Part shown: in pieces, positions 1 through 64,000 of the stretch
How positions within the stretch are numbered: position 1 is the first letter of the stretch
Layout of the letters: each line of letters begins with the position of its first letter
Assembly (NCBI GenBank): GCA_905221615.1
Contig: CAJNDT010000310.1
Location: 87,001-151,000, forward strand
DNA: 64,000 nt
Direction of reading: 5' to 3'
Source of the DNA: Symbiodinium sp. CCMP2592
Taxonomy: Eukaryota > Sar > Dinophyceae > Suessiales > Symbiodiniaceae
Program-made: the position numbers and the translations under genes
Notes under the pieces: model-generated
What the model was told of the DNA's origin: nothing
Database searches by the model: none
Seen by the model: only the letters and a program-made list of their open reading frames with translations

Positions 1-1268
1 CGAATCAGTGTTTAGGAATTGGCGTCGTGCGTGGGTGCGATGTGTGCGCTGAGAGAAGCGGAAGCAAAACAAATTCGAGGCGGCCATGCTTTCCTCAAGC
101 ATCTTGAAAAGCGAAATTGAGATAGAGAAATGGGGTCGCCCGGTCTTAGGATTCCTGAAAACAGCTGTGCAAATAGAGGTTTGTACTGAATTACGATACT
201 AGTTACTAGTCGTTGGAAGTGGAAGCCCAATCGAGAGCAGCCCCCACGCAGCGTCCGAGACAGCCTCGAACGGCTTGCGAGCTTGGGGAGTTTCCGGCAA
301 AAGGCACGTCACCGCAGGACGTCTAACTCCAAGACCAAACACACTCAGTGTGGTGACCGCGGACATAAGCCCGAAACACCCCTGCTCAGAACTCATCCTA
401 CTGACATGGGTCGAGAACGCTTTGCGTTGCAGACGCCATGAACCGGATGAGCATGCATGCAGCGGCAAGAACTGTTACAATACTCGTCTGCTCGGGGTTT
501 AATATCTTCGCAACATCGAAAGCAAAGTTCCAATTAGTCATCAAGGCTCTTGCCAGCGAGGTTTCGGGAGCAGGCTACAGGCCCGAATTCCACCAGGGAG
601 TCCAGAAGTCGAGGCACAAGAACAACCAAGGCCCAACTCGCATGCTTCCGATGTCCACCCTTGGCCCCTCTGTCTCAACTTCTACCTCAGCCCGAAACAC
701 TAAAAACACTCCAAGCCCTCAACCGGATGATTTGCTCCCGCGGGGGAGGAGCTCTCCCCCACTTGGTCCCGTCACGATGCCCGGCACCACGGAGTCCATC
801 GAAGTGGTCGATTGCGAATCGCGCCCATGAGTGGACCCAGGCCTCTGGATCTTGCATTTGCTGCATTATACACTCGACAGTGAATACAGAGACAGGTAAA
901 GTACGCGCATACGTATACCTATTCTACAACTACATATACATATGCATATACTTGCAAACATATATATATATATATATACATACACATACAGATGTGTACA
1001 TATGTAATACGTAAGTATGTAATTACGTATGTATTTATTTATGTATGGATATATGTATGTACCCATCATATTATGTGAGCAGGTATACAGACTATGTGTA
1101 CCGCTAGATCGATAATGGATAGATCGATGATAGACAGAATGATACATAGATAAGATGGATGGGGTAGATAAGATAGACAGATAGATAGGTAAGTAGGTAG
1201 ATAGATAGCAGGATAGGCAGATATGTAGATAGGTAGGGAGGTCGATAGACAGAAAGATAGACATATAC

Positions 1269-1301
<33 letters not shown>

Positions 1302-1894
1302 TAGACCGCAAGAACCATCGATCAGATTTAGGGTTGGGACTTTCAGTCTGCAGATCGGTGTGGACTAGACGGCCTGCCAGCACCTGTTAAATACAGCCCC
1401 GGGACTCCTGCAATCATCTCACACATCCCCAGAGCCATTGAACATGATCTCGAACTCATTCAGGGCTCAGGGTCCCTATTTGGGGCCCATGAATGAAGGC
1501 CTCAGGGTTGATGCCGAGTGAAGAAAGCGCTGCTCAATTTTCTGATCTCCAGCCGCTCCATATCCCCAGTCTTCGATGCCAGTCTGCAAGACCAAAAACA
1601 GGGCTGAGGCTGAGGGGCTTTCGGTTTCGGTGAGGTGTGGAGGGGGGGGGGGGGTTAGGGTCTGCAGGATTTCGGGTAGGGTAGTTTCATGCCCTCGCAT
1701 GAACAAAGGGTACCAGTGAGACGAATGGTGCTCATCTTCCATGATTATGGTTGTCATCTGCTCTCTTGCGAACGTTAAAGTTACGACCCCTGTCGGGAAA
1801 CTGGTAGCTGGACAGCAGGATCGACCTCGGAGCGAGTACCAAGCAGACCAAGTTTAGAGCATCTGATCCCAACGTAAAGCCCGTCTCCGCCTCT
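1..1894. other. non-coding flank
   Basis: I see no supportable gene here. The stretch holds an AT/GATA simple-repeat field (about 945-1302), a run of 13 G at 1642-1654, and scattered short open frames with unbiased codons. The last exons and 3' UTR of the minus-strand ion channel could extend into the upper part, but I found no further family motif below 1899. Confidence 0.5.
945..1302. repeat. TATA and GATA/TAGG simple-repeat field
   Basis: TATATA runs at both ends (about 960-980 and 1270-1300) enclose imperfect GATA and TAGG units. Open frames here encode only Tyr/Ile/Ser-rich runs and are not genes. Confidence 0.85.
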
Positions 1895-1898
1895 CCAC

Positions 1899-1973
1899 CG
1901 ACCAGCTGGAGGACATTGTCCACTTTGCAGTTGAGCCGTGCCGTGTGTGCCAGAAGCAAAGCCAAGTCTACAC
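1899..1973 (-). CDS. channel exon: C-terminal tail
   Basis: The previous exon ends with A before a GC donor. After TTGAG this exon supplies GT, making [16 protein letters not shown], the family's helix after the second EF-hand. The 3' border is a guess at the first GT. Confidence 0.65.
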
Positions 1974-3667
1974 CTCAAGGCAACCAAGCCGCAAACATGA
2001 CTCGATGGGGCTGGGTGTCAGAAGACAGATGCACTGCAATGTCTGCCTTCCCAAGACTCAAACGTACTAGAGGTGCCATTTCGAAAAGGCCCCATACTTA
2101 CCATCCCGAAGGATCATGGGGCCCCGGGCTCTTGGCAGGCCCCTTTAGCCGCTGGCAGCCGGCCATGAAGTCTTCCAAGGAGACCTCGCCATCCCGTGAA
2201 GTCGTAGCCCAGAAGTTCAAGCATGACGATGCGAAAACATGCAAAAACAAGAGAGGTTAACTCTCATGCATAACAATAGCAATCAAAAATACGGGTAATG
2301 ATAATAGTATAACAGTTAATTGCAGATTCCCATTAATCACAATATAAGCCTTTCTGTAAAGAACAGGAACGATCATTAGCCATCGTGCGGATAATACGAT
2401 GAAGAACCAGGCACTTGCAGAAAAGGAATTATCTTAACGACCTAACGCGCGAAACACTGATGTCGGGTCGAAAGCTGTATGAGGAACTAGCTGCACTACA
2501 AATGACAATCCCACTACTGCTATTGCATAGAGACCTCATCGTCATCATTATCGTCAACATCGCCGTCACAAACAGTTGCAGTAGCACGACATGCAAGTTG
2601 AAACTCCACTCGCGACCGAATCACCCCGAAGCAGCTTCAATATGTACTAATTACAGTAGTAGCTGACACCCCCCTGACATGCCGGCGGGAGCCTGCCCGC
2701 TGTCGTCCACATCGATCAGCTTGAAGAGGCTGAGCAGATCGGTAGATTCGAGCTCCAGCTTGGCCATGAAATGCGACCTGAGATTCGACTTTCTCAGGCG
2801 CTTGACACGGAAAAGGCGGTAGCAAAGTATGAGTGACTATGAGTATGGATGCCTTATAACAGGAGCAGAAACAGCCTCCACCTCACCATCCGGGCCATGA
2901 GGAGCTGAACACGCAGCCTGATGGCATCGTTGGGGTGTTGAGGATCTCCACGAACTCCTCCATGTAGATGTAGCCTTCACCTGTTTTCGCACTGCTAGTT
3001 TGCGCAGACGAAATCAAGATTACGAACATGTTGGCAAAGCACTGCGGGCCATGCCTGACATATCCAGCTTCGTGAACCTCGGTTTGGCGAAGCTTTCCGG
3101 TGTGCTGCGAAATTCTTGGTACGCTCGCTGCAAAGGGGGAAGATACACGGGGCAGCTAAGTCACACATCCTTGATCTTTCTCGTGTAGGCTTCAGCCGCA
3201 CGTGTCTGCTGCTGCAAGAAGAGATCGTTGTCATCGGCTGCCAATTTCCTGAAACGTTCATTGACACTAAAACTGCTGGGGAATGCGACGGGTGCCAGCA
3301 GGACCTGTCAGGCTCGCATGTTTGTACGTCAACACCGATCCACTTTCGCCAGTTTCGGCCGAGCGACATAGTCTGCTGAACAAAAACGGCACCGACAACC
3401 TTAGTAGCTGTTGTTGTATTGATATCATTCGGCACCAAAAGACGAGCTAGCTCGAAGCTGCCATCCTTCATCGCTAGTCCTTCTGCTTCGCAAGCCTATC
3501 TTGGCCAATGTCCTCTCAGGCCGGGGCGTTCAGGACACAGAAGCCTCGGCTGGAAATCTCGGAACCAAAGCAAGGTCTCCATTATGTGCTACATGTTTGT
3601 TTGCACACATACAAGCACATGTATGCATATGTGTGTATATACACATGTATGTACATATGTATGTATG

Positions 3668-3698
<31 letters not shown>

Positions 3699-4888
3699 AT
3701 GGCTCCCGGGTCCGGGGTGAAAACTCCCCATCAGCCGGGGCCAATAGCCAGGGACCCACGTGCCCAATAGCTATGGGCACGCCATGAGCCTGCGAGATGA
3801 ACATATGCATCCAAGAGGTTATGAAGGTCAATCCTGAACTATGTCAAGCAGTGCCTCTACCTAAGTGACATGACCTTCGTCACCAAGGCCATGATGTCTT
3901 GCTGGATTTTCATATCAGCGGCAGCAGAGGCAGCCAAGAGATCGTTTAAGAACCGTTCGCGCAAGAAGTACAGCATGATGGAGTACAAGGGCCTATTGAC
4001 GTGCTTCGGCGGGAGATTGGATGCCCAAGAGGGCTTCGAGTTCCTCCGCGAAGCACTCAAAGACGTGAGAGATACTGAATTGCAGACGGTCGGTGCTGGA
4101 TGTGTTGATCGCCCGGCCCATACCAAAGCTGCGTTTTTCTACACGGAGCAATGTCGGCTTGCAACGGAGGTTATGCGCTTCGGAACGCTGCTCGTCGCCC
4201 GGACTGGAGGCTTCGAGGAGTGGCATCACCAATGTCTGGACGGAAGGTTTCGGATTGCTTTGCCACCGAGCTGGAAGCTGCCAGATTGCGCGGGGCGGGA
4301 TAGGCTTGAAGAATGTGGGATCAACATCCCGTTCGCGCACATTCCGGACATGGAAAGGATGCCAACGAGGCGTCGGAGAAGAGTGGCCTGGAGCGGGCAC
4401 AGTGTTGTGGCTATGTGGAATTAATTAACCCTGTAGTTGGCCTCCTCCAATCCCTAGAGGAATAGGCTCAGGGTAGTGTAGTGGCGCAGTGGCGTGTGAA
4501 TTTCTACTGCGCGGAGTCTTGCTCGTAGTTCGCCTCATCTGACTCCGTGAGGAATATGCTTGAGCAAGTAGTTTTGAGATGCGGGTACCTTCCGGTCCCT
4601 TGTTTGGGCTTGAAAAGCTCAGATGGCACCACGGAGTGGACACTATTACTATCAGCTTGCAGGTATCTGTTAGATTTTGTGAAGGGTGACGTTCTTCAGG
4701 GATGGCTTTTGACGCACGGCGGCCGGCTACAGCCCTGGGGTGCAACATCTGATTTCTGCTCCATGATTGCGTAGCAAGTCATGAGTGCACACAGGGCGGC
4801 CGCCTCCCCATCAGCATGTTTAAACTGATTGCAAGCATGGGCATAGGCTGCATCCGGCATGGGTTCTTTGCCTTTCAAAGTGCAAGTG

Positions 4889-4919
<31 letters not shown>

Positions 4920-4923
4920 TATG

Positions 4924-4958
<35 letters not shown>

Positions 4959-5163
4959 TTGTGCGTGTGGAGCAACATGTATATGCTCTTACAAACTTCT
5001 GCATACCCATCGATGTAGACATGTATAGTTACACACACATGCATGTATGTGTGTGTGTGTCTATGTGCGTATGTCTGTGTGTGAGAGAATATGCATATAG
5101 GTAAACAGGCACACATACCAATTCTAACTATTTGTAGATTTATGCACATATAATATGTATATA

Positions 5164-5218
<55 letters not shown>

Positions 5219-5227
5219 ACATGCATC

Positions 5228-5267
<40 letters not shown>

Positions 5268-5311
5268 ATATGTATACACCTACGTATATACATATGTGCC
5301 TATGCAATTGC

Positions 5312-5388
<77 letters not shown>

Positions 5389-8300
5389 CATATATATATA
5401 TTTATTTATTTATTTATTTGTATATATAAGAACTACATATGCATAGGTCTACATGGCGGCATACATGCATATGTACGGATGTACCTATGTGTATATACAT
5501 ACATATGTAATTATGCATGCATGCATGCACGCATGTAAACATGTATGTGAGTATGTATGAGGGTAAGAAAGGAAGGAAGCATGGATGGATGGGTGGGTGG
5601 GTGGATGGACGGATGGATGGATGTACGTGCGCATGCATGCCCATGTCTAGGCACAGGTATGTGCCTAGTTACATAAAAACTGGTGCAGTATTTCTTCATT
5701 TGCCTATGTATGTCTGTACGTATGTATATACCCAGGTGGACATATCTATATCTATATATACATACATATATATATATATACTATGCATCTATAGCATATG
5801 GATACGTATATCTGTGTGCGCATCCGTGCGTGAGCGTACATCTCTCTGCATTAAGGTCCTCGGATCTGTGTTTTGAGTGTTCTTGATGTACGGTACTATG
5901 TTCGAAAGGGCCCTACCTCTGTAGAGAACATGCTATGCAGATGCATCATATGCAAGTACATCCATGCATGTGTATTCAGTGTCTTCACACCAGTTGTAGA
6001 AGCACCCGAGCCGATAAATTTGTATCCCGATCTATCCATCTACCCGCTATCTATCCCTTGATCTATCTATCTGTACCTTTCTCTGTAGCTACCTAGCTAC
6101 CTGCCCATCTGCATCTGATTGCAGATGCATTCCAGGATCCTGCTTGTGCTGGTATCGTGCCGCCGAGAGTCCCACCCCGCAGCGGTAAATGATAAAGAAG
6201 ATAGAATACCATTCATCCACGTGATCCACGAGGACACGACAGGGGATGGGCCAGTTGGCAAAAATCACTTCCTCAGCTGTAGTAGTAATTTGTCCGAAAA
6301 GCTGACTGCTGTGCGACTTAGCATTTGACGACTTTACTGTAGCTGTAGCCACCAGGATGCAAACATCGTCAGGATGGTGTAGCTGAATGTGCCATAATAC
6401 CTGTCAGGGGCAGCATAAGCTTAGGAGTTTGATGGGCATTTTGTTTGCAAGCGCCCTTGAATACATGCAAGAAGCCCCACCTGAAGATCAGATGACGCAC
6501 TTCCTCTGACTGGGAGGCATCTCGCTCCAGATGATCCATTACCAGATACCCAATGATCATACCTAACAGGGCAATCTACGCTTTCTGTCGCACAAACTGT
6601 ATGACAAGTGCACGTAGTGCATGCGTTTGCACTGCATGCGTACGCATCTATGCTCACCTGTGTCAGTAAGTGCAATAAATGTGTCTGCATGTGCCTACGT
6701 ATGTGCACACACGCATGTACGTACTGCATACATGCAACTCTGCACTGTACACACTGACATATAGGCCACAACAGTGTCCTGGCTATGCTAAGGCAACCCG
6801 CTCCTGCAAAATTAAAGGAGTTTTCCCCGTGAGCCTGCAAAACCTTTGCGAGAAGCCCTCAACACGGCAACATCTTAACGCCGAACGGTTCAGGCTTTTC
6901 CTTCCTACATTTAGCTGAGAGTGATTGAGGTATTCAGCGTATAGGTGAGACCGTGTAGTCTCTTTGCGACAGGGCGGCCAGCAGTGCATTGTATGACGCC
7001 GATGAGCAGCATGGACCAAAGCAACATCGAGAAGCTGGCGCCAATACTCTTCAGCCTAACCATATTATGATTTTGATGTGGCGGACAAATCTTCTCCACA
7101 CAACCGCATGGCACTCTTGACGAGTCTGAGACTGGTTCGCATAAGTTCCCAAGTGCTACTGGGTTCTTGCGAAAGAGGCCCTTTCATGAAGCAATGAAGA
7201 GCCTACCATCATCCTTCGCACACCCAAGCCTGCGTAAGGGAACGAAAAATCTGAAGCCAATGCCAACAAGAAGATTGGAAGCCGGTAGGGTTAGCTCGAA
7301 CATGGTTACAAAAAGACGTCTTAGCAGGATCTTTCGACGTCGATTCTCCGAGTAGCAGCAAGTGAAGCGAGTCCATGACCCTGGCCATTCGCACCACTCG
7401 GAGACCGCGTGCGAGCTTTGCCAGGCGCACCAGTCGCAAAACCTAGCCGTTGGCTGCATGCCAGGAGGCTCTACCGGCTCTACCCCTATATAAGTCTAAA
7501 TCGTAGTCGCAGTCCTCTTCTCCGGCTCCTCTCGGACTGTTGAAGCTGGGAGGTTTCACCCAAAGTTCGAGGTCTTCGATCTCGACCAAACACCGCCAAT
7601 CCGGTTTACAAGTGTTCTTCACGCGCCAGCACCTATTCGTGAGACCAAAGAACAACAGTGGGTTAGACGTGCCGAAATGTCGGATTCGCTGCTCCGGAAC
7701 AATCTCAAAGTTCAGCGTAGGAATTCAGGGCTTGTGATTCATGAGTGATACCATAGTTGCTGCGAATCATGCAGCCAGTATTACTTCCTTGGCGTGTCTG
7801 CTGCCCTTCCTTGGCTACAATACTACAAATAAACGTTGAGCCGGATGAACACTCGAGGCGTCATACCATCAGAACACTGAGAATGCCGATTCCTACGATT
7901 GCTAGGAATACGCTTCATGACTGCGACTCCTTTGCAAAAATGCGTCGCCTTCCTGCATGTGAATACGATCCCGGCTACGGAATCTGATTCAACTATAGAT
8001 CATGCTTCCTCTAAGAATCTGTCCGCTACTTCTGTGGCCGCCTTCCTTCTCCCAGGATTTGTGGGATCAGACTTCCTGCTCCTGCTACCAGTGCCACCAC
8101 AAGCGATTTCCGACTCCTGGGCTTCTGCACTCACGTTGTCTCCGAGGGGCAGTGGAGGAGCCCGGCCTTGGTGTCTTCTTCATCTAAGGGGAACTCCAGA
8201 AAGTTGGAATATGGTTTTAGGGTAGGATACCTTATAATTTACCATAAGGGGTTTAGGGTAATCATAAAACAACTTTCTGGCTTTTACTTTAGTTGAAGGA

Positions 8301-10441
8301 TGATAGGCTTTCCCTTGTGTGTTTCTGTGTGGCTCTACAGTGTCGTATGAGGGTTTAGGCTCAGGGTCCTCGGGTATGTCAGGGTTTGTGCCTCCTTCAG
8401 GCTATAGTCTCAGCTAAGTCCTAGTGATCCACGTACCCAAATAGTAGATACTTAAGCCCGAAAGTACCTTTGCAGGGACTACCTTACAGCCAATGAGTAT
8501 ACTATATACTATATGGGAGCATGGACCCTTAGGGAAACGGAGTCTAAAGTCCTGGGCCATTTGCTCCAGGCAACCCCGCCCAAGAAGCCCAGCGTAGCTC
8601 CAGAGCTTCGAGGTCAAATGCTGGGGGCCGAGATCCTAACCCCTGAAACTACACAACCCAAAACCCTAAACCCTAAACCCTAAACCCTAAATATAATCCA
8701 GTCTGGGATATCCAATGGCTGCAGTGCCGAACCCTCCTCGACTTCCGGACCCATAACGCCCGTGAGGGCCGCCCGAAGGACTGTAAAAGAGTCGAGTTGC
8801 ATTGAGGAGGCTAGGAGCTCAAAGATGGAGAAGAAGACCACCGAGAAGTCCAGCCAGTTCCTGAGCCAAGTCGAAGCTAAACACGATGGATCTTATTTCT
8901 GATGACAAGCAGCCTAATCCTCTTCCGCCTCTGGCTCAGAGGCATGGCATTTGAGAATTTGTTTAAAATCCTTGGCGAACTTCTCGGTACATGAGCTCAG
9001 GATTCGGATTGCAATGTTGAAGGTTCTTCTGCAGAAGGCCATGTAAGATTCAGGATCACAGCTTTGACTACCGTCTCAGGTGACGTCCCGGTTTCTGACA
9101 GTGGCATGACTGAACTATATAGACTGACCAGAGCAAGAATAAGATACCGCTGCGCTAAAGTCGGCAAAGGCTTCCAAAATACAACCCTCTCCCTGAGATA
9201 AACAAAGCAAAGCTCGATCCAGCTGTGGGACCCCCTACACAGGTTCATTAACCACCGACAAGCTCATGCCAAATTACTACAGCTAGCCGCCCTGAACTAC
9301 GTCCCAGTGTGAGCCACAGCTCAGGGCAAGCAGGAAAAAGGAGAGTCGGTAGACCAACCTGGGCTGAACAGCAAATAGGAAGCGCAGGGCTTGCCTGCTG
9401 TGGAGCTCTAAGTGGCTGCCCGACTTTGGGGCTGCGTTGAGATGCTCTAGGGCTTGGATGTTTCAGGACCCCTCCTTCGGATCTAACGCAGCTGACACGG
9501 TGCCCTCTCAGCCGACAAAGAAACTCTGTCAGAGCAAGGCAACCACAGGAAACGTGAAGCCGAGGTGAGCAAAACCCGAGGGTATGCAAGAAGTCTTGGA
9601 TCCCAGCATGCCAAAAAGTTCTGGCCTTGAACACGCACATGTATGTAGGCATGCATGCATTGATGCAGTCAGTACATATACCTCATATATGATAGAGATA
9701 TAGGGAAACCGGAGAGACAGAGGGACAGACCCACATCAAAGCTAGAGAGGCTAGAGACATCCTGCTTCGTCGGGCCCCGAGCAAACATGCTACTTGTAGT
9801 TCGCCCCTGACTCCCCGACTGTGACGCACCAGCGTGTCTGGAACCATGTGCAACCACACAATGAGAACTAAAGCTCGCAGCATAGTCGTTCTCAGACATT
9901 CGGTTGCCCCAAGAACAGGTGGCATAGATGATCAGCAATACACTTTATCTGCCTGCGTCCGAAAGCTGATCGCGCCAAAGGCACAGCCGCAAAAACAGCT
10001 CAAGGAAGAACACGATGGTGAAGGCTTTGTCGATGTGCGTCAGGGCTTCTTGGCCGCCTGTTTGCAAGCAGCGTAGAACCCTCTGGACGAAGCTGCCATT
10101 CACTAGTGCCGGCGTTAGGCCACAGGGCTTGAATGAGATGATTCGCTCTATCGCTGTGAAATCGAAACACTCAGCGCGGGTAATAAAAATACTGCATGTA
10201 TATGCACTTGCAAATATGCAGACATAGGCACAGAACGCCTGTATGATTCGCAACATGAGGTGCATGCAGGTGTGTATATGTCTTTGTCTATGTCAGTGGG
10301 TGGGTGTGTGGGTGGGGAGGGAGGGAGACGGGCAGGCAGGCAGGTAGGAAGGTATTCCAAACAACCTCGTGGGCCGCTGTGGATTGACAGAGACAGTGCG
10401 CGTGTGGAGGTGTTTGTGTGCAGGTGCTGGTGTGTCTCTGT

Positions 10442-10472
<31 letters not shown>

Positions 10473-11894
10473 CATCTGTGTGTCTGTGTGTCTGTGCGTC
10501 TGTGCGTCTGTGCGTCTGTGGGTGTGTGGGTGTGTGGGTGTGTGGGTGTGTGTGTGTGTGTGTGTGTTGTGTGTGTTGTGTGTGCTGGTTCGTGTTCACT
10601 TGTCTGTGTATGTATACCCACACATATATGTATGTTTGTATTCAAAGTCATGCTTATTCATTTGCTTATGAATCTGCGTTTACTTATTTGTTTAGGCACA
10701 CCTACCTAGCTGCCTGCCTACCTACCTACCTGCCGACCTGTTCCCCATGCCTACCTGCCCTGCCTGTCTGCCGATGTACATTCGTACGCATGCATGTACG
10801 TGTGCGCTATGTAGCATGATGTTCATCTTTTCTGTCTGTACATCGCCAGAAATCATGTGCGGCTACGTGGCTCGCGAGATCATGCGAAGACTAGCATGAG
10901 ATTCCTGACGACTCACACGTCCCAAACTCCAAGTAGAGTTGGCATAAAACTCCTTATCGGTACTCAACATTTCGCAATTAGCATTGCAATGCTGTCCTTC
11001 GAACCCTGAACCCTGAAATCGTTAAGCCCGCGCCATACCCCAAAACCCCAAACCCTTAAACCCTTACCCCCAAGGAAGCCTACCTGGTAGAACCCCTGAC
11101 ACAGAAAAAAACCTGCAAACATGAACGGTATGACAACACTCGAAGCTTAAACACATACTCTCATAAAAGCCCACAACATCCTCCAGTTTCGCTTCCACAA
11201 CCCTACAGAAGCCGCTGTGAAATCCTATGACGGTGACACACCCCCACAAATCCCGCAGAGCTATATACCCTTATTATCCCTTATTGAAACCACAACCACA
11301 ACACCAACACTAACAGCCATAGCCAGCGCCACGGCCACAGCAACTGCAGCAACAACAACAACAACAACAACAGTGATAATAACTACAATGACAACAACAA
11401 TAACAACGCCACCAGCAAAAAAAGCAACAATAATCACAAAGACAATAACAGCATTGCAAAATCAACAACAGCCATGACGTCAATATGCATACTAATCAGG
11501 ACATGAATACTTCGCCTGGCCAAAGGTCCTCCGCTTTACTGGTCATCCTCGGGTAGAGGATGGTATAGCCAAGGTCCAAGCCCCGGTACTGCCTGTGCTC
11601 GTGGTTTAGAAGGGTTCAGGGTTTGGGTTCCGGGGTTTAGAGAAGTCTAGTAATACTTCATACAGGGTTCTGCCAGGGCCAAGATGGATTTCAGCGCGTT
11701 TTATCAAGTTGATCGGGTAGCCGGCCCTCTGTTGTCAAGCCGTCTTTTTTCTGCCTGTGGAGGTGGAGCATCCCGACCCGACGCCCCTCATGAGGTTGCA
11801 AAGGAGCTCTTGCATGGGAGCCGGGTCACGCGGCACAGCACATGACCAACACGTTGCAAAGGATAAGGCCGGATACGAACATCTCAAAGAAGTC
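1899..11894 (-). CDS. voltage-gated cation channel, single six-TM domain with two EF-hands (multi-exon)
   Basis: Predicted plasma- or organelle-membrane channel opened by voltage and probably modulated by Ca2+. On the minus strand, motif-bearing exons come in the correct order: S1 (11837-11894), S2 (9967-10057), S3 (8773-8860), S4 (7357-7442), S5 (6979-7055), pore (6481-6562, 6361-6400, about 6164-6271), S6 end (3365-3399), linker (3165-3248), EF-hand 1 (3055-3077, 2929-2980), EF-hand 2 (2693-2777, 2130-2184) and tail (about 1899-1973). Phases agree at nearly all of these joins; the S1-S2 and pore-S6 joins are not resolved. Most donors are GC and acceptors are AG followed by G. S4 has seven charges at three-residue spacing. 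It resembles the large dinoflagellate family of EF-hand channels; the closest outside relatives would be NaChBac/EukCat-like channels. The N-terminus is not fixed and may begin at the ATG at 14133. Introns hold simple repeats and a plus-strand ORF. Confidence 0.82.
2130..2777 (-). CDS. channel exons: EF-hand 2
   Basis: Exon 2777-2693 ([20 protein letters not shown], then DDSGQ) and exon 2184-2130 ([18 protein letters not shown]) join through a GC-AG intron in phase. They complete loop D-V-D-D-S-G-Q-V-S-L-E-D, with Asp at position 12. Confidence 0.78.
2929..3077 (-). CDS. channel exons: EF-hand 1 (23-nt microexon plus next exon)
   Basis: The microexon at 3055-3077 encodes FTKLDMSG and joins through a GC-AG intron to 2980-2929 ([17 protein letters not shown]). 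Together they make a 12-residue EF loop, [12 protein letters not shown], with acidic residues at positions 1, 5 and 12. The second exon could instead end at 2887 with a GT donor, adding about 14 residues. The GA donor at 2928 gives a spacing closer to what I know of the family. Confidence 0.72.
3165..3248 (-). CDS. channel exon: post-S6 helical linker
   Basis: The exon encodes [20 protein letters not shown] followed by YTRKIKD, a charged helix that leads from S6 to the first EF-hand. The acceptor is TTTCAG followed by G. The donor is GT at 3164-3163. Confidence 0.75.
3365..3399 (-). CDS. channel exon: end of S6 (35 nt)
   Basis: The exon encodes [11 protein letters not shown], the conserved cytoplasmic end of S6 in this family. 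The acceptor is CTAAG followed by G and the donor is GC. A few S6 residues between 6164 and this exon are unaccounted for. Confidence 0.75.
3580..3702. repeat. GTAT/TATATA/GT microsatellite
   Basis: Imperfect CATGTATG units run into TATATA and then GTGTGTGT. The repeat lies in the intron before the S6-end exon. Confidence 0.85.
3870..4424 (+). CDS. hypothetical 184-aa ORF inside a channel intron
   Basis: I do not recognise this ORF. It starts with a true ATG and runs opposite to the channel gene whose 3.40-6.16 kb intron contains it. Third codon positions look GC-rich over the first 60-70 codons, unlike most spurious frames here, and the protein is a mixed globular-looking sequence with a basic C-terminus ([11 protein letters not shown]). 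No signal peptide or known motif is visible. A 135-aa minus-strand frame overlaps it. It could be a degenerate retrogene, an exon of an unrecognised plus-strand gene, or chance. Confidence 0.35.
   Translation: MTFVTKAMMSCWIFISAAAEAAKRSFKNRSRKKYSMMEYKGLLTCFGGRLDAQEGFEFLREALKDVRDTELQTVGAGCVDRPAHTKAAFFYTEQCRLATEVMRFGTLLVARTGGFEEWHHQCLDGRFRIALPPSWKLPDCAGRDRLEECGINIPFAHIPDMERMPTRRRRRVAWSGHSVVAMWN
4885..5830. repeat. large TA/CATATG/GTATGTAT array
   Basis: Nearly 1 kb of (TA)n, ATGT and CATATG units in several blocks, with short GGAT/GGGT units at about 5570-5630. It lies in the same channel intron. Open frames on both strands encode only Tyr/Ile/His-rich runs. Confidence 0.92.
6164..6271 (-). CDS. 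channel exon: selectivity filter and start of S6
   Basis: After GCTGAG the frame reads [20 protein letters not shown] and then [14 protein letters not shown], i.e. filter region, post-pore loop and first half of S6. The 3' border near 6164 is approximate because the join to the S6-end exon is not resolved. Confidence 0.75.
6361..6400 (-). CDS. channel exon: pore helix (40 nt)
   Basis: This very short exon encodes [13 protein letters not shown], the pore helix. The acceptor is GACAG followed by G. A GC donor directly follows ATGTTT, so the next exon supplies the Glu of MFE. Confidence 0.78.
6481..6562 (-). CDS. channel exon: S5-pore turret
   Basis: The exon encodes the extracellular turret ([20 protein letters not shown]) and ends in HLIFR across a GT donor. 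Phases match S5 and the next pore exon. Confidence 0.72.
6979..7055 (-). CDS. channel exon: S5 segment
   Basis: The exon encodes [20 protein letters not shown], a typical S5 after an amphipathic S4-S5 linker, ending IQCTAG. The acceptor is GTTAG followed by G and the donor is GC at 6978-6977. Confidence 0.82.
7357..7442 (-). CDS. channel exon: S4 voltage sensor
   Basis: The exon encodes [20 protein letters not shown], with R/K at every third position seven times. The acceptor is CTAG followed by G. A GC donor after 7357 leaves two bases that complete Leu with the next exon and give the usual S4-S5 linker length. Confidence 0.85.
8196..8280. repeat. 85-bp foldback
   Basis: Perfect 11-bp inverted repeats, CCAGAAAGTTG at 8196-8206 and CAACTTTCTGG at 8270-8280, enclose an AT-rich loop with TTTAGGG-like units. 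It could be a small non-autonomous element. Confidence 0.5.
8655..8693. repeat. interstitial telomere-like tract (CCCTAAA)n
   Basis: Four to five perfect CCCTAAA units, the complement of the TTTAGGG telomere type known from dinoflagellates and plants. It lies next to the S3 exon. Confidence 0.85.
8773..8860 (-). CDS. channel exon: S3 segment
   Basis: The exon encodes [16 protein letters not shown], with the conserved Asp of S3. It starts after CTCAG and ends CTTCGG before a GC donor, in phase 0 with the S4 exon. Confidence 0.78.
9967..10057 (-). CDS. channel exon: S2 segment
   Basis: The exon encodes [20 protein letters not shown], the classic S2 pattern of an aromatic/acidic charge-transfer centre (F..E...R). 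The acceptor is AG followed by G. A GC donor after 9967 gives the right phase to join S3. Confidence 0.72.
10258..10625. repeat. GT-rich microsatellite field
   Basis: (GT)n, GGGT, GGCA and CTGTGCGT units. Intron between S1 and S2. The His/Thr- or Cys/Val-rich open frames are repeat artefacts. Confidence 0.9.
11285..11470. repeat. AAC/ACA-rich triplet tract
   Basis: Imperfect (CAA)n/(ACA)n triplets. The threonine-rich plus-strand frame is a product of the repeat. Confidence 0.8.
11837..11894 (-). CDS. channel exon: S1 segment
   Basis: After an acceptor ending CAG followed by G, the frame encodes a hydrophobic S1 helix ([19 protein letters not shown]). A GT donor at 11836 is one choice and a GA donor slightly downstream is another, so the 3' border is uncertain. 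The S1-S2 loop exon was not found. Confidence 0.6.
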
Positions 11895-13180
11895 CTGGCG
11901 AGCTGGCTTAGGGCAGGTGACTGCATCAGCTCTCGAGATGCTACTTAAGGCTTCCGCATGTCCTGCACTCTCGTAACCGATCCGCGTGACAAGCAGCGCC
12001 ATGGGAAGGGGGAAGCTCAAAATGCATGTTTTCGGACACTGGCAAGTTCCGTCGTGAATCAGGGTGGCCGCAGCCTCACAGACTGAGATTCTCTAAGCTG
12101 GCAGCTCACTGTTAGTAGCCAAGCCCGAATGCCGAAACCCTTAACCCGTTAAAGCCCTAAAACTCAGGAGCCCGAAGCCCCCTAGAATCCCTTGAAGCAG
12201 CAAGGGGTCCGTCTCAAGAATCTGCTTCGTTCTGTTGCGGACTCTCTCGGCCCAGCTGCGGCATGACAGCTGGCCACCTGCAGAAAGTGTCGCAACCACA
12301 AAAAGAACGAGAACAAAGCAACCACCGCCACTACCACCGCCATTGCAACAACATCCGAGGCCTTCGATGCTGACTGCGGTGTGAGACTCGTCCTCCTCCT
12401 TCAGGGTGCTCGGGTCAAGACGCAGGGCTCTGCCACAGAAAAGGTTGAGTTGCGGAATCATCAACAGCCCGCGCTTCGCATGCTTGTCATCAACTCTTAC
12501 GGAACTCCTGTGGGAAGGATTCATCAATCGTCATATGCATCATCTACCATGATCGTGCGAAGCATCATGATGGACCACATACTCCAGCTTTGTCCACACA
12601 GGTACCACTCCCCAGAAATACCTTAATAGGAGCTCAAATATCTAAACGCGGCTGCTCCTCCAGTGAGACATCTCAATCGTTCAGTGGGGGAAGGTTCGGT
12701 CAAGGACTGCTCTATCGCCCTATCGCACCAAAAAACGTCCTCGCTCTCGTTCAGCGCCTCTTGGAACATCGCCTCCATTTCCTGCTCTCTCAGACCCTGC
12801 GTGGCCTAGAGGTCCCTACTTGCCCCAAAGATCGACCCTCTGTAAGCAGAGCAGATCCTGTTTCGTACGAAATGCAGGTACCAGTACAACATGGCGGCCG
12901 GGTCACTAGAAAAGGAAGGGTCACTAGAAAAGGTGCATGCCTCGGGCGACTTGTCGAAGAACAGGGTCCGGCGTCCTCTGCCTGCAGCGTCTTTGAACAA
13001 CCGAACTTGGAACAACGAAGTTGAGGGCTGGAGGCTCTCCCGGCTGCCCTCTACACATCACCCAACCTGCGAAAGCTTCTTCTTACCTGGATCCCTGCAA
13101 GGGTAGTACTACAGTATAGCGCATAGCTCGCATGACGTACGAAAGAGGCGTCGGTTCGCATCTCGATCCCCATGCCTGCA
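11895..13180. other. region upstream of the S1 exon
   Basis: No exon could be supported. Contains a tandem GGTCACTAGAAAAGGAA unit repeated twice near 12899-12933 and short C-rich and AAC-like tracts. Part of the channel N-terminus may lie here in unrecognised exons. Confidence 0.4.
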
Positions 13181-13620
13181 TTGAATCCATTTCGGGCTTC
13201 GGTCTCTTTGACGCCGTCTTCGGTGGATCTTGAGGATCGGAGTGAAGACCTCTGGCTGTCCTCAGAGAATGCTCGGACACGAAATGCAATCAACGAGTGT
13301 CGTCTCTGGTGTCTGGGGAATCAGAGGACCGTATGGGATGTCAGAGACAGGTAACACAGACCTTCCAATGCATGTTAAAGGTGACTACGCTGCTACTGAC
13401 CTACAGCACGCCCGATTTCACGTTCCTTCCCTGTCGACATGATATTCCAACGCTGCAGCTCTTGAACAAATTCCTTGTGTGAGGGCTGTTTCTGATCTCA
13501 GTGCATCCTTGCCCTCAAGTACTTTCAAGAAGCTTAGCCGACTGAAGTCTTGGTTCACGTCGAGGGACATGTGAACGACGACTGGGTGGAAGTGCCTGAG
13601 GTTCGTCCGATTCGGGATCC
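13180..13620 (-). CDS. possible N-terminal channel exons
   Basis: Two minus-strand segments (about 13290-13180 and 13620-13480) have codon use like the recognised exons and encode charged, Ser-rich sequence (for example RAFSEDSQRSSLRSSRSTED). Position and direction fit the cytoplasmic N-terminus of the channel, but there is no family motif. Confidence 0.3.
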
Positions 13621-13839
13621 GACCTCGTGCAGAAGCTGGGTTTGAGCAAGGTATCAATGGGCAGCCACTGCATCTGGGTCAAGTTCTCCCGAAGCCTTCA
13701 CCACCACTAGGTAGCCACTAGACGGCAGTGCCGAGGTACAGCTTCGCATGTTTTCGAGGGCTACCCCTCAATGCCCTGTCACGATACAATTCTCGTGTGT
13801 GAGTTTTTCGTAGTACTGACATTCTCAGAAGTTGCCGCA

Positions 13840-14133
13840 ACCGCACATGCTCCGACAGCCAAGTGGCCTCTCGTTTCTGGAATCTGCAAAAGACGTTCGA
13901 CGTGAGGAGCGAGGCTGCGCAGCCTTGTCAACCAATGTCAGCTTGTTACCACAGGCCGTGCCCATTGCAGGTCCAAGTAGGGGGGATGGGTGTCCAGCTG
14001 CTGCCCAAGCCGCGAAGCTCGCCCTTCTCGGCTTCAGCCGGATGGGCTCCGACATCCGACCGCTGGGGCGCGGCGCTTCGGAGCGCGGCATCTCCGGCAT
14101 CTGCAGCCGCGGCTCTGATTGGCGATTCCGCAT
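13840..14133 (-). CDS. possible first coding exon of the channel
   Basis: An open frame begins at a true ATG (14133) and encodes a basic, disordered sequence with repeated RRxSF-type sites (PRRASFAAW, SRRTSFADS) that could be kinase targets. It is markedly GC-rich and co-directional with the channel, 2 kb upstream of S1. Such N-termini are common in dinoflagellate channels; linkage here is inference only. Confidence 0.35.
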
Positions 14134-16909
14134 CGCAGTCTCGTGTGGCAGCGAGATTTTTGCCTGGCGCGGGTCAGAACTCTAGCATCTCTTCGTAGTA
14201 TTATGACAAGTATTGTCAGAGTACAGCAGACTGGTATTGTGATTGTATCTCTCTATAGGACCAAAACCACCGAGACTGGAGACTCTTTATTTGTCGGTGC
14301 CTGCTCTTCCTCCACCTCCTGCACCGCGATTCTGGGAGAATCTTCAACTCGGCTCTCAACACCTGGGTTTAAGGATTTAGGGGATAGGGGCTTTGGGATT
14401 TGGGGTTTAGGGTCGATTGCGATCAGTCAGTTGATCCAGAACCTATTGCATATCTGAGTCCGAAGCCGAAGCTGCGGCGGCTTGCATGATTCATCCACAT
14501 CTTCGACCGCCGAGCACATCCTCGACAGAATTAAGTCTCGAGGTCAGCAAAATTGGGACATGTGGGCTTCTGCAGTGGATCTTGCTTTGGGATGCTTACG
14601 GTCAGGATGCAACTATTGAGGAAAATGTGCAGTAGGGTTCTATACACGGGTACCGATTCACTGAAATTTCCATATCAGGCAAGCTCATGCAGTTCAAAAC
14701 CCTGCGATCATGCCATTGCATGGACACCGAGCTCACGACTGACTTCGTGAAGGTCGCTCTCGTACTGCTCCTCTCGAAAGAGATGTTTTCAATTTTCCGG
14801 GCTGATGGGGTGTCCTTACGGGCTGAATACCCGAGCCCCCAGGTTACCTTGGATTATGGTAGAGTTGTACAAACACCGGAAGGTTAACACTGCTTGCGCA
14901 CTGCTGATGGATTAATTTAAAATGCATCGCCATGGGTCTTCGACTCCGATGATGCCAGCAAGCAGATTCCTTACACAAATCATGAGCTATCTTCTCAGGG
15001 TAGGCTCGCCCGGAACGATACAAGAACCCCAAAAAAACCACAGGAAGCAGGAACCCTCAGCAAAAAAAATGTTCACTGCAAGCCTCCACCGATCGCAGGA
15101 GCGCCTTGAAGCATTCTCCTCCATCCATGGCGTCAATCTTTCTGATGCTTCTCCAGCATCAAAGGTGCTCTATTCACTCTTTTGGAGCCACAGCGCGGTT
15201 TTCTGGGTGTGATTAGCGGGTATCTTGCAATGCCAGACGCATGCGCCGACGCTCTGGTGTATGACTGGGGCTCCTGTGACTCTTGTTGCCACAGCCATAC
15301 AGTACCTTCTTAAACCTCGAGGGTGCCAGGTCTCGGTGACTTCTGCGGCTGCCACAGGCTGTAGACTATGGCTACTGCGATCTTTGATGTCACAGCTATG
15401 TCTACACGGTTGTAAGTCACTGTAAGTAACATCAAGGAACTGTTGGCAAAGCTCGGTAGCACTAGCTAGTAGACCTGTGGTGCTTCCGTTACTGTGGGGG
15501 GATGCTGCGACGAAGGCCGTTGTTGGTGTCAAGTGCTATCAGAAAGACTATGCTGAATCTGCAGCCATGCAGGAGGTTGAACTGCAGGTAGCTGAATCCA
15601 AACCCTTATGCGGCTTTTCTGTGGAAGTCACCTCTAGTGCACAGACATCGAGGTGAACGGACACGAGAGCCGATGAACCATACATGAGCCAAACAAAGCT
15701 CAGTCTTGAGGCTACATATGTAGCAACGGTCATGAGTCGCGAGTCATGGCACTCCTAATAACGAGCCATGTGGGCATGATAACAGCATAATTAGATTTTG
15801 CACAAGCGGGCATCATCGCAGCGCACATGGTGCTAAAGGCCATCATCTATCAGAATCCATGATCAGTATCGTTGAACTCTACTAGAAAACGGCCACTGGA
15901 GTCAGCTTGCTCGGGAACAGACGACGGCCGCAAAAACGGATTACAGGATCAGAATGATCCATTAAGTCATATTTTCTGCTGCTGCGCAGGATGAAATCAG
16001 CGTCAGAGCAGGCTGAGAATGAGCTGGAGCTTCGCGCACACTGCTTATGGTGAAGCACAACTGGAAGACAAACTGGGATCACCGTTAGCACCATCATCAA
16101 GACAATAACATTTGTTACAAGAGGGAAGTAACACAGCAATTGCGATCAGTCGTGATGCTGAGATATGTAGCCATGTACGATATCATTCACAATTGCTGTG
16201 ATTTACGCCGTGGGCTTGACCATGACATACGACATTCAGTCTGCAACGACAGCAATAGCTGTTAAGATTTCTAGCCGATGATCCATGTAAGATACCTCAC
16301 AGCCCTCTCCGCTTTTCACAGGCAAACACCGCCTCTCTGGCCCAACGTTTCGCTGGAGTCAACGGGCTCTAGGGCCTCATGAAACTCCATTTCGTCGCTG
16401 CCAAGGCGTTGGATCTGGGCCTGGCACCGTGCTCGTAAACAGCACATAGCAGCCGAGCAGTAGCAACCACCACAGAAGCGACTAGATGCCAGTAGCTGCA
16501 AGAGCAGGAGAAGTAGAAGACACGACGAGGGGATTGTACCATAGTGACAAATCACCACAAGAAACTGCACAGCCACCAAAAACAAATCACAGGAGAATGC
16601 CGACTCGTGCTCCCAAATAGCCGATCTGCAGCATATATTGCGCTGTAGTCGGTTTCTCAAACTACATCGGAGTTCCTCCTCTCCCCTCGCCCTCGACTTG
16701 CTCTGGCCATCCTATAGCAGCTACTTATAGTGTTTGCTAGTTGCGAGCATCGCTGTGATTACGATTGCTGCCCAACCCGCCTCTGGGACGAAGCGCCTCG
16801 ACCTGAAATTCCGGTGCTCCAGATCCGGCGGCCGGCGGGGGGGCGGAGCCGCGGAGAAATGAGGGGAGCTGGTACCTGGGACGGAATTTGCTTTCTGCTG
16901 CCCCTAAAT

Positions 16910-17260
16910 CCTACAAACCCAAATACCCTAATCCCCTAAACCCAGGTCTAGTCAAATAGTGGAGCCATCAGCCCTAAACCCTCTAAACCCAAACCCTGAA
17001 CCTTAAACCCTAAACCCCTACAAACCCCAAACCTTAAACCCTGAACCCCTACAAACCCTACGCTAAAGCGACTCAGCTTGGCGACTTTTTGGTGGCTCGA
17101 GGCTCAAGGGGGCTTCGTCCGGGATGCTCGCGTCCATCCGGCTAAAACCTGTGCTTTAGGGGTACGGCTTTAGGGCTCAAAGCTTCAGGGCTTAGGGTTT
17201 TAGGGTTGAGGGTTTAGGGCCGTTGGGCTTAGGGGTTTTGGGTTTTGGAATTCAGCATTT
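16910..17260. repeat. degenerate telomere-like tracts
   Basis: Many copies of CCCTAAA, CCCTGAACC and, in the second half, TTTAGGG/TTCAGGG variants, so the orientation flips at about 17150. Confidence 0.75.
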
Positions 17261-17904
17261 AGGTGCTTCTTAGAGGTCTGCTGTTGATCGCCTCGTTTCG
17301 TTGATCTCGGGCTTCGGGTTGAGATCTCAGGTGAAAGCTTCAGTGTTTGCTGGTGCTGGGTGATTTGTGATTGGTGATTTGGACTCACGGTGTGTAAAAC
17401 AACAACTTGAATATGATTTGATAATTACTACCATCGACTCGCAGGTGTGCCGCCCACTTGACGGCAGGTGCCCAGCGCTTTGCCCGGTCTGCCAGCAAAT
17501 AAACCAAGTGGAGCAGCCAAAGACCATTGAGCCAAACACTTGCACCCAACTATCAACATATATCAGAATTTGGCGAGCCTCTGGCAGCCTGCCTGATACA
17601 AAATACACAGGCCTCCACAAAGTACGGCAGCGCGCATGTCAAGGGCTCCGACTTTCCCTGGCTCAACCCTTGGAATCGCCTATACTATGTGGATTGATCT
17701 GACCCTGCCGAATTTCCTCTTTGCGGCGGAGTAGCTGTGCGTGAGGCTGAGCCGCAGCCGGTCTGGCAATGAATTTGACTAGTAGCACTAGTATTATTAG
17801 CTACGGATCATCCATATTCCCGCCAACCAGCATTGGAAGCATCCTGGTCGGCGTTGCTAAGATTAGTCGGTTTGTCTTCCCATGTCTTCCCCGCATCCAT
17901 TTGA

Positions 17905-17939
17905 GTAGTAGTCGTCGTTGTAGTTGTTGTAATAGTAGC

Positions 17940-18017
<78 letters not shown>

Positions 18018-18060
18018 GAGCAGCAGTAGGAGCAGGAGCAGCAGCAGCAGCAGGAGCAGC

Positions 18061-18124
<64 letters not shown>

Positions 18125-18167
18125 ATAGTAGTAATAGCAGCAGCAGCAGTATTAGCAGTAGTAGCAG
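17905..18167. repeat. (AGT)n/(AGC)n triplet array
   Basis: Long TAG/AGT triplets with an AGC/AGG island at about 18015-18060. Polyleucine and polythreonine frames on the minus strand are artefacts of it. Confidence 0.95.
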
Positions 18168-18332
18168 TAGAAAAGCATGCTTGTATGTTCGCCCTTGTTC
18201 GCCTCCAACAGCATCGAACCACTGCGACCCTGAGCGCGACAGTTTCGTCGCAGGGGCATTGGCAGCGCCGTGAGCCTCAGCGTAGTCGTGGGTGCCAACA
18301 TGCTGCAGGCTGTATCCTGGATTAAACACAAA

Positions 18333-18605
18333 CATGGCATACATGGCATACATGACATGGCATGGCATGCACGACATACATTACATTAATCCTCATACAT
18401 CACATGCAGTACATGCAATGCATACATTACTTACATTACAGACCGTAGACACTACATACACTACATACATTACATACACTACATACAGTACATAAATGCA
18501 TACATTACATAAAATACTGCACCATACAGCACAATAAAATACGCTGCACTACAATGCAGTCTGCTTTGCTACAATACACTGCACTGCAGTACATACACTA
18601 CACTA
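18333..18605. repeat. CATACATT/CATGGCAT minisatellite
   Basis: Short imperfect units such as ACATGGCAT, TACATTACATA and ACTACATACA arrayed over about 270 bp. Confidence 0.8.
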
Positions 18606-21600
18606 GAGTGCCAGACGGTACTAGTACAGCACAGTTTCTAGGATCCCCGACAGGTGGGCTCTCCAGCTGATGCAGTCGTAAGCGAACTTCGAGGGCTGCA
18701 GAGGCATCTGTCGAATCGATCGGAACCTGAACAAAAAAGCTTAGGGCTAAGGCTGGGGGCTTTTTGGGGCTTTAAGGGTTGGGCTTTTCTTTGGGGTTCT
18801 GTTAGGGCTGTTGGGGTTTAGTCTTATGGCCTGGTGGACTTAAACTTTAGATGTTCGTTCGGGGCTTTTGCTGTGGACTCTAGGGGCTTAGGCTTGAGGA
18901 TTTCCGGTCGCTCAAAGTTCAAAGAAAGTGAATACATGCCTGGCTATCCGGTAATAAGCAAACTCTTAGTTGTGATACTGCTAGCGGAGTAGTGGAGGAC
19001 AAATATTAACAACTCTTATTCTCCTCACTCCGCGGCCTTGCCGACCCTCCGCAAAGGCAGCAGCCCCTCAAAGCGCCATCCGGGAGCCTCAGGGTTGCGA
19101 CTTGGCGTCTTTGGGGAATGGCCGGGCTTGCAGGCTTTACAGTGAGGCTGCCAGGCTTGCAAGAGATTGGGACTATGGGTTGGTTTTCGTGTTTCGAGTG
19201 GATCAGGCTGCAGAGCTTGTTGTGAAACTTCCGAAGTGAACGTACATAGGTTGAAAGGGACCTTGAGCAAGCGGGTCACTTCCCCATCACATGCAAGGCA
19301 GTTTTCTGATGACAACAACTCCTCTCAAGGGACATTAGCAGTCGAGTCCCTGAACCCTAATGGAGTTTGCTACTGCAGGGCCCCGCGGAGAAGGCTTCAT
19401 CGCACTTCCAAGCCCAGAACACGAAAGTCTGGAACCTCAGCCCACTGCAGTCACTGGAGCCTCCAAGAGCTGATCCAGAGCATACGCAGCCACGCCGACT
19501 GGTAGGCTGGCCCCGTGTTGGCCTGAAGTACACGGTGGGCAGGTTGTCTACTATGCTTATTAGGGACGTCAGTAGATGGAGTGGGGCTTTCGGTATTTCT
19601 GGGGACCGAAAAGGGGGATAGGATTACCAGTTCCTCCGACCCCTTTCTCAGAGTATGGCTCGGAGGGCTTTGCCTCGGGCTTGCGGCTTGCTCCTAGCAT
19701 CCTCGAGCTTTCGGCATGGAAACCAGCTGCAGCATCATGCTGCAATGTAGGTTAGTCGTCAAGAAAGATCGCCCAACTCCCAAAATCGCCATTGTCGGAT
19801 CGGTCGTGCTTGGGTACGACTGCACTAACAAATCTCCGCCTGAGCAACATAACACAGATTAAGGTTCCAACGTCCAAACCCTACTGACACTCCACCAGGT
19901 GGCTCACAGCTAATCTCAGCGTCATTTTGGGGATGGAGTCCAGCAGCAGGTGGCAGGTGCTGTTCCACCTAGGCGAGAGGCTCCAGATGTTGTAGCTTTA
20001 CTGGAGGTGCTGACCACATCAGCAAGTAGTAGTATGACCACAGCTACCAACAATAATGAGGAGAATGTTCTATGAGCTTGCATCTCTCATCGTACCGTGA
20101 AACCCGTGTACAGTACCAGAAACCGCAATGCAAAAGCTAAGACCACAAGCACCGCATGCAGATTATACTTTTAATTTGGTCATTTCGTCATTTCCCCACT
20201 CCTCTCCGCGAAAGTAACACCGGAGATGGTTATGCCCGCGAAACTCCAAACCTCAGGCCAAACCAGCACCAACATCAAAGGAGCACTTGAAGCTTTTACA
20301 ATAGCAATAACTTCCTTCGTCAGAACCACTTCTCCAGGACCTGTGCCAGTACAGCATGACATGCACGAGATGCATCGTTCAGCCAACAAAGCCTACGGCG
20401 CGAATTGCAGCGGGCATGTGCCTGCACGCTGACATCATCACGAATCCCTTCGAGCCCGTGTGACAACATCCTGTCTTTACTATGGCTATATATCTCAGCG
20501 CTGAAAGAACAGTGCCCTAAGAACCTCTGCCAAGACACACTGCATCCACGAACATCGGCTGATAGCCGCCTCGAGGACCTGAGTACAATCTACTGAAAGC
20601 GCTGAGATCCAGGACACAAGGCACCTCAAGAGACTGTCATGTGAAGCCAAATATCCTGAAGCTTAGCCCCCCACTGCTGATGCACACCTGGGAAATAAGC
20701 TCCGTCTTCTGCGCTTTCGGAAAAAGGTAGCCTGAATTGCCGGTGGATTAACTCTAGGAGTCTATTCGATCAACAGCATGGGCCCAGGCACGTGACATAC
20801 ACCCTGAGCCTCCAAGCCCTACCCCATGTAAGTCCAGAGCTCTACACCCTCCCAGCACGACCCGTAGATCCTAAATCCTTTACCCTCTGAAACGGGGTCA
20901 TAAACCTAGTTGACCTCAGATTAGCCCCGGTGTCCGTATCCGGTCTCCCGGGATGTGGCTGTCCGACAAGACATAACAGCAGTCATGAGTCATTCGACAG
21001 CTGCAATATAGGTACATGACCCAAGCCGTCGCTCATTACCAAAGACGAAAACACGCTGCTTCCACTCAACCTACTCCTGTTCATAAAGAAGTATATGAAG
21101 ACAGTGACAGCAGCACGCCTCGTTCTAGCTTCTCTGCGCGCTGGTCCATGGGGACCTTTGCACGCCACAGCGCGTAGATCCTCCGGGTGTGGGAGGGAGT
21201 CGGTCTCTCGGAAGTCCACGGCATGTGTTCGCCAGGCACGTCAACTTCATCCGACAAGCTACCAATTCCTGAATCCCGGAAAAAACATGCAAAAATTTAA
21301 TACAACCCTGTCAGTTGAAGTTTTTCCTGGCCAAGCCGTCCTCTCTGGATGCTTCCGCAGCACCTCCCCGATTTCGGGCCGCAGGTTCATGGTGCTGATC
21401 ATGTGCTCACCCAGGGCCAGGGGACTCGCTGCTGTAGCCAGGCCTTGGCTCGACTCATGCGAATGTCACAAAGGGGAGCCCCCTTTCGGTACAGAGCGGG
21501 CCACCCCAGAAGTAAGGTTGTAGAACCGACCATGCAGTCTGAGTCAGGGTTCAGAGTCTTTCATGGAGTCGATTGAAAGCTTGCAAGCTGGATTATAGAG

Positions 21601-22261
21601 ATCATGGGGTTTTCATGCCAATAGACATGTAAATTTGGTTCGATGTATACCAAAGAATTATATTCGAAAGGATTAGGGGTCATACTGCGGTTCGCACGAT
21701 ACCGGGGTACATAGAGCTTCGGGCTTTCTGGGTATATGGCTTTTGGACTGTTTGCTTCAGGTCGCTATTCGAGCTTTCTGCGGGACTTTCAATGAAACTT
21801 TAAACTTTAGGGCTTGATGACTCCTGAGACTGAGGCCGCTAAACCTTCCGTGCTGCTACCTTACTGCGTCCACCCGCCTCTCAGTTTCGCACTGAGAGGT
21901 TGGTCCCGGCTTCATGGAGGTCCGAGGTACTGCGTGACTAAAACTTCTTAACTTCAACCTCGCCTGCAATCCTTGCAATTGAAGCTCGGAGACAAGGAGC
22001 TCGTTAAGCTCAGATGTCCACCTGGTGGACTCAGCAAGACCCCGAGTGCCGTCATATTTGAAGCCAGCTTGACGCCCGTTTGCCCCCGCAAGATCTGTTG
22101 AAGCTTGAAGCCTAATACTGGCATAGCGAACCTTGAACCCTACAACCTCGTAGTATACAGAACACCCTGACCTTACTCCCTGACCCTGCACCTTGAACAA
22201 TTGAGCATACTCCCCACCCTAAACGCTCCGAGCAAACATCTTCCGGAAGGGCCGATGCATG

Positions 22262-22480
22262 TGCGACCACGAAGGCATTTCTTGAGAACAGCACGCTCTG
22301 CATCTCCAGCATCCGATTGGCGGAGAGGATTTGCAGGGGTGCACCCGTAATCCCAAAAAACATGAAGGAGACCATAGCCGTTGCATCCACTATAGTATAG
22401 CCGTAGATCTCAGGCGTAGGGTGCACCCAAAAGGCCATCGCGAGATTCCCCCAGTGCAGGTCACCAGCGGCGGTGGAGCG
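22262..22480 (-). CDS. possible membrane-protein exon, unknown family
   Basis: A minus-strand frame reads HWGNLAMAFWVHPTPEIYGY, then a hydrophobic stretch (VDATAMVSFMFFGITGAPLQ) and a mixed tail. Its codons look biased. It lies 65 bp beyond the stop of the uracil phosphoribosyltransferase gene and could be an exon of a downstream co-directional gene. I do not recognise it. Confidence 0.3.
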
Positions 22481-22544
22481 GGAGGAGTCCCGACAAAACT
22501 CTAGGGCTTTGCCGTGGGGGGTTGGGTTGGTTGGGGTTGAAGGT

Positions 22545-23375
22545 TCAGGCCGTTCCGGCCTCAAAGGTGCCGAAGTACCGGTCGCCGAATTCTCCGAGAC
22601 CAGGCACGATGAACTTGGCCTGGTTCAGATGCGTGTCGAGGCCACAGGTGAGGATGCGCACCCGGGGAGCCTTCTCTGCCATGGCTTTGAGGCCCTCGGG
22701 GCAAGAGACGACATTGATGAAAAGGATGTTCTCCTCCTTGACCCCTGCCTTCTTCAAGACGTCTATGGCCATCAAGCATGACCCGCCGGTTGCCAGCATA
22801 GGATCACAAAGCAGGATCTGCAGCTTCGAGATGTTCTGCGGAAGCTTCGAGTAGTACAGCATCGGGAGGGCCGTCTCCTCATTTCGCTGGATCAGGATCT
22901 TCGCAGTCTTGAGTTCCGGCAGGACACGTCGAACCGCCTCTAGGAGAATGCCACCGGAGCGGACGATGTCCACGGCACAGATCGTGTGCGGATCCGGCGA
23001 CGTGACACCCTGGTATGTGCCGCACGGCGTCTCTATCACCTGTGGCTTGACGCTGGGCAGCCTGGCCACGCCCTCCTCTGCCAGGATGGCCATGAGCCGA
23101 TCCACCGTTCGCACATACTCTGCCTGATCGGTCCGCTTGTCACGGATGACGGTCATGAGCATGTGTATTCCCGGGCTGGAGAGCACCTCCGCCTTGCTGT
23201 TCTCCTTCGGGACGCTCGCGGACAAGCAGAAAGAAGGGCGCTGCTGCATGTAGGTCAAACTTGCGGTAGCGCCAAATGCTGCAGCAGCAGCGAGTCTGCG
23301 GCGGCCTGCAGTGTCAAGCTTGACGGCCACAGGGGCTTTGAAGGATGCGGCCCATAACAGCGCAGTGGCTCGCAT
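22545..23375 (-). CDS. upp: uracil phosphoribosyltransferase (intronless)
   Basis: Converts uracil and PRPP to UMP in pyrimidine salvage. The 276-aa frame begins at a true ATG and has the family landmarks: RDKRTDQAEYVRTVDRL near residue 78, the PRPP-binding loop LCDPMLATGGS near residue 187, and the C-terminal GLGEFGDRYFGT. Bacterial UPRTs are about 208 aa; the extra N-terminal 60 residues are basic and Ala-rich with a hydrophobic stretch (AAAAAFGATASLTY), suggesting a targeting or anchoring presequence. The gene has no introns, unlike its neighbours, and a relict spliced leader lies 43 bp upstream, so it looks like a re-inserted copy of a trans-spliced mRNA. The reading frame is intact and catalytic motifs are conserved, so it is probably functional. 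Confidence 0.93.
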   Translation of the reverse strand: MRATALLWAASFKAPVAVKLDTAGRRRLAAAAAFGATASLTYMQQRPSFCLSASVPKENSKAEVLSSPGIHMLMTVIRDKRTDQAEYVRTVDRLMAILAEEGVARLPSVKPQVIETPCGTYQGVTSPDPHTICAVDIVRSGGILLEAVRRVLPELKTAKILIQRNEETALPMLYYSKLPQNISKLQILLCDPMLATGGSCLMAIDVLKKAGVKEENILFINVVSCPEGLKAMAEKAPRVRILTCGLDTHLNQAKFIVPGLGEFGDRYFGTFEAGTA

Positions 23376-23418
23376 GGCCTTGTATCTGCCCAGGGCCTCA
23401 CGCTTCGATGCAACAATG

Positions 23419-23439
23419 CTTGAACCAAAATGGCTACAA
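23419..23439 (-). promoter_or_regulatory. relict dinoflagellate spliced leader
   Basis: On the minus strand the sequence contains TAGCCATTTTGGTTCAAG. The dinoflagellate spliced leader ends TAGCCATTTTGGCTCAAG, so there is one mismatch over this 18-nt core; the first two of 21 positions also differ. It sits in the 5' UTR of the uracil phosphoribosyltransferase gene, in the same orientation, where a reverse-transcribed trans-spliced mRNA would place it. Confidence 0.85.
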
Positions 23440-24125
23440 GCCGAGACGTTCCACCTCCCTAAAATTTCCCAGCCGCGTGCAGCCGCGCGACCCGTCGTAC
23501 TCTGCTGGCCTGTCTCGACACCCTCCCAGAGTAAGCTCAGAGTGACCTGGGAGCGTCTTGCTAAGGGTGTATCTCAGGTTGAGGCGTTTAGGATTTAGTC
23601 TATAGGTCTGATTTAAGGGTCAAGGGTGTGAGTATTCTAAGGAAAGGTCCAGCGTTTTGGCTTCTGGATCTGCAGTTCTATAGATGTCGGAGAAGGTGGA
23701 AGGTTTCGGATTTCTCTGGACATCCTCACCAAAGCGCCTCTGCACAACGACAACGTCTTCACTGCGCCAACTACCATAGCTGACTTACCGCTCCCAACCC
23801 TGCTTCCCAGATCCCCTCCCCAAGCATGACGAGACCACGGGGTGTCCGATGTGAAACAGTTGTTGGGGGGTCGGAGCATTGTTTTCTGAGGGGGAGGGAA
23901 GTGAGCGGCCGTACTGATCAGGAAACGGCAATAATCGCTTCTTGCCGTCTTGAACTCCTGACCATTCATGTAATGTCAAGAAACAGGTCCGCACTGTGGC
24001 AAAGATTGGCAAAGATGTTGATGCCTTGCTTTCAATGCATTAAATTACAGTGCTTTTGACCGGTTCGCGTGTCGCCAGTTGTCTGTAGCTGACCGGTATT
24101 CTATGAAGCAAACCACATGCAGGAA
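23440..24125. other. spacer between upp and the SMP/C2 gene
   Basis: The stretch should contain the promoter of upp and the 3' end of the SMP/C2 gene. I see no TATA-like or other certain signal and no supportable exon. Confidence 0.4.
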
Positions 24126-24129
24126 TGGC

Positions 24130-25738
24130 CGAGCTGCCCGATGTTTCTGCCCATTGCTGTCTCCCGGGAGCGCCGTGGCACTCAGCACATCCGCCACAAG
24201 CACCCACTCGCTTTGATTGCCGGGTCCGATACTCCAAAGGCCTGCACGGCGTTTGAAGAGGCCCATCGACAACTAATGGTTCGATCGTACACTGCAGCTG
24301 CACGGTCGACATGCGACACTCTGCAAAGTCAGCTCGGCTACGTACAGTGCTGGCTAGGCTTTCTGCTGCCCCATGCTCTCCTTCCTAAGCCAAATGAGGC
24401 TCCAAATGAGGCTGACAAGGCCGCACAGTCGATGCAATGAGAATGCTTGTGTGGCCACCCAAAATCCTGACACGTTGCTGCACCCGAGCCTTTTGGAGGC
24501 CCTGCCGACGGGTGGACATAAATCGCAGTTCCTCAGCGAGTTATAAATCACAACAAGCGTGCGATCATCGTGAACGACCTTCAACTCATCACCTTATGAT
24601 CTTCGAGGCTGGCATGGGCAAAGCATGGCAAAGCAATCCAAGCCAACGCGTCTTCTCGTGCAGCAACAAACAGCGGTAGGCCTTTAAAGTAGATTCTGAC
24701 ACAAACGGCCGGCAGCAAAGGAAATCCTCATCGCATGTCACCCTACACAGGTCCGACCTACTGGACTGTCGGCCCCACCACCATCACCACCAAAATTACT
24801 TCCACTGGCGTAAGCGTCATTGTCGTCGCTCTAACGACAACTGCTGTCGCTGTTCCCGTTTTGATCATCATCATTCAGGTCGTGACCTGCTGTCCCCGGC
24901 CAGTGTGCTGCGTTCACAATCAGCCTTGTAATGAGCAAAACCATTGTCATTCTCATTGTCAGCAGCATCAACCTTATCCTCTAGAAGCATGAACACCGAA
25001 ATGTGACCAAAATGGGCGCAGGGTCCTCCCGGTGAGAGCGGCCGCCACTCGGCCCTCACTTTCAGCCTGGGCTTGAGCGGCAGGTGGCGTTCAGGGGGCT
25101 GTTTTGGTGTCTTGGGGTTTACGGATTAGGGTTCCGGTCCATGAACCATAGACCCGCGCCGGGCGGGAGCTGTGCAAGTTGCCTTCCGACTTTAGCTAGG
25201 TTAGGGTTTAGGGGCAGACGTCTAGGATGCTCCGCACACAACCTAACGTGTGGCTTTCGCCACAGATAGGTGTAGAGGTGCACGAGCACTTTGTACGGGA
25301 GATATCCAATGTTACCCTAAACTGTCCTGCAACACGAAACACAAGTGACCGAATTCCGAGAGACGTGAACAAAGTGGACAAACAGCGCGAGCCAAATGCA
25401 GGTCCTATAACCATAATCCGCAAGCAAGGCATGAAAACCCAAGCCACTCACGCCCAAAAAGCGCCATGCAGCTGTCCAGCCGGGATGTACTTGCCCGGGC
25501 CGGTGACCAACCGAAGCCAGGTGACCGGCTGATGGTTCTGGCAACAGATATGATACACTTTGACAAACCGTGCAGTACAAATACACAAATTTATTTGTGG
25601 ATATGACGCTGGACCGATGTGTGTCTAGATGTGCTGCATGTACACTTATACGCTTGCATGTCGTGTATGCTACCTGTAGTTTCTTGTTGCTACATCTTTT
25701 TCTATGTGTTCGCCGTGCCGCCTCCATCATAACAATAC

Positions 25739-25780
<42 letters not shown>

Positions 25781-28359
25781 TGAGGAGTTTGACCTCATCC
25801 GTGTGTCCAAACTGGCTGAGGTATGCCGAGACGAATCAAATCACCCTCATGACTAACTCCAAGCATCTCAGCATCGGAGCCAAATACACCATCGACACGG
25901 CAAACCCGCATTTCAAATCATCTGTCGGCAACCACTCTTCGAACCCGCTCCTCGGTACGTTGACCTTCCAGCAGGGCCGACAGTTTCGATTGACCGTGGC
26001 CCAAGACGTCGGCCCTGGGTTCAGTCGCGAGCAGTGGAGTCTTGGACTGTCTGGGGGCCTACGACCGTCCGTGCTTCAGAGCAGTCCCGACGAATGCCAT
26101 CACTCAGAGTTGATAGTCAGTAACAATATGAACTTGGAATGATCGCGATTGGAGTTCAGCTCCGTAAGAGGGAGCATACATGCCAGCACTGACCTCGTCA
26201 CACCTTACACCACCTGCCGAGGCCTTTATAAACTGCCTGACACCCAGTCCATGGCTCGGTGACTTCTCAGAGTTGAGCCGCTTCCACTTGAAAGTGCTCG
26301 TGTCACTGTCGTGGACGGTGAACTCGACGCCCTGACAGCGAAGGCGACATTTCTGTGACAAGCATAGGACAATGACCACATGGTCAAAACCGGGACTTGG
26401 ATCCAGTCGTCGAGCCCTTTTCGCAGTTCGATCTCATGACGTGGGACTTCACCATCTGTGATGCGGCATCAGCTTCAAGTTGCCGTCAAGTCCATGCATG
26501 CTGTGACCCTGCGATCTCGGACATGTCGCATATCTACATGGTATCTATGTGCAGGGCCGTGTTTACAGTGCCTGGCGCTTGATGTCATCCACGACGAAGT
26601 CGAAGCAGTTGCCGTACTCCCACTTTGGAGAGAGACCTCACGGAGAGCCAACCCGGGATGTTGAGGGAAGTCTCTGCACGTTCGCGAACTCACTTGGCAC
26701 ATGGAAATAATTGGTGGTAATGCTTGGCTGCAGCTCGCCATGCTGTATCCACATGTTGCTCCCCCACGGCAGCCAGGGTCAAGAACCCCGCATATGATAT
26801 GTTGGCGAAACTGAGGCCTTCGGTCGATTACAAGAGTTTGTCTTCGATACCTGAAGAGGTTTGAGAAAGTAGGATCAGAGAATACTGGCGAGTGATTTCA
26901 TTGTCATCGGAGTCGAGGGAACCTTCATCGTAGACTGAGATGCAGACTGCCATTCACCGTGTCTGTCCTCACAGAGCCGCAGGCTCCAAGAAGCGCAGCG
27001 GCGAGAGCCAAGAACTACTAGTACCATCACCATCACAACCCATCGCCACGAGGACCATCATCCTAAACATCGTGACCAGGACCACCTTCTGCTACATGAC
27101 ATGAGAGCAACACCCACCAACACCAGCCGTCAGTCTCATCCGGTAGTCAAGTTCAGACACCGTCATTTTTGTCGCTATGGCATTTGCCATCAATCTCACT
27201 ATCGTCGACATCTTAAGTCGATCATCAAACGGTGATGATGCGAGGGAGAATGACAACGAAGCTGATGAGACTGACGTTGACAACTGTATAGAGGTAAGGA
27301 TAGCGATGCTAGTAGCTAGTATAGACAGTCAAGGAAGTAAAAGAGCCACGAGTCAGAATGATGGACATGTCGGGACGAAAGGGACTACAACTATTTACTC
27401 AGAACCTCCTTATTGCCCTCGTTCTCCTTCGTCGCTCTCTCGATGCCCGTCCCGGTGAAATGCACGCGAAACTCTCGATCCAGGACAAGAGTGTTCCCTC
27501 AAACTCCCTATGATCCTGAACGGTCAACCTTAAATCCTAAACAACTCCTTAAAACCGAAGCCCTAAACCTTGCAAAAAGGTCCTCTGGACTTGCGCCCCG
27601 ATGGCTGCCTGCCGAGCAGCAACTTTGACTCTCAGTCCGAGTGGGTGCATAGCAGGTGCTCTAAACCCTAAAGCCCTAAACGCCAAGACCCTGAACCCAG
27701 AAACCCTAAACTTTGTACCCTTTCCCCCTTGCAAAAGGCAGCTTCTGCAGAGGCCCAGACCATTGCCTAACTGATTAGATTCCACACGACCGGATTATTA
27801 TGCTATACGATATTAAACTAAACCTACGGAACATTTTGCTATACAAACAGTCGACACCTGTGCAGATTCAGATTTTGACATGTATGCACACAGGCACATG
27901 CAGAGACAGACTTACATACTGCCGATTTATCGGGGAGACTGGCCCCCTTGCGCCTCCACAAACGGATGGACGTCGGGACCCTCGGGGACCCCGCGGGACC
28001 CCAGCAAGGGCCGCAGCACGTTGTGCCTCGGAGATGCAGACACGAACGGGGGGATGAATATGTTTATATGTACATAAAACATAAGGAAATCCGTCACAAT
28101 ATACGATAACATAGCAGATTCGAATAGAAGGCATGAGGGCTCTTCCGAAGGTCGAGGCTACTTCACAAACAAAAGCAGGAAACCTGGGACGAGAAGACGA
28201 CGAAGCTAGCTAGATGCACTCCGCTTATCGGCAGTCTCCTCAATTGGCAAACCCAACTCCTTACGGCCCCCAAACATTAGAGGCAATCTCGCTCAGAAAA
28301 TCCAAAGACACAAGGGGTCGATGTCCTTTCCGGCATGCGTATGTGTATATGTGTGTGTG

Positions 28360-28411
<52 letters not shown>

Positions 28412-31373
28412 CGTGCGTGCGTTTAAGCGTTAGAATAACTGTAGACAGCAATTGTGTGTGTACATGTGTTTGTGATAATTTGTATAAGTTGTATATTTAT
28501 ATACACATGTGTATACATACATACATCTACACCTGAATATATGCATTTACACTTTTCTGTCCACACACGCAGAACATTTATGTGCATCTATAACCCTTGT
28601 GCAGCTACGGCACATTGCGTGAGGGTTTGCGGGTCACCTGTCTGCAGGGTGTATGTGCGCAGGAACAGATGCACGCGTGTCAACATAGCATACGTCCCCA
28701 GCCCCAAATCCGTCAACCCTCAAAACTTACCCTGAACCTTGAATCCTGAGGCCTAAGCTACCAACCCCTCCCCTCCGTCTTCCCAGTCTGCAGGACATAG
28801 CCAAGCCACCAGTGAGAGCGGCCGGGATCGGGAAGATCACGAGCCTCCTCACGTTACCACAAAAACTAAAACACCGTAGTGTGACTATATCTTAACTATC
28901 AGAGCCTCCGATCCTTATGCTTTTGCTAGTACGGAGAAGGAGTCCTAGAAGCAAGCTAGGTTTCGCTAGAGAAGCCGGGTACTGATATGTCTCACTCCAA
29001 TGGCTCTCCAGAAACTGCCTGCCCACTTTAGGAGCCTAATTACTGTGGACTCTGAGCTGCTGATCACTCACTGCTCTCCCGGGCAAGGGTCCAGTACGAT
29101 CAAGCGGAGCACCCCTTGCGGAGTTGGCATCCGCAGGTCGACTTCGCTGATGGCGTCGCCGATCGGAAGCTCAGAGCGTGAGTTGGTGACTCTACACGGA
29201 GGTTGCTGAAGCAACATGGCCGCCACTTGATCACTTCTTGTTTCGCGATATGTTGCATGCCAGCAACACGGCAAGAGCAAGAGATAGCAAGAGCAGGAGT
29301 GGAGCAGTAGCAGCACCAACAGCAGCAGCAGCAGGAGGAGGAGCATGAGAAGGAGCAGTAGCAGTACAGGAGCATAGCAGCAGCAGCAGCAGCAGCAGTA
29401 GCAGATAGTAGCAGTAGCAGCACAGCAGGAGCAGGAGCACAAACAGTGGCAGTTGCAGGAGCAGCCGCAGCAGCAGAAGTAGCAGCAGCAGTAGTAGCAG
29501 TACTAGTAGTACCAGCAGTTGCAGTTGCATTTGCAGTAGCAGCAGCAGCAGCAGCAGCAGCAGCAGCTTCAGCTTCAGCAGTGAGGAGTAGCAGTAGTAG
29601 CAGTAGCAGTAGCAGTAGCAGTAGTAGTAGTAGTAGTAGTAGTAGTAGCAGTTGTAGTAGTAGTAGTGGTAGTAGTAGTAGTAGTAGCAGCTGTAGTAGC
29701 AGTAGCAGCTGAAGCAGTAATCAACCACAACCAAACACAACCACATTCACCACTACGACCACGACCACGACTGCAACCGCGACCGCGACCATGATGACGA
29801 TCGGGACCAAGGGAGGACTGCGACGAAACCGACGGCACCGACTAAGACTAAGCCATCACCGTCAGAAGCAACAAGTGTGTAATGACGACGATCGTCATCG
29901 AGAACAGAAAGCCATTTAATGATCTGACATTACTATCTGCCGCACCTCCCTGCATATATCTCGAACCCGGCAAACCCTCAGCTGTTGGCCAATCTCCTGA
30001 AACTAACTTCCCGAAGTGCTGACCAGGCACGCAGAAGCGATTTGGAAGAACCGCCTGGCCCGCAATGACATCGCCCAGCGCAGTCACGAGCTTCTGCCTC
30101 ATCATCTTCTACCAGTACTACGACGATGACCACGGTGACCAGGACAACTACGAGAACCACAAAGACGATGACTGCTACTGCTGCTGCTCCTGCTGCTAGT
30201 GATTCCCTCAGGTGGTTGGGCTTAGAGCGTTGCTGAGAAGTGCTCCGTTATTGCACTCACCCGCGCTTTGCTTGCAGATCGGTGCTTGATGAACTCGAAG
30301 TTGGCATTGAGGCCGAGGACTTCAGTTTGAACCACCAAATCCTTAGATCTCGAGAGTCCGAGTGGGAAGCCGCGCAGAGCTGCAACCGGAGGCGTGGAAA
30401 TGCGGCTCTTCACCCAGAGATCGAAAGAGCAACGTAGGGTCTTAATAAGTAGACCAGGGTTTCGGGGCATATTAAAATTTGCACGGATTTAGGGACGATA
30501 AGGGCATGCTATTAGTCAGTAGTCATTTTGAGCGCTATACCAATTGACAAGTCGCGATCTTCGGGCGGTTCGAGAAATAGATCCGTACCCCGCTGAACCA
30601 TGGAGGATTCTTCTGGAGCCTCACCAGCTCAATGACGATTTCGCCAGTGACTTGCAGTTGCGTGAGAACCTGACAAGGGGCATCCGAATGTAGAGTAGAA
30701 ATTCTTGATCTATGCTTTCCGGGATGTGCCAAGTCACTAAACTGCCCACTGTGCAGGTCACATCGACGTGAGAGTCGCCGACGTAGTTGAGTTGTGCATC
30801 CAGGCGGATGGTTGTGGACTCCTCGAGCGGGTCCTGCTCAAGCTTTGTTGCGTGGACTACTGCAGGCATGTGAGGGAGCATTTCTAATCAACTCTAGCTC
30901 GTCAGCTGTAGTTAGTATGGTTTGCTGTTGTCAGTTTGAATCTGGCGAAACTTTAACCGCGGGCCTCGCAGTACTTGCTGGCAATAATGGACTGAAGCTG
31001 CGCAGGCTTCGTGCCAAGGGAGCACTTGTCCTTTGAGCTGTTATCTTTCCGGTGTCTGAACAGAACCGCTGCACAATCAGTTCTCGATCTCGTTGCAATC
31101 AAGGGGCACCGAAGCAGATGGTGATGCCTGCATAGGCAACAGCAAGCAACGGATGAAAAACTTACTGGCACCCACCCTCCCTCTGCCATTTTACCGCGCC
31201 GGACAGTAGCCCAAATGCTATGCAAACAGTCTAACCAACAGATGCTTGCAAATGAGTGGCCTGCCGGCATCACTGATTGCAGTGCCGGCTCGCAGTTTGT
31301 GCGCATGGTCTCGTCAAACCAATCTGAGATGTAGGGCCACTGTGCCGCCACGAGGTCATTGATGAACTCGTGC
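24130..31373 (-). CDS. SMP-domain and C2-domain lipid-transfer protein (extended-synaptotagmin/tricalbin type), multi-exon
   Basis: Proteins of this family tether the ER to another membrane and move lipids through the SMP domain; C2 domains bind membranes, often with Ca2+. Exons in order: 31265-31373 (SMP start), 30965-31030, 30750-30833, 30556-30669, about 30275-30341, about 30020-30097 (SMP end, VLPNRFCVP), about 29085-29190 (linker PQGVLRLIVLDP), about 26948-27015, 26572-26636, 26214-26331 and about 25845-25955 (C2). Fainter C2-like segments lie near 25080-25010 and 24230-24130. Phases of the first four exons and of the 26948/26636 and 26572/26331 joins agree. Donors are GC or GT, acceptors mostly AG followed by G. 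The N-terminal membrane anchor expected before the SMP domain was not found and could lie beyond the retrotransposon. The 3' end is a guess. Confidence 0.75.
25740..25777. repeat. (CA)n microsatellite
   Basis: Nineteen CA units, intronic in the SMP/C2 gene. Confidence 0.97.
25845..27015 (-). CDS. C2-domain exons
   Basis: Exons about 27015-26948 (LGACGSVRTDTVNG), 26636-26572 (LSPKWEYGNCFDFVVDDIKR), 26331-26214 (GVEFTVHDSDTSTFKWKRLN) and about 25955-25845 (FEEWLPTDDLKCGFAVSMVY) follow the C2 strand order: T...V..sL.P.W....F.F.V.D, then v.V.DsD, then eeWlpL...k.G. The join GGC-A plus GT makes Ser in phase, and CAG (donor GC) joins GGC in phase 0. Confidence 0.7.
27020..29080. other. large intron of the SMP/C2 gene
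   Basis: Apart from repeats (TTTAGGG-like tracts near 27500-27715 and the 28338-28540 microsatellite) I see no supportable exon. Part of the first C2 domain must lie here or be very short. Confidence 0.45.
28338..28540. repeat. TATG/TA/GT microsatellite
   Basis: (TA)n followed by (GT)n and GCGT units, then CATACA variants, similar to the arrays at 4.9 and 54.6 kb. Confidence 0.9.
29085..29190 (-). CDS. SMP-C2 linker and first C2 strand
   Basis: The frame reads ISEVDLRMPTPQGVLRLIVL. P-x-G-V-L-R-L is the usual start of the first C2 domain after an SMP domain. The exon borders are approximate. Confidence 0.65.
29275..29715. repeat. (AGC/AGT)n triplet array
   Basis: About 440 bp of AGC, AGT and AGG triplets. 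It lies between two SMP/C2 exons. Poly-Leu, poly-Tyr and poly-Ser frames are artefacts. Confidence 0.95.
30020..30341 (-). CDS. SMP exons 5 and 6
   Basis: Exon 30341 to about 30275 (DLVVQTEVLGLNANFEFIKH) and exon 30097 to about 30020 (QKLVTALGDVIAGQAVLPNR) complete the SMP domain with its terminal VLPNR motif. The donor of exon 5 is ambiguous among GC, GT and GA choices. Confidence 0.65.
30556..30669 (-). CDS. SMP exon 4
   Basis: The exon encodes LQVTGEIVIELVRLQKNPPW and then SGVRIYFSNRPKI, matching the SMP pattern of G..rv.l.pl...P...gv.v.F...P.i. It is exactly 38 codons with a GC donor. Confidence 0.78.
30750..30833 (-). CDS. SMP exon 3
   Basis: The exon encodes DPLEESTTIRLDAQLNYVGD followed by SHVDVTCT, matching the SMP core strand pair (lD..l.YvGd). 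It is exactly 28 codons in phase 0 with neighbours, with a GT donor. Confidence 0.78.
30965..31030 (-). CDS. SMP exon 2
   Basis: The exon encodes KCSLGTKPAQLQSIIASKYC; the LGxxP motif is typical of SMP domains. The acceptor is AAAG followed by G, and a GC donor follows GAG. It is exactly 22 codons. Confidence 0.7.
31265..31373 (-). CDS. SMP exon 1
   Basis: The exon encodes HEFINDLVAAQWPYISDWFD and then EPALQSVMP, the first helix and strand of an SMP domain. The acceptor is CAAG followed by G and the donor is GC in phase 0. Confidence 0.72.
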
Positions 31374-32600
31374 CTTGCGCGGCTCTGAGGCGGCGTTTCG
31401 ACTTTAGGGCCTTCAGGGCCAGGGCTTATAGGGCTTATTATGGCTCATAGGGTGTATAGGGCTTGTATAGGGCTTAAAGGGTTTAGGGCCTTTAGTGCCT
31501 GAAGGGTCAAGGTCTGAACAGCTGAGGCGCCGGGCACCCAGCCAACCAAACCGGGAGGCCTGGCATAGGTCGGATCGAAAACTGGCTTCGGCTCATGGAC
31601 AAACCCCAGCTGTTTAGGGGTTTGGGGGTTTTAAGGGTTTAGGGTTCAGGGGCTTTGGGTTTAAGGGTTTACGGGTTTAGGGTTTAGCATACCAGCCGTC
31701 GGAAAATGAGATCAAACCATGCACCGCACCGTCATCTTGCACGGAACATCCTGAAACCTGCAATGTACGTTCTTCTTCCTGGAATCCCAAACCTACGTAC
31801 GGACTACCAAATCCAAATCCTGCACACCCTGCCGACTCAAGATCCCAGTCCCAGACGGCCTCGCCCCAGATCCCCGTATTGGGGGCCGAGTCGGGCGCCT
31901 CCTTCGGGCGTTCAGCAGGACTGCTTCGGGCTGATAGGGATTAAGCTTTCGGATTTAGAGCCGCGTTGCGGATTTTAGGCTTGTGGGGCTTGAGGTTTTG
32001 GACCTATCGACCTTCAGAAGTACCCTTCCAACATGGCCAGATGGTCTCGTATGAAACCCAGCACCTTCGCGTCTCAGACCTTTCCGCCGGTACACGAAAC
32101 TACCCGGAAAACCTCCATCCCCTTTACCAACACTTCTTGACCCCAGCCAAACCACTAATCGGAATTCCCTAATACCCTGTTGTACCTCATAGCCTCCGGT
32201 CATGTACGCCTAGATAGACCCAGTCTCAATGAGTATCACCATAACAATAGTAACAACAAGTATAACTAGCACGACTGGCATGAAATACAACGACAACAGC
32301 TATACGTGTGACAAGGATGACAATACTGGATGTGATTAGGACAGTGACAGTGATAATGACATTGATATGGCGTATGATACCTCGTAACAACTAGAGGATA
32401 ACTATTGTTGTTAAGAACAGTAGCTAGATTCATACTGACAACAGCAATAACAGCAGCGGTTGGAATACATGACAGTGAGTGTAATATAGTACGAGTAGCA
32501 ATAACAGCAATGTCAATTGGAAGAATCATACTATAACTAGTGTGACTAACAACAATAATGGCAATAACAAAAACTTGAAAAACAAAGAATAACAACGAAT
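31374..32600. other. region upstream of the SMP exons
   Basis: Telomere-like tracts (about 31420-31500 and 31610-31690) and ATAAC/ATGAC-rich sequence (about 32230-32600). No exon recognised. Confidence 0.5.
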
Positions 32601-32604
32601 ATAG

Positions 32605-32737
32605 TAGTCGTGGTCGTAGTAGTAGTAGTAGTAGCAGTAGGAGTAGTGGTAGTGGTAGTGGTAGTGGTAGTGGTAGTGGTAGTGGTAGTGGTAAGGTAAT
32701 GGTAGTGGCAGTGGTAGTGGTAGTGGTAGTGGTAGTG

Positions 32738-32777
<40 letters not shown>

Positions 32778-32828
32778 CAGGAGTAGTAGCAGGAGGAGGA
32801 GGAGTAGTAGTAGTTGTAGTAGTAGTAA

Positions 32829-32926
<98 letters not shown>

Positions 32927-32952
32927 TATAGTAGTAGTAGCAGCAGCAGCAG

Positions 32953-33032
<80 letters not shown>

Positions 33033-33046
33033 TAGTAGTAGTAATC
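32605..33046. repeat. (AGT)n/(GGT AGT)n triplet array
   Basis: Over 440 bp of TAG/AGT with a GTGGTA subrepeat in the first third. It has the same strand orientation as the 17.9 and 29.3 kb arrays. Confidence 0.96.
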
Positions 33047-33239
33047 GTAGCAACACGAAGAAGAAAAATAGCAGCAACACTACCAAGAAGAGGAATAAAA
33101 AGAGCGGCCCTCCGAGAGAAGCCCTCTTCGGAGGCCTGGCCGAGATGGCCAATCTGCGAGACCTGTCGAAGGAAGCCCGTGGAGAGCCGCTGCGTGTGGG
33201 CCCCGAGGCCAAAGCAGCCTTCACTCTGCTTCGAGGGTG

Positions 33240-33568
33240 TTGGGGCTTGGGCTTTAGGGAGGGTTTGGGGTGCAGGGGTGCATAGGGGCTTCTTAGGGTT
33301 AGGTTAGGGGCCAGGGGGTTTAGGGTTGATGGGCTTGGCTTCAGGGCTTTGGCAGCTTCTTGAGGGTCCAGGGTTGAGGGTTTTGCTTTCGGGTCTTTTT
33401 GGCTCCTTACGGGGTCTGAGTTGAGGGTGTTTCAGGGTCTTATGATTACTCTGCAGCCGGACGGGTTCAAGGTGGAGGGTTCCGTTTTAGGCTGGTAGAC
33501 CCCAAAGCCGGATGTCAAGAGTTTGCAAGCCCCAAACAGATCTTTCAGAAAGTTAAAGGGTTCAGGGT
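33240..33568. repeat. degenerate TTTAGGG/TTCAGGG tract, target of the retrotransposon
   Basis: GGGTTTAGGG and TTCAGGG variants cover this stretch. The retrotransposon is inserted within an AGGGTT of it. Confidence 0.7.
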
Positions 33569-33732
33569 TTTGAAGCAGGAACTGGATTAGTGAGTGTCCA
33601 ACCACACAACGAGCGCACTTTTTGGTCTGAGCCCAAGACGTCTGTCGTACAGGGTGCGTTCAGAACTGTCTCAAAAACTATTCACGCATGAGGACATGTC
33701 AACACGGCGCTTCAAGACAGGGAAATTTCACA
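33569..33732 (-). repeat. 3' LTR
   Basis: Identical copy of the 5' LTR. The AGGGT duplication flanks it at 33564-33568. Confidence 0.95.
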
Positions 33733-33746
33733 CCCGTCTTATCTGT
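33733..33746 (-). other. candidate polypurine tract
   Basis: The sense strand reads AGATAAGACGGG directly against the 3' LTR. It is purine-rich but short and interrupted. Confidence 0.4.
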
Positions 33747-33894
33747 AGTGTGACGTCCGAATCATGCTCGAATTATGACCACTTTGGGTCAAGCCTACTC
33801 CACCGGATTATACCGGGAGCTTGCGCAGTCAACCGAGCCGAGTGCGGCGACTCAAGGCTCCAGGCTGAGTTCTTCGATCGTAAAGCGGAGTGCT

Positions 33895-36759
33895 TTAGGT
33901 ACTCTCGGTATTCTGTGCGGCTTGCGCGGGCACATCGAGCACCTGAACGAGATTGCGATCAATGCTGTGATTGATCAAAAGCGGTTTCATACTCTTGGTC
34001 AAACAATCCGCAAGTTGTAAATGCGTCGGTATCCATCTCAACTCGTCGCCGTAAGGATGGTACAAGGCGTGCGTTAGCTCGTCCTCTTCCCAAAGTCCTT
34101 GGCGGAGTCCAGACATCTCTATGGCAAGGCGTTTATCCTCGCATGATTTTGGAATCGACGCAGTCAAGTGATCCGAAAGGGACCTGCAGTCCGTATACTG
34201 CAGGTGGAACATCGATCTCTTGGCGACTTCTTCCCAGTTCTGTGACCGGGGCAGTTTGCCGAGCAGTTCGAGCACCGCTGCTCGAATACGGTCTCCATGC
34301 TCTATCGCATGTTGCAACGAGTAAGCCTCACACTGGAGTGTGGCGCGACAAACCCGTTTCATGGTGGACGAGGAAAACGAAATGAGGTGCATCTCATGCG
34401 TTGACGCGTTCTTGTCCACCGCCGACTGTGCGGAAGTGAGATAATGGAAACGACCTCTCTGCGACTTATGGTTTGCCTCTCCTGCAAAGGAGGCGTCGCA
34501 AAACGTGACAATCGCCAACTCCCCTGTATTCCAGGGTAACCTAGCGCTGTACGTGATCGGCCTATCCGCATCTCCTAACGCCAGTGCTACTACGCGGTTT
34601 GCTTCACGGAGTGTATCCACCGTGGCTGTCGTAACACGCTGCTGCAGGGCATTCACCCTATAGGCAAGATCAGGTCTCGTGGCACGAGCCACCCAAGCCA
34701 GCGATCCTATGACGGATCTCAGCGCTGTGCGTTGGCCATTCGAGACTGGAGTCGTGCCCTTTTCAGACTTATGAATATCGATCGGGCGAATTGCACGCGT
34801 GTTGTCCCTACAGTTTATACTGATGGTCCCATCGGCGCTTTGCACATACTCGCGTCCGCAGAAACGGAACTTCTCAGTCTCTATGCGACCGATCTTAAAC
34901 TTATCCAGCAGATTCTGGATAGCCGGCTCGCCTTCGGCGGTAGCAGCCCACAGGAAATCATCCACGTGGGTGCACAAGCAAGCACACAAACGACCACCTT
35001 CTCCTGTAATATAGTACAGGGCTGACAGAATTTGCGAGGCATTTAAGCCAAATTCGCGGGCACTCTCCTTTATACGGAGGTAAAGGTTCCGACCCGCGTC
35101 GGTCGTGCCATACACGGGTACTCGGGCAATCATATGCCCGGCTCGCTGAATCTCTGCATCGGGTACACCCTTAGGGTGTTTAGGAACCCGAAGAATGAGA
35201 AGGCGCTCAAGGGGTTTCCCTTGGAAGTATGCGTTCGTTATATCGGCTGCTTTGAGCCGCAGGGCCAATGAAACCGCCCATGAACACAGAAGGGCTATGC
35301 CTTCCGGCTCGGCCGTGGGGCTGTCTGCCCTGATATCCTCCTCATTCGAGATATGCTCGAAGTTTCCACATGCGACCAAGCGTGCTTTCCACTTGGGAGT
35401 GTATGCTGGCGTCCCCTTTAGGTGTTCATTCTTATCGGTGAGGACCCATTTGGTGGGAATGCACACGTGGCCAGCCTTTGTAAGCTCCTTGAACTCCTTG
35501 TCTGTGCAAGGGACCACTGCGTTGAATTCAGTGTACTTCTGCCATTCAGTTTTCATGGCAGCATCCAGTCCCAGCTGTACTTCAACAGGGGCTTTGTGGT
35601 AATCCAGGAGCGAGGCCATGTAGCCAGCATCGACATTAGAGCCGATGGCGTCTTCCCCATCTGGGGTGAGAGCAAAGGCCTTGGATTCCGCCGCTCGACT
35701 ATCCGAGGGCTCAGCTGCTGGCACAGTCGTGCCAATCGCAGCTGTGTGCGATGCTGCTGCCAGTCCGTCGTCTTCCTCAGGAATGTAGTGACACGGATGG
35801 GCTTCTGGCAGTCCGTTAGCACGTATGTGCTCGGCAAGTTTCGAATGCTCGAGCCATATGTGCTGGGCGATATTTCGCCGATGGCATCGCCGCCAACTGG
35901 CCTCCGAACACAACAGAAGTATTCGGTGGAAGTCATCGTGGGCCTCGCTAATTATTCTAGCGATCGTACAGAGCCCTTGGTCTGTTTGCAGATTGGCTTC
36001 AATCCCGCCCCGATTCCTGTTGCCTAACTCGGGGGCGTGACTGTACACAACCCCTTTTGCAAAGCATGTGGCGGAAAGCTCATCACAATTGTATTGTGGA
36101 TGCCGAACGCTGTACGGATGGCTTCTGCAATCTATGATTTCCTTAATCCCGTACTCGTGGATGCGCTCTAGGAACGTCTCGATGGGAAGATCAGAGTGAC
36201 CCATGGTGTATATCCCATCGCCTTTCCTGCCAAAGGTGTTGGGCGCATCCCTATATATGGGGTAGCCTAAGTCCGACAAAAGCTGTATGTCATCTTTAGA
36301 CAACTTGCCGAGATCACTCACCGTGTATGCGGAGAGACTGTATCTTTCTCCTACAAACGGTGCGACCATGTGCACGTCCTTCGGGCGAAACTTAAGAACC
36401 TTGTTCTTAGTATCGTGGACGGTGCCATACATTGTCGTGTTTTGAACACGCACGGGGGTTGTACCCGTGGCTTCTTCCACCCATAGACCGCCTCCACGAT
36501 ACTCGCCCACACCTATAGTGTAGTTATGCGAGCCAGGAGTGTTCGCTAGGTCTCTATGGGCCTCTGCGCCTCTGTTGGTAAGCTGAACGCTACTCCACTG
36601 TGGGAGGTGATGACCGGCTTGCATACTGTGATGCAAGATATAGTGGTTGAGGTACATGGCAAACGACGGTCTCTCGCGCGTTGGTCCAGAAACTCCAACA
36701 AGACCACCGTGCCGATATACTCCCACCGCGAGGGCTATGCATCCCGGGATCTCCATCAT
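33895..36759 (-). CDS. retrotransposon ORF2: 2OG oxygenase-like, DUF488-like, reverse transcriptase and RNase H
   Basis: 954 aa from ATG at 36759, which directly follows an in-frame TAG. Residues 1-150 look like a 2OG-Fe(II) oxygenase jelly roll (H68-x-D70, H130, R139, with GEYRGGGLWVEE). Residues 183-312 look like DUF488 (IYTMGHSD, EIIDCRSHPYS, LLLCSEASWRRCHRR). RT spans about 380-640 with Asp506 (ADITNAYFQG) and HVDDF at 599-603. RNase H has D755, E811, D857 and D918 (THLQLADCLTK). All RT and RNase H catalytic residues are present. It is in the +1 frame relative to ORF1 and overlaps it by 170 nt. Confidence 0.92.
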   Translation of the reverse strand: MMEIPGCIALAVGVYRHGGLVGVSGPTRERPSFAMYLNHYILHHSMQAGHHLPQWSSVQLTNRGAEAHRDLANTPGSHNYTIGVGEYRGGGLWVEEATGTTPVRVQNTTMYGTVHDTKNKVLKFRPKDVHMVAPFVGERYSLSAYTVSDLGKLSKDDIQLLSDLGYPIYRDAPNTFGRKGDGIYTMGHSDLPIETFLERIHEYGIKEIIDCRSHPYSVRHPQYNCDELSATCFAKGVVYSHAPELGNRNRGGIEANLQTDQGLCTIARIISEAHDDFHRILLLCSEASWRRCHRRNIAQHIWLEHSKLAEHIRANGLPEAHPCHYIPEEDDGLAAASHTAAIGTTVPAAEPSDSRAAESKAFALTPDGEDAIGSNVDAGYMASLLDYHKAPVEVQLGLDAAMKTEWQKYTEFNAVVPCTDKEFKELTKAGHVCIPTKWVLTDKNEHLKGTPAYTPKWKARLVACGNFEHISNEEDIRADSPTAEPEGIALLCSWAVSLALRLKAADITNAYFQGKPLERLLILRVPKHPKGVPDAEIQRAGHMIARVPVYGTTDAGRNLYLRIKESAREFGLNASQILSALYYITGEGGRLCACLCTHVDDFLWAATAEGEPAIQNLLDKFKIGRIETEKFRFCGREYVQSADGTISINCRDNTRAIRPIDIHKSEKGTTPVSNGQRTALRSVIGSLAWVARATRPDLAYRVNALQQRVTTATVDTLREANRVVALALGDADRPITYSARLPWNTGELAIVTFCDASFAGEANHKSQRGRFHYLTSAQSAVDKNASTHEMHLISFSSSTMKRVCRATLQCEAYSLQHAIEHGDRIRAAVLELLGKLPRSQNWEEVAKRSMFHLQYTDCRSLSDHLTASIPKSCEDKRLAIEMSGLRQGLWEEDELTHALYHPYGDELRWIPTHLQLADCLTKSMKPLLINHSIDRNLVQVLDVPAQAAQNTEST

Positions 36760-39700
36760 CTAGGAGCGGGCGCGTGTAAGCCTCGCGTCGGTCGCGGTCA
36801 TAGGCACGAAGGAGGGCCAGACACTCATCCGGGGAAAAACCCTGAGTATCTATCAGGCCTTTTGCCATGATCTCTACTTGATCAATCTCTTCCGCAACTA
36901 GTGCATCATCACGGCCTCCTACTGGCGATCGCGACCGGGCGGTTTCGCCCGTCTTATCTTTGGCGCGAAACCTTGCAGGCGTGGATGGCGCTGGCATCGG
37001 TGTGCCGGGCATCATCGCTGGCGTCGATGGTGCTGGCATAGGCACATCGTGCGCGACTGCCGGTGTAAGCGGGGCAGCTGCAGCCACTGGACGTGGCGTC
37101 GCTGGTGCTGTGACCGGGTCTGCTACGCGCTCATCCTGGAACCTTTGTTCCGGTCCATGAACAATGGCTTCCGGAAGCACTGGTTCTCCTGCCAAAACGC
37201 GATGCGCTGCAACTTCAATTTCATCAGCCGGGCGCATCTTCCTAGCGTTCACAAGTACAGGGATATTCTCGTGTAATACCCAGTACGCATTCTCTGCCTC
37301 ACGTCCTATGACGCGGCTAACCGTGGACCACACGACACCTGGGCTGCCAGGGACGTTATCCCGACGGTAAATAACTAAATCACCAACCTTATAGTCAGTG
37401 TCTAGAGGGGCTGCATTACGCTGTAACGCTTTGGCCACTTTGCGGGAAGTCTCTAAGTGAACAAAGGCCTTTTTGGCTTCCTGCCGTGCTCTGTGCCGAA
37501 TGTAGTATACACTCGTCTCATCATACTTGGTGAACAATGTACCAAGGCTTTCGGATTCATCTAGCACTGAACCCGGCGTTCGAGGCTGCTTTCCCAACAC
37601 GTGTTGTGCCGGGCTAAACCCTTGGTGCCTACTAAGCTCGTTCTTAGTAGTAACACTTTCGGTAACGACCGCCTCCATCTCCTCGATATTCGAGGGTTGA
37701 GCCTCCTGCGCGACTTTCCTGATGATGGCCTTAGCAAGTCCACCATGGCGTTCAACCTTTCCAATAGTCTGCGGGCTCTCAAGAGGGGCGTTTTTATGGA
37801 TTATACCATGCTGTGCCAAATACTCTGAAAATTCTCCCCGGAAGTGCGTCCCTCTGTCAGTGGTTATGACTTTGGGATGTCCAGCCCAGCTGACCCACCT
37901 GTCGATCAGGCATTTCACACACTGACGGGCACTTGGGTTACCACCCCCAGATTTCACGAGCACAACTTGCTGGAAGCTTGTTCCCATGTCAACTATATTG
38001 ACAGCAGTATAGCGATTTCCATAGAAGTCTTTGACCTCTAGCGCATCCATACCTATTGTATGGTTGAACTCCTTAGGGAATACACTATCGCCTGCGACAG
38101 GGTGATGCCTGGGCACTGGAGCTGTGTCCAGGCAGACCTTACACTTGTAAAGTCCGGCAGCGGCGATGAAATCCTTGCTCGCCCGGGCCTGCTTCAGGAC
38201 CTGAACCAGGACTGCGTTTGGCAGATGGCCAAACGATCGGTGCAGGCGCCTTATAGCTACCCGGACTCGTTGCGGTAACGATCTCCACGCCGCTCGGCGC
38301 TCTGCCTCTGTATTCGGCGTTCCGGGGAACGGGAATTGTTCCAAAATGAGGCGTTCTCTTTCCTCGGGCGTCAGTGCGCCACCGGCATCATCCACCCCAT
38401 CAGGGGCACCTCGCTGAGGCATCTCAGCATCGGGCACCAGCTCTGCTTCGCTGATGTCCTCAGGATCTGTGTCCTGGGCGTCGCCGACAAAGCAAGTTCG
38501 GCTAAACGCGTTGATATAGTACTCCTCAGAAATGGTACGACAAAGGTTCCAAAAGTCAGTACTATCCGTATCAACATAACTACGGGGTATATACCCGTAA
38601 GACTCTGACCATGCTTGGAAGGAGTCCAAAGCCTTTCCGATCTCTGGGCCTATGCCTGAGATATGCATGTCTCCTCTCAAGGTAACAGTGTCCTCAAGCA
38701 TTGGGTAGCCGTTCGGGGTAACCAATATAACCGGAATGTTGAGGGTGTCAGCTACACACTCAAGCTCCAAACACAACTCCTCTGTGGAAGTCTCAAACCT
38801 GGCAACCACGAGGCCCGGTGGCCCGTTCTGCCTCTCGTTGATCACGCTCGCGAGGACCTGTGCCGAGGGTTCATGCAATCTAATCAGGTGATCAGCTTCT
38901 CGCATGGCAGCGTTGTACACGATTGCCTTTAAGACTTTGTCTCCCGCTACCATTTCGGTAAGGCTTGAGGTGAGGTACTTGGACTGGGCCTTGCTAAGCT
39001 TCTTTAAGCTAGCGGCTGAGGGCCCATAGGCTGCGCTGCTACTGTGGGGCAGGTCTTCGGGAGGATCAGGGCTTGGAAAAGAAATCTGGCTGGCTTGTCC
39101 TACCCACTCCCCACTGCAGACGGCCATGTATGCTTCGCGCTCTGCTCCGTCCTCATCCATGGGTGAAACTTCACCCTCCGGGGCTGTGCCCGGGCCGGCA
39201 GAGGTGGCGATGCGCGAAGCCCGCGGGTCTGTGCCCGGGATGTACACTGCACTCAAGGCATCTGTGTCCTCGATCTGGTGGGGCACTGTGGCCGCGTCGA
39301 ACGCCAAGGGAAACACCCAAAGCGCGACGTACGCCCCATCCTCCGACGGTTCTTGCGTCGGGCATGCTTGCTCGGCTCCACCGGTTTCGGTGGGCAGCTT
39401 CTCGGAGTCTGACCCCGGCGGAAAGCATGCGCCTTCATACGTCCAGCTGGAGCCGTCGGCGGGATCCAGATGGGAAAACAAGTATCCTATGGGATCTATG
39501 TCCCGTAGCTTGCCCGTCGGCTTATACGAACGGCCTGTGTGGCGGGTGACCACTGTGCACTTTATGTTGTGCCGCTCGCTGAGTTCGTGGTGATTTTTAT
39601 CACCAGCCCAGAAACGTCTCGGTGCATATGGACCGATCCAGCACGCTGGCGCCTGCTTCTCGCGCATGACCTCATATAGGTCAGTCAGCACACCATCAGG

Positions 39701-42700
39701 GAAGTCCTGAAACACGATGCGCCTGTTCCACCCGAAACCTGTGTCGGGGCTAAGTGCGATGGCACCAACGTCGATGGCCAGGATCTTCTCGTCGATTTCG
39801 ACGAGCTTGCCTTGCCCTGGGGGCTTCGGAAACTGACGACGGAATTCTGCCCATTCCGCGTCGTTCCACTCGTCCGACGGCCTATCGCCGTGGAAATACC
39901 ACCATGACTCTCTGGCCGTCATGGGGCGGTGAGGATTCTCACGCTCTGGAAACCTATTGTAACCAGCACTGCCTCGGAAGCGCGGTGGCTCCGGCGGCTC
40001 AGGCGGGCGCCTGCTGCCGAGGTTGGTCCTGGGTCCCGGTGGATCCCAGTCTCCCGCACCTGTGCCGTCGTCGTACTCGACCTCATCATACACGCTGTGC
40101 GGTGCCACCTTGCCTTTGCCCTTGCCTTTGTCGGGCTCGACATCCACCTCCGGCCGTGCAGTGGGGCGAGGATTCGTGCGGTCACGCTCGGGAGCTGTGT
40201 CCCGGCCTGCAGCACGAATGCGTTCTGGCTCGGGAACTGTGTCCCGATCCGCACGGTCACCTGGGTCGCGGACGCGACCCCAACGGGAGGTGCGCTGGCG
40301 CGTCGGAGCCTCGGACCTATCCCGAGGTCTGGAGTCCATCCGCCGTCTCTCACGGGTACGGTCACGGCGATGACCCCTGCTCGAGGAGGAACTATCCCTC
40401 CGCCTGCGACGCGATCGGGAGCGGCGAGTAAGCCTCTTGAGCTCCGCCTCGGCCCTATCGGCTCGAGTCTCCGCGTCTTCTGCCCTCTCACGCATGTCCT
40501 GCAGCCGATCATACGCATTATCGCGCTGCCGCTTCACGTTGCTGAGGGCTTCTCTCAAGTCACTTATAGTGCTTTCTTGGCAGCGATTCGCATCAGTGAG
40601 GTCGTGGACCTCAGCCTCGAGCTTGCGAATCCGAGCCGACGACCCTGTCGGCGTCGCTGCGCGGTCCTGTGCTCCACCGGACTTTGCCGGCGGCGGTGCT
40701 GGCGTAGCCTTCGGCCTCTCTATGGGGGCCGCTCCGCCCTTGGCTGACGCACCTACGCTAGAACTAGCAGGGTTAGGACCCGAGCTAAAAGTAACCGAAG
40801 GTAGGCGTCCTCCAGGGGCTGTGCCCTGTGCGCGGTTCATCGCCGCAGTGAGCGAGTTCGGATCGTACTTTGCCACATACGATGTATGTGTCTTGCCGAC
40901 CAGCCCCATGCGTTGTGCAGCCTGATACGCGGTTTCGCCTGCCATGGGAGGCCTATCAAGGGGGCCTACCCCTGTCACCGGTGCCGGTATGCGGCCCTCT
41001 GCAAGCATCTGCGCATGAAACCGCTCAGCATATGTAGGCTGATCATCGGGGCGTGCACACTGCGGCTCCACGACAAGGATGCACTCGTTATCCTCTGGTC
41101 CGTCTGTGCGGACAGCGTCGACGAAGCACCTCGTGAGCTCTTGGACCTCCTGGGCTATGCCAGGGGCGCGGTGCAAACACTTGGGACACTGTCCTTTGCA
41201 CGCCCTGCTGCCCATGAAGGGCCAACTATTCGCTGCACTCATATGAGTGAGGCTGACGGAGCAGTCTGGCACGAGCTCCAAAAGCGTTGCATGGGCAAGG
41301 ATGCCCGCCGCAACAGATCTATGTCTGTTGGCTTTACAAACCACATGCACGGCAATGGACCTGATCCCAGCGTCCTTAGCGTCAAGGACGTTCGCCACGA
41401 TGTGCCTGACGTGGGCGATCAGGTTAGGGTGGTCCGCGTGCTCCCGAATTATATCGGGGTTCGACCCAACATGCTTTGTGCGGTCGCGCTGTTCGTCGTT
41501 GCGCTGTTGGGCTTCTGCTGGCGTCAGATCGTCTTTCCGATCGTCCCTGAGCCACACCATGTCCAACATCACTAGCATATAGCTAGTGGCACTCGCATAC
41601 GTCGTGAGCGCATGCGTTTCCATCTCTTCGTGCTGTGCGAAGAGCTCGGCCGCCGTCCACTTCCCTCTGACGCGTTGCAGCCAGGCATGGTGCTCATAGC
41701 CCCAGGTAAAAACATCAATAATGATGTCCGGGTTCGCTGTGTCCCCCGCATAGAACGGTTGCAAGGCCAAATCCGGATTATACACGGTTGCTGGAAGAGG
41801 AGTGTCGAGCTCCGGACCATGGGGTCCACCACCTGCCATTATAACCAGGGGCCTGTTGTGCGGGTCCTTCTTCACAACCGCATCGAACTCGGCAAGCTCG
41901 CGGTGCCCTCGCGCGATCTCCTTCGGGTGCACTGTGGCACGAGCTGCCGGCGGGTTCCCTGGGCTATCCCCAGGCCTAGCCTTCTCTGTGGGAGGCGCTT
42001 TCTTCGGCAAGCCACTCCCTGGCGGCGCCTTAGGTGCAGGCGCAGAAAAGGCAGGAGTGATCACCGGTGCGGCACTGTGGCCGACCGCAGGCGAGGTCGC
42101 CATGGCACTGTGGCCAGGCTCCGGCGCTGCTGAAATCTTCGGTGCAGCCTTTGCCGTCGGGGGCGCCTTCTTAGGCAGCTGCCCCTCCTCTGCGGCCATC
42201 GCGGCGGGCTCCGTGTCTCCTACGGACGTGCCTACCATACAATGATTCGGGAACGCTACGCTTATACGTCGCTTAGTGTTGTTGCGATTCTCAGCTGTCG
42301 TTGTGAAGCTGTGACCGTGGCCTACGCCTAAAGTGCTATGACCATGGCCTGCATCTACAGTACTGTGACTGCGACTTGTTGCCACTGCGTCATCTGCCGC
42401 TGTTGCATCTCGAGGGGTGCTCACAGACTCTGAGTGAGCTAAGGTGGCGGCGGCGGCAGACCTAAATATAGGAACTGGCGGTGAGGGAATTTGGAAGCTT
42501 CTTATGAGACGGGGTTGTTTCACCTGAACCAAACCTTCTGTTATGTTTATGCATAACAGCCCTGAGTCATGTGTCCGACACAGCTTGATCCTAATGATGC
42601 TATCCTCAGAAGGAAGTCGAACACCACACTCGCCAAACCGAAGATCCTTGGTTATACCAAGTTGGGCCTGGGCGTAAAGGGACAAAAGGAGAGGGGCTGT

Positions 42701-45607
42701 ACCCTTAATCTCGTGAGAATCAAGGACGCCCGGAACTCTCAAGTCCTGCTCCAATCCCATTATAGAGAAAGGTATGGTCCTGCTACCCAGGGTTTCGGTA
42801 GCACCGCTAAGACCCTTGAAGGTACGATTGCCCTCAGGTTTAAACCTCGTGCTGTAACCGAAGTTCGCAAGTTTCCCCGCCGCGTTTGCTATCCAATCGC
42901 TACCGTGAACAGTCGAGTTACAGCCCTCATCCAACACGGCGTATACGTGCTTATCCTCGTAGATATTTACTACGGGCAAATCAACCAAAGCCGGATGGAT
43001 ATCTGTGACCCCCTCAGTGAAAGCCACGAAGGCGTGCCTCGTCGCGGAGGCCCTCGAGGAGCGCGATCTCACCGACGCCACTTCCCAACTGTTGTTGGTC
43101 GATGACGTAGAATGATCATCTAAGGCCTCTTGCAGATATGCGAGAAGGTCACCGCGAGATATCACGGGCTCGGTTACGAAGTGACCCTCTATGGTCTCTT
43201 GAAACTGGGCAATAGCCGGAACTACTACCTCTACGGGGAGGCTATCCCCCGTGCTGCCGACTATGCTGCGCAGAAGATCGAAGTCCAGGGTGTTGGACTC
43301 CCGCAGCACTGTGGCTGCGTCATCCCTAGCCTTTCGCTCGGTCTGCGGCTGCTCATCTAGAAGCATCCCACAAAGCTTGCACTTAATGCGGGAGGTCTTC
43401 CTACTGCTACCCGACCTCTCGGTGGAGGTGTGGGGGCATGTGGCCTGGTCTATGACAGGCTTCTCTTTCTTCGTCTTGGTGACGGTGCCGCATTTCTTAC
43501 AGGTCCGCATGTCTATGTATGCGTTACTCCCCGACTTGTTGAACTCCTTGCAACCTCCCCGGCATTTCCGGGGGCCTTCGCTGGACGAAGCAGCTGACGC
43601 GGCGAGGCGAACCTCGGGCTGAAAGGGTTCAGGCGGGGGCTCCTGGCTGAGAGGGACATCCCTTCTCGTAATGCTAATGGGGTTGTCATCACGCACATCA
43701 AAGTACTCCGTGACCCAATCCAAGAAATCGGCCAAATTTATGGATGGGCACTTCTGCGTGCGTCCCCAAAGAACATATCCAGGAAACGTATACAAGACAC
43801 GCTCATAAGTCAGACCCTTATGCTGACCAAAGGAGAAAACGCGATCGGAACCCTCAGGCGGGCTGTCACGCATGATCCTAGCGGCGGCTGTGCGCCGAAG
43901 CTGCGGTGAGAAGAGGGTTTCATTGCCGCGGCCTTTGCCGGTATTGGTCTTTGAGGGAGTCAGCTCAAGGTTGGCTGGGTAACCCTCGAGCCTACCAGCG
44001 CTCGCATTCGACAGGTGGACACACTCTGTGTCGTCATCCTCCTCCACTGCGGCGAAATACGCCTGGGGCTTCGGCGCCGCCGGCTTTGCGGCTGCGTTGG
44101 CAGTCCCCCCAGACTGTGCTGGGGTTGTGGTACCCTTGGGGCCATTGCCCTTACCGCTAAACTTGCAGGCAGCATCTCCGGCCCAATGGCCGATCACGCC
44201 GCACTTCAGGCACCTACTCTTTGCCTTAAGCTCTGCCAACTTGGCCTTACGATCAGCAATAGTCAAATTGCTACGCACGACCTTCCCTCCGGATTTTCCG
44301 GAGGACTTGCCCTTGTTCTTCCCTTTTCCTTTCCCTTTCGCCTGGGCAAAGGCGGTCTGTGCCGCGTACGCAAGCTGAACTGACTCGGCATAGGAATCAT
44401 CCAAATCGTCAATCTCAGCTTCATATGCCACTGCCGTATAGGCGTTGAGTTGCAATGCTAGGTCTTCATCATCAATCCATTCATCCGCATCATCTCCCCC
44501 AGACGCTGTGGCCTGGTATGCTTCCTCGCCGTAGCCGTCACCGTAGCCTTCCGCGGATTCCTGCTGTTCCTGGTGACCATACTCTGCGGCACTACCATCA
44601 TACCCCATGTAACCAAACTTAGGGTATTGTGGCTTAGCGTCGAAACGTCTCCAGGTCTTACCTGGGCCACTAGGGTCCTTCTGGGTAAGAAGACGTTCCT
44701 TCATGTGCACCACTGAGTGATGCTGAACAAGGACGCGTGCGTACTCATCCACGGTGTGTACGCGGGCGGCGGTCTTGACCATTAGCTGTTCGTTCCTTTC
44801 CAACCCTGAAAGCTCAACAAGGAGGTTAGCCCTCATTGCTTCAGAAAGGCGGATATCAGGATCTAGCTCACGCAAGGTCGACCACCACCGCTTTCGGCGG
44901 GCTATGTAAGACAACATAGGCTCGCCGGGTTGCTTTGCGAGTGGGCCCGTCAGGAGCTGTCCCTGACGGAAAAGTTCGGAAGCCTCTTCAGATTGAAGAG
45001 GGAAAGCTTGCCTCCTGATTTCTTCTATCAGGTAGTCGACGCCATCATGGCGAAGCAGACGTTCCAGGCCGACGTCGCGAGCAATGCAAAAGGCGTCTCC
45101 TCGGAGACCCTCCAAAATCTTGCTAACGCATTCGCTCATATCAAGCGACTCGTCCTTAATGTCTTGCAAGGTGTACACCGCCGGATCTGTGTCCGGCTCC
45201 TGCTCATCGTCGCCCGCCACTTGGCTGGGGTGCGACGGCAACGACTCCGCATCCTCATCTTCTGCCTCGGACGCGGGCTTAGTCCGTTTTGCGCTGGACG
45301 GACTGGCGGGTATACCGCTGCTTCCATCACCATCTGTGGGCGATGCGCTGGTCCCCTGACTTGCCCTGCCACGCCACTTCCTTGGTGACTCGCTCTTGGC
45401 CCTTGCCGACTCGGCAAATCGCAGGTCCTTAAGAGCTTCACGCCGCTGCTTCTCCTTATGTTGCAGCACACGGATCTGTGTCCGGAAGCACCAATCGTGG
45501 AAGCCAGCAGCCGTACCGTCGTATATGTACGAACCGCTTTTCGTTTCTGCAGGGCTCAGGTTCTGTGACCAGAGATTGGGCTGGTAACGCAAACCTGCCA
45601 CGCTCAT
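36590..45607 (-). CDS. retrotransposon ORF1: gag-protease-integrase polyprotein with accessory domains
   Basis: The frame is open from 45673, but the first ATG is at 45607 (3005 aa). Domains by approximate residue: gag-like helical region 1-380; Lys/Gly-rich tract; zinc knuckle CLKCGVIGHWAGDAAC 466-481; Exo-X-C-like FSFGQHKGLTYERVLYTFPG about 588; four-site zinc ribbon about 681-746; protease-like AVLDEGCNSTVHGSDW near 890; Pro/Ala/Lys-rich linker; RapZ-C-like domain about 1247-1475 with CKANRHRS near 1423; coiled coil about 1656-1726; RS-rich stretch to about 1790; two unassigned globular regions; HHCC and integrase about 2450-2650 with D near 2517, D near 2582 and E near 2617; SH3-like C-terminal part near 2740-2800. 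The last 55 residues are overlapped by ORF2 in another frame and are probably not meaningful. Intact, with no internal stop. Confidence 0.93.
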   Translation of the reverse strand: MSVAGLRYQPNLWSQNLSPAETKSGSYIYDGTAAGFHDWCFRTQIRVLQHKEKQRREALKDLRFAESARAKSESPRKWRGRASQGTSASPTDGDGSSGIPASPSSAKRTKPASEAEDEDAESLPSHPSQVAGDDEQEPDTDPAVYTLQDIKDESLDMSECVSKILEGLRGDAFCIARDVGLERLLRHDGVDYLIEEIRRQAFPLQSEEASELFRQGQLLTGPLAKQPGEPMLSYIARRKRWWSTLRELDPDIRLSEAMRANLLVELSGLERNEQLMVKTAARVHTVDEYARVLVQHHSVVHMKERLLTQKDPSGPGKTWRRFDAKPQYPKFGYMGYDGSAAEYGHQEQQESAEGYGDGYGEEAYQATASGGDDADEWIDDEDLALQLNAYTAVAYEAEIDDLDDSYAESVQLAYAAQTAFAQAKGKGKGKNKGKSSGKSGGKVVRSNLTIADRKAKLAELKAKSRCLKCGVIGHWAGDAACKFSGKGNGPKGTTTPAQSGGTANAAAKPAAPKPQAYFAAVEEDDDTECVHLSNASAGRLEGYPANLELTPSKTNTGKGRGNETLFSPQLRRTAAARIMRDSPPEGSDRVFSFGQHKGLTYERVLYTFPGYVLWGRTQKCPSINLADFLDWVTEYFDVRDDNPISITRRDVPLSQEPPPEPFQPEVRLAASAASSSEGPRKCRGGCKEFNKSGSNAYIDMRTCKKCGTVTKTKKEKPVIDQATCPHTSTERSGSSRKTSRIKCKLCGMLLDEQPQTERKARDDAATVLRESNTLDFDLLRSIVGSTGDSLPVEVVVPAIAQFQETIEGHFVTEPVISRGDLLAYLQEALDDHSTSSTNNSWEVASVRSRSSRASATRHAFVAFTEGVTDIHPALVDLPVVNIYEDKHVYAVLDEGCNSTVHGSDWIANAAGKLANFGYSTRFKPEGNRTFKGLSGATETLGSRTIPFSIMGLEQDLRVPGVLDSHEIKGTAPLLLSLYAQAQLGITKDLRFGECGVRLPSEDSIIRIKLCRTHDSGLLCINITEGLVQVKQPRLIRSFQIPSPPVPIFRSAAAATLAHSESVSTPRDATAADDAVATSRSHSTVDAGHGHSTLGVGHGHSFTTTAENRNNTKRRISVAFPNHCMVGTSVGDTEPAAMAAEEGQLPKKAPPTAKAAPKISAAPEPGHSAMATSPAVGHSAAPVITPAFSAPAPKAPPGSGLPKKAPPTEKARPGDSPGNPPAARATVHPKEIARGHRELAEFDAVVKKDPHNRPLVIMAGGGPHGPELDTPLPATVYNPDLALQPFYAGDTANPDIIIDVFTWGYEHHAWLQRVRGKWTAAELFAQHEEMETHALTTYASATSYMLVMLDMVWLRDDRKDDLTPAEAQQRNDEQRDRTKHVGSNPDIIREHADHPNLIAHVRHIVANVLDAKDAGIRSIAVHVVCKANRHRSVAAGILAHATLLELVPDCSVSLTHMSAANSWPFMGSRACKGQCPKCLHRAPGIAQEVQELTRCFVDAVRTDGPEDNECILVVEPQCARPDDQPTYAERFHAQMLAEGRIPAPVTGVGPLDRPPMAGETAYQAAQRMGLVGKTHTSYVAKYDPNSLTAAMNRAQGTAPGGRLPSVTFSSGPNPASSSVGASAKGGAAPIERPKATPAPPPAKSGGAQDRAATPTGSSARIRKLEAEVHDLTDANRCQESTISDLREALSNVKRQRDNAYDRLQDMRERAEDAETRADRAEAELKRLTRRSRSRRRRRDSSSSSRGHRRDRTRERRRMDSRPRDRSEAPTRQRTSRWGRVRDPGDRADRDTVPEPERIRAAGRDTAPERDRTNPRPTARPEVDVEPDKGKGKGKVAPHSVYDEVEYDDGTGAGDWDPPGPRTNLGSRRPPEPPEPPRFRGSAGYNRFPERENPHRPMTARESWWYFHGDRPSDEWNDAEWAEFRRQFPKPPGQGKLVEIDEKILAIDVGAIALSPDTGFGWNRRIVFQDFPDGVLTDLYEVMREKQAPACWIGPYAPRRFWAGDKNHHELSERHNIKCTVVTRHTGRSYKPTGKLRDIDPIGYLFSHLDPADGSSWTYEGACFPPGSDSEKLPTETGGAEQACPTQEPSEDGAYVALWVFPLAFDAATVPHQIEDTDALSAVYIPGTDPRASRIATSAGPGTAPEGEVSPMDEDGAEREAYMAVCSGEWVGQASQISFPSPDPPEDLPHSSSAAYGPSAASLKKLSKAQSKYLTSSLTEMVAGDKVLKAIVYNAAMREADHLIRLHEPSAQVLASVINERQNGPPGLVVARFETSTEELCLELECVADTLNIPVILVTPNGYPMLEDTVTLRGDMHISGIGPEIGKALDSFQAWSESYGYIPRSYVDTDSTDFWNLCRTISEEYYINAFSRTCFVGDAQDTDPEDISEAELVPDAEMPQRGAPDGVDDAGGALTPEERERLILEQFPFPGTPNTEAERRAAWRSLPQRVRVAIRRLHRSFGHLPNAVLVQVLKQARASKDFIAAAGLYKCKVCLDTAPVPRHHPVAGDSVFPKEFNHTIGMDALEVKDFYGNRYTAVNIVDMGTSFQQVVLVKSGGGNPSARQCVKCLIDRWVSWAGHPKVITTDRGTHFRGEFSEYLAQHGIIHKNAPLESPQTIGKVERHGGLAKAIIRKVAQEAQPSNIEEMEAVVTESVTTKNELSRHQGFSPAQHVLGKQPRTPGSVLDESESLGTLFTKYDETSVYYIRHRARQEAKKAFVHLETSRKVAKALQRNAAPLDTDYKVGDLVIYRRDNVPGSPGVVWSTVSRVIGREAENAYWVLHENIPVLVNARKMRPADEIEVAAHRVLAGEPVLPEAIVHGPEQRFQDERVADPVTAPATPRPVAAAAPLTPAVAHDVPMPAPSTPAMMPGTPMPAPSTPARFRAKDKTGETARSRSPVGGRDDALVAEEIDQVEIMAKGLIDTQGFSPDECLALLRAYDRDRREAYTRPLLDDGDPGMHSPRGGSISARWSCWSFWTNARETVVCHVPQPLYLASQYASRSSPPTVE

Positions 45608-45711
45608 GGCTTCAGATAGAAGGGGCCTTTGCGCCGCGACTATCACTACTCTACCCAACGGACCCCGGACCACAGGCTCTACGGGGGTGAAACACTAGTG
45701 GTTGTCCTCAC

Positions 45712-45724
45712 AGCTCCGCTACCA
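45712..45724 (-). other. candidate primer binding site
   Basis: One base inside the 5' LTR the sense strand reads TGGTAGCGGAGC. The first 11 bases differ by one from the complement of the 3' end of eukaryotic initiator tRNA-Met (TGGTAGCAGAG), the usual copia primer. Confidence 0.55.
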
Positions 45725-45725
45725 G

Positions 45726-45889
45726 TTTGAAGCAGGAACTGGATTAGTGAGTGTCCAACCACACAACGAGCGCACTTTTTGGTCTGAGCCCAAGACGTCT
45801 GTCGTACAGGGTGCGTTCAGAACTGTCTCAAAAACTATTCACGCATGAGGACATGTCAACACGGCGCTTCAAGACAGGGAAATTTCACA
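45726..45889 (-). repeat. 5' LTR
   Basis: 164 bp, identical to 33569-33732. In the sense direction it starts TGTGAAATTT and ends CTTCAAA. The expected TG..CA termini fit if the last two A are counted as internal, but the target duplication fits best with the 164-bp limits. Confidence 0.95.
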
Positions 45890-45894
45890 AGGGT

Positions 45895-46780
45895 TAAGAA
45901 GTTTAGAGTTTGGGGGCTTCTACTTTAAAGTTGTTTGGCCCTTTTTCACCTGTTGCTGCTGGCAGCTAACAGACTGCGCATGCCGGAATGGGAGTGTGAG
46001 CCCTTTCGGCCCCCAAGGAACCCTGCCCCCCTGTCACTTCAGCATCCCTGTCAAACCAGTTTCCATCACAGCTGACGACTCTGCGAAGCATGATCACCTT
46101 CTTGATCATCCCGGTGGGGTTTAGGGCTCAGGTTCAGGCATTCGGATACAGGATCGAAGACTTCCTACTTGGCTGATCCTAAATTGCGCAGTCTTCTGTT
46201 TTCCACGATCCACAACCCTCAGTCTGGGTTCTTGTTCAGGAAATTAAAGTTAAGCTACCATAATAAACCGTCTTATTTACTATAGATCCCTATTGTGGTA
46301 GCTTGAATTATTTCACAGGAACCCAGCTTAAAACCCTGACCCTAAACCCCAAACCCCCCAAAACCCTAAACGCCTAAACTTGCCCTAAACCCTGAAAGTG
46401 CACCTGTGGGGAGGCAGCTCCGGCAGGAGCTCCACAGCCACAGCTTCCACGAGTCCGTCCATGAGAGCTCCTGATATAGGGGCCTTATTCATTAGAATAT
46501 GGCTTGCGGGTATACTATAAAGGAACCCAGGCCTTTACAGTGTACTGGGCTTTGAAGAGACCAGGGAGAACAAAGTACGAAAGTATGGTGCCCCAGAACC
46601 CACTATAAAGGATGCAGATGAGATCTTTCTCAAAGGTTTGTCAAGAGAGGTTGGGCAGAGTATAGCAACCTGAAATATGCAACATGTTCCAATCTTGGAT
46701 TAGGGCTTCGGGAGCTCATGGTTGAGGTTTCCACGCAGTCTTGCACATCTGCTTCATTCGGCCTAGTCTAGGGTTCAGGG
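45895..46780. other. spacer beside the retrotransposon
   Basis: No gene seen. Contains a foldback (46252-46304) and a telomere-like tract CCCTAAACCCC (about 46325-46400). Confidence 0.5.
46252..46304. repeat. foldback, 14-bp arms
   Basis: AAGCTACCATAATA (46252-46265) pairs with TATTGTGGTAGCTT (46291-46304), 13 of 14 positions. Confidence 0.5.
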
Positions 46781-46799
46781 CCTAGGGCATCTGCTTTTG

Positions 46800-48283
46800 A
46801 GTTCCCGGTGCAACGCGGTTGCTCCCTGAAAGCCTTGAGGCAACCCTGCGCTCCTCAGGAATGCTCTCGAAGTGCACGGCCATGCGTGCGAGAAGGGCTG
46901 AAAGCTTGGGGGAGTGGGTCCGAGCTTGGGTTGGAGGTTGTTCGGGCTTCAGGGGATTGAACCCCGCAGAGGAACTTCGGTAGGACGTCTTTGTGGCTCT
47001 TAGTGCGGTCTGCCCGACCTCGAAACCAGCTTTGCTCTCCAAGGCTGCTAGCCGATCAGTTGGACATGGTCGGGCGGTTTGACTCTGTCCATGTTCATCG
47101 TGTGCAAGGCCGGAGGCAATCTCCAGCCCAATATAGAGGAAGTGTCAGGGAGCCTGAAGCCGCACGGCTGCGGCAAGACCAGGCCGGGAAGCGCAGCTTT
47201 AGTTCACATGGAGACACTGGCTCTGCTGGGTCGCCCTGCGGTGTTTTGAGCGGCTGCCAGAGCCTTCACCAACTGTTGAATGAGCTCAAAGTGCTCCTCG
47301 TGGAGTTTGGGCAACGGTCACCGCTTCTGCTGCAACGGAGGACTCGTACACTCAGGGCATGGGGCTCTCTGACACCTTTCTCTAAAGCCGCCTTGAGCAA
47401 ACGGGTCCTCGACATTGTACGTACGCCGGTGTCGCATCTCCTTGGAGCACTTTCGAACGACCTTGGCTGCGGCCACAGCAGGCGACTGCGTACCGCTGTG
47501 TGACTCAGAGACATTTCTAGGAGCTCGGACATCCGGGTCGTAGTTTGGCCAGTCTGCGCAGCCTTTGGAAACGAAGTCCTGTCTCAACATGTCTCAACAA
47601 CGGCACAAACCATGCAGTCTGGAGACTCCTGCATCGAATCATGCAGAGAGCACTGCGCAAGTGGCTGACCAACTGTTCCAGTGAATGTTGTTGCAATCAG
47701 GTGCACGCTCGGGTAACTAGATACCCTGCCACAAATCACTGCCAGCTTGTGCGGCAAAACGAACGTCAAGATTCTAGACTCCGACGGGAAGCCCGCACGG
47801 TACTAGCCGTTTCACAGCTTCGGCTCGACTACCATCGGGGCATTGGTAAAAGCCCAGCAAGCGAGCACGGGGGTCGCCGTGGTATCCTACCATGCACGTG
47901 TCGCCGGCCGTGGCGCTTTGGCCTGCACTCCAATTTCAGGCTCTCGAGCTTTGCTTTGTCCTTGTCCTCGATGACTCTCGACGCGTCCTGCATCCAATCA
48001 ATGGGCTGTGCCGAGAGTGATCTACAAAGTTCATGCAGTGCGTATCAGAGATAGCCGAGATAACTTCACAAACATGAACTCTGGGATCCCCATCCCTGTC
48101 AGGATGCTCTAGCCGCTCCGGTGAGCATCTGGGCGTGCGCGACAGACGAAGGCTACGATGTAAAAGCTGCAGACTCTCGAGTAGCTCCTCTTCCAGGGTA
48201 ACCATGCCTCGATCGCCGCGGGCGATTTTCATGAGCTTGCCGCTTTGAACGGGGCCACCGTCGACGATCTCGAGCACTTTCAC
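46800..48283 (-). CDS. coding-like minus-strand segments of an unrecognised gene
   Basis: Four segments have biased codons and plausible protein: about 48283-48140 (VKVLEIVDGGPVQSGKLMKI...LEEELLESLQLL), about 47590-47330 (NVEDPFAQGGFRERCQRAPC), about 47315-47215 (LPKLHEEHFELIQQLVKALA) and about 47000-46790 (KLSALLARMAVHFESIPEER). I recognise no domain. They lie between the GH27 gene and the retrotransposon and share their direction. They could be a separate gene or the missing N-terminal part of the SMP/C2 gene, in which case the retrotransposon would sit in one of its introns. Confidence 0.4.
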
Positions 48284-48289
48284 CCAAGC

Positions 48290-51200
48290 CCTCGGCGGTG
48301 CAAACTGACGCCGTTGCTACGAGTACGCGTGCATCCACCAGTTGTAAACCACCCCCAGGTAATTGAAATACAAGCCAGTCGAACCGTCGAACCCGCAGCA
48401 CACGGAACCCAAAACCCCAGCAATCGCAGCAAAGCATCCCGCGTTTAAAGCCGACGCGGGCGCTGTTGACAAGCAGCTCGGCACGCCCAGCAGCCTCAGC
48501 ACACAGCATTTCAGAGGCCGCTGTTGAGCCAGGCGCAAGACTACAACCTGGTCGGTTCCAATTTGGGATGGGGATAATACAGTTGTTGCACAAGCATGGA
48601 AGAGCCCTTCACAAGTTGGAGAAGGCCACACTGTCGTAGAGAAACCTCATCAAATCAGCATCTCTTCGCCAGAGGCCAGAGGAGCAAGGTGTAGCAACTG
48701 GCCTCGGCGACTCGGCATTCAGAACTCAAGGCTTCTGACCCTGAAAGCTGGGTGCCAGGCTATCTCCACTGGCTGCTTCCATAGTTATGCTGCCAGACAC
48801 TGGCCGCAAGTCCCTCCTTGCGAATGGAAGCTTCGGGGGTCTGTCACGGAAGATGGAGAACACAAGTTGATGTTCCTGCCACGATGTCGTCAAGTATTGC
48901 GTTGCTACTGTCTGGGTTGTTCCTAGTAGGAATGACACTCTCGATATTAATCGGGTATCTTCGACTATCATTCAGTGTAGTTGCACTGGTGGCAGTGGCA
49001 GTAGCAGAAGCAGTCATCGCAGTATCAGTGGTCGTCGTCGTGGTCGCAGTCGCGATCCTGATCGCACTGTTGCTGCTGGCCAGGCAACAATGCTTGTGGT
49101 TATTATTATGAATACATTGAATACAACGACTATGATGGCGTTGGTTGGACGACGACCGTTATGAGACGAAGGGCACCCGACTCACAACAGTCGCGAGTGG
49201 CTCAGCTTCAAGGGAAATGTCGCTACGCAAGGCACGCCCTCCCAGACTTTCGCGTCTGTGTAGATTCGTATCCGAGTTGGGGGCCTTTTGCATGGCCGTG
49301 ACTCCAATTAACGTCTGTCGCAGGATCATTTCACGAAGCCCCGAGCCCAATGAAACCTCCATCGGCTCCCAGAGCCTTAGCCTTCGGCCAGACACCCCAA
49401 GGGAAGCTCCAAACCCCAGAAGTCCCAAGCCATCGCTCCTGGCCCAAAGGTCGCGTACGCGATAGTTTCGAGCAGGCTCCAGTCCCAACTCTGACAGCTC
49501 GACCTGGGCCGACCTCGCAGGAGCTTCGGACCTTTTTGGGAGCAAGGAACTGGGAACTGCCTGTTCTGAGCCAAGGTAGCCAAGGCGCAGCATCGCTGCT
49601 GAGCCTCGGTTCAGAAGCAGCCTCGGCCGGCGAAGCGCGTCTATCGCTGGAGCCGTGCGACAATCTTGGACTCAGCAGTGAGAACACCAAGAAGAGCCTT
49701 TTCGACTGCCCCCTTGGCCCGACGGCTTTGTGCGAAATTTGTCTCATCGCTACTGTCGTCGTGGCATGTCGTGACCCTCACTACCAACATGCCCTACTCG
49801 TTACTCGTGCAAGGCAGAGGGTGGGAGCCCGAGCATCTCAGCTTCGTGCATCGCCTGAAAGCATGAACCTGGGACATGTCTGGCAAGCAGCACGGCCGCA
49901 CCTTCTGGTTGAGGCTTGGCCCAAAGCCTCAGAAAGCCGTCAAAGACTGTCACAGACAGGCGAACAGGAAGGCACACGTGCCCCTGGGCCCCTTGCAGGC
50001 AAAACGCTGAACAGGTGACTGGACGCAGCGAAGGTGTTCCGAGAGAAACACGGCAACAACCCATACAGTAAACCTTGAACCCCAAACCCTCGCCCTGTAA
50101 TAAGCCCATGACGTAAACCGAACTACGTCGCGCTCTGAGCCGCGCGACTGCAGGGGTCCAAAGGCTGTGGGAAGGCCGTGCAATGCTCGGACACAAAGGT
50201 CTCCTCGAAAGAGCATTTGGTGTTTAACTTCTTCAACGCTGAAGGATAAGGGTTTACAGTTTACTGCTTGGGGCTCGCTCGAATTACAGCCTGTCCGGGG
50301 CTGGGCTCAATGGCTTCTCCCTATAGGGTTCCATGGAGCCCATAACTTAGAAGACATTAGCTTTAAGCTAGAAGCTTGCCGGCTTTTGGCTCAAGGCTTG
50401 GGCACTGTCTGTCGAAAGTACGGCCCCAATACAAGCTGAGAGACAAACTCTCTTCAGATGAACACCTTTGCTGGGAAACAGTCTTTCCCAAAGAGCGTGC
50501 CCCCTTTTGAGGAATCCATTAAACTTGGTGCCTGTGAATGAGGTGTTCTTGCCATCGGCTCTGGTGCCGTGAACATCAACTGCGTATTGCTCTATGTAAG
50601 CTGGGTTCCTTTCGGTCGTCCTTCCTGTACACTCCTCGCTGTATGGTGCAGTATCCCGTAATTCCTTCAGCAACTGCGCGAGGTGCTCAAGATTCCGGAT
50701 TCTCGGAAGGCTTCGATTCGTTGGCAAATGCTTCGACCTCCTTTTGATTCCAATGACAGGAGTTGCGAACAATCTCGGCCCGGTACCCCAAACCTCTGCA
50801 TGCTTGATGACGCAACATCAGCGTAGACACATAGAAGTACAGTCATCGTCTTCAGTGTAAGCGCTCCATTACCAGTGCACGTGATTCTGGGTGAAGCTGT
50901 TCGACTACGCGCAGGCTCCTAAACTCCGCTAAACTCTTGGGATGGAGACGGGACTTTCGCCAAAACGTCCAAGCACTCCTGCAAACATGTGCTCATCCGC
51001 AAATCGGACTGGATGCGCGGGTGGTTGACTCACGTCGCACAGTTCACCATCCTGAGGTCAACACGTCGGCACACAGCACTTGTAGCATGATGCTGCACAC
51101 ACAAGGAGGACAATCTTTCCTCCCTCCGCAACCCCGAAAGAACGGCCAGCCGCCTTCGAGAAACCCTCAGTCTGCTGAAGTGCAGGAGAGGCGCGGAGAG

Positions 51201-51660
51201 CCCCAACGCAGGCCCGACCTCCGAGACCGGCCAGACTGTGGCTGCTTTGGGGCATGGTCGTTGGGGATCCAAGAAGGAGCAGCTCTTTACCAACGAAGGA
51301 GCGGAATCGACGCGGGGGCCCTGCCTCCGTGTACCCAGCCGCAAGACTCAAGACCTGGGCTTCCGCAAGCGGCACCAAGTGGGCGGTGAAACCGTAGCCC
51401 TCTGCAAGACTACTTAAAGGCGGAACCACTCTGTTGCGGGCATCCCGTCCTGCACCGACAGGCAGCGCCCTGTGGTCTCGGGAGGTGGCGCGGGGATGCC
51501 GCTGTCGATGCACTCGCTCGGCTGCTGGAGGGAGCGGATCAATGCCCCGTCAACCTGCACTGGAGAAGCGCCGATCTCGGAAACGGTTGCGGTGTTGCCA
51601 GCCCCAAGAAAGATAATAAGCAGACATCCGACATCTGTGTGGCTTCTTCGAGCACTTGCG
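48290..51660. other. region without a recognised gene
   Basis: GC-rich in parts with overlapping open frames on both strands, but no family motif. A hydrophobic plus-strand frame near 48884-49110 derives from GTAGTTGC/GTGGTCGC triplet-rich DNA. 3' exons of the GH27 gene may extend into the upper part (51.0-51.6 kb). Confidence 0.4.
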
Positions 51661-51664
51661 GCAG

Positions 51665-53495
51665 CGCCTCCCATTGCTGATGAGGCTGCCCGGTGCAGCT
51701 TCCCACGTTCACCGACCGCCCGTCGCGCAAGTCCACTTGCAGGCACTTGCCATCCATCACCTCGGTCAGTCTACACCCCAGCATCAACGAGAACTGGCTG
51801 AAGACTACTCCACTGGCACTTGAAGACACCTGGGGTTGCCCACCTTCCCGCAATGCATGAGTGCGGTTACTGCCGCCGCCGCGGGTCATGCTGGAGGCGA
51901 CTATGACGACGACAACACTTAATGATGGTGATGATGATCTTCAAACATCTTCAAGCAACGCTCTGCTGCGAAGGGGCATCACTGTGCAGGTATCTCGTAA
52001 AATGGCCCGCGAAAGACTAGCAATTGCGCTTGAAGCTTTATGCCAGGTAGACAGATATAGGTGCCCCGAAGACTGACGGCCTCCAAGACACCGCACGAAT
52101 CTGCGAGCCCTGAAAGCGCCATGCCCCGTTGGCTTCACAGCCGCCGGCACCGGTCTTGGGGAGAGCCTGATGCATGGCAAAGGGCCTTGATATTTCGGCT
52201 AGAAGGTGTACTTCAGCACAATGAAAATGAGCGAATCGAAAGGCGGGCCTTGCACCCAAAGTTCACGCCAACCTGCCAACGCTACAAGGGCAACCCTCAG
52301 CTTCGGGTTCATGTAGGCTTCGGGGGTTCACCAAGGGTCTCGGATCTGCAAGTTGCACGGGTGCAGGATGCATCCCATCGTCTCGGGGGTGTGCAGGAAT
52401 AGTGCTCGGGATTGCTAGTGTCCCTTTTCAAGCCCTTACGAACTAGATAACAAAACGACGAAGAAAACTTGCCAAAATAGGCGATAAACCCCTGTAATCC
52501 TACGTGTAGAATCCCTTAACCGCGAACCCAAACCTTTAGAAACCCCTCTGCCCCTGTAAACCGCAATAGCCCTAAATAATTACCCCAACCCTGAAAACCC
52601 AAACTTTACCAAAACTTACTCCAAACACCAAGCCCTGTTTTACCATCATTTGCCCCAAACCCTAAAGTGTACATATGGGAGTTTCCGAAAACAGGGGACC
52701 CTACTGTAGTACCCTAATAGTATGATCCTTCTTATAAGGACCCCAAAGCAAGGTACCCCTAATTTTCGGAGACTCTACCTCTAAACCCTAAACCCTTTAT
52801 AGAACCCTTATAGTACCCTTTAAGGGTACCCCTATAGATCCCTTTAAGGTACCCCTAATTCTCGGAAACCCCCATATCTCGGGGTGCCGGGCCTCGGCTG
52901 CCTGTGCGGTGCTGCAGCCGGTGATCTCCCAACAGCCGCCTTCTCAGAGAAGTCTCTATGACAAAAAAAGGGGCTTCAGGGGTTTATCTCTGGCTTCTAT
53001 AGGGTTTAGGAGGTTCAGGGTTTTTTCCTATAGCTTCTATGGGGTTTAGGATGGTTTAGGATGTTCAGGGTTTAGCTATAGAGGTTAAGGGTTTCGGGTG
53101 GTTTAGGATGATGAAGGTGCTTTCTTTCCGTCAGCTAAGTGGCAGTCTCAGCTACAAGTCGGGAGATCCTCGCACACAAGCCCGCAGCGTACGGCCCGGA
53201 AGCGATGAAGGAACGCACGAGAGTCATGATCGGAAGCATCTGTCGCAATGACATGTAATTTATAGTCATACACAATACTCATACTCGTGTATGCTTGATT
53301 ATGTCGCTAAGCACCAAATCGAAGCCCCGGCCTTCCCGGAACCGCAGGTCATTCTGTACGTTGCACTGCCTTTCGCATCGGCCGCTTCGCTTCCAGCGCT
53401 GGCTGGGCACCGAAGCGTTGCAATGCGAGAGTCGCAAAACGCCCTCCTGCACTGCTGCGGATGTTTGGGCGAGAACTTGCAATTCCCGAAATGCA
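51665..53495 (-). CDS. beta-trefoil (ricin-type lectin) exons
   Basis: Three segments carry QxW-type repeats: about 53495-53393 (GVLRLSHCNASVPSQRW), about 52150-52085 (GAWRFQGSQIRAV) and about 51775-51665 (GKCLQVDLRDGRSVNVGSCT...QQW). This sugar-binding fold is common at the C-terminus of glycosidases. Assignment to the GH27 gene rests on direction and order. Confidence 0.6.
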
Positions 53496-54838
53496 AAGCC
53501 TCTACCTCCAAACCCGAAGGCAAAGGCGCTGTGAAACCAAGACACAATGCTTTTAAGAGCTTCGGGATCTGTTGTTCTATCTCGAGCGACCGACTGAACC
53601 GCCACGGCCACGGCAGCTGCAGGCCCCAAGGTACTTGGCAGCTACACCATTTCTGATACTGATGCCTTTCCGCTCTGTGCTCATCACACCGACATCAGGC
53701 AAAGTAAGAGATGGCAGATCATGAAGCAGAGCATGAGTATGGCGGCAAACAGTGACGGGAAACGATGAGCAGGCGGTCAGCAGGTGAGAAAACAAGAAGG
53801 TTCATCCATGCAGTGCAGGTTTGCAGACCAAGCAGAATCAACAAGTACAGAAACCCCTTGATGCAGAAACACAAGCCTCTGGCCTCCAAGTTCGGGAAGG
53901 GAGGCGTTTCAAGGATCTCGTGGAAAGCCTTCGGCTGCAGTTGCCAAAGGCGCCCGTCTCGCAGAAGCCACCTGCCGCTGGGACCAAGGTTCACTCAAAG
54001 CTCGGCTTTGGGGCGACGGGGAAGCGCCGCTTCAAGTCCAGTCCTGGTCGTGACATCAGTGTATCAGCTGCACAGGTGCCGTTTGAGTCGATGCAACGAA
54101 GCATGATAAAGCAATGCTCTGATTGAAAAGACATTGCGAAGAATGCACTCAAGTAAGAATGATAAATAGATGTTGCGAAAACATACTGAGACGCTGTGGA
54201 TCATAAACAGCCTCCCGTGGCGCGCCCCAAGACTACTCGGGATGCGAGGGGTTTTCTGAAACGGGAAGTGCCGCCAAGCCAAGTCAAGCCATGACACACC
54301 TTGAAGGAGAACGCCTCAACGCCTGCAGAGCAAACCGCACATCCAACGCCATGCATATCCAACAACGCACAAGCACGTACCAGGTCTATATCTACATGTA
54401 CAACCGAAACACCGTCCGAAAAAGGGGATCTCATAAACACCGCTGCACCTCTGAGTTGGACTTCCCTGGCATTGGCGAAGGGAAGCACCGTCCTCCCAGG
54501 ACAAGCAGCTGCCTCGCCAGGTCACTTGGTGCCTTGGGTGCTTGCAGTGGGCTGAGCTGCGGGTTCGCTCCTCACCTCTCCGCACGGCATATGTATATTT
54601 ATATGTATATGTATATGCATATGTATAGTATGTATGTGTATGTGTATATGTATCTGTACATGTACAAAGAACAAGCATTATTCTGAGTTTGACCTAGGAG
54701 ATCGAGTTGGGGCCTCGCCTTCCAATTTGCGGACTTGGACCCGGCACGTCTACGGGTCCGAACCACCCGAAGGTGTACATACACATATATATATATATAC
54801 ATATATACATATATATATATATACATATGGCCACACAC

Positions 54839-54876
<38 letters not shown>

Positions 54877-57800
54877 GTAAGGTAAAAGCAGCTGCACTTT
54901 GAAGAATTCGCACACTGTAATCCTTACTTTCAGAAGGTGTCCGGGTTTCAGCTCACTAACTACAGCTGTTGGAGCGTTGCCTCAAGGCTTGCTGAGGATC
55001 CTAGTGATTTTTTGCGGTGTTTTTGGGTCTTTCATGGTCCTAATACAGGGATTCTTGCAAAGGCACCGATCGGCGTCGTAGGCCCAGCCGCTGGCATTCT
55101 CCGATGCTCCGCAGCGCTGCGCCCAAGCAAAAAGGGGCTCCGAGCTCGGATGCGGGGACCACCTCCGTAGCCTCGATTTGGGGTTCAGGGTGTTTTCTTA
55201 GGGGTTTAGTTTAGGGTTCCAGGGTTTAACTTTAAAGTTTACGGGTTTACAGTGGAGGGGTTTCTTAGGATGCCTCTGGGCCTTTGGGTGCCTTACCTAA
55301 ATGGTCCTTCCCATATGAAATGATCAAGGTCTGGACTGGCGATTCAAATTCATGAAATTCCGATGTTGGCCCAGTGCTGTAAAATGCTTTAGGACTTGTG
55401 TACTGATTACTGAGCAACTGGGCAACCCCACCTTCCTGCAGGGCCCATGTCAATGTGCTCCGCTTTGTAAAGGCCAAGCTGCAATCGCCCGGGAGAGCCA
55501 GCCCAGTTTTGGTTAAGTTCGATCACCTCCTCACGCATGCCATCATGGAGCCAGGGTTCCGAAGCCCAACGACCCCAAAATCTCAGGTAATCCTCGGGTC
55601 GACTCAATTCATGGAGTTCTTCGTGACGTTCCCTGACAAGTTTTCGTTTTTTTGGAGATCGTGAAAAAGTACACCCCCAGGAAGCTTCGCACCACGCACA
55701 AGCAGGATGGGACACACTTCACCTGAACTTCCCGCCATTGCCTCGTGTACCAAAATCACCCATGCCCTTGCTGGAACACTTCTGCTGTGCCACTTTGTGC
55801 ACGCTGTAGAGACCGAAAGATTTGCACATGTCTGGTGACCAGCATTTGTTACAGCAGACTATACACAAGCAGGAATTGGAGATCTGATCCCCATGCGCTC
55901 CTCTCTCTCTGTGTTTGTCTCTCTCTCATTCTCAATCTTTGTCTCGCTCTCTGTTTCTGCTTCCTTCCCTTCTGTTTCTTCTTTCTACTTACTTCGGCCG
56001 TTGCTTTTCTCAGCCTGTCTCTTCTTCCCTCAGCTTTTCCCACATCCAGACTAGAGAGCTCCTCATTGGTGATGATGTCCCAGACCTTCCGGCAGAAAGC
56101 TCTGCTGCAGAGCGTTTCCATACACCTACCTACCTGCCTACCCACGCACCCACCTACCTATGCTCGTTTATTCATACATACATGAGGAGTTCTACCAAGC
56201 TATTTCAAAGACACAATTGTGTGTGTGTGTGGGTGTGCATATATACATGCGGAGCCCACCTGGCTTCTCCTCATCTCCTACTTGTTTTTTCCCTCCTCGG
56301 TGCCCGGGGAAACAGGAAACCGCAGAAAACCTGTCGGAAAGGCATAAAACCGCAGGAAGCCTGTGGGAAACCTGCGGGAAACCACAAGAAACCTGTGAGA
56401 AACCCTGGGAAACCGGGAACCACAGGAAACCTATAAAGAACAACCATAAGAAACCGCAGCAAACAATACGGAAACCATCGGAAACCCCTTATACAGGTGA
56501 GTTTTGTCCTTCGCACCTGTTTTTTAGATGGGGCGCAGCCGGAAAGCCTCGGTCTGGGCAGCTTGTATCTTGTTTGTTGCCGAGCTTTCCGGTGGCCCAC
56601 CACCCGATAAGCCAAAAGGGCTGCACTTCGTAGTCAACGAAGGGCTAATAGCTCGTGAAGGACCAGAGAGTGCCGATCTTGTTGCAGTAAGCATGAATCG
56701 TGAACACGATTTGGAGAAACTCGCACGTGGCCAGAGTGCTGCAACAAACATAAACGTGAACACGATGTCGAGACACTTGCACGTGGCCAGCTCTCGCTTT
56801 GTTCAGCTCCTGCAAGATCCAACAGCAGCGGAAGAAATTTCTGCAAAACAGAGCATGTGTCCTAGTTCTTGCAGAAACTGTTGCTTTCATCGAACGGCAA
56901 CATGAAGTCGAACACCCTCAAAGACGAAGGCCGCCACGGAGGTGCGATCGATTCTCTGCTTGAATGTTTTTTGAGCGCGACAATGGACTCGGTTTAGATC
57001 AATCATCATCGGCGGCATGGGGACATGCTTCCAGAGTCAGAATCGCGGAAATTTTAGGCAGATCTTCCTCGCGGAGTTGCGCAACGCGCTCTGCCAGAAC
57101 CTGTCCGCACACATCCCGGCTGAGCTTGCCTGGGCTCTGCAAAGCTGTGCTCAACCTGCCAATGGTTTTCACGGCAGAGCGGCGCTACCAGAAGAGCAAA
57201 CTACTTATTCGGATATGATGATGACGTCTCGAGCGAAACCTTTGTAGTGAGCAATCATTTCAAGTCTGGGAAGCAGCATTTACAGCAGAAGATGAGCCTA
57301 GCTAATGTCAAAGTATGCATTTCAAGTTTACACATTCAGCCGTGCACTCAGCCGGATCTAAGCTCGCACTAAAGCAAATACCACGGTTACTGCGGCTTGA
57401 GCCAACCGCGCAGGTGCCAAAGTTAGCGACTCGGCTCAACCGTCGCAGCGCACATCCACATGTTGCAATGTGTCATCACGAGTCTTCCCAGCACGTCGCA
57501 ACTCTTTTTCTTCCAGCAAACGTAGGGTTCACTGGGCCATGCCGTCTGCCGCCAGGACCACCTACGAGCGAGCAGCACGAGCGAAGAAGCGACTAACAAA
57601 GCCCTGCACCTCCTTTCGTTTCTTCTTGCCACTGTCACAGTTGACCTTGAGCAAACAGATTGCGTAATTCATCCGACACAGAAAAGTAGATGCACCTGTC
57701 TGGAAAGCGGGACCAGTGAGTGTTGCAGGGCTTGTCACCCACCACCAGCGCGACTCCAGACCTGAAAACAGCGACCGTGGCCAATCTTAGAAAGCCGTTG

Positions 57801-60800
57801 CCACCCAGATATTGATCGGGGTCCGTGTTTTGTCTTCCACTTTTTTCCATAGCTTTAGCGGTGCGCACATCGCTCTGAATGCGTCCCATCGCGGGACGGC
57901 CGCAAACACAACAACCCTCAGTCAGAATCAATCTCACTCCAATCATTTTGCCAAGAACAGAAGTGCCCGCGGCAGACGGCTCGGGGACGGATCTTCCTGC
58001 CCGCTGCAACTCTCGTGGGCACAGGAAGCTTCTGAGCAGAAACAAAATCACGGAGTTAATCGGAGCTGACAAGCCGTCTGACGTCGAAGATTTCAGCAAT
58101 TTCTGTTATCGTGAACTTGCGGGCCATGCTTGCTGCGACTTCTGCAGGCAGCAACAGCGGCTTCAAGGTTTTAACGTCAGAGGAAAACGTGCTTCGCAAG
58201 GCATTCACCAGTGTCTGAGCTTCTCACATCGCGGAAGCGAGAAGAGGCAACACAAACACAGCTTAGAGAGCAAACGCCAGGCAGCACTCGCAATGCAAAA
58301 GATGGCAAAAGTTCCATGCAAAAATTAGCAAATGCAGTCAATTTACAACGCAAGAAGAAACAAAAGTTCCGTGCACAACTTAGCAAATGCAAAAGCTTGC
58401 AAATGCCAAGTATTGCAAATGTGCACATGTTTGCAAATCAAGGAACATGTCTTCTTGTGGCTGCGACGGCACCGGATTTGGGTCTACCAAACCAGCTGCA
58501 TTCCGTTGCCCCACACAAGGGGCCTCCTGAGCAAATGGTACCATACGGTAGTATGTCAAGCATGTACCCACATACAGATATGTATGATATACCGTGATAT
58601 ACCCTATATGTATATTACATGCATTACATGTTAACATAACACCCCAACCTGATCGAGCTTCTGGTCATCCAGCAGGTCAAAGCTGAGCATGAGAGGTGCA
58701 GACATGATCTCAGCAGCTTTACGTTGTGCGGCTTGTCTCAGAGGCTACTGTATAGGGTTTAGAGGTTTCCGGTTCGAGGTTTCGGGTTGCTTAGCACTGG
58801 CTGCCTCAAACGTTCCAAATAGCTGCGGTTCGTAAGGTTCAGGGATGAGGGTTTAAGCGGTAGGTCCGTAGGTTCTCGGAAGGTCAACGACTTGGTGTAG
58901 TCGCTCTCTCTCACTCTCTCGGCAACTGGACGCGTGGCTTACTCGCAAATACGGAGTACATCAAAGGTTCACATGGTCCTGCGAACAGCATCCTAAGTCC
59001 TGGACCGCATAGGCTCCGAACTGACTCCTGCATGAGCTGCAGGCTCTGCAACGAGCGCTGGCATCAATCAGCTCTGCATCCACGTGACAGACGAATCAGA
59101 GATCCATCAAACCATCATGCGGACATGAACATATAATAGAACATACAGTTGACATGCACGCAGCAATCCATGCTCTTCGGTCCTCATCGTGGGAGGACGT
59201 CCGGCATCCAGAGTGTCAGGGTAAGCCCAACAGCCCACCCTGACGCACAAAGAGAGCTCACTGCTGTACGGAGGCCTTCGCTGTCCGATGCAGTACACAG
59301 AACACGTACATGCACAATAGTATGGTTAGACTGAGGTTTTGGGTCATACTATGCATATGCCTCGCTGATATTTAAAGGCCCTTCAATCAGAAGCCTGGGA
59401 GCAAGGAGACTGCCGCCACCAACTACTTCGCAGCCATCAAAAAACGATTGCACTTTACGCTGTAAACAGGTTTGGGTTCGGGCTTCTGTTCGGGTCTTAT
59501 AAAGTTATAAAGGGCTTAGGCTTAGGCCCGTCGTTCCTTGGTCCCACCGACAATGAGGGGACCAGGTCTGCAGACATCCCTGTGCCTGTTGCTCAGACTC
59601 TCTGTTTCCCCTTGGCTCTCCCCTCCTATGACTGAACCCTAGATGCACTTCCTTTTGTCACCCGTTGGGGCGGCCTTGACCGGTTTAGGACCATGGCTGT
59701 GGCGAGCAGTTCGACATCAAAGCCGACACTATGAAGGTCACCAGCAGTGCGGAAGAGGTCATAGGGACACCACCTGAGACACTGCGGCACTCAATTTCGG
59801 CATCAGATCGAAACACGCAATGATGGCCTTCTGACAACCGGCAACAGCATGGAGTTGAAATTGTCGGGTCAGGCACGATATGCGCTCGTCTTTGGGACTT
59901 CCGCATTGCTGCACAGCCAAGCCACGACGCATTTGGCTCCCTGCTACCTTGATGACAATTTTCCTCGGCAGGCGCAGTTGCGCTCTGTCATACAGTCGTG
60001 AATGGCTTGGAAACTGAAGTCGCCGGAGACTTCCCCCTTATGAGATTCCCTCATGTGTGAATGCCTTGTTTGCAATGCAAACAATCCCAACACACTTTTT
60101 CTGTAGCCATGTCTCCGTGCGAAGGTCTCTGCGTGTGTGTGTGTCTGCATCTATGCATTTCATCGTCGCCATTGTCATTATCCTCCTCCTCCTCCTCCTC
60201 CTCCTCCTCCTCCTCCTCCTCCTCCTCCTCCCATCATCATGTCATTCTCGTCGACATGTGCAGTGGCAAATGCACGGACTATGGAAACCACCATCAAAGA
60301 ACAGCAACACATGAAAGGTGAGTATGACTATGACATATGATAAGAACAATACCAAAGTCACAAGAGGAAACAAAAGGTAACAGTCAACAGAAGACCCAAT
60401 ACATGCGCATCAAGGCCATATAAGTTTACGGGCCCTCAGCGTAACAGTACCAATGGATCACCATCCGCGAGATGCTAATCTTCACAACCGAAGACAAAAG
60501 ATGCGGCCACCCGAGGTCATAAACCTTAAACCCTAAGCCCGAGACGAGCGGGAGCACATCATCTTGACAGCCAGGTGGAAAAGAGATGTTGGGATGTACT
60601 GAGACTCTTCTCCTCAAGTTTGCAGCAAGCCTACAGGAAAGCCTTTAATTACACAAGGCACCCCTAACAAAAACCCTCATCTTCCATAGCCGCAAGCCAA
60701 GCAGCGATCACGATGGGCGATCCCGCGGCTCCCAGCATGTCGCTCCAGAGTTGAAGATCGTTGTAAACGCTGCCGCTGTCGATCTTCACGTACTCAAACC

Positions 60801-63290
60801 TCACGGCTCAGAGACTTTGGAGGCCCCCCGCATCCGGCTAAGTCGAGACCTCCGACCTCGTCCCCTCGCTTGTGCAGACAAGAGGCCCGTACTCATGCAG
60901 GAACTCGACAGAGCCTCTCCTCAGCTACTTTCGCTCACAAGGTTCAGGCTTCGGTAGCAGCAGAACGGCAAAGACAAAGCACGGAGAGTCGCTGGCAGCT
61001 ACTGTTCGATCAAGCACCAGCTTCGAGTCTTGAGCCCCCCCACCACCCGGCGGGATGCTGAGAGGAACCCCCATGTCAACCCGAGCCCGAACAAGATCTA
61101 TACGACGCAGCGCATCTGCAGCGAAGCATCATATTCCGCATGTACATCTCACCTGCCGTCTGCATGCATCATGGGCCGACAGTTGCAACTACAGAAGCAC
61201 CAGGTTGAACTAATACAGTATGGCAGGAAGGCGCACATGGCATGGGAGAGCAGTGGAACGCTGCATCCGCCTACTGAGCAGCTAGCAGATGTCCCACCTC
61301 CAATGCCACCGCGAGGCGAGCCCTCTGCACAGATGTAGTTGTTCATGTAGAAACCTGGCCTTTGCGGATTATACACGGGACGTTCATCCGCTTCTTCCCT
61401 TGCTCTCCGGCTACTCGTTCCAGCATTCGGGTCTGTGTTACTGGTCTTTCTCGGGGTGAAATTTCGAGTAGAGTTCCAACCGGAATGTGGGCTACATAAG
61501 AATCTGTTTGCTCATGCAACGAACATCAACGAACATAGAAGACGCATACCATTACTGCTCATTCCGACTCCTCCAATAAGTATCCACCTTCCTTTCCTGG
61601 CGGAAGCCTTGGGCTCCATGGCCTTCCAAAAGCTTTGTTTCAGGTGCAGCTCACAAGGAGGCGCAGGCAAGATAAAGAAACCACAAGGCTCAGTGCTTCG
61701 TAGGTTTAGTAGGTTTATAGCTCGGGTGGGTCTCAGAACTTTGCTGGGGTTGGGGACTGCAGTCAGCGTTCGATTGGCCGATAAACAGCTGAATCAAGAC
61801 AACGAAGACGATAGGCAGAGTGATGTGTCTCTGAAAACTTGCTCCTCTACTAGTTCACTAGGAAGGACAACCCTTTCAATGCACCCCGCACTCTTGCGGA
61901 AGGTGCCTTAAACCCATGGCCCGCGCACTCGAAGTCATAGCGCCTTGGTCGATCAAAGTCTTGTCACTCACTGGCCGAACAAACCTACTCCGAGGACGTA
62001 GGAACCGGCTACATCTGCAAGGTACGGACTCACTTCGGCAACCGAACATGGTCTGCCGGCTCAACTTCACGTCTCTGGCATCACCACTTCCTAAAACCGA
62101 AACTGCTTGTCTGATGGCCAATCGAAGCACCTCAACCAGCGAGATGATGCAAACACACGTTTAAGTGCCAGATCCAAACAGAAAGTCGCAGTCACCGCCC
62201 ACACGTTTCTACATCTGCATCTTCACTCAGTTCAGGCACCGATGGCCTGGTACCACGAATAGACTTGCAGGGGCCATACCGATTTCGATGGTTTTGGGGG
62301 TGGCATCTTGTTATACTATGTTTGTAACAAGGACTATAAGAGGATAAAGTTACAATTACTCCGCCGCCTCTACTAGCCAGGATGTACAAGGAAAGCCCGA
62401 ACTCGGCAACGCCGTCAAAATCCGCCAAGCTACGCAGATCCGGAAACTTGCTCCGGTTGACCAGCGGGGTCCCTTCTGCGGAGTGGAAGGAGCCGTCGAT
62501 ACCGGCATGGCATGCTTGCCAACCTGCATAGGCAACAGTTCACAGATAGTCAGATTAGGTCAACTCAACAAAACGCAGTCAGAAAGCATCACTTGATGAA
62601 ATACCTCGAGGTCCAAACCCTTTAACTCACCAAGAATCCGAAATCCTGCACATGCATGTACCCTGCTGCGAGCAGCACTGAAGCGAAAACTCCCGCCGTC
62701 GTCGATGTTCGCAAATCGATACCCGGCATCCCAGAGGCTTCTCGCCGAGCCAGCTTGCACCTTGCTGAGAGTTCGTCGGGATCGAAAACGTTATGCTGAT
62801 GTCAGCAAGGCCCTTCCTGACCTGATCCTCAATCATGTTCTGCCTGCAAATAGCGCTAGGCTGGCAGGTATTCCTTCGGAATGCAACTTCCATCGTTTCT
62901 ACAGGCTTCCCCACAGACGAGTGGCACTCCGGTTCAGGAGCTTGGCAAACGTCAGCTCCATTCGCGTCTGATCCTGCGAAGGATTCCCACTCTCGTTCTA
63001 TGTACCCGGACAGAGATGGCCTAATTAGGAAACAAGCCTGACTGTTCATGGACTTACATTCCAGGCTCCGAGCCTGCTGCGCTGCCCTTGAAGGCCCGCA
63101 ACACTCTGCGCTGCCCATTTCCGAGTCCCTGAAATTCCAGGCTGAGCAGCTTTCCAGAGACCACCACAACCCAACTCCGGAACCACAGAATTCCTGCAAA
63201 ACACTAAAAACTCTCTCGCAGCCCCGGCGCCACATCCCCGCCGAAGGCATACCAGGAGCTCCAGCCCATGGGCGGCCGTGAGGACAAGAC
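51665..63290 (-). CDS. GH27 alpha-galactosidase-like glycosidase with C-terminal ricin-type beta-trefoil, multi-exon
   Basis: Family GH27 enzymes hydrolyse alpha-galactosides or alpha-N-acetylgalactosaminides, usually in lysosome, vacuole or outside the cell. Exons in order: 63234-63290 (RPPMGWSSWYAFGG), about 62697-62750 (AGYRFANIDDG), 62388-62523 (WQACHAGIDGSF, FPDLRSL), 61322-61359 (GFYMNNYICAE), about 60703-60799 (YVKIDSGS, nucleophile Asp), 59704-59773 (FRTAGD, acid/base Asp), about 58655-58740 (SAPLMLSFDL), about 55470-55533 (EVIELNQNWAGSPGR), then trefoil repeats near 53.4, 52.1 and 51.7 kb with QRW, WRF and QQW. The join of GACGACG (GC donor) to GTTGG rebuilds the DDGW motif. The signal peptide exon was not found. 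The first and last exons are uncertain. Confidence 0.8.
52673..52877. repeat. 205-bp foldback or MITE-like element
   Basis: ATATGGGAGTTTCCGAAAA (52673-52691) pairs with TTCTCGGAAACCCCCATAT (52859-52877), 17 of 19 positions. The interior repeats a GGTACCCCTAATT unit twice. No target duplication is evident. Confidence 0.55.
52970..53115. repeat. GGTTTAGGATG/TTCAGGG degenerate tract
   Basis: Repeated GGTTTAGGAtg-GTTCAGGG units, telomere-like, in an intron of the GH27/trefoil gene. Confidence 0.65.
54588..54880. repeat. TATG/TATA microsatellites
   Basis: Two blocks (about 54588-54660 and 54778-54877) of (TA)n with CATATG and CACACA units. Confidence 0.9.
55470..55533 (-). CDS. GH27 exon: EVIELNQ
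   Basis: After GCGTGAG the frame encodes EVIELNQNWAGSPGRLQL, matching N.EVIaiNQD..G..G. The frame is open further upstream to about 55700, so the exon could be longer. Confidence 0.68.
55535..58650. other. long intron region of the GH27 gene
   Basis: Holds a CT/TTC-rich tract (about 55895-56030), an AAACC-unit array (56306-56492) and a 57-bp partial tandem duplication near 56699-56793. No other exon recognised. Confidence 0.45.
56306..56492. repeat. GGAAACC-unit degenerate tandem array
   Basis: About 14 copies of variants of AGGAAACCTGTGG/GGAAACCGCA with 10-16-bp spacing. Confidence 0.75.
58655..58740 (-). CDS. GH27 exon: barrel end
   Basis: The frame encodes AAEIMSAPLMLSFDLLDDQK, matching the conserved APLmlS.Dl segment. 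Borders are approximate. Confidence 0.72.
59704..59773 (-). CDS. GH27 exon: acid/base Asp
   Basis: The exon encodes WCPYDLFRTAGDLHSVGFDV, matching WRt..D of GH27. The acceptor is CTCAG followed by G and the donor is GC. Confidence 0.72.
60181..60231. repeat. (TCC)n microsatellite
   Basis: Seventeen uninterrupted TCC units, intronic in the GH27 gene. Confidence 0.97.
60703..60799 (-). CDS. GH27 exon: catalytic nucleophile
   Basis: The exon encodes FEYVKIDSGSVYNDLQLWSD followed by AAGSPIVIA. Asp in KID is the expected nucleophile. The Cys that normally follows it (KxDxC) is replaced by Gly/Ser. The acceptor is GTGAG followed by G. Confidence 0.78.
61322..61359 (-). CDS. GH27 exon: GFYMNNYICAE (38 nt)
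   Basis: A 38-nt exon after CAAAG that encodes PGFYMNNYICAE. Its phase fits the preceding exon's GT donor, and a GC donor follows. Confidence 0.72.
62388..62750 (-). CDS. GH27 exons: IDDGW region
   Basis: Exon about 62750-62697 (GYRFANIDD-G) and exon 62523-62388 (W-QACHAGIDGSFHSAEG...FPDLRSLADFDG...GLSL) join through a GC-AG intron in phase. They cover the second and third beta-alpha units of the barrel. Confidence 0.78.
63234..63290 (-). CDS. GH27 exon: PMGWSSW
   Basis: The exon encodes VLSSRPPMGWSSWYAFGGD, the N-terminal signature of family GH27. The acceptor is GACAG followed by G. The donor is GT at 63233 or GA three bases earlier. Confidence 0.78.
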
Positions 63291-64000
63291 CTGTCGCTGG
63301 AGGCAAGCTGTCTCGACAAATCTTTTTTTTGGGGTAGCATGACTGGAGATTTGGGAGCTGCTGGACAGCTCCTGCGGGAGTCGTGCGGTTGCACGCTTCA
63401 GAGTCGGCGCTCGCGATCGGTAGCTGGTGGATAGTCGTGGCATTGGAAGATGCATGATCCAGAGTATGCCTGGAAGGGCCTAGATTCGCGCTGCACCTTT
63501 CCCCAGTCGTCGGTCAGGACACTACGTTACAGGACACTACGTTACAGCCCAGAGTGGCAACGAATTCTATCATCTTGCGCATGTGCCTGGCTTGAAAACC
63601 TTTCTTCACAAGAGGCCGTGGCGGTCGCAGAGGAAACGGTGGACGTGGTGTGGTCGTGGGACTATAGCAATCAACATATTTAGATAGATACGCAAAGGTC
63701 GTCAATGATGGTCATTTCAATTCTGGGATATATCGTGCCTTTGGCCGCGGCCCTTCCAGCGGCCCGAGCAACTCGTCTGGCGCCCAGGGCCTTCGCCATG
63801 AAAGTGCGCTTCTGCTGCTTGCCAGCCCCTTTCACCAAAACAGTGCTGTGCTGCTGTACTCTCTGAGATCCTCGAGTACCTACCTGGTACTACCGTACTA
63901 CCTACCTACTTACACCAAGTCACAAGGCATTTCAGGCCAAGTGAGCCAGACAAACTTGACTCCCTCGCGTTCTCTCGAGTCGGGGCACCCGAACTGCTCA
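63291..64000. other. upstream flank of the GH27 gene
   Basis: A perfect 15-bp tandem duplication (AGGACACTACGTTAC) lies near 63518-63547. A minus-strand frame at about 63800-63725 begins with ATG and encodes MAKALGARRVARAAGRAAAK, a basic Ala-rich sequence that could be a first exon of a targeting sequence; not supportable beyond that. Confidence 0.35.

Follow-up and report, generated by a model that had tools for sequence, protein, structure and literature searches.

Ty1/copia retrotransposons usually encode polyproteins of about 1,300-1,500 aa, and to our knowledge extra enzyme-like domains are rarely kept inside Pol by LTR retrotransposons. In dinoflagellates, acquired domains have been described in LINE and DIRS elements, which carry DNA methyltransferases, and the same account gives DNMT as absent from Copia (PMC5890265). 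In fungi, DNA transposons are described as encoding TET/JBP dioxygenases (PMC12730594). Here, we analyzed a 64-kb window, the whole stretch of DNA under study, from Symbiodinium sp. CCMP2592, in which positions 33564-45894 on the minus strand are a Ty1/copia LTR retrotransposon. Like SymbioLINE-Dnmt and SymbioDIRS-Dnmt3 as described, it is a dinoflagellate retroelement in which purifying selection acts on an acquired domain; those elements differ in being LINE and DIRS and in carrying cytosine methyltransferases (PMC5890265). The likeness to the fungal elements lies in a mobile element with a 2OG-type dioxygenase, here a candidate one; in the fungal elements the enzyme is a recognised TET/JBP one, and the elements themselves are DNA transposons (PMC12730594). 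The domain-accreting giant copia lineage of the window element is a variant of known Ty1/copia elements.

A Ty1/copia family with an enlarged frame

The element is bounded by LTRs of 164 bp that are 100% identical (3' LTR, 33569-33732; 5' LTR, 45726-45889; both minus strand) and by a 5-bp target-site duplication, AGGGT, at its 3' end (33564-33568) and its 5' end (45890-45894). Adjoining the 5' LTR is a putative primer-binding site, CTGGTAGCGGAGC (45713-45725, minus strand), which we take to resemble the complement of initiator-Met tRNA. Integrase lies upstream of an RVT_2-type reverse transcriptase (RT), so that the Ty1/copia features of an LTR pair, a short target duplication and this domain order are all found. 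An LTR was present at 30/30 ORF2 loci (one of them, L001, being the window's own copy), and all 18 further copies with both flanks showed a 5-bp duplication. The window element is probably a copy of a recently active Ty1/copia family that encodes a giant Gag-Pol with extra domains. It has the LTRs, the 5-bp duplication and the domain order of usual Ty1/copia elements, and differs from them in a frame of about 3,930 codons; its unusual size is due to the several extra protein domains that it carries.

In the window copy this frame is split. ORF1 (36590-45607, minus strand), running from Gag to integrase, has 3005 codons when counted from its first ATG, or 3034 between stops; ORF2 (33895-36759, minus strand) has 954 codons and holds the oxygenase-like module, DUF488, RT and presumed RNase H. 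The first-pass annotation had listed both frames, and both were found. It had also called the element intact. The identical LTRs and the position of integrase before RT were borne out, and a target duplication was seen; with its frame split, the element is not fully intact. We compared frames in 48 scored copies, the window's own included, out of 6693 candidates. In the 47 others, ORF2 lay within frames of 1,112-3,939 codons, and 18 of the 48 had a single frame of 3,930-3,939 codons. Shorter frames were seen in 29 of the 47, and many copies are broken. Since ORF2 reads through in all 47, the break is not common to the family; it is a change in the window copy or an assembly error. A two-ORF layout with a programmed frameshift as the normal state of the family is not favoured, because these 47 copies read through and six 10-kb stretches from other copies are open throughout. 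Judged from the reading frames, unbroken copies would encode one giant Gag-Pol polyprotein of approximately 3,930 codons.

The standard domains were located as follows, all on the minus strand, with nonsynonymous (N) and synonymous (S) changes for ORF1 counted in seven copies, six of which had been selected for long open frames. A region that we label Gag-like by inference (44255-45367) is kept in relatives, and the selection count mostly leaves it out; it is followed by a CCHC zinc knuckle (44165-44212; 0N/2S over codons 485-515 in the seven copies). The presumed aspartic protease region (42440-43012; 2N/5S), with VLDEGCNSTVH, is also kept in relatives, and a Pfam search of it gave no match. 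Integrase (37535-38257; 6N/33S over codons 2420-2720) has a weak PDB integrase match (E 0.013), and the rve profile is found in 3/14 family members. RT (34660-35634) matches PF07727 above the Pfam cut-off (E 4.3e-12). The adjoining 33925-34659, presumably RNase H, gave 4N/47S in 30 copies picked by protein.

Accessory domains and their distribution among relatives

Five non-standard motifs had been read from the element, and they fared unequally. DUF488 (35863-36183, minus strand) is firm: it scores 47.3 bits against PF04343 (cut-off 22.2; E 3.8e-12), tblastn matched it to 103 plasmid records, and it shares 16 invariant columns, including GHS, D-R-P-S, C-E and CHR, with five bacterial plasmid homologues, while lacking a loop of about 20 residues found in the bacterial relatives. 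The RapZ-C-like domain (41150-41767, minus strand; 10N/32S), a CX5RS motif followed by a CX3CX2C cluster, is backed through relatives only. The window segment itself reaches 16.4 bits against PF22740 (cut-off 27; E 0.01), and the profile matches 9/14 family members, not including the window's (best E 5.8e-7, none above 0.01), and some of these nine sequences are near-identical; CxxxRHRSV occurs in 14/20 relatives. The zinc ribbon (43340-43573, minus strand) is a conserved Cys pattern in a Cys-rich segment, most Cys being kept in relatives, and its selection count of 0N/2S consists of two synonymous changes only. The ExoX-C-like segment (43625-43849, minus strand; 0N/8S) is weak, falling below the PF20600 cut-off (13.7 bits against 26.5; E 0.041), and it aligns in those relatives that cover the region. 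Also on the minus strand are a long helix in an AF2 model followed by an Arg/Ser-rich low-complexity linker (39785-40654; 14N/23S), an unnamed conserved module, U1, with a WIGPY motif (39185-39772; 4N/14S), and an unnamed alpha/beta module, U2 (38465-38944).

2OG-Fe(II) oxygenases are recognised by an HxD...H triad and a 2OG-binding Arg. In the oxygenase-like module (36244-36738, minus strand; HxD...H...R), all 10 aligned rows keep HxD and Arg, and nine of them also the distal His, several rows being near-identical; in the relative P0004, Tyr replaces the distal His. Pfam and PDB-sequence searches of the module gave no match, nor did Foldseek or VIA with an AF2 model whose pLDDT was only 45. 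Using hhalign, the module aligned with five PKHD hydroxylases at E 0.0012 (probability 19%) and with YbiX alone at E 0.016, against E 0.23 and 0.3 for controls. Its candidate identity as a 2OG oxygenase rests on the conserved residues and this one weak profile-profile match. A lack of HMM or fold support had been named as grounds against the accessory domains; that objection fails for DUF488, is weakened for RapZ-C, and keeps most of its force for ExoX-C and the 2OG module.

The closest relatives are giant 'RE2'-type proteins from Symbiodinium natans and related database proteins, which have the same backbone and the RapZ-like, ExoX-C-like and zinc-ribbon segments. The 2OG-like module is common to ten database relatives (P0011-P0017, P0020, P0003 and P0004). 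Unlike the window family, the 'RE2'-type relatives showed no DUF488; at its place, the five relatives measured have 40-52 aa, compared with 213 aa in the window family. Neither the precomputed Pfam domains of related proteins nor the relatives on the RT tree from outside the genome contained DUF488. The modules are nested on the RT tree of the relatives, a pattern that suggests stepwise gain, in which the RapZ-like, ExoX-like and zinc-ribbon segments would be old, the 2OG module confined to one clade, and DUF488 present only here. If so, the lineage seems to offer a natural experiment on the benefit that domains of this sort bring. The window family may also point to a possible role for DUF488, a domain otherwise known from bacteria and absent from the related elements examined.

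Selection on the extra domains and their possible roles

Our main selection counts used copies picked by their LTRs together with the window, the linker serving as the comparison region. In this set, pN/pS was 0.05 for DUF488 (0.051; 11N/61S), 0.125 for the oxygenase-like module (23N/57S) and 0.05 for the RT part (0.049; 12N/76S), against 0.37 for the linker (21N/19S). Counts from copies picked by protein (2OG, 6N/38S; DUF488, 7N/35S; linker, 8N/19S; RT, 4N/62S) were set aside and redone on the LTR-picked copies, because selection by protein similarity biases them. The extra ORF2 domains are found again in the copies that we examined, and selection maintains them; a test of all modules for purifying selection had been called for, and 2OG and DUF488 show it. 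From these substitution counts, DUF488 seems to be held as tightly as RT. Such constraint tells us that the domains are important, but not how they act.

The domains might instead have been fused by chance in one copy, or stem from a gene that a single retrotransposon had trapped. The finding of DUF488 in no relative outside the genome speaks for this reading, and a single capture event may therefore have started DUF488 carriage. Against it, all 150 DUF488 matches scored in the genome (of 165 candidates) were above the Pfam cut-off and without stops, and the region is present in 18/19 LTR-picked copies, the 19th being internally deleted and six of the 18 having further small indels. Within this genome, the recurrence and the fixed order of the two modules refute a fusion in one copy, and we give the reading next to no credence; the related objection, that the modules are absent from all related copies, is likewise rejected within the genome. 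DUF488 follows the oxygenase-like module by 65-69 nt in 47/47 copies checked, and the notion of genomic copies without DUF488 was dropped once this spacing had been computed. Stops were found in two of the 150 oxygenase-like module places scored.

The first-pass annotation had suggested that the element may modify nucleic acid or manipulate host signalling. We propose that the element's protease would cut the giant polyprotein and that the extra domains would work inside the virus-like particle and the pre-integration complex. There, binding and packaging of RNA or cDNA would be aided by the RapZ-C, ExoX-C-like and zinc-ribbon segments. The 2OG-like and DUF488 unit, which immediately precedes RT, would have nucleic acid or RT/integrase as its target while cDNA is synthesised or integrated. 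That the domains act on the host, for example by the 2OG/DUF488 unit blocking silencing or altering 5hmU or RNA marks near insertions, strikes us as doubtful. The methyltransferases on dinoflagellate LINE/DIRS elements (PMC5890265), the TET/JBP dioxygenases on fungal DNA transposons (PMC12730594) and an approximately twofold enrichment for multimapping reads reported from a Breviolum 5hmU pull-down (PMC11071213) are in its favour; however, the 2OG-like module matches no oxygenase family, and a position inside Pol before RT suits a role in the particle at least equally. It is unlikely that both modules are structural or protein-binding folds devoid of enzymatic activity, aiding only polyprotein folding or assembly. 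The Tyr of P0004, the missing DUF488 loop and the weaker constraint on the 2OG module than on RT (0.125 versus 0.049) would fit such folds, but HxD and Arg are invariant, the distal His is kept in all rows except P0004, and GHS, D-R-P-S, C-E and CHR are shared with the bacterial homologues.

Insertion sites

Among the copies sampled, there is an unexpected excess of insertions at degenerate TTTAGGG telomere-like arrays: 10/18 copies lay at such repeats, compared with 64/791 bins in a background drawn from the single 64-kb window. Integrase, perhaps with an accessory domain, would recognise TTTAGGG-like sites or their chromatin, and the bias offers a further, independent way to study how integrase is targeted in unusual chromatin. 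It is quite possible, though we lean against it, that the bias instead reflects insertions surviving in gene-poor repeat arrays. Motif density falls off over hundreds of bases from the site with no abrupt stop, and in 8/18 copies the 30 nt to each side are free of telomere-like motifs, as survival would have it; on the other hand, the target duplication is ACCCT, AGGGT or AGGGG at 8/19 sites, an indication that the cut is made at one set phase of the repeat.

5-Hydroxymethyluracil is abundant in dinoflagellate DNA. A more speculative reading, to which we assign a low probability, is that a Pol oxygenase with DUF488 as its partner would modify the element's own cDNA or the target DNA, so that new copies would resemble host DNA; integration, in this reading, would be steered to telomere-like repeats. 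The conversion of thymine to 5-hydroxymethyluracil is an example of the product of such an enzyme. More broadly, the lineage makes it possible to test whether a mobile element is tied to DNA modification in dinoflagellates.

Yeast Ty5 inserts at telomeric chromatin. SART1Bm inserts at telomere-type repeats and, unlike the window family, SART1 is a non-LTR element (PMC7265360). The window family resembles both in its insertion at telomere-type sequence, and differs from both in having a partial bias and many sites in degenerate arrays that lie far from contig ends.

Architecture of the element and identity of its domains

Two 164-bp LTRs bound a minus-strand LTR retrotransposon at 33564–45894, flanked by a 5-bp duplication. 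As the first-pass annotation had stated, the LTRs are identical, without a single difference between them. A PBS-like stretch, putatively complementary to a tRNA, adjoins the 5' LTR. Both frames described previously were recovered, and they overlap: one spans 3034 codons, or 3005 when counted from its first ATG, and the other 954. A Pfam search gave no match above the cut-off in the first frame; in the second it detected DUF488 (E 3.8e-12) and RVT_2 (E 4.3e-12). Since the integrase lies in the first frame (rve was detected in 3/14 family members) and RVT_2 in the second, the element is copia-type by domain order, with integrase before RT as originally read. The description of the element as intact did not hold: the frame of the window's copy is broken before ORF2, a break found in 0 out of 47 other scored copies.

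The DUF488-like domain (35863–36183) was borne out, as it exceeded the Pfam cut-off in the window and in 150/150 scored genome matches, all stop-free. Signature residues are retained in the window's domain. A tblastn search returned 103 plasmid records (best E 1e-13), with 31–34% identity among the best 15 of the 103. The domain is located 65–69 nt past the 2OG-like match in 47/47 copies (transcribed from tables).

The proposed 2OG-Fe(II) oxygenase-like module (36244–36738) drew support from conserved residues and a weak profile match, and found none in Pfam or fold searches. The best PHROGs match had an E of 0.3; the AF2 model had a pLDDT of 45, and fold searches with it gave no match. HxD and Arg were invariant in 10/10 aligned rows and the distal His was present in 9/10, the rows comprising only about four distinct groups. 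Profile-profile comparison with five PKHD hydroxylases gave E 0.0012 at a probability of only 19%, with the distal His and Arg in register; YbiX alone gave E 0.016, and controls gave 0.23 and 0.3. We regard the module as a probable, unproven 2OG oxygenase.

For the RapZ-C/CX5RS-like domain (41150–41767), support came through relatives: 9/14 family members matched RapZ-C with E values no higher than 0.01, the lowest being 5.8e-7, and CxxxRHRSV was present in 14 out of 20 relatives, the other six being partial, N-truncated or distant. The window's own segment fell below the cut-off (E 0.01), as did a DUF1579 match beside it (E 0.0046). The Exo-X-C-like segment scored weakly in the window (E 0.041) and was alignable in relatives covering the region. 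In such relatives the cysteines of the claimed zinc ribbon were mostly conserved; P0018 lacks part of the ribbon and P0022 its first Cys. Two further conserved modules, U1 (39185–39772) and U2 (38465–38944), lie between a low-complexity linker and the integrase; Pfam gave no match for either, and U2 looks like an alpha/beta domain.

The extra domains of ORF2 are under selection

Nineteen copies were selected through their LTR pairs among those of the 270 LTR-end places that were listed. This set left out protein-scored copies, single LTRs and most odd-spaced pairs, and kept two odd-spaced pairs (16.8 kb and 8.0 kb). The 2OG-DUF488 region was covered in 18/19 copies (in one only to codon 359) and was missing from the nineteenth, the 8.0-kb pair. 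The gapped alignment of these copies contained no in-frame stops. A one-base difference from the window was common to all 18, and further small indels occurred in 6/18, so some copies are frame-disrupted. Distinct nonsynonymous and synonymous changes among these copies and the window numbered 23N/57S in the 2OG-like module (pN/pS 0.125), 11N/61S in DUF488 (0.051), 21N/19S in the linker (0.37) and 12N/76S in the RT part (0.049). ORF1 was evaluated in the window and six copies chosen for long frames, with coverage beginning after the Gag N-terminal codons. The counts were 0N/8S for ExoX-C, 0N/2S for the zinc ribbon, 2N/5S for the protease, 10N/32S (0.089) for RapZ-C, 14N/19S (0.25) for the post-RapZ segment, 4N/14S (0.09) for U1, 5N/9S (0.16) for U2, 6N/33S (0.057) for the integrase and 14N/23S (0.19) for the disordered linker. 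In conclusion, the extra domains are under selection, at least those in ORF2.

Copies in the genome and their target sites

The assembly searched comprises 1.098 Gb in 5383 contigs. The exact LTR end occurred 270 times (control, 0), and most pairs among the matches listed were spaced by ~12.1 kb. Scoring covered 150 places for the 2OG-like module, out of 4580 candidates, with stops in 2 and some matches partial; for DUF488 it covered 150 out of 165 candidates. We estimate a copy number of ~130–165. An ORF2 search scored 48 of 6693 candidates, including the window's own copy, and identity was 99–100% in all 48. Among the 47 other copies, the open frame spanned 3,930–3,939 codons in 18 and 1,112–3,741 in 29; thus many copies are broken somewhere. 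Stretches of 10 kb were open throughout in 6/6 copies of a sample chosen for long frames.

Copies L002–L030 fall into two LTR subfamilies (~98–100% versus ~93–95% identity to the window's LTR), and in both of them all ORF2 domains are retained. Three equally scoring DUF488 matches, each in a frame of 312 codons (G000:C99:25798-26121, C1627:37143-37466 and C1875:18399-18722) lack an adjoining 2OG match, and are possibly rearranged copies; for the latter two, a 2OG match lies ~2.2 kb off on the opposite strand.

A 5-bp duplication was present in 18/18 LTR-picked copies with both flanks, and was ACCCT, AGGGT or AGGGG at 8/19 sites. An exact TTTAGGG-type 7-mer lay no more than 30 nt away: on the 3' side in 6/18 LTR-picked copies (P 1e-4) and in 15/30 protein-picked copies, window included (P 6e-13), on the 5' side in 9/19 copies (P 5e-8), and on either side in 10/18, versus 64/791 60-nt background bins (P 3e-7); these P values are too small, because bins were treated as independent though motifs cluster. 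The single-side background (72/1582 bins) came from the window only, and the null consisted of this one window and the decay of the motif with distance. The copies sampled show a target bias toward TTTAGGG-like sites. According to PMC11453091, telomeres of dinoflagellates, Fugacium among them, have TTTAGGG as their repeat. At 33540–33570, at 45890–45940 and in the flanks of L002–L030 and L141–L177, an enrichment of insertions in degenerate TTTAGGG/CCCTAAA arrays was noted.

Relatives, possible order of gain and possible action

The named relatives belong to Symbiodinium and Cladocopium, so the genome is probably that of a Symbiodiniaceae-type dinoflagellate. An RT tree was built from 17 rows; the eight that carry the 2OG-like module formed one clade (100/100), and the window grouped with P0011/P0013/P0020 (95/93); the tree is midpoint-rooted, with mostly weak forks outside this clade and some very long branches. 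The 2OG-like module is absent from the proteins P0005, P0022–P0025 and P0027, five of which have the RapZ-like motif, P0005 being without coverage of that region. No relative showed DUF488: the pattern occurred in 1/26 proteins scanned (P0002), with P0006 and P0008–P0010 outside the scan, and PF04343 was absent from the precomputed domains of relatives found by protein searches. These searches scored part of ~8,000 candidates each, so the absence of DUF488 in relatives is provisional. From the end of the 2OG-like module to the RT linker motif, the window's element has 213 aa versus 40–52 aa in the five relatives measured. The simplest reading of these sequences is that RapZ, ExoX and the zinc ribbon would have been gained before the 2OG-like module, and DUF488 last. 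Possibly, the relatives lost modules instead of never gaining them.

The element's own protease would cut the polyprotein, and the extra domains may act inside the particle. The position of 2OG-DUF488 directly before RT suggests that the pair may act during cDNA synthesis or integration. Among DNA, RNA and protein, DNA is a natural candidate substrate, not more, because of dinoflagellate 5hmU; PMC11071213 reports that 5hmU is enriched for multimapping reads in Breviolum. DNMTs have been described in dinoflagellate LINE and DIRS elements, with Copia reported to lack DNMT (PMC5890265), and TET/JBP dioxygenases in fungal DNA transposons (PMC12730594). Among open-licence papers, none on a retrotransposon with DUF488 or RapZ was found; by title or abstract start, the matches listed included no dinoflagellate copia with DUF488, no such element for DUF488 alone, and no retrotransposon with a 2OG/oxygenase domain. 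Earlier work on heat-activated Symbiodinium copia elements is cited in PMC11453091.

Just beside the element, at 32266–33431 (minus strand), a 345-aa open frame overlaps one of 301 aa, and the region holds direct repeats spaced 9 and 12 nt; Pfam gave no match for the 345-aa frame. Elsewhere in the window, a 342-aa open frame at 22545–23573 (minus strand) matches uracil phosphoribosyltransferase (PF14681, E 4.1e-66).
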